From NCBI GenBank assembly GCA_029260215.1, contig JAJDDQ010000069.1, positions 1 through 35,361 on the forward strand: a stretch of 35,361 nt of DNA. Direction: 5' to 3'. The DNA is from Phycisphaerae bacterium. Lineage in GTDB: Bacteria; Planctomycetota; Phycisphaerae; UBA1845. The position numbers and the translations under genes are program-made. Of this stretch, positions 1 to 35,361 are shown in pieces (positions within the stretch are counted from its first letter, which is position 1; every line of letters begins with the position of its first letter). The notes under the pieces were generated by a model. It made no database searches, was not told the origin of the DNA, and saw only the letters and a program-made list of their open reading frames with translations.

Positions 1-644
1 CTTCATCACGTCTCCCGCTTTATCAACATGCTCTTGTCCCCTCCACGTTTCCGCTTCAGGTAAGCTGATTCATTTCGGAGCATCATCCTGAACTCCGGCT
101 GACTATGTCAGCAATTCCTACAACGCATTTCACGGCGCACCGTCTCCGGGCACGCAGCTCTACGGATCAGCAGACATGACGGCTGGTGAGGCTCGTCCCC
201 TTGGCGGTTGGTGGCCGCTTTTCGGAAGCTGCTGCCCATCTCAATAACGCCGGATACGCGTTAGCGTAAACGACAGCCGCGAAACGGTGTTTCGCTGAAC
301 GGAGACTAGCGCATTTCTAAAACGATGTCATCACATTCCATACGTCCCTGAGCAGCGCGCCCCAGTGGTACCAGGCGCCGGCGGAAACCGCCGCGTGACT
401 GCGATGGGACGCTGTTTTACTTGCCGAAAAAATCGTGCTAGGTTCGAAGGTACATGGAGGCGAGCAGTGCCAAACTTGAGACACTTCACCGAGTCGGAAT
501 GTCAGCACGCATGAGTGCCGTTCAGGCCTATACGTTAGTTGGCCATAAGTGACCGTCGGTAGCACAGCTCTCTTGCGCGGTGCTGTCTCGCCCCGATTTC
601 GATGAACTAGGCCTGCAGGATTACCGGTCTGCACAAGCCAAAGA
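1..644. other. Left-end stretch with no supportable gene
   Basis: I see no convincing gene here. The only suggestive reading is a plus-strand frame from about 92 to 241, rich in Tyr, Gly and Trp. It follows a stop at 89-91, has no start or ribosome binding site, and could be a gene remnant. Two small inverted repeats are visible: GCGAAAC/GTTTCGC around a 3-base loop at 279-295 and CGGCGG/CCGCCG around AAA at 379-393. The stretch lies downstream of the partition genes and may be inside the integrative element. Confidence 0.4.
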
Positions 645-1124
645 TTATGTAGCTTCCGACTGGGCCACCCTGTCAGACTTATCGCGAAACGCTGGTGACA
701 CGCGCATCGCCGCGAGGATCGCGCTCGCCAGTATTCCCTCGAACCGCTCCCTGGCTCCAGTGTTTCCTTTCGCGTTCGACGGGAGCTTGAGCTTTCCGGT
801 CTCTACTAACTCCCGCTCCATCGCTGGTTTGCAATGAGCGGCCGCAGCGAACAGCGCTCGTGCGATATGGCTATGGGTTATCCGCGCTCCGGTGCATCTC
901 CGAACGAGTCCGGTCAACTCCGTCACGGCAGTGTCAAGTTCCTCCGTGAGAACGAATTCGCGTTTCACGTATCTCGCCGATAGTGGTGGCTCTGGGCCTC
1001 GCTCCACCGAGCGCACGTTCCCATCAAGCGATTCTCGCTTCGAGACCGCCCGCGTGACAGCCGATTCGTCGAGCAACCTTGCGAGCGAACTGGAAGGCAC
1101 GGGCTTGTTCAAACTTTTGGCCAT
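645..1124 (-). CDS. Small ParB-like partition protein, probable ribbon-helix-helix
   Basis: Protein of 159 residues encoded directly after parA; its ATG lies 8 bases past the parA stop, so the two are co-transcribed and probably translationally coupled. Residues about 53-97 fit a ribbon-helix-helix DNA-binding fold: a short strand (KREFVLT), a first helix (EELDTAVTELTGLV) and a second helix (SHIARALFAAAA). The first 50 residues are polar and look disordered, a common site for contact with ParA. In ParA-type partition loci a small RHH protein in this position usually binds the centromere and represses the operon. That role is inferred from position and fold; I do not recognise the exact family. 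Confidence 0.6.
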   Translation of the reverse strand: MAKSLNKPVPSSSLARLLDESAVTRAVSKRESLDGNVRSVERGPEPPLSARYVKREFVLTEELDTAVTELTGLVRRCTGARITHSHIARALFAAAAHCKPAMERELVETGKLKLPSNAKGNTGARERFEGILASAILAAMRVSPAFRDKSDRVAQSEAT

Positions 1125-1132
1125 GGATAGTC

Positions 1133-2020
1133 CTATTGGACAACGACCAACTCGTCAGCAGTCACGATCGGCGGGTAGGCGGAGTCGAATTCAAACGGCT
1201 GGAGCTGCCCCTCAAGAAACTTGTCTCGGTTCAGCACCCGGTACTCGACCTCTGTCGCGAGACGGCGGTATTGTTGCGCGACCGGCACCTGGTCGTGTTT
1301 GGCGCACTGAAACAGCGTTCTTCCCTTTCCCGACAACGTGGGGATGATGATGGCCTGCGAGATAGACGTTCGGAATCTACGTCCGGGAAGGACCCGGTTC
1401 ACCAGCTCATCGAGTTCGTACCTCAGCCGTCTTGCCCGGCCATCGACATTCGTGAACACGACACCAAGAATTTCCAATTCCGGGTTCCGATGATTTCGAA
1501 CATCAGCGATGTCGTTGAATGCCTCGGTGAGACCGCCGAGGGACAACGGATGAGGAAACGCGGATAGAAGGAACCACTCAGACGCGGCATACGCTGCGAC
1601 TGTTGTCGTGGCCGCCGCCGTTGGAGGCGTATCAAGGAAGATGAAATCGTACTGACTCCGACCCATGGCGAGGGCTCGATCAAGAATGCGAGTCTTATCC
1701 ACAAACTTCGATAGCAGCGAATCGAGTTCCGAGAGTTGCGGTCGGGATGGGATGAGATGCACTCCTGCCGGCATTCCCTCCTCGATAACCAATCCGCCGA
1801 GCATTTCGTCGGTCGTGAGCAGCTCAAGCGCCCCGGCAAAGCTGTTCTCGGGGACGCCAAGATGGCGCGTTGCACCCGCGGCTGGGTCGAGATCGATGAT
1901 GAGACACTGGTAACCGCGAAGGCCCAACGCCGCTGCGATGTGCACAGTGTTGGTCGTCTTGCCAACGCCTCCTTTCTGATTACCCACGGCTATCACGATC
2001 CCAAGTGTCATCTTCACCAT
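1133..2020 (-). CDS. parA: ParA-family partition ATPase
   Basis: ParA/Soj-type P-loop ATPase of 295 residues, which would move or position the element by ATP-dependent binding to DNA together with a centromere-binding partner. The deviant Walker A motif KGGVGKTT is at residues 16-23. A LIIDLDPAAGAT segment follows (ParA motif) and FIFLDTPP is the Walker B/switch region. The chosen ATG (2018-2020) has GGAGG four bases upstream; a second ATG three codons in is possible. There is no long N-terminal HTH domain, so this is the short ParA type, which usually relies on its partner for autoregulation. It is divergent from the Rep-like gene, as in plasmid maintenance modules. Such ParAs also occur on integrative elements. 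Confidence 0.9.
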   Translation of the reverse strand: MVKMTLGIVIAVGNQKGGVGKTTNTVHIAAALGLRGYQCLIIDLDPAAGATRHLGVPENSFAGALELLTTDEMLGGLVIEEGMPAGVHLIPSRPQLSELDSLLSKFVDKTRILDRALAMGRSQYDFIFLDTPPTAAATTTVAAYAASEWFLLSAFPHPLSLGGLTEAFNDIADVRNHRNPELEILGVVFTNVDGRARRLRYELDELVNRVLPGRRFRTSISQAIIIPTLSGKGRTLFQCAKHDQVPVAQQYRRLATEVEYRVLNRDKFLEGQLQPFEFDSAYPPIVTADELVVVQ

Positions 2021-2551
2021 TTCGCCTCCAATCTTACTCTTACCGCATGCCGGCGTGCAGAAACGCTCACCGCCATTTTTGATCAGCGTCGATGACGCCG
2101 GTGGTCGTCATGATTTTTCTTGTAACCCACAACCGTTTGGAAGCGCAATAGATAATCCAACAACGCTTGACAGTCGCGTGAGGTGACGATGCGGTGTACC
2201 CGAGTTCGCGATCGCACGAACGCATGCATGCCCGCATGCCGTCGCCAAGAACTCCGCTTGTGCGAAGGCGGCTGGCTGATCTACGTTTGGTCTGCTGCTG
2301 CGACGTTTGGCTCGATTCCACCGTCGCAACTCCGTGCGTGTTTGAAGATGTTTGTGACGGCGTTGGAGCGACCGGATGCCCTGGCCGCTCCGCCTGGAGA
2401 ATTGGATCGGCAATCGTGAGGCCGATACGGAAGATCTATGCAAGTCTTTTCGTAGCGCATCTCGACGGCTTCGTCAATTCTTTGTTGATGGGCTTCATCT
2501 CGACGCCAATCAAGAACGCCTCCCAAACACCATTTGAAAATGGGAGGGAAG
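2021..2551. other. Divergent parA/rep intergenic region, candidate origin and partition site
   Basis: A 530-base gap between the divergent ParA and Rep-like genes. In plasmid-like modules this is where the origin, operators and centromere often lie. It holds a cluster of GCATGC palindromes (listed separately) and an ATGACG/CGTCAT inverted repeat at 2092-2111 followed by a short T-run, which could be an attenuator or terminator on the plus strand. I found no regular iteron array, no DnaA-box cluster and no strong sigma70 promoter. The origin role is inference from position. Confidence 0.35.
2045..2239. repeat. GCATGC palindrome cluster
   Basis: GCATGC occurs at 2045-2050 (inside the imperfect palindrome GCATGCCGGCGTGC, 2045-2058), at 2222-2227, overlapping at 2226-2231, and at 2234-2239. 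Three copies fall in 18 bases. Short palindromes packed between divergent partition and replication genes are good candidates for binding sites of the RHH-like partition protein or of the Rep-like protein. Confidence 0.4.
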
Positions 2552-3751
2552 ATGAGAGAAAATTTGCGGAAGCGGTTCCCGGATGCAGAGATCGCGAGAA
2601 AACCTGACGGGGGATTCTGTTTTGTGAAAGCCAAGATGCTCTTGGCGGCCTGGGTGGCCTTTAGAGCATCGAATATTGAGCTGCGAGACCTCCGGGTATG
2701 GTTCGGATGTTTTGAGCTCGTGTCGCGCCGCTGTCGCCTCAGAAAGGGCAGAACAGCTCGCTTCACAGCCTACGAATTGACCGAAATCACCGGAATGGCC
2801 CGTGAGCGTGATGTTCGGTCGTCGATTCGGCGTTTGGAACGGGTCGGCTTGATTAACTGGTCCGAATCGAATCTTAAATTCGATGAACGTCTCGCAATCC
2901 AACTCTCACCCGATGCTTCGATCTTGGAGGACCTTCTCAACACGGTGTGCAATTCAGCTAGGCGCGTACCTGTTCCACGAAGAACACTCGGCTTCCTCGC
3001 CCGTACGAAGCGGCGGTCCGTCGTGGCCGTGAGCATGGCGTTGATGTTACGGTGCCTCTACTACCGAGAGAGATCCTGTGTCTCATGGGGCACCTGCAAG
3101 GCATCATGGATTGCAGACGTATTCAAGATAAACCTTCGAACCGTTAAGTCAGCCCGACGTGAACTGATCGACTTCGGATGGGTCGTACCGCAAACGGCGT
3201 CTCAGTTTCGGCTAAATCGTCACGGCATGATCCTCACGCTCAATCTCAACTGGGATAGGCCGCGCGCGAAATCACCACCACGTCGCGGCCTCCATGCGCA
3301 CGGATCGCCACCCCCAATAAGGAACACTAAACTTCTTACGAATAGTAACAACCATGAACCGGCCAAACGCCGACCGAATGGTTTTGAATCAAACAACGCC
3401 GGTAGACCCGTCTTGCGGCGAGTCGTAATGGAAGACCTCGTGAATACAGAACGCCTTCAAGAACTCCACGACCGGGCGGTCAGCCGACGAGTAGTAACGG
3501 CGACACCTTGTGATCGTTTACGGTTCTTTGCGGCGGCTGAACACGCAAGACGAGTCGGGAAAACCAATCCCTGTGGACTCTTCGCTTCAATCGTCCGGGG
3601 TAAGCGCTGGGAACTGATAAGTAATCTCGATGAGGATATCGCGCTACTCAGAATCAAGCGATTTGACGACGGTCGTCGTGGCGACGGCGCTCGCCACGAA
3701 TTGCTCTTAAGAACCATGGAGCGAGCGCGTGTTTGCCAAGAATCTGCATAG
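2552..3751 (+). CDS. Putative replication initiator-like protein with two winged-helix segments
   Basis: Basic protein of 399 residues, tentatively the replication or regulatory protein of the integrated element. Two helix-turn-helix/winged-helix-like segments are visible: residues about 70-104 (FTAYELTEITGM, then SSIRRLERVGLI) and about 176-212 (KASWIADVFKINLRTVKSAR, then ELIDFGWVV). Tandem winged helices are the design of many plasmid initiators. A linker rich in Arg, Pro and Asn follows, then a basic C-terminal part. The start at 2552 is preferred because GGGAGGG lies just upstream; ATG 2540 and TTG 2534 are in-frame alternatives. It is divergent from parA and convergent with the integrase. 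I do not recognise the exact family; a transcription factor of the element is the main alternative. Confidence 0.55.
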   Translation: MRENLRKRFPDAEIARKPDGGFCFVKAKMLLAAWVAFRASNIELRDLRVWFGCFELVSRRCRLRKGRTARFTAYELTEITGMARERDVRSSIRRLERVGLINWSESNLKFDERLAIQLSPDASILEDLLNTVCNSARRVPVPRRTLGFLARTKRRSVVAVSMALMLRCLYYRERSCVSWGTCKASWIADVFKINLRTVKSARRELIDFGWVVPQTASQFRLNRHGMILTLNLNWDRPRAKSPPRRGLHAHGSPPPIRNTKLLTNSNNHEPAKRRPNGFESNNAGRPVLRRVVMEDLVNTERLQELHDRAVSRRVVTATPCDRLRFFAAAEHARRVGKTNPCGLFASIVRGKRWELISNLDEDIALLRIKRFDDGRRGDGARHELLLRTMERARVCQESA

Positions 3752-3804
3752 GCTTCCGTACAAACTCGGCGATTCCCGGTGTACGCGAACAGCGAGTGAC
3801 GGTT

Positions 3805-3840
3805 CGGCGTTCGCCTACCCAGGCGGATTGGCGAACGCCG
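3805..3840. terminator. Perfect 11-bp inverted repeat between convergent genes
   Basis: CGGCGTTCGCC (3805-3815) and its exact complement (3830-3840) flank a 14-base loop, between the convergent ends of the Rep-like gene (3751) and the integrase (3876). The position suggests a bidirectional terminator. There is no T-run on either side, so a protein-binding site is also possible. Confidence 0.5.
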
Positions 3841-3875
3841 CACAGCTCGATCATGCTGGTACCGTCACATGCAAC

Positions 3876-5063
3876 CTAACCGACCTCAGCCATGACGTCA
3901 GCCGCCTTCCCGCGGTCGACTTCGGCATAGACTTCGGTCGTGGAAGGAGACGTGTGGCCGAGGACGACCCGGGCAGCTTCAATCCCGTATTGCTCGCGAA
4001 GCAGCGTCGCAGCATTGTGTCGTAGGCGGTTCGGCCCCCAGGGAGCAATACTCAGCCTGCGACACGACTTGTAGATCGCATTGTGGTAGCTGGTGCGCGT
4101 GTAGCGTATGCCCACACGGGAGGACACGGTGATCTTCAAATCGGCACACGCCCTGATTCTCGGATCCTTCGACTCCCGCCGCCGCTTCCGCTTGTGTTCC
4201 AACATGGCCTCCTGAGGGCTGAACAAGTACGTTTTGCCATCGCGCAATAGGAACGGCTTGATGATCACCTGTGCTTGCGGTCCAACGAAAACGCGTCGTT
4301 CAATGCCGTGGTGCTCCGTCTTGTGGGATCTTGGCCGATAAAGCCACGTCGAGTTGGATCGATCGATGTCGCATGGCCGCATGAGGATGACCTCGCCGGG
4401 TCGCATGCCAGTCAGCAATTGGAGTTCGATCATGGCACGGACTTGTTCTGAAACATCCATCGTCACCGCGTCAATATGCTTGCGCGGAACCGGCTGCACG
4501 TCGGCGTAGTCCTTGGCGGTGGTACGTCCCTTCTTCAGTGGTGCAACAGCCTGCAGGGCTTGTAAAGTTTGCGGTTCGACCAAATCGTTTTCGACGCCCC
4601 ACTTGAAGACTCGTCGGATGCGGTTGATCCGTGCGTTGATGACTCGCCGTGACAGCCCGCTACCGATCATCGCATCTCGTGCCCCCTTGAGTTCGGTCGG
4701 ACCGAAGCGTGCGACACGAGTCATCTTGTAGAGCGCTCCCAAGGGTCGTACGGCATCCTTGATGTTGTTGACTTCACCGGTAGGCGCTCCATTTCTGCGG
4801 TAGTACCCGTCGGCGAACTCGAAATACGCTACGATGAGCTCATTGATCCTGAGTTCGTCAAGAGGGACTGCGTCCTGGCAGACCGTGATTGTCACCTCGT
4901 CTCGCGTTGCGAGCCAGCGTGAAATGACCTGTTCGTACTTCGTCTTGCTTTCCGTGGACCCGTACCTGCCGAGGTACACGTCGCGGCTGTCGATCGTTAC
5001 GACGGCCTGTCCGGAGGCTTTGTGACAGCAGTAGCTCGGAAGTTTGTGCTTCAGTCGGGGCAT
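3876..5063 (-). CDS. int: Tyrosine recombinase (integrase) of a tRNA-targeted element
   Basis: Site-specific tyrosine recombinase of 395 residues that would integrate and excise the element at the neighbouring tRNA-Gly gene. The ATG at 5061-5063 has AAGGAG six bases upstream; an extension to 5147 would read into the tRNA-proximal spacer and is rejected. Catalytic-domain signs are TGMRPGEV (first Arg, R221), SHKTEHHG (likely Lys region), NRLRHNAAT (R348, H349), LGH (H370) and TEVYAEV (nucleophile Y379). The first position of the usual HxLRH box is Asn (N345); I recall this NRLRH form from planctomycete integrases, so it is probably a lineage trait, not inactivation. The N-terminal part has the expected arm-binding (YCCHKASGQAVV) and SAM-like core-binding regions. 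The gene starts about 120 bases from the tRNA 3' end, as expected of an integrase beside its attachment site. Confidence 0.9.
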   Translation of the reverse strand: MPRLKHKLPSYCCHKASGQAVVTIDSRDVYLGRYGSTESKTKYEQVISRWLATRDEVTITVCQDAVPLDELRINELIVAYFEFADGYYRRNGAPTGEVNNIKDAVRPLGALYKMTRVARFGPTELKGARDAMIGSGLSRRVINARINRIRRVFKWGVENDLVEPQTLQALQAVAPLKKGRTTAKDYADVQPVPRKHIDAVTMDVSEQVRAMIELQLLTGMRPGEVILMRPCDIDRSNSTWLYRPRSHKTEHHGIERRVFVGPQAQVIIKPFLLRDGKTYLFSPQEAMLEHKRKRRRESKDPRIRACADLKITVSSRVGIRYTRTSYHNAIYKSCRRLSIAPWGPNRLRHNAATLLREQYGIEAARVVLGHTSPSTTEVYAEVDRGKAADVMAEVG

Positions 5064-5089
5064 CAGCGACTCCTTTCGTCCGTACAAAA

Positions 5090-5101
5090 CCGTATATACG
5101 G
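5090..5101. promoter_or_regulatory. 12-bp perfect palindrome upstream of the integrase
   Basis: CCGTATATACGG is a perfect palindrome 27 bases upstream of the integrase start. Its AT centre could overlap a promoter -10 box, so it is a candidate operator controlling integrase expression. No cognate repressor can be named. Confidence 0.35.
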
Positions 5102-5182
5102 CGTTGGTAAGGACTTCTGGGCCGCTCAGCCCCACGAGGGCTGGCACGCTAAGTAGCGTTCGGCAAACAAGTTATGTTCACA

Positions 5183-5253
<71 letters not shown>

Positions 5254-5263
5254 AAACGCGGTT

Positions 5264-5297
5264 TTGCACTACAAATCTTGGATTCCTTGCACTACAA
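5264..5297. repeat. Direct repeat in the tRNA-Gly leader
   Basis: TTGCACTACAA occurs at 5264-5274 and again at 5287-5297, a 23-base period, directly upstream of the tRNA on the minus strand. It may lie in the tRNA promoter region or be a trace of rearrangement. Function unknown. Confidence 0.4.
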
Positions 5298-5365
5298 TTC
5301 GTCAGGAAAGCCCGCGTCGGGCGGTGCTCTCCAATACCGAAGGATTGTACCACGGACGATTTCGC

Positions 5366-5530
5366 GTGGCAAAACACCGAAACAGACGAACTCCCAAGCT
5401 CCGCTTTTCGACGCTTCGCGGCATCGGTTGGCACGTCACCTTCCGAGACCCCGCCAGCGGGATTCCTCCAAAACACCGCTTCGGCATCCGCGAGCAGAGC
5501 CGCGAGCCCGAGGCTCGCGTGGCCTATCTC
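5366..5530 (+). pseudogene. Truncated N-terminal fragment of a basic conserved-looking protein
   Basis: From GTG 5366 the frame encodes about 55 residues with strongly coding-like sequence (GIGWHVTFRDPASGIPPKHR, then EPEARVAYLA) and ends in a stop soon after. The pattern of a basic N terminus followed by WHVTFRDP and KHRFG suggests the start of a longer DNA-binding or integrase-associated protein, but I cannot name the family. Its homology-like part ends where the minus-strand glyoxalase-like fragment begins, so both genes seem to have lost their 3' parts at one junction near 5528. Confidence 0.4.
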
Positions 5531-5638
5531 GCCCGTGGTGAGTACGCGTGAGTAGAAGCGCACTTCACGTTCGTGTTCGGGAACGGCGATGTCGGCACTG
5601 AGGATTCCGCCGACGCGTGGGAAAAAGGCGTCACTCAT
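5528..5638 (-). pseudogene. Truncated VOC (glyoxalase-like) protein, N-terminal fragment
   Basis: The first 37 codons from ATG 5638 read like the start of a vicinal-oxygen-chelate protein: ILSADIAVPEHEREVRFYSR is the opening beta-strand and helix of such proteins. A plausible Shine-Dalgarno (AGGA) lies upstream. After TTGE the family-like sequence stops and the frame continues into unrelated sequence and across the tRNA gene. I read it as a gene truncated at a rearrangement junction near 5528. It retains no complete metal-binding fold. Confidence 0.5.
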
Positions 5639-5668
5639 GGTTCGCGTCCTGGATGAGAAGTCTTTTCA

Positions 5669-5890
5669 CTATGCGCGTTTCGTAAAGAGCCGGCATTGGA
5701 CCGGAAGCTCCACCGGCGCGTCAAGTGGCAACCGCTTTTTCGTGTCGAGCTCGAAGGTGCCGTACGGGTAGACGTGGCTGTGGATGAGCGGAGTCAGCGC
5801 TCGGGAATCGTCGTCCGCCAGCGCTTGATCGATCAGCCAAACGAGGCGATGCACAAAGTAGGCGGCGCCCAGTATCAGTCAGAATAGGCG
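5669..5890 (-). pseudogene. Short coding-like remnant, family not recognised
   Basis: A minus-strand frame with coding-like codon use encodes LILGAAYFVHRLVWLIDQAL followed by a hydrophilic part containing HVYPYGTFELD and KKRLPLD, then a stop at 5669. A GTG at 5854 is the only start and it has no ribosome binding site. An in-frame TGA precedes the hydrophobic stretch. It is probably a fragment of a larger gene; no function can be given. Confidence 0.3.
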
Positions 5891-6084
5891 GCGAAGGTTC
5901 CTCGCGGGTCGAGGCAAACTGAGCGCGGGCTGGGGGGATTCAGATACCAGACCATTTGATGCAAGTCGTTCAATTGCAGCGACTTGCGATTCGATTGCGG
6001 GCCGGATTTCGCATGCCGTCGGGTACTCGCAGCGGACGACGATCAGCCTACTGCGGTTTACAAAACCGAGCCCCAGATTGCGTA

Positions 6085-6267
6085 AGTCAATGCTATTTCA
6101 GCTTTTACGACGATCCGCAAGAGCGTCTTGGGGCGGCGCTTACGCATATCGGAACGACTGATCCCGCTCTCGCCAACTTGCTAGCCATTTGGTCCGGGCT
6201 GCGGCCTCGGGTTCGCAAGGCCTTAGTTGCACTCGCGCGCATGGCCACGCGACAGGAGGATTCTTGA
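6085..6267 (+). pseudogene. C-terminal remnant of an unknown protein
   Basis: The last ~60 codons before the stop at 6267 look coding (YDDPQERLGAALTHI, then DPALANLLAIWSGLRPRVRK and ALVALARMA). The PALxxLLxxWxxLxxxVRxAxVAL pattern resembles the C-terminal tail of small planctomycete proteins that often sit beside recombinases. The upstream part of the frame looks random and no start is supported, so it is called a remnant. Confidence 0.35.
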
Positions 6268-6332
6268 GGCATACTTCGACCGCGCGAATGCGAATCACCG
6301 CGCAAATGCGCGCATTGGTGAGCGTCACTTGG

Positions 6333-6926
6333 TCAGCCTGAACTCGACCCACGTTTATCGAGCAGACCAGAACCAGTGGCTGCACGGATCCAGTCGACCT
6401 GAAGCTCAAACGGGCCGGTTTGCTTGTCGGAAATCAGAAACCCGACGGAGCGGATACTTCGAGCGTTAAGAGGCGGAGCGTCCTCGACTTTCCGGCCGAA
6501 TGAGGTCAATTGGAACTCGGTAAAGGGCAGAAAGACTTCCTGCCAAACACCGGCGCGCGTTTCAAAACGATGACGATACGAACCAGCCCGTACTTCAAGG
6601 TCGGTACGGAGGTTGATCGCGTATTTGTGCCCGTCGCCCTTGATCCGAATGAAGATTCCATCGTAAACTGACAAGTCTCGTTCATTCGGAAGGGACCGCA
6701 CAGATGCGAATCCGCCGTTGTTGTCGAGTGACACGCTTCCGAAGAATCTCAACATACCGTCTTCTGTAACCTCCACGCGACCGTTCGATACACCGCCCAT
6801 AACTCGGTCGTTTACTGTCTCCCACTCACGAGCATCGCTGGGCTTTTCAAATCTGAATAGCATTTCATTACTACCGGCCATCGGAACCACCAATGCAGTT
6901 ATTACCAAGACTTGGGATCGGAGCAT
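6333..6926 (-). CDS. CIA30-family protein, probably exported
   Basis: Protein of 197 residues of the CIA30 (complex I intermediate-associated protein 30) family, a jelly-roll, carbohydrate-binding-like fold. The family opening is clear: FRFEKPSDAREWETVNDRVM followed by GGVSNGRVE. The central YDGIFIRIKGDGHKYAINLR and the C-terminal SIRSVGFLISDKQTGPFELQ strands also match. The start at 6926 is chosen because GAGGTGAG lies eight bases upstream; an upstream TTG at 6944 is unlikely. The hydrophobic segment LRSQVLVITALVVPMAGS suggests a signal peptide. Bacterial CIA30 proteins have no settled function. It is on the same strand as the DUF378, FAS1 and DUF1569 genes, but a strong terminator separates it from DUF378. 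Confidence 0.85.
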   Translation of the reverse strand: MLRSQVLVITALVVPMAGSNEMLFRFEKPSDAREWETVNDRVMGGVSNGRVEVTEDGMLRFFGSVSLDNNGGFASVRSLPNERDLSVYDGIFIRIKGDGHKYAINLRTDLEVRAGSYRHRFETRAGVWQEVFLPFTEFQLTSFGRKVEDAPPLNARSIRSVGFLISDKQTGPFELQVDWIRAATGSGLLDKRGSSSG

Positions 6927-6952
6927 TGGTCTCTCACCTCGCAATCGTTACG

Positions 6953-6965
6953 CGAACCTGGTTCG
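6953..6965. promoter_or_regulatory. Palindrome CGAACC-T-GGTTCG upstream of the CIA30 gene
   Basis: A 13-base perfect palindrome about 27 bases upstream of the CIA30 start codon. It is a candidate operator; the regulator is unknown. Confidence 0.25.
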
Positions 6966-7074
6966 TATTCAGACTCGCTGCAACGTCGAAATTGCCTTCG
7001 AGAATGCAGCCATCGGGATTAAGGGGCGTGGCGCCATCCTATGAAATGTGCGGGCCACATTCTGAAATAAAGGA

Positions 7075-7100
7075 TCCCGCCGGTGTCAGCACCGGCGGGA
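7075..7100 (-). terminator. Strong hairpin terminator after the DUF378 gene
   Basis: Perfect 11-bp stem TCCCGCCGGTG/CACCGGCGGGA with a 4-base loop, 37 bases past the DUF378 stop codon. On the minus strand it is followed by TCCTTTATTTC, a weak T-rich tail, so it fits an intrinsic terminator for this gene. Confidence 0.8.
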
Positions 7101-7136
7101 CTCGTGTTCGAGACGCCCCCCCAAACTGCCATCTCC

Positions 7137-7364
7137 CTACGCCGGCATTATCGCCGGGCTCATCGACCAGCGGCGCTGAATGGCCTTCCACTGCATGGCC
7201 TGGAACAAGCCCGCGAAGCCCACCAGGCTGTACACGATTCGGCTCAGCCCGCTCGCATCGCCAAAGAGTGCCGCAACCAAGTCGAACTGAAACAATCCGA
7301 CCAAACCCCAGTTGGCTGCGCCAACCACTACCAGAATCGCCGCCAAAACATCGAAAGTCTTCAT
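7137..7364 (-). CDS. DUF378 small membrane protein
   Basis: Protein of 75 residues with two membrane helices: residues about 3-25 (VLAAILVVVGAANWGLVGLF) and about 40-62. The motif NWGLVGLFQFDLVAALFG followed by LSRIVYSLVG identifies the DUF378 family of small integral membrane proteins, whose function is unknown. The ATG at 7364 has AGGAGA seven bases upstream; a longer form to 7409 is not supported. It lies 57 bases downstream of the FAS1 gene on the same strand and ends at a strong hairpin, so the two may share a transcript. FAS1 and DUF378 proteins are both often stress- or light-linked in bacteria, but that is association only. Confidence 0.9.
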   Translation of the reverse strand: MKTFDVLAAILVVVGAANWGLVGLFQFDLVAALFGDASGLSRIVYSLVGFAGLFQAMQWKAIQRRWSMSPAIMPA

Positions 7365-7421
7365 CACAGATTCTCCTTTTTCGTTGCGTTGCGTAATTGT
7401 GCCTAACACAGACAGTGTCTC

Positions 7422-8621
7422 TTACTGGTTCATCTCACGCGACGTGGACGCGTAAACTTCATCGAGTGCACGACGCATGGTCCAAGCATTCTTTTTGGAG
7501 TCATGTGAGCGCCGAACGGCCATGAGCGCGTCGGTCAGCGTGTCTTTTTCCGACGCTCCGATCATTCCATCGGCACTGGCGAGTAGACCCATCGCGGTCA
7601 TCTCGTAGACGGCTGTGCAGGCCGCCGCGTGCCCGTCATTGAACATCGGTGCGCCACGGTTGATTGCCTCTTGAATCAAATCTCTGGCACGCGGAGTCGC
7701 TTGTGATCGCCTCGAATCATTCGGCAACAGAACTTCGTCGATTACGTGAATCACACCGTTGTCGGCCATAACGTCGGCATTCACAACGCGCGCCGAATTG
7801 ACTTTAACTCCGCTGGAGGCATCGATTCGAACGGCTTGACCCTGCAGCGTCTTCGCCTCACTGAGCTTGACCACGTCGCTCGCCAGCATTTTCCCAGAGA
7901 CGACGTGATAGGTCAGGATCGACTGAAGCTTCGGGATGTCGTTGAGCAGACTCTCGACGGTACCCTTCGGCAACTTGGCAAAGGCTTCGTCCGTTGGCGC
8001 GAAGACGGTGAACGGACCATCTCCTTGGAGTGCACCCGTTAGATCTGCAGCTTCAAGCGCTGCGAGCAACGTCTTGAACGAGCCCGCGGTTCTCGCGGTT
8101 TCAATGATGTCGTTCGCTGGAATCAGGACGGTGTCGATTACGTGAATCACTCCGTTCGACGTTTCGATGTCCGTCTTCACGACGTTGGCGTTACCGACCA
8201 TCACTCCGCCCGAGGTCTTGATCTTCAACGACTGGCCAAGTGCTGTCTTCGCCGAGCTTAGCTTGACTACGTCGGCGGCCATCACGCGACCCGGAACAAC
8301 GTGGTATTTCAGAATGGCACCGAGGCGATCCGGATCAGCCAGCAGCGCTTTGATCGTATCCTTAGGCAATTTGGCGAAGGCTTCATCCGTCGGCGCGAGC
8401 ACGGTAAACGGTCCATCGGATTTGAGGGTCTCGACCAACCCGGCAGCCTTTACAGCCGTCACAAGGGTTTCAAATTGACCTGCAGCGACTGCAGTATCGA
8501 CGATGTCCTTTGCTGTCGAGCCGTGTCCGCATTTTCCACAATGGGCGTGTGCGGGAGTGGCAGCCCACATGGCCGTCGAAAGAGCGCCAATAGCGACCAG
8601 AGCAGTTGAGTTCTTTTTCAT
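7422..8621 (-). CDS. Secreted protein with two fasciclin (FAS1) domains
   Basis: Exported protein of 399 residues. The signal peptide ([20 protein letters not shown] then ATPAHA) is followed by a short Cys/His-rich segment (HCGKCGHG). Two FAS1 domains span about 39-170 and 171-303; each has the H1 motif ([14 protein letters not shown] and [14 protein letters not shown]), a central YHVVPG or YHVVSG box and the closing [11 protein letters not shown] or [11 protein letters not shown] motif. A C-terminal helical extension of about 90 residues ([20 protein letters not shown] onward) is not FAS1; I recall similar tails in planctomycete proteins with unknown role. FAS1 domains act in adhesion and surface interactions. 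The start has AGGAA upstream. Confidence 0.95.
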
Positions 8622-8870
8622 CTCTTGTTCCTTTTTTAATCGTGGCCCGTTAACACGAGCGCTCTGTTTTCCGGCTGACTCGAACGATCGAGTCTTGCTA
8701 AGCCGGTTTTCGTTCCACGTTTTTGACTTCGCTCGTCGGTTGCGTTTGGATTCAGGGTTGAGAGGGATTTCTGGTTCAAGCTGGGCGTAGCATGCACGCG
8801 GCAGCCGCGTTGCTGCGGATTCGGAGTCGTCGCTAGATGGCGCGCTGAGACTCGTGGATCGGTTGTTGTT

Positions 8871-9425
8871 CTAAGAGCCGAGTTCGGCTTTGAAGAACGA
8901 GAAGTGATGCGCCGCGTGAATGGAGTGGAATCGCCGCCAGGTTCGACCGCTCATCTTACCCAGTAGGCTGTGGTAGCCCCAGGTTGAGTGAGGTGACGAA
9001 CACTTTCGATCGAAAGCGGCAGCAGCATCCTCCAAGCGTTTTATCCCGTCATCGAGCAGAACGGAGCCGGATGGTGCGACAGACGCCGGCGCAGGAACAC
9101 CTCTTGGGAACCAGCCCGTCGCGAGCATGAAATGCTTGATGCACCACCGCTTGGCGCGCTCAAAGCGGCTGAGACTATTCCAGCGACGTGGCGGTCCTTC
9201 GTCACCATTGCCCCGAACGGTCGACTCGAAAGCCAGCGTCAGATGGTCGCAGACCTCAGCAAGTGACCACGTTTCACCTTGGACCGCTTTGGCGGCCGCC
9301 AGCCGTTTGGCTTGGTCCGGAATCCACTGCAGAGTTCGGAATGCGAGCTTTTTTGCCACACGGCTAGCCGGCGCTGTTGGAGTTGCCCCGATGAGACCGG
9401 CCGAAACTAGACTTTGCTGAATCAT
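8871..9425 (-). CDS. DUF1569 (DinB-superfamily) protein
   Basis: Protein of 184 residues with features of the DUF1569 branch of the DinB/YfiT four-helix superfamily: an early helix with WSLAEVCDHLTLAFE (first His of the potential metal site) and a C-terminal IHAAHHFSFF (His pair). Members are putative metal-dependent enzymes, often thiol transferases, but DUF1569 itself is uncharacterised. The ATG at 9423-9425 has AGGAG seven bases upstream. It is divergent from the ECF sigma operon, separated by 380 bases, and lies upstream of the FAS1 gene after a 250-base gap. That gap (8622-8870) holds no gene. Confidence 0.8.
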   Translation of the reverse strand: MIQQSLVSAGLIGATPTAPASRVAKKLAFRTLQWIPDQAKRLAAAKAVQGETWSLAEVCDHLTLAFESTVRGNGDEGPPRRWNSLSRFERAKRWCIKHFMLATGWFPRGVPAPASVAPSGSVLLDDGIKRLEDAAAAFDRKCSSPHSTWGYHSLLGKMSGRTWRRFHSIHAAHHFSFFKAELGS

Positions 9426-9806
9426 GGAACACTCCTGTCCTTAAAGGCCCTCGACAAAGGTCGACCCGCCAGTATCAATCTGTTCGCTCCACCGCCGGCC
9501 CTGGATTCAGATGGTCCTTTTGGTGGCATTTCGGGACCCCGTGTCCGGACTCGGGCTTGCGCTGGCAGCGATCTGCCGGCGTTAGAAACGAATCCAATGG
9601 ACGATGATGATCGAAAACGATCCTATGAGGGCCTAGTGAGCGTTCCTTGAAGCGTGGTTGATCCAGCGCCGGCCCAGGTGATTGCGCTCGGTGGCCATTC
9701 TGTGATGCTGAAAAACCGCTAGAATGGAGCAGCGCGAAACGGAGGCTTGCAGCTCCAGCTTCGCGTGGTGTTCCAGCAGAACTTTACGCGGACGGTGGAG
9801 TGCGGT
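9426..9806. other. Divergent regulatory region, no gene seen
   Basis: A 381-base gap between the divergent DUF1569 and ECF sigma genes. It must hold promoters for both. A TAGAAT hexamer at 9720-9725 could be a -10 box for the sigma operon, but no acceptable -35 box lies 16-18 bases upstream, so it is not called. No long repeat or terminator was found. Confidence 0.5.
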
Positions 9807-10370
9807 TTGACCGAGTCTCTTCTTCAACGGGTCGCTGCCGGTGATACGGCGGCCGTCGCAGAGTGTGTTGACACCTTCGGAGGTCTGGTGTGGTCGCTTG
9901 CGCGACGAATTCTCAACCGCCCTTCCGAAGCCGAGGACGCCGTGCAGGAAGTGTTTATCGCGTTGTGGAAGAACGCTTCAAGGTTCGATCCGTCCATCGC
10001 GTCCGAAACGACCTTTGTGGCGATGATCGCGAGACGGCGCTTGATCGATCGGCAACGCCGCAACGCACGTCGACCCGAAGGCGAGCCGGTTGCGATTGAG
10101 GATCTGCCACTCAGTGCGCCGGAAGAACCTGAGCAGTTTGAGTTGCAGGATGAAGCTGCCAAGGCGGTGGCCGCCCTCGAGCAGCTTAAGCCCGAGCAGC
10201 GGAACGTGCTTCGTCTCGCTGTGTGCCAAGGCTGGCCACATCAGCTGATAGCGGATCGACTTGGGCTTCCGCTGGGTACCGTCAAGACGCACGTTCGTCG
10301 AGGTCTTATCAAGGTCCGGGAGGAACTCGCTGCTGAAGGCATCGCCCCGAGCAATGAGGCTCAGCGATGA
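9807..10370 (+). CDS. ECF-family RNA polymerase sigma factor
   Basis: Extracytoplasmic-function sigma factor of about 187 residues. Region 2 is clear (GGLVWSLARRILNRPSEAED followed by AVQEVFIALWKNASRFD), and region 4 contains LEQLKPEQRNVLRLAV and the HTH LIADRLGLPLGTVKTHVRRG. The TTG at 9807 is chosen because GGTGGAG sits six bases upstream and the protein then begins TESLLQRVAAGD, a usual ECF opening; an upstream ATG at 9747 would add 20 untypical residues. The stop overlaps the start of the next gene (ATGA at 10367), so the sigma factor is translationally coupled to its small anti-sigma-like partner, followed by the B12-binding protein. It probably directs transcription of nearby stress or light genes, and possibly its own operon. 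Confidence 0.93.
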   Translation: MTESLLQRVAAGDTAAVAECVDTFGGLVWSLARRILNRPSEAEDAVQEVFIALWKNASRFDPSIASETTFVAMIARRRLIDRQRRNARRPEGEPVAIEDLPLSAPEEPEQFELQDEAAKAVAALEQLKPEQRNVLRLAVCQGWPHQLIADRLGLPLGTVKTHVRRGLIKVREELAAEGIAPSNEAQR

Positions 10371-10630
10371 ACAGCAATACCGAGCGGAGCAAAGAGCGAA
10401 TGCTGCAGTTGCTGGCGGATCACGCTACGGAAGTCTTGGATTCGACCTCCGCCACGGAGTTGGCCGAATTGCTGTCGCTGCATCCGGAGTATGATGAGTC
10501 CTACTTTGAGCCGGCGGTAGCTGCAATCGACCTCGCTTTGATGCCTCCGTCTTCGGAACCGCTACCCGAGGGACTACGCGACCGAATTCTGTTGGACGGG
10601 CGGCGGTTCCTGGAAACAGACGAGGATTGA
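10367..10630 (+). CDS. Small soluble anti-sigma-factor-like protein
   Basis: Acidic, helical protein of 87 residues whose start overlaps the sigma stop (ATGA). The pattern LQLLADHATEVLDSTSATEL then LSLHPEYDESYFEPAVAAID and LPEGLRDRILLDGRRFLE resembles the N-terminal sigma-binding region of planctomycete anti-sigma factors. Those proteins normally continue into a membrane helix and an outer domain; here the protein ends after the first domain, so it is cytoplasmic. No zinc-binding HxxxCxxC is present. A sensor is therefore needed elsewhere, and the next gene in the operon, the B12-binding protein, is the obvious candidate. Anti-sigma activity is inferred from similarity and operon position. 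Confidence 0.6.
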   Translation: MNSNTERSKERMLQLLADHATEVLDSTSATELAELLSLHPEYDESYFEPAVAAIDLALMPPSSEPLPEGLRDRILLDGRRFLETDED

Positions 10631-10637
10631 GATTCGC

Positions 10638-11699
10638 ATGAACACAGACGCACAAAACGCAAGCAGGGTTATCGATTCGGTCGCGAAAGCTGTGGCCAAT
10701 TGGACCGCCGACGAGCATGCCAAAGCGAATCCTGAATTACCGAATCGCTACGGTTCCGGATGGCGTGCCGAATGGACAGGCCACACGTTGTCGCAAATCC
10801 ACATGTTGGCACAGGCCGTTGCGGTCCGAAGTGCCGATCTTTTCGTGCACCACGTTTGTTGGACCTGCGACTCGTTCGAGGCGCGCGGGATCCAAGGAGC
10901 GGACTTGATACAGAACACCCAATGCATGCGGGAGGTGCTTGCCAAGGAGTTGCCGCCGCCCGTCGCCCAAGCGGTGTTGCCGTTCGTTGAAACGTCCATC
11001 ACTGAGTTGCAGTCGGGCTATCGCAAACGCAACATGGATCCATCGCTTGATGAACGGCATCGCAAACGCACTCTTCAGTACCTCGAGGCTATTCTTGAGG
11101 GCGATCGAACCGCAGCAGAATCGTCGATACTCGCCACGCTTGATGAAGGAACGACAATCGCTGAGGTCTACGAGGGGATCTTGGCGCCGACCCAAGCTCG
11201 GTTGGGTTGGATGTGGCATCGCGGCGAAATCAGCGTTGCTGACGAACACTTCGGCAGCGCCACGACCCAGTCGGTCATGTCCTTGCTTCGGTCGCGTTTC
11301 CCAAAGAAAGAACCCAACGGCCGCATCGTCGTAGCGACCTCAACGTCGGGCGACTTGCATGATATCGGTTTGCGAATGGTAACGGACTTGTTTGAGATCG
11401 ACGGCTGGACCGTTATCTACTTGGGTGCGAATACACCGACCATGGATCTCATCGAGTTACTCGATCGACGCAGGCCAGACTTGCTTGCACTCGCTGTTAG
11501 CACGGGCTTGACGCTTCGCGATGCCGGGGAGCTTCTCGAGAGAATTCGCGACACCAGCAGCATTTCTGAAATGAAAGTGCTTATCGGCGGACCGCCCTTC
11601 AGATTCGCGCCCGACCTTTGGCGGGAACTGGGTGCGGATGGATGCGCCACCTCATGCACCGAGGCGGTCAAGCTCGGCAACCAGCTCGTAGCGTCCTGA
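10638..11699 (+). CDS. B12-binding photoreceptor-like protein without DNA-binding domain
   Basis: Protein of 353 residues. The C-terminal ~140 residues form a Rossmann-like cobalamin-binding domain with the axial-ligand motif DLHDIG (H241) and a later GG motif (LIGGPPF). Before it lies a helical cap domain with W193-x9-E203-H204 (WHRGEISVADEH), the signature of the CarH/LitR B12-dependent photoreceptors, in which adenosylcobalamin is photolysed. CarH has an N-terminal MerR-type HTH; here the ~130 N-terminal residues are a different, mainly helical segment with several Cys, His and Trp, and no HTH is visible. It sits 7 bases after the anti-sigma-like gene. My inference is a cytoplasmic light or B12 sensor acting on the sigma/anti-sigma pair. 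A methionine-synthase-like or corrinoid methyltransferase role is less likely because no methyltransferase gene is nearby. Confidence 0.85.
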   Translation: MNTDAQNASRVIDSVAKAVANWTADEHAKANPELPNRYGSGWRAEWTGHTLSQIHMLAQAVAVRSADLFVHHVCWTCDSFEARGIQGADLIQNTQCMREVLAKELPPPVAQAVLPFVETSITELQSGYRKRNMDPSLDERHRKRTLQYLEAILEGDRTAAESSILATLDEGTTIAEVYEGILAPTQARLGWMWHRGEISVADEHFGSATTQSVMSLLRSRFPKKEPNGRIVVATSTSGDLHDIGLRMVTDLFEIDGWTVIYLGANTPTMDLIELLDRRRPDLLALAVSTGLTLRDAGELLERIRDTSSISEMKVLIGGPPFRFAPDLWRELGADGCATSCTEAVKLGNQLVAS

Positions 11700-11723
11700 T
11701 CCCAATCATCTCGATGTAGCACA

Positions 11724-11744
11724 AAACACGCCTCAACCGTGTTT
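11724..11744 (+). terminator. Hairpin after the sigma/B12 operon
   Basis: AAACACG and CGTGTTT form a 7-bp stem around a 7-base loop, 25 bases past the B12-protein stop codon. A short T-rich stretch follows. It is a plausible intrinsic terminator of the three-gene operon. Confidence 0.5.
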
Positions 11745-11861
11745 GTTCGCGATCTCGCAGTTTTTTGAAGTCTCTGAATCCGTCCAGCAGCCGTCTGCGA
11801 AGGTATCAGTGACGAGCCAAGCCGAGTTGGTTTTGGACGTCACAATCGGAGACTTTGGATA

Positions 11862-12440
11862 ATGAACCTTCGACCCTCAAGAAATATTCGACGCACAACG
11901 CTCACCGTCGGCATAGCGGCCGTCGCCGTGGTTTCCATGATCGTTGGTCGCGCCACCACGATGCCCAGCCGCAATCCGACCGGAGAGATCTTTCCCTCCG
12001 TGCGGGGTCAGTCCCTGGAGAAAAAGCCGATCGAGATTCCGACCGCCTTTGCGGGCGGGCCTGCGGTTCTCTTGGTTGGCTACAAGCAATCAGCGCAGTT
12101 CGACATCGACCGGTGGCTCATGGGCCTAATGCAGGCCAATACCAAAGCACAGATTGTCGAGATACCGACGATTCCGGGACTCGTGCCAACAATTGCGTCC
12201 GGTTGGATCGACGATGGGATGCGATCGGGGATACCGAAAGAAGATTGGGGTTCTGTGATCACCCTTTATGGAGGTGCGGCGAAGCCGGTTGCTGCACTTA
12301 CCGGGACGGCGAACGGGCAACGCGCTCGCATCATAGTTCTCGATGCGACGGGTAAAGTTGTTTGGTTCGACGACGAGGGCTACTCCGCCCGAAAAGCGGC
12401 AGACGTAGCAAGTCTCGTCGCCGGGCTAAGCGATTCCTAA
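11862..12440 (+). CDS. Membrane-anchored or exported thioredoxin-like-fold protein
   Basis: Protein of 192 residues with a single N-terminal hydrophobic segment (TLTVGIAAVAVVSMIVGRAT), either an anchor or an uncleaved signal. The rest reads like a thioredoxin-fold domain related to the ATP10/YtfJ type: FPSVRGQSLEKKPIEIP, then GGPAVLLVGYKQSAQFDIDR as the first strand and helix, and a closing RIIVLDATGKVVWFDDEGY hairpin. No CxxC redox motif is present at the expected place (GYKQSAQF), so it is unlikely to be a disulfide oxidoreductase. The ATG has GGAG ten bases upstream. The DUF4397 lipoprotein gene follows after 50 bases. Exact function unknown. Confidence 0.65.
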   Translation: MNLRPSRNIRRTTLTVGIAAVAVVSMIVGRATTMPSRNPTGEIFPSVRGQSLEKKPIEIPTAFAGGPAVLLVGYKQSAQFDIDRWLMGLMQANTKAQIVEIPTIPGLVPTIASGWIDDGMRSGIPKEDWGSVITLYGGAAKPVAALTGTANGQRARIIVLDATGKVVWFDDEGYSARKAADVASLVAGLSDS

Positions 12441-12490
12441 ACAAGCGAAACTCGAAGAGCGCACTGAACAGTGCGAGGGAGAATAGACAG

Positions 12491-13162
12491 ATGATGATGC
12501 GATTTGCTCTGCTATTGGCGGGGACGATAGTTCTATTGCCGGGTTGCGTACCGATGAATGCGCCGCAAGAAACGGCTCGAATTCGAGTGGTTCACGCCAG
12601 CCCGGACGCACCGGACGTTGACATCTGTGCAAACGGAACGGCTGCCTTCACCGACGTGGCGTTTCCAAGCGCCACACCATACGCGACGGTCGAAGAGGGA
12701 ACGTATCAGATCCGCGTCATCGCGGCTGGAGGCAGCTGCGACGGAGGCGGGGTGATCGACGCAACGCTTCCCTTTCCGGCGGACAGCGAAACAACCGTCG
12801 TCGCGCTCAATTTCCTGACGGAGATCGAACCGCTGGTGCTTGAGGATGACAACTCGGAACCTGCGATGGGTATGGCGAAGGTGCGTTTCGTCCACGCTTC
12901 GCCCGACGCGCCGACCGTTGATATTACCATGACTGACGGAACTACGCTCTTTGACAACATTTCTTTCAAAGAAGTCGGAAGTTACATCGAAGCGCCCGCG
13001 GGAACGCTGGACTTGGAAGTGCGCGACGAGACGGGAACGGCAGTGGTTTTGACATTTGAGGATGTGACCCTCGAGGCGAGAACTGTCTACACGGTGTACG
13101 CGATCGGCCTGTTGCAAGGCGAGCCGACTCTGGACGCTCTGATCACGGTAGACAACGGCTAG
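12491..13162 (+). CDS. DUF4397-domain lipoprotein
   Basis: Lipoprotein of 223 residues. The signal sequence MMMRFALLLAGTIVLLPGC ends in an LPGC lipobox. The mature part contains two repeats with the DUF4397 signature, ARIRVVHASPDAPDVDI near residue 30 and AKVRFVHASPDAPTVDI near residue 130, each followed by beta-rich Ig-like sequence. DUF4397 proteins are surface or periplasmic and uncharacterised. The start at 12491 is chosen because the signal peptide begins there and GGGAG lies upstream; the 43 codons before it overlap the end of the preceding gene and are Arg-rich noise. A strong hairpin follows the gene, suggesting a two-gene unit with the thioredoxin-like gene. Confidence 0.88.
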   Translation: MMMRFALLLAGTIVLLPGCVPMNAPQETARIRVVHASPDAPDVDICANGTAAFTDVAFPSATPYATVEEGTYQIRVIAAGGSCDGGGVIDATLPFPADSETTVVALNFLTEIEPLVLEDDNSEPAMGMAKVRFVHASPDAPTVDITMTDGTTLFDNISFKEVGSYIEAPAGTLDLEVRDETGTAVVLTFEDVTLEARTVYTVYAIGLLQGEPTLDALITVDNG

Positions 13163-13239
13163 CGTCACGGGCTCAACTGAACGTGAACTTGCTCGAGTGG
13201 AATCCATGATAAGACGTTGATGCTGGGGGGCCAACGCAG

Positions 13240-13273
13240 GGGCGCATCCGTGCTGGGGAGGACGGATGCGCCC
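13240..13273 (+). terminator. Hairpin terminator after the DUF4397 gene
   Basis: Perfect 12-bp stem GGGCGCATCCGT/ACGGATGCGCCC with a 10-base loop, about 80 bases past the stop codon and before the PQQ-propeller gene. Only a few T residues follow, so termination may be partial. Confidence 0.6.
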
Positions 13274-13327
13274 TCTTCCAAGAAAAAGGAATGGCAGAAC
13301 GGCTAACCTCACTCAAAGGAACGAAGA

Positions 13328-14593
13328 ATGAATCGTGGGCTCTTAAGCAAATTGATGATCGGTGCGTTCTTTTGGATGTTGGTCGCAACGGCCGCAGCAA
13401 CCGATCCATCGCAAGAGGACTGGCCACAGTGGCGAGGTCCCACACGTGATGCGAAAGTGACAGGCGACATGCCGTGGCCTGGCTCTCTGGGCAACCTGAG
13501 CGAACGATGGCGTGTGCCGATGGGTCCGAGTTACTCCGGACCCATCGTCTGCGGCGAACGCGTTTTCGTGACGGAAACCGAGAACAAGAAGATGGAAATC
13601 GTCAGGGCGCTCGATCGAGCGACCGGCGCGGAGTTGTGGCGTACTTCTTGGACCGGGGCAATCAGCGTCCCGTTCTTTGCCAAGTCCAATGGTGATTGGA
13701 TTCGATCCACGCCAGCATGCGATGGGGAGTCGCTCTACGTCGCCGGTATTCGCGATGTTCTTGTTTGTCTCGATGTTGCGACGGGAACCAATCGCTGGCA
13801 GTTGGACTTCCCTGACCGCATTGGGAGTGCGGTCCCAAAGTTCGGGTGCGTCAGCTCCCCGTTGGTTGTCGGTGAATTCGTTTTCGTGCAGGCCGGCGGC
13901 GGCTTCGCCAAAGTCAACAAGAGGAACGGAGAGCTGCTCTGGAAGATCCTTGACGATGGCGGTGGCATGAGCAGCGCGTTCTCTTCACCGGTGCTGGCAA
14001 AGATCGCAGGGACTACCCAACTTCTGGTCCAGATGCGTGAGGAACTTGTCGGCGTAAGCCCAGAAGATGGTCGGATTCTCTGGCGACAGGAGGTTCCTTC
14101 TTATCGTGGAATGAACATATTGACGCCGACGGTGTTCGGCGATGGCATTTTCACTAGCACATACAAGAATCGCTCCTTCTTCTACCGTTTGGCCAGCAAC
14201 GACGGCGCATTATCGGCAAGCGAGGCGTGGGACAATTCCGCGCAGGGATACATGTCGTCTCCGGTCGTGATCGGTAATCACGCATACCTGCATCTCGGAA
14301 ACGGCCGTCTCTCCTGTCTTGATCTACAAGATGGCAAGCAGACGTGGCGGTCGAAATCTTTCGGAAAGTATTGGAGTATGGCGGCTCGCGATAATCGAAT
14401 CCTGGCGCTTGATGAGGGTGGAGAGCTTCTCTTGATCGATGCCGACCCGAAGGAGTTTCGGCTACTTGATCGACGAACGGTCTCCGAGAACGAGTGCTGG
14501 GCGCATCTCGCGGTGGCTGGCAACGATGTCGTGGTCCGTGACCTTGGAGGAGTGTCGCTTTTTGACTGGCGCGATACCGTTCCAACCGAATAA
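13328..14593 (+). CDS. Exported PQQ-like beta-propeller protein
   Basis: Protein of 421 residues with a signal peptide (LLSKLMIGAFFWMLVATAAA) followed at once by DWPQWRGPTRDAKV, the standard opening of planctomycete PQQ-like propeller proteins. Repeated blades follow, each with an AxxxxTGxxxW-type motif: RALDRATGAELWRTSW, CLDVATGTNRWQLDFP, VNKRNGELLWKILDDG, VSPEDGRILWRQEVP and CLDLQDGKQTWRSKSF. This is the BamB/quinoprotein fold; no catalytic residues of alcohol dehydrogenases are evident, so a binding or scaffold role outside the cytoplasm is more likely. The ATG has AAGGA seven bases upstream. The lipocalin gene follows after 40 bases, making this the first gene of a long co-directional run to the photolyase. 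Confidence 0.92.
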   Translation: MNRGLLSKLMIGAFFWMLVATAAATDPSQEDWPQWRGPTRDAKVTGDMPWPGSLGNLSERWRVPMGPSYSGPIVCGERVFVTETENKKMEIVRALDRATGAELWRTSWTGAISVPFFAKSNGDWIRSTPACDGESLYVAGIRDVLVCLDVATGTNRWQLDFPDRIGSAVPKFGCVSSPLVVGEFVFVQAGGGFAKVNKRNGELLWKILDDGGGMSSAFSSPVLAKIAGTTQLLVQMREELVGVSPEDGRILWRQEVPSYRGMNILTPTVFGDGIFTSTYKNRSFFYRLASNDGALSASEAWDNSAQGYMSSPVVIGNHAYLHLGNGRLSCLDLQDGKQTWRSKSFGKYWSMAARDNRILALDEGGELLLIDADPKEFRLLDRRTVSENECWAHLAVAGNDVVVRDLGGVSLFDWRDTVPTE

Positions 14594-14633
14594 AGGTGAC
14601 CTTTTGGATACCGATCAACTTGGAGATTGGAAA

Positions 14634-15245
14634 ATGGAAGTGGAATCACACGCAATTTCGGTACCCCTGCTAAGAGCCCGCAACTTGGCAAGGCGTTGTT
14701 CATGCTCGCTGTTTTTGCTGGCGACATTGGTCCTTTCTGGCTGTGGCGCGGTTAATCCTCCGCTTGCCACCGTCGACAAGGTTGACCTGGGAAGTTACAC
14801 GGGACGCTGGTTCGAGATCGCGCGATATCCGAACTCATTCGAGCCCGGATGCGTGGGCGTGACGGCTGACTACGCGTTGCGTGAAGATGGTCGCATCAGC
14901 GTTCTCAACACCTGCATTGAAGGCAACCTCGACGGAGATGTTCGACTCATCGAGGGTGTCGCTCGCGTCGTGGACGATAGCACGAACGCCAAGCTAGCCG
15001 TCACGTTCTTCGCTCCCTTTGAGGGCGACTACTGGATTCTCGAACTCGGCGATAATTATGAATACGCCGTTGTTGGCGAGCCCAGTCGAACCTTCCTTTG
15101 GATCCTCAGCCGTGAACCGGTGTTGGACCAGGACTTGTACGAAGATATCCTCAGTAGGCTGCCCGAGAGAAGCTACGTTCCGAATCGCCTCGAACTTGTT
15201 CCACAGCGAAGCGACGAGCAAAAGTCGGCGGATGCCGGAGGATAA
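14634..15245 (+). CDS. blc: Bacterial lipocalin (Blc-like lipoprotein)
   Basis: Lipoprotein of 203 residues. The signal segment CSLFLLATLVLSGC ends in an LSGC lipobox near residue 37. The lipocalin signature follows: SYTGRWFEIARYPNSFEPGC (the GxW motif with its usual Cys), YALREDGRISVLNTC, the FFAPFEGDYWILEL central strands and YAVVGEPSRTFLWILSR near the end. Blc-type lipocalins sit in the outer membrane and bind lysolipids, and they are induced by envelope stress. The start at 14634 has GGAG eight bases upstream; earlier in-frame codons lie inside the previous gene. Lipocalin genes are a recurrent member of light-induced gene sets controlled by LitR/CarH-type sensors, which fits the neighbourhood. 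Confidence 0.93.
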   Translation: MEVESHAISVPLLRARNLARRCSCSLFLLATLVLSGCGAVNPPLATVDKVDLGSYTGRWFEIARYPNSFEPGCVGVTADYALREDGRISVLNTCIEGNLDGDVRLIEGVARVVDDSTNAKLAVTFFAPFEGDYWILELGDNYEYAVVGEPSRTFLWILSREPVLDQDLYEDILSRLPERSYVPNRLELVPQRSDEQKSADAGG

Positions 15246-15280
15246 GACACAACCCGAATGTATCCAGATAGGGAGTGCAT

Positions 15281-16135
15281 ATGTTGACGTCCTTTTCTTC
15301 CGTCGTGACCCTGGCTGCAGCAGCCGCTGGTAGTATTTTTCTCTCTGGATGCTCGAGTCCGCTGCCGTGGCCGGAAAGCCCGCTGTATGACACACCGACG
15401 AACGATCCGGATTGGGTTACGCCTGCGAGCAAGGAAGAGGCGATGGCGGCTATGGCAGGACACTATGCCCACTACGACATCGTCGCCTACGACGGCGAGA
15501 CGGCCAATGGCCCGCTAGCCACGTTTATTGTCTCGTATGGCTTCACGGACCTGGTCATCGAAGATGGCGAGCTTGTTGCGTACGACAGCTTTTGCCGTGC
15601 CGAGTACATCGCCAATCAGTCATTCGACACGATCTTTTCTGATGCAGCAACACAGGCCATACAGCCCCCGGGTGCAATCGTCGACGTGTTTGAGGAGAAC
15701 GGGGAATGGAGGCTCTGGCGTCCCCCGACGCCGACGCTTATCGGTATTGGCGGTGACCCGAACGTCCCGCTTTCTGTGGACCGCAATGATCCAATGATCA
15801 GCGACGACGACAACGATGGGAAGCCGGGTGTGACCGTCGTCGTGAGGCTGTACGGCTTCATTGAAGGCGAGATCTACATTGCTCGGCGTGAGATCTTCGC
15901 CAACGACTTAACGCTCTACTCGGATGGCAGCCTGCGGGGCAGTGTAATCGACGATTCAGAGCAGCTCATCATTGGTGCATCGCTCGCAATTCTAGACACG
16001 CCCAACAATCCGCCCCAGCGGCGCGATCCCGGGCTGAATCCGATCATTTTGATACCAGTCTCAGACGACATCGACACGTGCGAAGAACTCATGGCGAACC
16101 GAGATTCCCTATTCCCAGCTGAGCCAGCATTCTGA
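15281..16135 (+). CDS. Lipoprotein of unknown function
   Basis: Protein of 284 residues starting with a lipoprotein signal (VVTLAAAAAGSIFLSGC, lipobox LSGC). The mature part is acidic and beta-rich, with repeated Asp-rich turns (MISDDDNDGKPGV) that may bind calcium, and few Cys. I do not recognise the family. The ATG at 15281 has GGGAG five bases upstream; a GTG at 15275 is a poorer start because it overlaps that motif. It lies 35 bases after the lipocalin gene and 68 before the SDR gene on the same strand, so it probably belongs to the same transcript. A surface role is inferred from the lipobox only. Confidence 0.75.
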   Translation: MLTSFSSVVTLAAAAAGSIFLSGCSSPLPWPESPLYDTPTNDPDWVTPASKEEAMAAMAGHYAHYDIVAYDGETANGPLATFIVSYGFTDLVIEDGELVAYDSFCRAEYIANQSFDTIFSDAATQAIQPPGAIVDVFEENGEWRLWRPPTPTLIGIGGDPNVPLSVDRNDPMISDDDNDGKPGVTVVVRLYGFIEGEIYIARREIFANDLTLYSDGSLRGSVIDDSEQLIIGASLAILDTPNNPPQRRDPGLNPIILIPVSDDIDTCEELMANRDSLFPAEPAF

Positions 16136-16203
16136 CAAGCATCTGATGGTGTGATGATTCCTCTCAAGATGATCACGGTAGGTCCATACTGGAGTGTGGC
16201 CTG

Positions 16204-17724
16204 ATGCGCGTTTTTCTGACCGGCTCCACGGGCTACATCGGTGGACGGCTTGTTGCTCGACTCTTGGAAGCAGGTCATCACGTCGTATGCGCAGCGCGCG
16301 ACCCGCACAAGCTAGCCGCCCGGCCCTGGGTGTCTCACCCCAATGTCACGATGGTCAAGGCTGACGCAACAGATCGCGCGGCGCTGTCAGACGCAATGCG
16401 CGGGACCGAGGTCGCCTATTACCTGATTCACTCAATGCTAGCAGTCGGGCCGGCGTATCGATCGCACGACCGCGTGCTTGCCGAGGGATTCGCCCAAGCT
16501 GCGGCTCAAGCTGGCATCGAACGAATCATCTATCTTGGTGGCCTAGGTGAGACGGGAACCGGTTTAAGCGAGCACCTGAACTCACGGCGTGAGGTTGAGC
16601 AAGCCCTGCGCTCCACGAAGGTTCCGGTTACGGTCTTGCGGGCCGCGATGATCATTGGTTCCGGGTCAGCATCCTTTGAGATACTGCGTTACCTTGTGGC
16701 GCGCCTGCCCGTCATGGTCACACCACGTTGGGTCTCCACAGAGAGTCAGCCTATCGCCATTCGCAATGTCATCCACTACCTCGTCGAGTGCTTGAGCGTT
16801 CCTGACACTACCGGTAAGACAATCGACATCGGCGGCCCAGACGTCTTGACGTATCGCGACCTCATGCAGCGCATGGCAGAAGCCCTTGGATTGAGGAAGC
16901 GACTCGTGATTCCGGTTCCCGTACTCACGCCCCGGCTGAGTTCACTGTGGATACATCTGGTGACCCCGATCGACCGGAGGATTGCCCGGCCGTTGGCCGA
17001 GGGACTGCGAAACCGTGTTGTCTGTCGGAACAATGAAGCTTCCGAGCTCATGCCTCAAGAGTTGCTGAGTGTTCGAGAGGCAATCGAGGCAGCGGTCGGA
17101 AAACACTCCGCCGACCAACTGGAAACTTCGTGGACGGACGCCGGCGTGATGCCAGGTGACCCGGCTTGGGCTGGCGGAGATGCTTACGAAGATCGCAGGT
17201 CGATGGAGATTGATGCGCCAGCCGAAACGGTGTTTCGCACGCTCTGTCAGTTGGGCGGCGAAAATGGCTATTACAGTTCGCCTATGCTTTGGCGCATTCG
17301 GGGCGTTCTGGATCGCTTGGTCGGAGGCCCTGGCCTGAGCCGTGGTAGACGGTCGCGAGCCAAGATCGGCTACGGCGACGCGATCGACTTCTGGCGAGTC
17401 ACGCGCATCGAAGAAAACCAGGCGCTAGAATTACGCGCTGAGATGAGACTACCCGGCGTCGCGACGCTCGACTTCGAGATTGAAAACATCTCCAGAGAGC
17501 CTCGCAAAGTGAGGCTGACCCAAACCGCCACATTCTTGCCGCCCGGGATTCTGGGGCATTTGTATTGGCTTGGGGTCACGCCCTTTCACGGACCGGTCTT
17601 CAACGGGATGCTCAAAGGAATTAGAGCACACGCTCTTAGCGGTGGCGCGCTCGAAAGGGTCGGACCAGTACCCACTGATGCGGTCGCTATTTCGTCAGGG
17701 CAGCAGAGGTCGGCCAGTGAATAA
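16204..17724 (+). CDS. NAD(P)-binding SDR protein with C-terminal DUF2867 domain
   Basis: Protein of 506 residues. The N-terminal ~300 residues form an atypical (YbjT/NmrA-like) short-chain dehydrogenase with nucleotide motif TGSTGYIGGRLVARLL at residues 6-21, the strand ERIIYLGGLGE, and no clear YxxxK active site. From about residue 335 a DUF2867 domain follows (an SRPBCC-like fold): SMEIDAPAETVFRTLCQLGG to FLPPGILGHLYWLGVTPFHG. This two-domain design is common in bacteria and is often beside photolyase genes. The enzyme reaction is unknown; quinone- or carotenoid-related reduction has been suggested for relatives only by context. The gene overlaps the following SRPBCC gene by 8 bases. Confidence 0.92.
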   Translation: MRVFLTGSTGYIGGRLVARLLEAGHHVVCAARDPHKLAARPWVSHPNVTMVKADATDRAALSDAMRGTEVAYYLIHSMLAVGPAYRSHDRVLAEGFAQAAAQAGIERIIYLGGLGETGTGLSEHLNSRREVEQALRSTKVPVTVLRAAMIIGSGSASFEILRYLVARLPVMVTPRWVSTESQPIAIRNVIHYLVECLSVPDTTGKTIDIGGPDVLTYRDLMQRMAEALGLRKRLVIPVPVLTPRLSSLWIHLVTPIDRRIARPLAEGLRNRVVCRNNEASELMPQELLSVREAIEAAVGKHSADQLETSWTDAGVMPGDPAWAGGDAYEDRRSMEIDAPAETVFRTLCQLGGENGYYSSPMLWRIRGVLDRLVGGPGLSRGRRSRAKIGYGDAIDFWRVTRIEENQALELRAEMRLPGVATLDFEIENISREPRKVRLTQTATFLPPGILGHLYWLGVTPFHGPVFNGMLKGIRAHALSGGALERVGPVPTDAVAISSGQQRSASE

Positions 17725-18217
17725 CAATTCACCCAATGTAATGCAGAGGCCCCGCGGCTCCTTGTTTATGCTCCAACGCGAACTTGTAGTCGCCGCAAGT
17801 CGAGACGAGGTATTTTCGTTCTTCTCAGATGCACAGAATCTGGATCGAATAACACCATCCTTTCTGCGGTTTCGCGTTCTCTCGCCACGTCCGGTTGCCA
17901 TGCAGGTCGGCACCCGCATCGAGTACGCGCTACGGGTGCACGGGATTCCGTTGCGTTGGACAAGCGAAATAACCGTCTGGGATCCGCCCCTTCGCTTCGT
18001 GGATGTGCAGCTTCGAGGACCCTACCGGTGGTGGCATCACGAGCATAGATTTGAGGACGTGGGCAACTCAACCAACGTTATCGACGAAGTGGTGTACGCG
18101 CCTCGGGGTGGACGATTGGTCCATGCACTCTTCGTGAAACGCGATCTCGATCGCATTTTCGACTTCAGGCAACAGACGCTGGCCGAAGTTTTTGCGAGTG
18201 ACAGAGGAGGCCGGTGA
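17717..18217 (+). CDS. SRPBCC (START-like) superfamily protein
   Basis: Protein of about 166 residues with an SRPBCC cyclase/dehydrase-type fold: LQRELVVAASRDEVFSFFSD at the start, then LDRITPSFLRFRVLSP, PLRWTSEITVWDPPLRFVDV and a closing helix (HALFVKRDLDRIFDFRQQTL). These proteins bind hydrophobic ligands and often sit in light-response clusters with photolyase and SDR genes. The GTG start at 17717 has AGAGG upstream and overlaps the SDR stop region; ATG 17739 or 17769 are possible shorter starts. The photolyase start follows its stop by 2 bases, so translation is coupled along this run. Confidence 0.88.
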   Translation: MNNNSPNVMQRPRGSLFMLQRELVVAASRDEVFSFFSDAQNLDRITPSFLRFRVLSPRPVAMQVGTRIEYALRVHGIPLRWTSEITVWDPPLRFVDVQLRGPYRWWHHEHRFEDVGNSTNVIDEVVYAPRGGRLVHALFVKRDLDRIFDFRQQTLAEVFASDRGGR

Positions 18218-18219
18218 TC

Positions 18220-18995
18220 ATGCGGGTGCTGATGTGGTTTCGGGCGGACTTGCGCGTCACCGACAACACGGCCCTGTATCACGCCTGCAAGGCAGCGAAC
18301 GACGGCGTACTGGCTGTCTTCACATTATGCCCGAAACAATGGGCGCAGCACGATTGGGGAAGTACGAAAGTCGACTTTTTGCTGCGGAATCTCGCTGCGC
18401 TTTCGGAATCGCTCGCCAAGCTGAATATCCCGATGTTGCTCGTTCAAGCCGGATCGTTCGCATCAGTACCGGCCAAGCTCGTACAGATCGCCAAGAGACA
18501 AAGATGCGACGCGCTGTTCTTCAATCGAGAGTACGAAGTCAATGAAGTCGCGCGCGATCGTGCGGTTTTGCGCAGATTCGAAAAGGAGGGAATCCAGGTA
18601 CACGAGTTCACGGATCAGGTCATACTGGATGTTGCGGAGATTCGGACAGGTAAGGGCGGTTGGTACACGGTCTACACACCATTTAGGCGCAAGTGGTGCG
18701 CAGTGTTGGAAGAACGTGGCCCGCCCCGGATCTGGCCGAAGCCGCGGCGTCAGGCAGCGTTGGGCATCAAATCAGATGCGATACCCAGTAAGCTAAGCGG
18801 CTTCACTCGAGGGAGTAGGGCAGATCTTTGGCCGGCCGGGGAAAAAGAGTCCGCAAAGCGCCTGCGCGGGTTTATCAGAGAACGCATTGAGAGTTACCAG
18901 GAGAATCGGGACTTTCCGGCTGTGGACGGCACAAGCACGCTCTCGCCCTACTTGAGTGCCGGCGTGATTTCACCGCGGCAGTGCATGGAAGGCGC
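18220..18995 (+). pseudogene. phr: DNA photolyase, truncated
   Basis: The gene starts well: GAGGAGG nine bases before ATG 18220 and a normal photolyase N-terminal antenna domain (MRVLMWFRADLRVTDNTAL, CDALFFNREYEVNEVARDR, GGWYTVYTPFRRKW). It enters the FAD-binding domain (STLSPYLSAGVISPRQCM) and then stops matching at about codon 257. The rest of the FAD domain, including the TWxxELxWREFY part, is absent. The frame continues to 19269, but that sequence is antisense to a WD40-repeat gene and looks random. Without the FAD site no repair activity is expected. The break is a tail-to-tail junction with the WD40 fragment near 18990-19000. Confidence 0.85.
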
Positions 18996-19504
18996 AAGCC
19001 GTCGGACCCAATGCTTGCCAGCACTAGCGAGCCGAGTGAACATATCGCGAGAACGCCCCCATCGTGGGCCTCGATTTGAGTTACACAACGGCGTTGGGCC
19101 ACGTCCCAGAGTCGGATGTGTCCGTCATCTCCGCCCGAGGCGAGTATGTCGTCCGTCACGAACGCGAGGCCGCACACGCCGGTGCCGACGGACTTTCCGT
19201 GGAACATCTCGAATATCGGCTTCGCGTTGGCCGGTGGGCGGTGCTTTTCGAGCGCGTACACCTGCATAAGACCTGCCCGAGTACCGGCCGCCAGTCGAGT
19301 GCCACTGGGGGACGCGGCCAGCGAGTAGACGGAGTATCCTCGACTCAACATCGCAACTGGTGCTACTGTGGCGTGATCTCCAGACGCGATCCAAGTCGCC
19401 AGCGACGGATTCGTGTGGCCGCCGGTGCCGAGGTAAAGCACGTCCGTCGCTCTTGAGCCCGGCTCAAGTCCGGCGAGGCTTGGTGCTGCGCGGGGTCTCG
19501 TCAT
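18990..19504 (-). pseudogene. WD40-repeat protein, 3'-truncated
   Basis: From ATG 19504, with GAGGT seven bases upstream, the frame encodes recognisable WD40 blades: YSVYSLAASPSGTRLAAGTR, VCGLAFVTDDILASGGDDGH then IRLWDVAQRRC, and EAHDGGVLAICSLGSLVLAS then IGSDG. The last blade loses its pattern at the GSDG position (GSDGLRLP instead of GSDGxxRLWD), exactly where the opposing photolyase also breaks. The frame runs on inside the photolyase region without WD40 character. Only about three blades remain of what is usually a seven-blade propeller, so it is called a truncated gene. Confidence 0.7.
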
Positions 19505-19514
19505 GACATGTACC

Positions 19515-19844
19515 TCATGCCCTGTATTCCTCACCGTTCGTCGGATACCTGCCGGCCTGATCGTTCCGCAATTTGCGTCCCGGATGGAGGCGCCGGATGA
19601 CGTCCGACATTGGAATCGCGTATCGTTGCACTTGTCGTTGCGACGCGTAGGCGCCGCCCGAAGTAAGTTTCGCGGGCAAGTCCTCCTCCGCACGAGCGTG
19701 CTGACCACCGAGAGCGGGTCGCGGCGGAGGCATCGACCGATCTTTGTCCTCCGTGGCATAGCCTTCCAGCATGGAAATGGTTTGCTGCGTGTAATCACTA
19801 CTTCGCGCTGCGGAAGAGTTCTTCCATCTCTCGACGGCAGCCAT
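19515..19844 (-). CDS. Hypothetical protein, doubtful
   Basis: A 109-residue frame ending 10 bases before the WD40 start on the same strand, so it could be the first gene of that unit. The sequence is polar, Arg- and Ala-rich, without membrane segments or known motifs (ATEDKDRSMPPPRPALGGQH is typical of it). No clear ribosome binding site precedes the ATG. It lies in a region of truncated genes and may be noise. Confidence 0.25.
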   Translation of the reverse strand: MAAVERWKNSSAARSSDYTQQTISMLEGYATEDKDRSMPPPRPALGGQHARAEEDLPAKLTSGGAYASQRQVQRYAIPMSDVIRRLHPGRKLRNDQAGRYPTNGEEYRA

Positions 19845-19880
19845 CGGGGCATATATGCGCGCCAGACCTGGCGAACCCGA

Positions 19881-20096
19881 TCCGTATTTCAGGGTTTTGC
19901 CGCTTTGTTCAAGGTACTTCTGGATGGTGGTGAGTACTGCCCGTGGTGCCGAAGGAAGGTCACTCGTCTATGGCGGATCGACGGGTCTCAGGGTAGTTGC
20001 TCGCGATGCGGCTGGGGCGTCATTCGCGACTTCTGGGACTACTGTCCCTGGTGTTCCAAGAAGACAACAGCGCAGCAGCGAAAGGCGCTAGCATGA
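19881..20096 (+). pseudogene. Zinc-ribbon C-terminal remnant, probably of a Ser/Thr kinase-type protein
   Basis: The last ~70 codons of this frame are clearly coding: SVFQGFAALFKVLLDGGEY leads into CPWCRRKVTRLWRI, then SCSRCGWGVIRD and YCPWCSKK. That is three CxxC knuckles, the double zinc ribbon I recall at the C terminus of planctomycete protein kinases and related signalling proteins. The frame upstream is unlike any protein and overlaps minus-strand genes, so the N-terminal domain appears lost. The stop overlaps the start of the PP2C gene (ATGA at 20093), meaning the original gene was translationally coupled to the phosphatase. A short free-standing zinc-ribbon protein is the alternative. 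Confidence 0.5.
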
Positions 20097-20944
20097 GCGA
20101 GACCAACACAGCGGCGCTCCTCATTCGTAAGGACATGGCCACCCCAAGTGTCTTGAATGTGGGCCAAGGAACGGCGACCGTGTTCACCACTCGGTGTATC
20201 GGCAAGCAAACGCCCAATGAAGATGCGGTCGGTGTTCTTTCAATCAACGGCAGACGCGGTGTTCTTGTTGTTGCGGATGGTTTCGGCGGACAGCCCGCAG
20301 GTGATCAGGCGGCTGAACTGGCACTTACGGCAGTGATTGAGGCTGTCGAATTGTCGTCTGCTGCCGGTGGCGATGCTCAGTCCGGGATTCTCGCCGGGTT
20401 GGACCGGGCCAACGAGTTGGTGAAGGGCCTGGGCGTCGGTGCGGCCACGACTCTGGCTGCGGTCGAGATTGAGGGCACCAGAATCCGACCTTATCACGTC
20501 GGTGATTCGGAGGTATTGGTCGTCGGCCAAAGGGGACGCGTCAAGCTCCGAACCATTTCCCACTCTCCCGTGGGTTACAGAGTTGAAGCAGGTCTAATAA
20601 ATCAGGAGGAAGCCATCCAGCATGAAGAACGTCATATCGTGTCGAACATGGTCGGATCGGACGAGATGCGCATCGACGTGGGACCGACCGTCGAACTTCG
20701 GCCCCGCGACACGGTGGTCATCGCGAGCGATGGATTGTTCGACAATCTGATGGTGGACGAGATCGCAGGAGTCATCCGGAAGGGTAACTTGTTGGCATCC
20801 ACCCAGCAGTTAGTCGAGCGTTGCCAGGGTCGGATGAACGGCGCGATGGGAGAGCCCTTCAAGCCCGACGATCTTTCGGTCGTTGTGTTTCGTCCGAGCG
20901 GATCGGTGATCGGAGGACGCCGCAGGCCCCGATACGGCACATGA
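20093..20944 (+). CDS. PP2C-family Ser/Thr protein phosphatase
   Basis: PPM/PP2C phosphatase of 283 residues, removing phosphate from Ser or Thr in a metal-dependent reaction. Metal-binding and fold motifs are present: QTPNEDAVGV, VLVVADGFGGQPAGD (the ADGxGG loop), IRPYHVGDSEVLVV, TVVIASDGLFDN and the final KPDDLSVVVF. No membrane segment or sensor domain is attached, so it is cytoplasmic. The start codon overlaps the zinc-ribbon stop; only a weak AAGG lies upstream, consistent with coupled translation. It is convergent with the sigma54 activator, 15 bases between the ends. Its partner kinase may be the truncated upstream gene or one elsewhere. Confidence 0.92.
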   Translation: MSETNTAALLIRKDMATPSVLNVGQGTATVFTTRCIGKQTPNEDAVGVLSINGRRGVLVVADGFGGQPAGDQAAELALTAVIEAVELSSAAGGDAQSGILAGLDRANELVKGLGVGAATTLAAVEIEGTRIRPYHVGDSEVLVVGQRGRVKLRTISHSPVGYRVEAGLINQEEAIQHEERHIVSNMVGSDEMRIDVGPTVELRPRDTVVIASDGLFDNLMVDEIAGVIRKGNLLASTQQLVERCQGRMNGAMGEPFKPDDLSVVVFRPSGSVIGGRRRPRYGT

Positions 20945-20959
20945 GCGTGAAGTCCAAGA

Positions 20960-22414
20960 CTACTCTCTTCTGCCCTTCTTCGGACGAAAGTCCTCTTTCT
21001 TGAATCCGTGTTTTCGCATCATGGCGTAAACGGCACGCGAAGAAATGCCACTGTGAGCAGACGCGTCCACGAGTCGGCCGCGCGTGATGGATAGAAGGCG
21101 GTGTAAATACTCACGCTCAAGCTCGTTCAGATGGCTGTCGCGTACGTCTTTCCACGGCTTGTCTATCAGGTGAGTATGTTCTTGGTCGATGGCCGCTCCT
21201 GAATGAATACCATGAGCGACAGGAAGCGTTCGGTCCAACGCACGCTTCTCGACAATTGCGTTTGGAAGGTCATGGATCGTCAAGAACTGGCCTTGGCAAA
21301 GTATGATCGCCCGCTCAACCACGTTGATGAGTTCGCGAATGTTACCCGGCCATCCGTATTCAGACAGTACCTGCACAGCCTCATCGGAAAAAGCTGTTAC
21401 GGGTCGTCCCAACCGATCCTTAAACTCACGCAAGTACCGTTCCAACAGCTTCGGAATGTCCTCTGGGTGCCTTCGCAGCGGGGGTATCTCCAAGGTGACC
21501 ACACCCAGGCGATAGTAAAGATCTCTTCGGAAACGCCCGTCTTCGATCTCGACTTCCAGATTGCGATTCGTGGCGGCCATAATGCGAACATCAATCTCGA
21601 TCGTCTCTTCACTCCCCAGAGGCTGGATCATCCGTTCCTGTAACACGCGAAGGAGCTTTACTTGCAGATGCTTGGGAAGCTCGCCAATTTCATCTAGGAA
21701 GATCGTCCCACCATGACCCAGTTCGAAGTAACCACGTCGGTCCCTGGTCGCCCCGGTGAAAGCTCCTCGTACGTAGCCGAAGAGCTCGCCGTCAAGGAGC
21801 GTCTCCGGCATCGCCGCGCAGTTGACCGGAATGAATGGCTGCGAGGCCCTCGGGCTCTCTGAGTGAATCGCACGCGCGAGTCGCTCCTTACCGACACCAG
21901 TTTCACCGAGAACCAGCAGGGAGCTGTCCGGCTCAACGACACGCCGGACGATATTGAGAAACCCCTTCATCACGGGGTTCGGAGAGTCAAAGTCAGACAA
22001 TCGATAATCCGTTTCCGCGATTTCGCGTCGGATCCGCTCGACGCTTGCGTCGTGCCGGCGCAAAACGAACGATTGAATAGCCTGGCGCATCGTTTCATCG
22101 GGCAGCCGCGAATAGAGCACCGCGAAGCAGCCGGCGATCAGGAGGCGGGCGCGCTCTTCCGGATTCTCGCGGTTCCAGATAACGATGAGTTCTGGATGAT
22201 CGGGGAGGTTCCGGATCGCGGCGACCGTCTCCTCGATGGGCTCCGGAAGCGCCGGGTGTGAGGCAATGAGCAAATCGCCAGCCTCACCGACGCGGTCCCA
22301 AAACGGGCCACGAGTCGCCCCGCAGGTCACCGACAATCCCAGAGGCTCGAGGATTTCGGTCATTCGTTGAGCCAAAGGAGCCCGATGCGCCACGATGTGT
22401 ACACGAAGAAGCAT
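20960..22414 (-). CDS. Sigma54-dependent activator (NtrC family) with degenerate receiver
   Basis: Protein of 484 residues. The N-terminal ~120 residues look like a response-regulator receiver fold, but the position of the phospho-acceptor Asp reads LLIASHPALPEP, so the Asp is missing and normal phosphorelay control is unlikely. The AAA+ domain is complete: Walker A GETGVGKE, sigma54-contact motif GAFTGA, Walker B GGTIFLDEIGEL, arginine-finger region and YGWPGNIREL. The C terminus has a Fis-type HTH (GRLVDASAHSGISSRAVYAM). It would activate sigma54 promoters by ATP hydrolysis. It is divergent from the N-formylglutamate amidohydrolase-like gene, 240 bases apart, and is the likely local regulator of the peptide-ligase cluster. 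It has its own good sigma70 promoter. Confidence 0.95.
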   Translation of the reverse strand: MLLRVHIVAHRAPLAQRMTEILEPLGLSVTCGATRGPFWDRVGEAGDLLIASHPALPEPIEETVAAIRNLPDHPELIVIWNRENPEERARLLIAGCFAVLYSRLPDETMRQAIQSFVLRRHDASVERIRREIAETDYRLSDFDSPNPVMKGFLNIVRRVVEPDSSLLVLGETGVGKERLARAIHSESPRASQPFIPVNCAAMPETLLDGELFGYVRGAFTGATRDRRGYFELGHGGTIFLDEIGELPKHLQVKLLRVLQERMIQPLGSEETIEIDVRIMAATNRNLEVEIEDGRFRRDLYYRLGVVTLEIPPLRRHPEDIPKLLERYLREFKDRLGRPVTAFSDEAVQVLSEYGWPGNIRELINVVERAIILCQGQFLTIHDLPNAIVEKRALDRTLPVAHGIHSGAAIDQEHTHLIDKPWKDVRDSHLNELEREYLHRLLSITRGRLVDASAHSGISSRAVYAMMRKHGFKKEDFRPKKGRRE

Positions 22415-22450
22415 ATTTCGGTAGATCTCTTCCGGTTCTGATGTATCGGC

Positions 22451-22479
22451 ACTATACTGCTTGTTTTACGGCTGTTCAA
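22451..22479 (-). promoter_or_regulatory. Sigma70 promoter of the sigma54 activator gene
   Basis: On the minus strand TTGAAC (22474-22479) and TATAGT (22451-22456) are separated by exactly 17 bases, close to consensus. Transcription would start near 22444, about 30 bases before the ATG. Confidence 0.7.
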
Positions 22480-22584
22480 TGCTGAAATTGTGCTTCCGTC
22501 GTTGGCGACAAGAATCAGAGCGATGTGGCGTAAAGCGTTATTTGGAGGTAGTTTGCGACCGCTTCCGTCGCGATTGGTCCGTCA

Positions 22585-22599
22585 AGGCGCGTCACGTGC
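22585..22599 (+). promoter_or_regulatory. Candidate sigma54 promoter of the ligase cluster
   Basis: AGGCGCGTCACGTGC matches the -24/-12 consensus TGGCACGN4TTGC at 8 of 11 fixed positions, including both invariant GG and GC pairs with 10 bases between them. It lies about 57 bases before the first cluster gene and next to a divergent sigma54 activator. Two other GG/GC pairs nearby have wrong spacing. Chance occurrence cannot be excluded. Confidence 0.35.
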
Positions 22600-22609
22600 T
22601 CTACGTATT

Positions 22610-22634
22610 TGACATAAACAGGTGCCAAATGTCA
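22610..22634. promoter_or_regulatory. Inverted repeat TGACAT-N13-ATGTCA
   Basis: A 6-bp inverted repeat at 22610-22615 and 22629-22634, between the candidate sigma54 promoter and the ribosome binding site of the amidohydrolase-like gene. The half-site spacing of about two helical turns suits a dimeric regulator. Confidence 0.3.
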
Positions 22635-22655
22635 CCGTACGATAAGGAGCCGCAC

Positions 22656-23429
22656 ATGGACGAAACCTGGAGGATGCACATCGGCGACGGTCAGCTGGTC
22701 GCGACCGCCATTCACGATGGCCACGATCTCAGGCCGGATGTTGCTGCAAACATGGCCCTTTCCGACGAGGAGCGGTTGCGTGAAGAGGATCCGTTCACCG
22801 GCGTGTGGTCGACGATGGCACCGACGCGCTTCATCTCGCTCACGTCGAGGTTCGAAGTCGACCTTAATCGACCCCGAGACAAGGCCGTCTATCTCACACC
22901 GGGAGATGCATGGGGTCTGCAGGTGTGGAATCGCCAGCCATCGGCGGAGCTCATCGCGCAATCGCTAAGAGAGTACGATTCGTTCTACTCCGGGATACGC
23001 AATGTGCTGGAGACGATCGAGCGCACGTTCGGGAAATTTGTCGTGTTTGACTTGCACACCTACAACCACCGGCGAGGCGGGCCGGGTGGCGTGGCAGCGG
23101 ACCAGGCGCGAAATCCGCAAGTAAACATCGGGACAGGGACTATGGAGCGATCACGTTGGACCAACATCGTCGATGGGTTCATGAGCGATTTGCGGGCCTA
23201 CGACTTTCCCGGAGGCGCGCTGGACGTGCGAGAGAACGTTAAGTTCCGTGGTGGACAGTTTTCGCGTTGGGTGCATGAGACGTTTCCTAAGACCGGCTGC
23301 GCGATCGCGATAGAGTTTAAGAAATTCTTCATGGACGAATGGACGGGCGACGCGGATCCGGCGCTGGTCCGCGCCATCGGTGAGGCGTTACGTTCGACCG
23401 TTCCGGGCGTGCTTGAAAAACTTGGGTGA
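22656..23429 (+). CDS. N-formylglutamate amidohydrolase-like protein
   Basis: Protein of 257 residues of the N-formylglutamate amidohydrolase (HutG-type deformylase) family, zinc-dependent amide hydrolases. Putative zinc ligands and motifs are AIHDGHDLRPDV near residue 17, FEVDLNRPRDKAVY, VVFDLHTYNHRR near residue 132 and a late acidic motif EFKKFFMDEWTG. The ATG at 22656 has AAGGAG six bases upstream; extensions to 22461 lack coding character. It is the first gene of a tight run: the next start is 3 bases after its stop. In histidine degradation this family makes glutamate from N-formylglutamate, but no hut gene is nearby, so here it may remove an acyl or amino-acid group from the product of the ATP-grasp ligases. 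Confidence 0.9.
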   Translation: MDETWRMHIGDGQLVATAIHDGHDLRPDVAANMALSDEERLREEDPFTGVWSTMAPTRFISLTSRFEVDLNRPRDKAVYLTPGDAWGLQVWNRQPSAELIAQSLREYDSFYSGIRNVLETIERTFGKFVVFDLHTYNHRRGGPGGVAADQARNPQVNIGTGTMERSRWTNIVDGFMSDLRAYDFPGGALDVRENVKFRGGQFSRWVHETFPKTGCAIAIEFKKFFMDEWTGDADPALVRAIGEALRSTVPGVLEKLG

Positions 23430-23432
23430 TTC

Positions 23433-25364
23433 ATGACACCGGCGCAAGCGACAAAGGAGAGCATTGCGAATGATCGGTTGATTCGTGCAGTTTGCACGCG
23501 CCTCGGGGAGAACAAGCGCGTGCGACGAAAGTTGCCGGTCTGGGGCAGGCTACACATCGATCGTCAACTCCCGTTCCTCTGCGTATACCGCCGCCCGATA
23601 GTCAGTACTGACAACGGAACCGATCGTCTCGTGACGACCGAGGCTTCCTACGTTTTTGCGTCAGCGTTGAAGGAACAAAGATCCGCCCTAACAGGTCTCG
23701 TTTCCGAGGTCGTACGCACGCTCGCGGCTGAATTCGGTGCGTTCTTGTTGCTGGAATTGTGGTCGGGGGACGAGGGGGACGTGGAGGATGTTGCCAACGC
23801 AGCTGCGCCGCAGCTCGCCGTCCCTCGGTTTCGACTCTTTGCGCCCAGGGATGATGAGTTGGACTCATTTGTGGAAAAGTTCGGAGAATCGCTCTCGCGA
23901 ATCAAGGTGTCCAAACTAGCGGCGGAGGTAGAGGTCGTGCGGTCGACACGTTGCAGTCCGCCTGAACTGGCCCCTGTCCTGCCTCCCGCCGCCGCCCGAC
24001 AACTGCGATGTACGACACTCGGTCTGCAAATCCGCCCGATCTACCGACACCCCGAAACCGATGACCTCTATCCGGTCATCCTTCGGGAGGTTCGCCGGGA
24101 GCTGACACGTGGTCTCCGTCTGTCGTTCTACGAGTTCGCCCGCACGCACACGACGCAGCAGCCCAAACATTTTCATGCGCTCGGACGACGCGCCGTCGTG
24201 AAGGCGGTGTGGGAAGTGGATCGGCAGATTGCGGAGGTTTCTGACGCCTTTGATTTTCTTCTGCAGGTCACCCCGGTCAATGCGGAAAAAGCGTGGCACC
24301 AGTTTCGGAGGCATCGCCTCGAGCGAGCGCCCGTCTTTCGGTATCGGCCGTTGCCGGTCGATCCGGTCGTCTTGAAGCGTACGCTGTATGCCATACCTCT
24401 GGAACGCGTGGAAGATCCGACGCTGTGGTCGCTGTTTCGCAATAAGCAGGATGAGCTTGATCGGAAGATCACGATGCTCGTTGACATCAACACACACAAC
24501 TTCGTCCACGGTAGTTTGCAGGTATTCGGCGGGGTTAATGACGAGCTACGGGCGATGGCGATAGATCTGCTCACGAACTTGCCGAGTCGGACGCGCGTCG
24601 GCGCGAAGAAGGGGCGCTTGGATGCCAAAGCATTCGCTGAGCGCGCGCAGACAGAGCTGGACTGCCTGCGGCTACAGATGCCGGACTGCACGGCTCGTGT
24701 CCGAATTCGTGATGACATCGTCAGTACGATGGTGTCGGGCGGATCGTTGCTGGTTCGCAAGAGCGCGCGGATTGCGGCTGGAAGGGTCGCGGCCGTGTTG
24801 CAGCACGAAATCGGAACTCACGTCTTGACCTACTGGAACGGTCGCGCTCAACCGCTCCGCCAACTCTATTCAGGCCTTGCGGGCTACGAGGCGACGCAGG
24901 AGGGGTTGGCCGTGTTGGCGGAGTACCTGGTTGGCGGCCTAAGTGCTCGGCGCTTACGCACGCTGGCGGCGCGCGTGCTCGCGGTGCGTCGTATGATTGA
25001 CGGCGCATCGTTTGTCGAGACGTTTCGGGAGTTGGATCGAACGTACGAATTCGATCAGGAAACGGCTTTTTCCGTGACGATGCGCGTTTATCGTGGCGGG
25101 GGCCTGACGAAGGATGCGATATACCTCCGCGGGGTTATCCAACTGCTCGATTATCTCAAACGCGGCGGCGATCTCGATTCGCTGTTCGTCGGCAAGCTGG
25201 CCCTCGATCATGTGCCGATCATGAAAGAGTTGCAGTGGCGCAGAGTACTGCGTGCGGCGCCACTGCGCCCAACGTACCTCGACGCGCCAGAATCGGCCGA
25301 GCGACTTGAGCGCGTTCGAGCGGGGCTGACTGTGTTCGAACTAATCAAGGACGGCCGGTCATGA
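23433..25364 (+). CDS. DUF1704 / QEGLA-motif metallopeptidase
   Basis: Protein of 643 residues of the DUF1704 family (annotated elsewhere as flavohemoglobin expression-modulating QEGLA motif protein). The zinc site is visible: HEIGTH at residues 458-463, followed by ATQEGLAVLAEY with Q489 and E490. The ~450-residue N-terminal part is longer than the catalytic domain and includes TRVGAKKGRLDAKAFAERAQ. Human members (MATCAP/KIAA0895 group) are carboxypeptidases that remove the C-terminal tyrosine of tubulin, a residue added by an ATP-grasp ligase (TTL). Here too the peptidase gene is followed by ATP-grasp ligase genes, with an ATGA overlap to the first. A role trimming a ligase-added residue is therefore attractive but inferred. 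Confidence 0.92.
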   Translation: MTPAQATKESIANDRLIRAVCTRLGENKRVRRKLPVWGRLHIDRQLPFLCVYRRPIVSTDNGTDRLVTTEASYVFASALKEQRSALTGLVSEVVRTLAAEFGAFLLLELWSGDEGDVEDVANAAAPQLAVPRFRLFAPRDDELDSFVEKFGESLSRIKVSKLAAEVEVVRSTRCSPPELAPVLPPAAARQLRCTTLGLQIRPIYRHPETDDLYPVILREVRRELTRGLRLSFYEFARTHTTQQPKHFHALGRRAVVKAVWEVDRQIAEVSDAFDFLLQVTPVNAEKAWHQFRRHRLERAPVFRYRPLPVDPVVLKRTLYAIPLERVEDPTLWSLFRNKQDELDRKITMLVDINTHNFVHGSLQVFGGVNDELRAMAIDLLTNLPSRTRVGAKKGRLDAKAFAERAQTELDCLRLQMPDCTARVRIRDDIVSTMVSGGSLLVRKSARIAAGRVAAVLQHEIGTHVLTYWNGRAQPLRQLYSGLAGYEATQEGLAVLAEYLVGGLSARRLRTLAARVLAVRRMIDGASFVETFRELDRTYEFDQETAFSVTMRVYRGGGLTKDAIYLRGVIQLLDYLKRGGDLDSLFVGKLALDHVPIMKELQWRRVLRAAPLRPTYLDAPESAERLERVRAGLTVFELIKDGRS

Positions 25365-26389
25365 GAATTGGAATCGTCGTCAACGTCATGGACAGCGAGG
25401 TTGCCGGACAAACAACATACCGCTTGGCTGCTGACGCGGCCAACCACGGTCACGATACGTGGCTGATGAATGCCGGGACGCTCTCTTACGAGCCCGACGA
25501 TCGGGTTCGTGCATTTGCCCGAAAGGTTCCGGAGAGCAGCTCCTCCGAGAAGCTATCGGCCGCGCTTCGGAGCGATGATGCCGAGAACGCGTGGATCACG
25601 GTTGATGATCTCGATGTCCTGCTATTGCGAAGCAATCCCTCTGTTCAGCAACCCTGGGCGCAGACAGCGTCGTTGAATTTCGGGCGCATTGCCATGAGGC
25701 ACGGTGTCATTGTGCTCAATGATCCCAATGGCCTTGCCAAGGCGATGAACAAACTGTACCTGCAGACCTTTCCGGAGAGGGTATGGCCTAGGACGCTCAT
25801 CACGCGTAGCGAAAGCCGAATCGCGGCGTTCGCGGAGAAGGAGGGTACCATTGTCATCAAACCACTTCAGGGCTCGGGCGGCAAAAACGTCTTCATCGTC
25901 CGTTCAAGCGATAAGCCCAATATGGACCAGATGGTCCAGGCAATCAGACGTGACGGGTACGTCGTCGCCCAGGAGTATCTACCGGCTGCCGTCGAAGGTG
26001 ATACACGACTGTTCTTGATGAATGGACCGCCGTTACAACACAAGGGCAAGTATGCAGCGTTCAGGCGTATCCGAACGGGGGATGACATGCGCAGCAACAT
26101 CCATGCCGGCGGAAAGCTCCGCAGGGCAGAACTGGATGACACGATGCTCAGGTTGGCGGAGATCGTGCGCCCCAAGCTCGTGCAGGATGGCATGTTCCTG
26201 GTCGGGCTGGACATTGTGGGCGAGAAGATCATGGAGATTAATATATTCAGCCCCGGCGGATTGGGAAGCGCTCAGAAATTCGAGAAGGTCAACTTCTCTG
26301 AGGCAGTGCTTCTTTCGCTTGTGCGAAAGGTCTCCTACATGAAGTTCTATCGCCGGAACTTCAGTAACGTGGAATTGGCGACGCTCTAG
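25361..26389 (+). CDS. ATP-grasp ligase 1 (glutathione-synthetase-like), divergent paralog
   Basis: Protein of 342 residues, GshB/RimK-like ATP-grasp fold. ATP-grasp enzymes join a carboxylate to an amine through an acyl phosphate. Motifs: MRIGIVVNVMDSE (pre-ATP-grasp strand), WPRTLITRSESRI, IVIKPLQGSGGKNVF (ATP-binding Lys and Gly loop), VVAQEYLPAAVEGDTRLFLM, DDMRSNIHAGG and MEINIFSPGGLGS (metal-binding Glu/Asn). It is 6 residues shorter than the other two copies, and where they read RNDP near residue 94 it reads RSNP (S91, N92). In glutathione synthetases this region carries a conserved RKDPP motif near the substrate, so its substrate may differ. Its start overlaps the DUF1704 stop. Confidence 0.92.
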   Translation: MRIGIVVNVMDSEVAGQTTYRLAADAANHGHDTWLMNAGTLSYEPDDRVRAFARKVPESSSSEKLSAALRSDDAENAWITVDDLDVLLLRSNPSVQQPWAQTASLNFGRIAMRHGVIVLNDPNGLAKAMNKLYLQTFPERVWPRTLITRSESRIAAFAEKEGTIVIKPLQGSGGKNVFIVRSSDKPNMDQMVQAIRRDGYVVAQEYLPAAVEGDTRLFLMNGPPLQHKGKYAAFRRIRTGDDMRSNIHAGGKLRRAELDDTMLRLAEIVRPKLVQDGMFLVGLDIVGEKIMEINIFSPGGLGSAQKFEKVNFSEAVLLSLVRKVSYMKFYRRNFSNVELATL

Positions 26390-26418
26390 AGTGAATGATT
26401 GATTAGGAGACTGAAGTT

Positions 26419-27465
26419 ATGAAGATCGGTTTTTTGGTGAATGATATCAAGACGGAAGAAACCGGCTACACGACCAGCCGCCTCGCCGCGACGGCAGTTG
26501 GCCTCGGACATGAGGTCTGGACGATGGGCGTCGGTGATCTGGCATACGACGCAGACGAGAAGATCCGCGCGCGGGCCCGTGGAGTCACGAAGAAGAAGTA
26601 TGCCAGTTCGGAAGTATACTTGCGCGAATTGCAAGGGCAAAACGCCGTCAAACAGCGGATCACGGTGGACGACTTGGACGTCCTGTTGCTGCGGAACGAC
26701 CCCTCGACGGACGCAAACTCTCGCCCCTGGGCAGCCACAGCCGGGATTCAGTTCGGCCGCATCGCAATGCGCCATGGCGTGATCGTCCTGAACGACCCAA
26801 ACGGCCTTGCGCGGGCGATGTCGAAGATGTACTTCCAGACATTTCCCGAGGAAGTCCGGCCCAAGACGGTAATCACGCGCGACCGTGACGAGATCAAGGC
26901 GTTTGCAAAGGAGCAGGCTGAGACCATCGTTCTCAAACCCCTGCAGGGCTCCGGCGGCCAGAGTGTTTTTCTGGTCAGACCGGAAGATGTCCCCAACCTT
27001 AATCAGATGATCGACGCCGTGAGCCGCGACGGCTACGTGATTGCGCAGGAGTACCTTCCGGCGGCGGCTGAAGGAGATATGAGGCTGTTCCTGATGAACG
27101 GTCAGCCGCTTCGCCACAAGGGGAAATATGCCGCCTTTCGACGAGTCCGCACGGGAGGTGACATGCGTTCAAACATCCACGCCGGCGGCAAGCTGAAGGA
27201 GGCCGAAGTTGACACTACCGCGCTTCGCATTGCCGAGATTGTCCGGCCGAAGCTCGTGCAGGACGGAATGTTCCTGGTCGGGCTGGATATCGTTGGCGAT
27301 AAACTGATGGAAATCAACGTGTTTAGCCCCGGAGGCCTCGGCAGCGCTCAGAAATTCGAGGGCGTGAACTTCAACCGGGCGGTCATTCACGCCCTGGAAC
27401 GTAAGGTGCAGTACATGGAATTCTACCGCCGCAATTTCGACAACGTAGAAATGTCGACGCTATGA
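26419..27465 (+). CDS. ATP-grasp ligase 2 (glutathione-synthetase-like)
   Basis: Protein of 348 residues, closely similar along its whole length to the genes before and after it, so the three arose by tandem duplication. It keeps RNDP (N93, D94), RPKTVITRDRDEI, IVLKPLQGSGGQSVF, VIAQEYLPAAAEGDMRLFLM, GDMRSNIHAGGKL and MEINVFSPGGLGS. All ATP-grasp catalytic features appear intact. The ATG has AGGAG nine bases upstream and follows the first copy by 29 bases. Reaction class (carboxylate-amine ligation) is from family knowledge; substrate unknown. Copies 1 and 2 share AQKFE near the C terminus, while copy 3 has ARQFE. A role in true glutathione synthesis is unlikely because no gshA-like ligase is present in the cluster. 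Confidence 0.94.
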   Translation: MKIGFLVNDIKTEETGYTTSRLAATAVGLGHEVWTMGVGDLAYDADEKIRARARGVTKKKYASSEVYLRELQGQNAVKQRITVDDLDVLLLRNDPSTDANSRPWAATAGIQFGRIAMRHGVIVLNDPNGLARAMSKMYFQTFPEEVRPKTVITRDRDEIKAFAKEQAETIVLKPLQGSGGQSVFLVRPEDVPNLNQMIDAVSRDGYVIAQEYLPAAAEGDMRLFLMNGQPLRHKGKYAAFRRVRTGGDMRSNIHAGGKLKEAEVDTTALRIAEIVRPKLVQDGMFLVGLDIVGDKLMEINVFSPGGLGSAQKFEGVNFNRAVIHALERKVQYMEFYRRNFDNVEMSTL

Positions 27466-27555
27466 TGGCGCGCTTGGCGCTGGCTTCTTGTTAGTCCGGG
27501 GCCGAGGGTGAAACCGAGAGTGTCGACGTGCGGCTGCACGAGGAACGGAGACGAC

Positions 27556-28602
27556 ATGAGAATCGCTTTCTTTGTAAACGACGTGATGACGGAAGAGCAC
27601 ATCTACACCACGACCCGATTGGCGATGGCGGCGCTAAACCGAGGACACGAGTCCTGGCTGATTGGCGCCGGAGATTTGGCATTGGATCCGGACGATGTGA
27701 TACGTGCTCGTGCGCGGGCTGCGCCAAAATCATCCTACAAGAACACCAGAACCTATCTTGCCGAGCTGCAGGGGTCGAAAAGTAGGACGGAGCGGATTTC
27801 CGTCGATGATCTTGACGTGCTCATGTTGAGAAACGATCCGGCCGAGGACCAGGGCCGGCGGAATTGGGCGCAAACGGCGGGCATCATGTTCGGGCGGGTC
27901 GCGGTCAAGCGTGGCGTCATCGTGCTAAACGACCCCACGGCCCTCGCCATGGCCATGAACAAAATGTACTTTCAGTTATTTCCCGAAGAAGTTAGACCCA
28001 AGACTCTTATCACCCGTGACCGCGATGAAATCAGACAATTCGCCGCGGAGCATGGTAGCGACATCGTGATCAAACCACTCCAGGGCTCGGGCGGACAGGG
28101 CGTATTCCGCGTGCGACACAATGACCTAGCCAACGTTAACCAGATGATCGAGTCGATCACGCGCGACGGATACATCGTGGCCCAAGAATACCTCAAAGAC
28201 GCCGAGGAGGGCGACACACGTCTGTTCATGATGAACGGTCAGCCGTTGCGACATAAAGGAAAGTACGCCGCCTTTCGACGACTGCGCAAAGGCGATGACA
28301 TGCGCAGCAACATCCACGCAGGCGGAGAAAAGGCTGCAGCGATCATCGATGAAAACGCGCTGCGCATTGCCGAGATCGTACGCCCGAAGTTGGTGGAGGA
28401 CGGCATGTTTCTGGTGGGACTTGACATCGTCGGTGACAAGCTGATGGAGATCAATGTTTTCACTCCGGGCGGACTGGGCAGCGCACGGCAATTCGAGAAG
28501 GTCAACTTTGCCCACGCTGTGATCCAAGCCTTGGAGCGCAAATGGGATTACATGAAATACTATCGCCGGAATTTCAATAACGTGGACATGGCTACGCTAT
28601 GA
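27556..28602 (+). CDS. ATP-grasp ligase 3 (glutathione-synthetase-like)
   Basis: Protein of 348 residues, third tandem copy. Motifs: RNDP (N93, D94), RPKTLITRDRDEIRQF, IVIKPLQGSGGQGVFRV, IVAQEYLKDAEEGDTRLFMM, DDMRSNIHAGGEK and MEINVFTPGGLGS. The ATG at 27556 has GGAG five bases upstream; the earlier in-frame codons from 27508 are not supported. A 90-base gap separates it from copy 2, the longest gap in the run. Its stop overlaps the start of the DAC-like gene by ATGA, so ligase 3 and the DAC-like protein are translationally coupled. Of the copies it differs most around residues 55-75, upstream of RNDP. Confidence 0.94.
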   Translation: MRIAFFVNDVMTEEHIYTTTRLAMAALNRGHESWLIGAGDLALDPDDVIRARARAAPKSSYKNTRTYLAELQGSKSRTERISVDDLDVLMLRNDPAEDQGRRNWAQTAGIMFGRVAVKRGVIVLNDPTALAMAMNKMYFQLFPEEVRPKTLITRDRDEIRQFAAEHGSDIVIKPLQGSGGQGVFRVRHNDLANVNQMIESITRDGYIVAQEYLKDAEEGDTRLFMMNGQPLRHKGKYAAFRRLRKGDDMRSNIHAGGEKAAAIIDENALRIAEIVRPKLVEDGMFLVGLDIVGDKLMEINVFTPGGLGSARQFEKVNFAHAVIQALERKWDYMKYYRRNFNNVDMATL

Positions 28603-29558
28603 GCGATCCGGCCGGGTTTGATATCAGGACTATGAAACCAAACCAAGGACAGGGTGAGTTGATCCGAACCGACGCGGCGCTGGCACGTATGATTGGCCAG
28701 ATAGCTCGATCTGCAAACGCGGATGCGGTCGTCTGTGGAACGGAAACCGGCGCGTTGTTTCGCAAGCTGTTCGAGCATGCCGAGGATGTGCGGTTGATCG
28801 CCGCAACGCCCAACGTCGATACATACGATGCTTTGGTTGGTGATGGGTTCGAAGCGGTCCGGCTGTCGCTTCGTGTTGCGAACAAGTACGGGCAGGCGCG
28901 GCACGGTGTGTCCACTGCCTTGAACGCGGGCGCCGTATCCGTGGGAGATCTGGTTGTCTGCGCGGTTGGCCACGATCTCTGTCACGGAGTTGGCGACCTC
29001 ATTCTGGTTACCGACGTGGAAGCGAACGTCTCCAATGTGGCTCTTTCTGAGATGATCAAGCTGACAGACGGCATTCGACCAAGCGTGTTGGAAGCCGCAT
29101 TGCGGCTCGCCTGCAAGATCGGCGACGTAGCGCAACGAGGAAAGCGCGTCGGTGCCCTGTTTGTGCTTGGTGATTCAGAAAACGTGCTTGAGCGTTCACG
29201 GCAGTTGGTTCTGAACCCATTCCAGGGGCACGGTGACCAAGTCCGAATGCTGACTGATTCTCGGATCGACGAAATGTTGATCGAGCTTGCGAAACTCGAT
29301 GGCGCTTTCATCGTTCGTGGAGACGGTCTTATTCGAACGGCAGCGGCATTCCTGGCGACATCAAAGGTTGACGTGAAGGTTCCAGTCGGTCTAGGCGCGA
29401 GGCATGTCGCGGCCGCCGCAGTCACGGCACAGACAGAAGCGACCGCCGTAGTCGTGTCGGCAACGGACGGTTTCGTCAGGGCGTTTTCCGGCGGCGACTT
29501 GGTCTTACAGATGGACCCGGCTGTGCCACTTGGCCCGTTCTGGCAGTCTCCCTCTTAA
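28599..29558 (+). CDS. Pyruvate-kinase-C-like domain fused to a DAC (DisA_N) domain
   Basis: Protein of 319 residues. Residues about 10-140 resemble the C-terminal alpha/beta domain of pyruvate kinase (ADAVVCGTETGALFRKLFE, VGDLVVCAVG, DLILVTDVE). Residues about 190-310 match the diadenylate cyclase domain: DGAFIVRGDGLIRTAAAFLA (DGA at 234-236), then VGLGARHVAAAAVT (RH at 268-269) and TAVVVSATDGFVRAFSGG. DAC enzymes make c-di-AMP from two ATP and need DGA plus GTRHR-type motifs. Here GTRHR is GARHV, so the Thr and last Arg are replaced and activity may be reduced, altered or lost. A similar PK-C plus DAC layout is, as I recall, found in archaeal DacZ. Coupled to ligase 3; no membrane segment. 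Confidence 0.8.
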   Translation: MSDPAGFDIRTMKPNQGQGELIRTDAALARMIGQIARSANADAVVCGTETGALFRKLFEHAEDVRLIAATPNVDTYDALVGDGFEAVRLSLRVANKYGQARHGVSTALNAGAVSVGDLVVCAVGHDLCHGVGDLILVTDVEANVSNVALSEMIKLTDGIRPSVLEAALRLACKIGDVAQRGKRVGALFVLGDSENVLERSRQLVLNPFQGHGDQVRMLTDSRIDEMLIELAKLDGAFIVRGDGLIRTAAAFLATSKVDVKVPVGLGARHVAAAAVTAQTEATAVVVSATDGFVRAFSGGDLVLQMDPAVPLGPFWQSPS

Positions 29559-29621
29559 GCCCCGCGCCCCAATTCCCCTGCATGAGTTCACATACGGTGG
29601 CATCGTTTGGGCGCCCTCGTG

Positions 29622-29634
29622 GTGATCGGATCAC
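29622..29634. promoter_or_regulatory. Palindrome GTGATC-G-GATCAC upstream of mgtE
   Basis: A 13-base perfect palindrome in the 138-base gap between the DAC-like gene and mgtE, about 62 bases before the mgtE start. It is a candidate operator. No Mg2+-sensing riboswitch fold was recognised in the gap. Confidence 0.3.
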
Positions 29635-29696
29635 ATACAGGCTGGAGAAAGTGAATGGGCAATGGCCAAGTGTAATGATCTACGAGGAGATGCCTA

Positions 29697-31070
29697 ATGA
29701 CCGCTGCAGATGAGCAACGCCCTTGGGTCGAACTCGAGAAACTCGTCGAGGAGTCTGACGCCGAACGAATAGAAGCGTTTCTCGAGGCATTGCCTCCAGG
29801 CGAGCCAGCGCGTGCCCTGTCGCATCTCCATCCACAGGACCAGGTACGTTTGCTCACCGCACTCGATCCGGAACACGCAGCCGAACTCGTTGAGCAGATT
29901 CCAGACGCCCAAGCCGCAGAACTGTTCGAGCACCTTGAACCACAGGCTGCGGCGGCCATCGTGGACGAATTGCCGAGCGATGAACAGGCGGACCTCATCG
30001 GCGATCTTCCGCGCGAGGAGGCCGACGCTATCCTCGACGCGATGGATCCGGCGGAGGCTCGCGACGCGCGCTTCCTCAGCCGGTACCCGGACGACGTCGC
30101 AGGCGGCTTGATGATCACCGAGTTCCTCGCATACGCTGAGACATACACGGTGGCGGATGTGGTGGATGACCTCCGCGCGAATGCCGATGAGTATCGCGAA
30201 TACAACGTCCAGTATGCGTATGTGACATCAGACAGCTCCGTGCTCGTCGGGGTCCTTCAACTGCGTGACCTTCTGCTCGCGCGAAGGGGGCAGGCCATTA
30301 GCGAATTAATGCTCCGCGACCCCTTGACCGTTGCTGACCTTGCGAACCTAAACGAGTTGCACGATTTCTTCGACCGGCACCCATTCTACGGCATTCCGGT
30401 CACGGACGAGCAGCACGCTATCATCGGCGTCATCCGCAGAGCGGCGGTTGAAGAGGCGCTCGCCGAGCGTAGCGATCGCAACTACCTCAAGTCGCAGGGA
30501 ATCGTTGGCGGGGAGGAACTCCGCTCAATGCCTCTTTTCCTCCGGGCGCGCCGTCGGCTCTCGTGGCTCAGTGTGAACATTTTATTAAACGTCCTCGCAG
30601 CCAGCGTGATCGCATTTTATCAGGAGACGCTGGCAGCCGTGATCGCTCTGGCAGTGTTCCTCCCGATCATCTCAGATATGAGCGGCTGCTCCGGAAATCA
30701 GGCGGCGGCCGTGAGCATGCGGGAACTTGCGTCGGGCCTCGTGCGACCTGCGGAAGTGCTATACGTACTCGGCAAGGAAGTGCTGCTTGGGATAATCAAC
30801 GGTGTCGCCTTGGGGCTACTGATTGCGACTGTTGCGTGGCTGTGGAAAGGTAACCCGTATCTCGGCCTTGTCGTTGGCGGAGCGCTTGCCCTGAACACCA
30901 CGATTGCCGTGAGCATCGGCGGATGCATTCCGCTGTTCCTCAAGCGTATGGGTAAGGATCCGGCACTTGCGTCCGGTCCGATTCTGACCACGGTCACGGA
31001 CATGTGCGGATTCTTTATTGTGTTGAGCTTTGCCTCGGCGCTTCTTCCGCAGCTCCAGAGTATTCCTTAG
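29697..31070 (+). CDS. mgtE: MgtE-type magnesium transporter
   Basis: Integral membrane Mg2+ transporter of 457 residues, the usual MgtE length. The N-terminal superhelical domain (repeats such as HAAELVEQIPDAQAAELFEH and EQADLIGDLPREEADAIL) is followed by paired CBS domains (about 135-255; RYPDDVAGGLMITEFLAY, FYGIPVTDEQHAIIGVI) that sense cytoplasmic Mg2+. Five membrane helices follow, with RRLSWLSVNILLNVLAASVI, LAVFLPIISDMSGCSGNQAA (pore region), the GGALALNTTIAVSIGG helix and a final VTDMCGFFIVLSFASALL. The ATG has AGGAG seven bases upstream. Its place after the DAC-like gene is notable because c-di-AMP controls ion transport in many bacteria, but direct control is not shown. Confidence 0.97.
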   Translation: MTAADEQRPWVELEKLVEESDAERIEAFLEALPPGEPARALSHLHPQDQVRLLTALDPEHAAELVEQIPDAQAAELFEHLEPQAAAAIVDELPSDEQADLIGDLPREEADAILDAMDPAEARDARFLSRYPDDVAGGLMITEFLAYAETYTVADVVDDLRANADEYREYNVQYAYVTSDSSVLVGVLQLRDLLLARRGQAISELMLRDPLTVADLANLNELHDFFDRHPFYGIPVTDEQHAIIGVIRRAAVEEALAERSDRNYLKSQGIVGGEELRSMPLFLRARRRLSWLSVNILLNVLAASVIAFYQETLAAVIALAVFLPIISDMSGCSGNQAAAVSMRELASGLVRPAEVLYVLGKEVLLGIINGVALGLLIATVAWLWKGNPYLGLVVGGALALNTTIAVSIGGCIPLFLKRMGKDPALASGPILTTVTDMCGFFIVLSFASALLPQLQSIP

Positions 31071-31207
31071 ATGTGGACCCGCCCGAGTCGTTACCGTACT
31101 GCAACGGCTGATTTCCGGGTCAATGTGCCGTTGGAGGCCTACGCCTGCATGCACAAGCCCGGTAGGATGTGCCTGCCGCACACGTGCTGCGTTTGGAGAA
31201 CCAGAGG

Positions 31208-34200
31208 ATGATCGCGAAAAGCGCGCGTTACATCGGAATCGCCACTGCGCTCGCCTTGACGGCCGGCGCTTCAGTTCGGGAAGCACCCGCTCAGCAACGC
31301 AGTGAGCAAACTCCTCCACCCGATGGCTTGACCGTCGGGGCTGTGCAGGAGCAACTCAAACTAGTGGAAGCAGACTCCAGTCTCGAAGAGGGCCTCAAGA
31401 TACGCCTCGTCGAACTGTACAAGCAAGCCGCCGACGACCTCACGCGGGCCGACGGGTGGGTGAAGAAGACCGCGGAGTTCGAGGCAGCAAGGCAGGAGAC
31501 CCCTGCTAGGCTTGAGAGCATTCGAACTGAACTCGCGGCGCCGGTTGCCGACGCTATTCCCGAGATTCCAGAGGATGCGTCGGCCGCCCAACTCGAGCAA
31601 ACGCTTGCCCAAGTCGAGGCCCAACTCAAGGCGGCGCGGGAACACGCGACGAACCTCGATGATGAACGTAAACGCCGGGCGGACCGGCGTGCGGAGCTCC
31701 CTGGTATCACGACGGCGGCCAACCAACGACTTGAAGAAGCGACACGCGAACTTAGCGCTCTGACGGAGGACACCGAGTTACCCGAGGCGCTGACAGCGCG
31801 GAGAACCGCGCTACGGGCGAGGAAGTGGGCGTTCGAACACGAGATCCGATCGTGCGAGGCAGAGATTGCGAGCTACGACGCACGGGGAGAATTGCTGACT
31901 GCTCGGCGTGACAAAGCATCTCGCGAAATCGCACGGCTCGAGTCGTTGGCGGGGGCGTGGCAGGTTGCCGTCGGTGAGCGTCGTCGATCGGAGGCGGCCG
32001 CAGCGACTGAGGCCGCTGAAAAGGCTCGGCGTGCCGCCGCCCGCTCGCACCCCGTCGTTCGCCGCATCGCGGAGGAAAACACCGGGTGGGCAGAACGTCG
32101 AGCCGCCGACGCGCTGGCTGACAAAATACAGCAGGCGGCGAGCCAACACGAGTCGACCACAAAGGCACTCAATGGGCTGTCCAGCGACTATGCAAGCATC
32201 AAATCTAAGGTGAAAGCGGCCGGACTCACCCACGCGATGGGGCTGCTGCTTCGTCGACAGCAAGAGGTGCTTCCGAATGTGAAGGATCATCGTGCGCATA
32301 TCTACGCCCGAGAGGCTGAGATTTCACGGGTCCAGGTCGAGTTGATCGAGTTGGAGGACGGGCGATCAGACCTTGTTACGGGGCTTGAGCCATTGGTCCG
32401 CGCTTCCTTGGCCGAGCTAGACTCGTCAGTGCCGCAAGAGGAGCGGGACGAGGTCGAGACCGCCGTGCGCGAGCTTCTCCAAGCACGACGGGGCTACCTC
32501 GATGCCCTGATTGGTGACTACAACAGCTATCTAGTCAGGCTCGTCGACCTGGACAACGAAGAACGGCGATTCGTCAATCGGATAAAGAGCTTTCGCGACT
32601 ACGTTGGTGAGCGAGTCCTTTGGGTCCGCAGCACGTCGCTCCCCCGGACAGCCGATCTGCAGCACACGGCGGAAGCGATTGCGTGGCTCATCGAACCACA
32701 AAACTGGTCCAGTGCGCTCCGATCGGCCGACAAGACCGTTCGGTCCAACTCCGTCGTTGCTTCGATTGCTATTCTCGCAATCGGTGCGCTCGGTGCATTC
32801 CAGCGCCGCCTTCGCGCCGAAATACGCAGCGTTGCGGATGCTGCCTCGAAGCCAACGGCACGAGAGTTCGGCCCGACGCTGCTAACGCTTGTCTGGTCGA
32901 GTTTGATTGCGGTGCTGTGGCCGGGGGTCGTGATGATCGCAGGATGGGCACTGGCATCGGGAGCGAACGGGACTGATTTCGGAAACGCCATCGGCACGGC
33001 ACTCGGTGCGGCTGCAGTGGCGTTCCTGCTCATCGAGGTATTCCGACAACTCTGCCGGCCGGGTGGCCTCGGTGAAGCGCACTTCGGCTGGCCGAGTCGG
33101 GGTGTGCGGCATGCGCGCAAGCATCTGTTGTGGCTTCTCGCTGCGGGCGTGCCGCTGGTGTTTGTAGTGGTTGCCGTGGAGGCGAGTGGCGAGGATGCCT
33201 GGCAGAACTCACTGGGGCGGAGCGCGTTCATCGTAGCACAACTCCTGCTTGCGATCTTCGCTGGCAAAGTCCTTCGTCCCAGAGGGGGAGCACTGGAAGA
33301 GTTCCTGCGTCTCAATCCAAGTGGCTGGCTTGGTCGTTCGCGGTTCGCATGGTACCCGCTTGCCGTGGGGCTGCCGATTGTCTTGGCTGTACTTGCGGCC
33401 ATTGGCTTCCACTACACGGCATTGAAACTCGCAGTCGGTGTTCACACGACGTCGTGGGTCATAGTCGGACTGGTCTTGCTAAACGGTCTTGCGTTGCGCT
33501 GGTTGCTCGTGTCGCGACGGCGCCTCGCGATCGATCAGGCGCGGAAGCGCCGTGAAGCAGAAGGATCCGAGGGTGAGAGCAAAGAGCAACAGGCGAGGGA
33601 GCCTATCATTGACCTGGGGAGCATAAGTGCGCAGACGAGGAGTCTGCTTCGAACGGTCGTTGTGTTGAGTTTCTTCGGTGCGCTCTGGGTCGTTTGGGCT
33701 GACATGTTACCAGCGCTCGGAATTCTTGACAGCGTGGAGCTGTGGTCTGCAACGGAGAGAGTATCGGAGACCGTCACCGCGACCGATGGGAGTACCTCAG
33801 CGCGCTTGGTCGAAAAGCCGCGACCGGTCACGTTGCAGAATCTCCTGCTAGCGATGTTGATCCTGGCGATCACGTTCGTTGCCAATAGAAACGTCGCCGG
33901 GCTGCTTGAGATTGCGGTTCTTCAACGCGTTCACATGAAGGCCGGCGAGCGATACGCGGTCGCCACAATAACCAAATACACTGTTACCGTCGTCGGTCTG
34001 GTTGTTGGTTTCGGGGCGATCGGGATCGGCTGGGCAAAGGTCCAATGGCTGGCTGCGGCCATGGTCGTGGGTCTCGGGTTTGGGCTCCAGGAGATCTTCG
34101 CCAACTTTGTTTCGGGGCTCATTCTGCTGTTCGAGCGCCCAATTCGCATTGGCGACACCGTAACCGTCGGTTCTATTAACGGCAACGTGACACGAATCCA

Positions 34201-34669
34201 GATCCGCGCCACGACCATAACCGACTGGGACAAGAAGGAGTTGGTGATTCCCAACAAGGAATTCGTGACGGGTCAGGTCATCAACTGGTCGCTGTCGGAC
34301 CCTGTGCTGAGGGTGATCATCCCCGTTGGTATTGCCTACGGTTCCGACACCGAATTGGCAGAATCGACCCTGCACAGGGTCGCGCAGGAAGTCAAGGACG
34401 TGCTACCGGATCCCGCGCCCCAAGTGCTGTTCCTAGAGTTCGGGGACAGTTCGCTGAACTTCGAGCTGCGCGTCCACGTTCCGAGCATCGACCACTTTGT
34501 GAAGGTCAGGCACGTCCTGCACAAAGCGATCGACCGTGAGTTCCGAAAGGCCGGCATCGAAATCGCGTTCCCGCAGAGAGATATTCACGTACGCTCGATC
34601 AGGGCCGCTCTTCCCGTTGAGAATCAAGCGGCGCCCGAGCGGAATGCCGTCCCTCCGCCGGCTCCTTGA
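31208..34669 (+). CDS. Large MscK/MscM-type mechanosensitive channel
   Basis: Protein of 1153 residues, similar in length to E. coli MscK and MscM. An N-terminal signal (YIGIATALALTAGASVREAP) leads to a long coiled-coil periplasmic region (about 50-470) rich in Glu, Arg and Ala. About ten membrane helices follow from residue ~510. The C-terminal MscS domain is clear: the pore helix (VVGLGFGLQEIFANFVSGLI then LLFERPIRIGDTVTVG), the beta domain (GNVTRIQIRATTITDWDKKE then LVIPNKEF) and the cytoplasmic vestibule ending AGIEIAFPQRDIHVRS. It would release solutes upon hypo-osmotic shock. The ATG at 31208 begins the signal peptide and has GGAG upstream. It is co-directional with mgtE, 137 bases apart, in an ion/osmotic neighbourhood. 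Confidence 0.95.
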   Translation: MIAKSARYIGIATALALTAGASVREAPAQQRSEQTPPPDGLTVGAVQEQLKLVEADSSLEEGLKIRLVELYKQAADDLTRADGWVKKTAEFEAARQETPARLESIRTELAAPVADAIPEIPEDASAAQLEQTLAQVEAQLKAAREHATNLDDERKRRADRRAELPGITTAANQRLEEATRELSALTEDTELPEALTARRTALRARKWAFEHEIRSCEAEIASYDARGELLTARRDKASREIARLESLAGAWQVAVGERRRSEAAAATEAAEKARRAAARSHPVVRRIAEENTGWAERRAADALADKIQQAASQHESTTKALNGLSSDYASIKSKVKAAGLTHAMGLLLRRQQEVLPNVKDHRAHIYAREAEISRVQVELIELEDGRSDLVTGLEPLVRASLAELDSSVPQEERDEVETAVRELLQARRGYLDALIGDYNSYLVRLVDLDNEERRFVNRIKSFRDYVGERVLWVRSTSLPRTADLQHTAEAIAWLIEPQNWSSALRSADKTVRSNSVVASIAILAIGALGAFQRRLRAEIRSVADAASKPTAREFGPTLLTLVWSSLIAVLWPGVVMIAGWALASGANGTDFGNAIGTALGAAAVAFLLIEVFRQLCRPGGLGEAHFGWPSRGVRHARKHLLWLLAAGVPLVFVVVAVEASGEDAWQNSLGRSAFIVAQLLLAIFAGKVLRPRGGALEEFLRLNPSGWLGRSRFAWYPLAVGLPIVLAVLAAIGFHYTALKLAVGVHTTSWVIVGLVLLNGLALRWLLVSRRRLAIDQARKRREAEGSEGESKEQQAREPIIDLGSISAQTRSLLRTVVVLSFFGALWVVWADMLPALGILDSVELWSATERVSETVTATDGSTSARLVEKPRPVTLQNLLLAMLILAITFVANRNVAGLLEIAVLQRVHMKAGERYAVATITKYTVTVVGLVVGFGAIGIGWAKVQWLAAAMVVGLGFGLQEIFANFVSGLILLFERPIRIGDTVTVGSINGNVTRIQIRATTITDWDKKELVIPNKEFVTGQVINWSLSDPVLRVIIPVGIAYGSDTELAESTLHRVAQEVKDVLPDPAPQVLFLEFGDSSLNFELRVHVPSIDHFVKVRHVLHKAIDREFRKAGIEIAFPQRDIHVRSIRAALPVENQAAPERNAVPPPAP

Positions 34670-34854
34670 CCGTCCCGAACGGGAAGTAGGTCAAGTGCGG
34701 AACGCCGGCGACGATGGATGACCGTCGCATCGCCGAAGCGCAGGGAACCGTCGGTGACCCGTCCGCGCGCGAACAGCCAAGCCGTGCTCTCACGGTGACG
34801 GGCAATCGCGCGGAATACTGTCAGTTTGAATGACGCAGATCTGGAGCGTCCGAG

Positions 34855-35068
34855 CTATTCTGATAGTAGCTTCCTCGTCAGCATGACGGGGCCGCGGGCA
34901 GCTCGAATGACTTCCTCGGTCACGCTTCCCAAGATCATGTGGTACAAGCGGGATCTCCCGTAGGCCCCCATGACGAGCAGCGATCGACTCGATGTTCGGT
35001 GAACAATCGCCCTGGCGGCGTTTCCGACGTCGCTCTCGAACTCGATGTCATCGAGCTCGTCTCCGAGT
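34855..35068 (-). pseudogene. Universal stress protein, 5' part removed by an IS21 insertion
   Basis: The minus strand encodes the last 70 residues of a UspA-type protein, ending at the TAG at 34855-34857. Typical features are the ATP-binding loop VMGAYGRSRLYHMILGSVTE, preceded by AARAIVHRTSSRSLL, and the final strand GPVMLTRKLL. The frame breaks off at 35068, where the terminal sequence of the IS21-type element begins. The N-terminal half should lie beyond the element, outside the window. No gene is seen between 34670 and 34854. Confidence 0.85.
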
Positions 35069-35075
35069 TGTCATC

Positions 35076-35119
35076 GGGCAGGCAAAACCGGCCAGTAGTG
35101 GGCAGGTGAAAACCGGCCA
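35076..35119. repeat. Subterminal direct repeats of the IS21 element
   Basis: GGGCAGGCAAAACCGGCCA at 35076-35094 and GGGCAGGTGAAAACCGGCCA at 35100-35119 differ by a one-base indel and one substitution and start 24 bases apart. Such multiple terminal repeats are usual at IS21 ends and serve as transposase binding sites. Confidence 0.8.
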
Positions 35120-35146
35120 TTTTGAGGAGTCTTCGGTTCGTCGCAT

Positions 35147-35172
35147 AGCTTCTCCTGTGAAAGGAGAAAGCT
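35147..35172 (+). promoter_or_regulatory. Hairpin covering the istA ribosome binding site
   Basis: AGC-TTCTCCT (35147-35156) pairs with AGGAGAA-A-GCT (35162-35172) with one bulged A and a loop of 5 bases. The AAGGAG of istA lies in the 3' arm, so the hairpin could keep istA translation low. Confidence 0.45.
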
Positions 35173-35361
35173 GTGTCGAATCGACTCAAGATGGCCAAAG
35201 TCCAGACAATTCTAACGTTACACGCGCGTGGCTGGTCCTTCAGGCGGATCGCCCGGGAGCTGGGGATCGACCGAGGTGCCGTTCGGCGGCACGTGCGGCT
35301 GGCGGCGGCGGGCTCACCGTCGGCCCATGCACCTCCGGGTCCGGATGTTGAAAACCAGCCA
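35173..35361 (+). CDS. istA: IstA transposase of IS21 family, N-terminal part (runs off the window)
   Basis: From GTG 35173, with AAGGAG six bases upstream, 63 codons are seen before the window ends. The sequence SNRLKMAKVQTILTLHARGW leads into the helix-turn-helix FRRIARELGIDRGAVRRHVR, the DNA-binding start of IS21 IstA proteins. The DDE catalytic domain and istB are beyond the window. The frame is open to the end. Transposition moves the element by a copy/excision mechanism helped by IstB. Confidence 0.9.
   Translation, partial: MSNRLKMAKVQTILTLHARGWSFRRIARELGIDRGAVRRHVRLAAAGSPSAHAPPGPDVENQP

Follow-up and report, generated by a model that had tools for sequence, protein, structure and literature searches.

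Side by side on one strand of a planctomycete genome lie genes for enzymes that form amide bonds and for enzymes that cleave them, and the question is whether they act together, and on what. The genes occupy positions 22656-29558 of a 35,361-nt stretch from a Phycisphaerae bacterium (contig JAJDDQ010000069.1); this whole stretch is referred to as the window. A first-pass annotation had described six tightly packed genes (an amidohydrolase, a DUF1704 peptidase, three ATP-grasp ligases, and a DAC-type protein) and had suggested a ligation/trimming cycle acting on a protein tail or a small peptide osmolyte. All open reading frames, gaps, and overlaps were confirmed (in order: a 3-base gap, an ATGA overlap, a 29-base gap, a 90-base gap, and an ATGA overlap), as were the families by Pfam and NCBIfam scores (Table 1).

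Table 1. Features of the cluster and its flanks in the window (bit scores with cut-offs in parentheses)
Feature	Position	Strand	Basis
Divergent NtrC-type sigma-54 activator, upstream, possible regulator	20960..22414	-	ORF; homologue in L112 has Sigma54_activat + HTH_8
Weak sigma-54 -24/-12-like site	22585..22600	+	8/11 consensus letters
FGase-type zinc amidohydrolase	22656..23429	+	PF05013 66.9 bits (28.9)
Long-form MATCAP/QEGLA metallopeptidase	23433..25364	+	PF08014 308.5 (27); TIGR02421 359.4 (338.65)
Predicted degenerate FGase-fold domain of MATCAP, about residues 35-241	23535..24155	+	Profile and structure comparison
MATCAP catalytic domain, residues 276-639	24258..25349	+	7z5g Z 24.6; HExxxH 24804-24821, QEGLA 24897-24911
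GshB-like ATP-grasp ligase, subtype A	25361..26389	+	NF009110 417.9 (408); tree clade
GshB-like ATP-grasp ligase, subtype B	26419..27465	+	NF009110 483.6 (408); model nearest 1gsa; tree
GshB-like ATP-grasp ligase, subtype C	27556..28602	+	NF009110 480.5 (408); tree clade
Conserved 17-residue ligase C-terminal tail	B 27412..27462, A 26336-26386, C 28549-28599	+	Shared end column
DacZ-like PK_C + DAC protein	28599..29558	+	PF02457 67.2 (27), PF02887 31.2 (28)
MgtE magnesium transporter (downstream context)	29697..31070	+	PF01769, PF03448, CBS
Giant MscS-type mechanosensitive channel, 1166 aa (downstream context)	31169..34669	+	PF12794, PF12795, PF00924, PF21082

A survey of related loci identified the conserved core as a trio of FGase-type amidohydrolase, MATCAP/QEGLA (DUF1704) metallopeptidase, and GshB-like ATP-grasp ligase (PRK12458). 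The order FGase, MATCAP, ligase on the same strand with gaps below 700 bases was found in 59 of 79 fetched loci, the other 20 comprising contig-end cases as well as true variants; an FGase gene was present in 69 and a ligase gene in 75 of the 79. MATCAP also occurred in all 13 genomes of the phylum that match NF009110 above its cut-off, versus 47 of 294 overall (hypergeometric 9e-12; the genome of JAJDDQ010000069.1 itself is included in the 13, 47, and 294). Gene order and co-occurrence thus indicate linkage beyond chance, and the lack of conserved linkage that had been named as evidence against a joint system was not what the survey returned. The exact six-gene set was rejected as the unit: the number of ligases varies between loci, and the DAC gene was present in 1 of 79 loci and, among window/long-form loci, in 4 of 24. 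This gene is DacZ-like and specific to its lineage, an addition to the conserved core rather than a part of it. In a quick tree of the ligases, trio loci carried labels of 14 phyla; the trio is present on pSymB of the tractable laboratory strain Sinorhizobium meliloti 2011, and FGase-MATCAP fusions were found in L047, L055, and Photobacterium sp. GJ3, in the last beside a ligase. By eye, the FGase part of the L055 fusion itself looks degenerate and has no DxH. A MATCAP match was not found in genome G303, and phages gave a single weak one. No description of the trio was found in the literature searched, a search that did not cover Iyer et al. 2009, in which ATP-grasp gene neighborhoods with peptide ligases in operons with peptidases are reportedly described.

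The FGase passed the PF05013 gathering cut-off with its conserved His/Glu/His, and residues H20, E43, E44, D45, D132, and H134 were invariant across 25 aligned relatives. It has PF05013 in common with N-formylglutamate amidohydrolase/HutG but differs in giving no NCBIfam match (E 0.001), in its partners MATCAP and ligase, and in its apparently dead twin domain within MATCAP. A PDB sequence search with the FGase profile gave no match. The metallopeptidase belongs to the QEGLA family by its TIGR02421 score and has the MATCAP fold with HExxxH and a downstream Glu; H458, E459, H463, and E490 were invariant in 18 relatives. Human MATCAP/TMCP1 (KIAA0895L) has the same peptidase fold at 20% identity; the bacterial protein differs by its additional N-terminal domain, predicted to be a dead FGase, and by a gene that adjoins those of an ATP-grasp ligase and an FGase. 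The HExxxH motif and the downstream Glu are likewise found in the human enzyme (PMC10499314). That the N-terminal half of the bacterial protein is a degenerate FGase fold is predicted from a profile comparison with FGase (86%, P 5e-6, versus 0.1% for the C-terminal control) and from the model of residues 35-240, which matched 2q7s with Z 13.7 in a fold list that leaves room for other folds.

All three ligases passed the curated NF009110/PRK12458 cut-off. The fold nearest to the ligase B model is GshB (1gsa, TMt 0.86), followed by the RimK glutamate ligases (TMt up to 0.82). The arginines R210, R225, and R233 of GshB align to arginines in the ligases, and the presumed active-site residues are conserved throughout the trio enzymes. 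Unlike GshB itself, the ligases fell below the equivalog cut-offs of NF003573 (209.8, 219.2, and 215.2 versus 272) and TIGR01380 (201.4, 205.5, and 199.8 versus 299.05); with TIGR00768 for RimK they scored 63.8, 69.6, and 77.8 against a cut-off of 143.4. They sit in three separate clades of the quick tree, ligase A in a 14-row clade with ligases from Gemmatimonadota, Verrucomicrobiota, and Pirellulaceae and ligase C in a 7-row Planctomycetota clade, and are probably old subtypes. A further difference from GshB is a C-terminal tail extending past the aligned end of the E. coli enzyme. Among deduplicated ligases with at least 300 bits and intact 3' ends, the sequences ended in one shared alignment column in 105 of 105 cases, with Leu as last residue in 95; the tail-less, lower-scoring relatives L047 and L158 lie outside this set by construction, and L173-L178 were fetched after the count. 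By contrast, the ends of 98 MATCAP and 74 FGase proteins were ragged. The tail was absent from all six nearest paralogs, one of them accompanied by a short-form MATCAP within the sequence read, and is predicted with moderate confidence to be a helix. It is near-invariant in sequence (NFxNxxxATL-type).

The DAC protein of the cluster, besides which the genome has two further DAC matches, has the PK_C + DAC architecture and keeps DGA and GARH as in the resident DacZ-like paralogs; it scored below the NF041371 equivalog cut-off (162.1 versus 430 bits). The third residue of its RHR motif is V, compared with T, S, or A in the paralogs. A catalytically dead enzyme, as RHV might suggest, was provisionally dropped as a candidate because these paralogs also lack the last Arg.

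The genomic context was evaluated in the 47 of the 79 loci with at least 12 kb of sequence. MscS was present in 13 of these (0.60 copies expected; three are from Poribacteria, and L104 is counted with only MS_channel_1st_1), MgtE in 6 (0.19 expected; 7 before removal of the CNNM protein of L145), and CorA in 5 (0.13 expected), figures to be read as post hoc and with differing sensitivity, background counts coming from Pfam searches and flank counts from custom-built profiles. As the families were picked because they recur in these same loci, the Poisson values are not independent tests. None of the three was found in 28 of the 47 loci. The MgtE and the giant MscS downstream of the cluster in the window are not independent instances, for the window is close kin of L075 and L076. 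In Shinella, cation/H+ antiporter genes adjoin the trio. In a published study of Photobacterium damselae, A0J47_RS17020, annotated as 'GshB' and treated there as a glutathione enzyme, and A0J47_RS17025, annotated as QEGLA, were 38.42- and 27.51-fold up at 1% versus 3% NaCl, a rise shared by RimK (52-fold) and by hundreds of further genes (PMC10308900). The two induced genes have consecutive locus tags, and their identities are those given by the annotation. A ligase and a peptidase rising together at low salt fit neither simple osmolyte synthesis nor breakdown. The osmotic idea, floated at the outset, gained some support from context.

The conserved linkage, the FGase-MATCAP fusions, and the joint induction in Photobacterium argue for a joint role of ligating and trimming enzymes, the part of the initial proposal that held up once the exact set of six had been given up. 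From the trio, its conservation, folds, active-site motifs, tail, and context, we infer, at somewhat less than even odds (about 0.45), a ligation/trimming module that acts on a small peptide and serves osmotic or ionic homeostasis. The GshB-like ligases would add residues to a carboxylate, the three subtypes present here probably differing in specificity; the MATCAP peptidase would take off a C-terminal residue, and the FGase would hydrolyze an N-acyl bond or a terminal amide, either in this compound or in a related one. The putatively dead FGase domain of MATCAP would probably serve in binding or assembly. The shared substrate would most likely be a small peptide that serves as ligand or solute and whose amount is adjusted to osmotic or ionic conditions; such a role would account for the neighboring channels, the Mg2+ transporters, and, in this lineage, the DacZ-like cyclase. 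Against the module count the tailed ligases L172, L186, and L188, with no partner of the trio seen nearby, genome G303 with its lack of a MATCAP match, and the 28 loci with none of the three neighbor families. In the NAGGN system, likewise, a peptide osmolyte involves both an ATP-grasp ligase and a peptidase; searched against NCBIfam, the six cluster proteins matched none of the NAGGN models.

A protein could take the place of the small peptide, the ligases adding residues to a C-terminus or side chain and MATCAP trimming them, with the ligase's own tail as possible substrate or docking site. TTL and MATCAP act on tubulin, and RimK acts on S6, adding Glu to the protein C-terminus; the closeness in fold to the human tubulin carboxypeptidase and to RimK (next after GshB) speaks for such a target, as do the uniform ligase ends next to ragged MATCAP and FGase ends and the tail's absence from the nearest paralogs. 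However, no fourth gene shared by most of the 79 loci offers itself as target, the FGase has no obvious part, and the tail may be purely structural or a feature of the clade. Moreover, ligases beside fused FGase-MATCAP (L047, L158) end differently, and for three of five further tailed ligases (L172, L186, L188) the sequence read contains no MATCAP and no FGase. We regard a protein target as rather unlikely. In its most far-reaching form, this reading would give bacteria their own equivalent of tubulin tyrosination: the ATP-grasp ligase would extend a protein tail at its C-terminus and MATCAP would shorten it again. The tail might be that of the ligase itself, and its state would act as a switch linked to osmotic conditions, to ion channels, and in this lineage to c-di-AMP. 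We consider this unlikely; if true, MATCAP-type tail trimming would be older than tubulin.

Tailoring of a natural product or ribosomal peptide, in which the ligases build a secondary metabolite and the hydrolases mature or detoxify it, would agree with the varying ligase number and with the peptide-maturation ligases PsnB and PruB among the fold matches. It is improbable in view of the 859 clustered neighbor ORFs of at least 100 aa, among which no recurrent family of precursors, transporters, or other tailoring proteins was conspicuous beyond the trio, and of the 14 labeled phyla, a spread that suggests basic physiology. The least credible reading is that of unrelated housekeeping neighbors, namely glutathione synthesis, histidine degradation, and a peptidase, as automatic annotation (glutathione synthetase, N-formylglutamate amidohydrolase) would have it. 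Such unrelated pathways had been raised initially as a challenge to a joint system. No γ-Glu-Cys ligase family (PF04107, PF04262) matched in the source genome (97.1% complete), and this, together with the missed GshB cut-offs, makes glutathione synthesis unlikely; among 47 trio genomes, 24 match one or both of these families, whereas 23, the source genome included, have neither. Histidine degradation is disfavored, as the FGase is without an NCBIfam match and no hut gene was seen among the neighbor cluster representatives inspected. The conserved order and the fusions also count against a chance assembly of housekeeping genes.

The names under which the trio genes are annotated (glutathione synthetase, N-formylglutamate amidohydrolase, flavohemoglobin-modulating protein) are misleading. 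Working out what the trio does could correct glutathione annotations, could show the role of MATCAP enzymes where tubulin is absent, and, if the small-peptide module is the correct reading, could reveal a new peptide of osmotic/ionic physiology.

A possible regulator is encoded divergently upstream. Members of its sigma-54 activator family were found by phmmer in 12 of the 79 loci, and a search of 118 other loci with its REC part gave 8 matches, from 6 distinct records. The site upstream of the FGase gene in the window agrees with the -24/-12 consensus in 8 of 11 letters, and full matches precede the FGase gene in L112 and L083, two of the 80 upstream regions scanned. Sigma-54 control of the cluster is a lead only.

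All six ORFs of the cluster, with their gaps and overlaps, lay where the first-pass annotation had placed them. The three ligases exceeded the cut-off of the GshB-like ATP-grasp family NF009110/PRK12458; the model of ligase B was similar in fold to GshB (1gsa, TMt 0.86) and RimK (TMt up to 0.82). The divergent upstream gene encodes a sigma-54 activator of the NtrC type, and genes for MgtE and a 1166-aa MscS-type channel follow downstream. Among the matches listed from named records, those closest to the window were the Phycisphaerae MAGs L075 and L076.

Features of the window and of individual loci (L numbers)
Record	Position	Feature
Window	1133-2020 (-), 3876-5147 (-)	ParA-like ATPase and phage-integrase-family recombinase; possible mobile element
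Window	7422-8621 (-)	two fasciclin stretches in one protein
Window	9747-11699, 18214-19269	Sigma-70-family factor, B12-binding-domain protein, photolyase N-terminal domain; perhaps light/B12-type regulation, not related to the cluster
Window	22656-23429 (+)	FGase-type amidohydrolase (FGase), PF05013; ATG 22656 taken as start, longer TTG/GTG frame also present
Window	23433-25364 (+)	MATCAP/QEGLA metallopeptidase (MATCAP), PF08014 and TIGR02421
Window	25361-26389 (+)	ligase A
Window	26419-27465 (+)	ligase B
Window	27556-28602 (+)	ligase C; ATG 27556 taken as start, longer TTG/GTG frame also present; aligned to the ligase model from residue 1 (NCBIfam search)
Window	28599-29558 (+)	DAC protein, PK_C and DAC domains
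L142	10173-12106	154-aa and ~490-aa ORFs downstream of the trio, recurrent in L145 and L147; CheW-/CheR-like (chemotaxis) by eye
L159	7320-9311	long QEGLA gene, Vibrio sp. HDW18 plasmid; no ligase in nearby annotation, which is incomplete
L160	5461-6741	QEGLA/MATCAP gene close to betI, betB, betA and BCCT transporter genes (glycine betaine), Pseudoalteromonas sp. Bsw20308 plasmid; no annotated ligase
L172	10670-11707	tailed ligase of genome G303; contig without MATCAP

PF08014 occurred in 5/60 near relatives and in 47/294 genomes of the phylum (window's genome counted in both). A ligase above the NF009110 cut-off was found in 13 of the 294, all 13 of which also encoded MATCAP (P 9e-12). Below this cut-off, genome G250 (399 bits) contained MATCAP and genome G303 (382 bits) gave no MATCAP match. 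Named genomes were then scanned with 18 aligned long-form MATCAPs, which carry an extra N-terminal domain, and the best 79 of at least 553 loci were analyzed. FGase was present in 69 and the ligase in 75 of these; the order FGase, MATCAP, ligase, all in the same direction and less than 700 bases apart, was kept in 59, bearing out the linkage for which the first-pass annotation had proposed a survey. Among the remaining 20 are loci cut short by a contig end and others in which the copies are rearranged. Labels of the ligase tree represent 14 phyla. The trio is annotated on Mesorhizobium and Shinella plasmids, and FGase and MATCAP on S. meliloti pSymB, with the ligase 18 bases further on in strain 2011. 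Tandem repeats with three ligases and two or three MATCAPs were seen in Verrucomicrobia and Planctomycetota (L099, L103, L142, L145, L147). With the window proteins as queries, 17 loci of short-form MATCAP, which lacks the extra domain, yielded no FGase and one 40-bit ligase match; the partnership thus appears to be a trait of long-form MATCAP.

The N-terminal half that sets long MATCAP apart is a degenerate FGase fold, based on profile comparison with FGases (86%, P 5e-6; C-terminal control 0.1%) and on the structural model (mean pLDDT 87.8), whose residues 35-240 matched N-formylglutamate amidohydrolase 2q7s (Z 13.7). In the profile alignment, Trp110 falls on a His of the FGase motif DLHTYNH. 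An FGase match replaces this domain in the fusions L047 and L055, the latter with a degenerate-looking FGase part. In Photobacterium sp. GJ3, a ligase ORF overlaps at its end with an FGase–MATCAP ORF of 665 aa.

The strangest observation is the fixed ligase tail. Each of the 105 ligases left after deduplication and a 300-bit minimum ended at one column, 95 of them with Leu; the 98 MATCAP and 74 FGase sequences of these loci had ragged ends. The tail, a short helix predicted with moderate confidence, is located past the point where the alignment with E. coli GshB stops; it was found in 5/5 additional family ligases and was absent from 6/6 nearest paralogs and from the Photobacterium-type ligase. 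Within the sequence read around these five, a MATCAP fragment was present only in L187 and an FGase only in L185; neither was seen in L172, L186 (6-kb contig) or L188, which speaks against a strict link between tail and MATCAP. The window's three ligases did not group together in a quick tree: each sat in a different clade along with sequences from other lineages, a pattern that points to old subtypes and not to a recent duplication.

Recurring neighbours in the best 79 of at least 553 loci were MscS channels, sigma-54 activators, AA_permease (SLC12-like) carriers, MgtE, CorA, ABC ATPases, CNNM/CorC and an ion channel with RCK domain. Of these loci, 47 (from 46 genomes) spanned 12 kb or more and were compared with genome-wide Pfam counts: MscS was present in 13, representing 9 phyla according to the record titles (expectation 0.60 copies), MgtE in 6 (0.19) and CorA in 5 (0.13), and 28/47 had none of the three. 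The families were chosen post hoc, and as L075 and L076 are kin of the window, its own MgtE and MscS do not count as independent cases. Excerpts of PMC10308900 report, for P. damselae at 1% vs 3% NaCl, A0J47_RS17020 (GshB, treated as glutathione synthetase) up 38.42-fold and A0J47_RS17025 (QEGLA) up 27.51-fold; the order of the tags and the arrangement in GJ3 suggest that they are a ligase and FGase–MATCAP pair. An excerpt of PMC3091676 lists V. vulnificus VV2_1203 (COG3930) and VV2_1204 (glutathione synthetase).

Each family is already known, and the trio is a variant on the theme of ATP-grasp ligase with peptidase; the literature searched contained no description of the trio, the putatively dead FGase domain, the fusions or the ligase tail. 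We favor, at a probability of roughly 0.45, a ligation/trimming module acting on a small peptide and tied to osmotic or ionic state. A protein-tail cycle ranks second and is rather unlikely; in its favor, residues 276-639 of the MATCAP model match human MATCAP (Z 24.6). A role in a natural product is improbable, and unrelated genes, ranked last, would be very surprising. Canonical glutathione synthesis in the window's genome (97.1% complete) is unlikely, since neither gamma-Glu-Cys ligase family searched for was found there and its ligases missed the GshB equivalog cut-offs; both families were lacking in 23/47 trio genomes, and 24/47 had at least one match, some weak.

The DAC gene, which the first-pass annotation had counted in the set, dropped out of it, occurring in 1 of the best 79 of at least 553 loci. 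DAC matches were found in 50/51 genomes of the family, with three in the window's own. The cluster protein shares 90% and 69% identity with its cluster counterparts in genomes G009 and G023, and 34-40% with three resident DacZ-like proteins; all six proteins compared retain DGA and GARH. It looks like a lineage-specific recruit. c-di-AMP is linked to osmotic control, which fits the cluster context.
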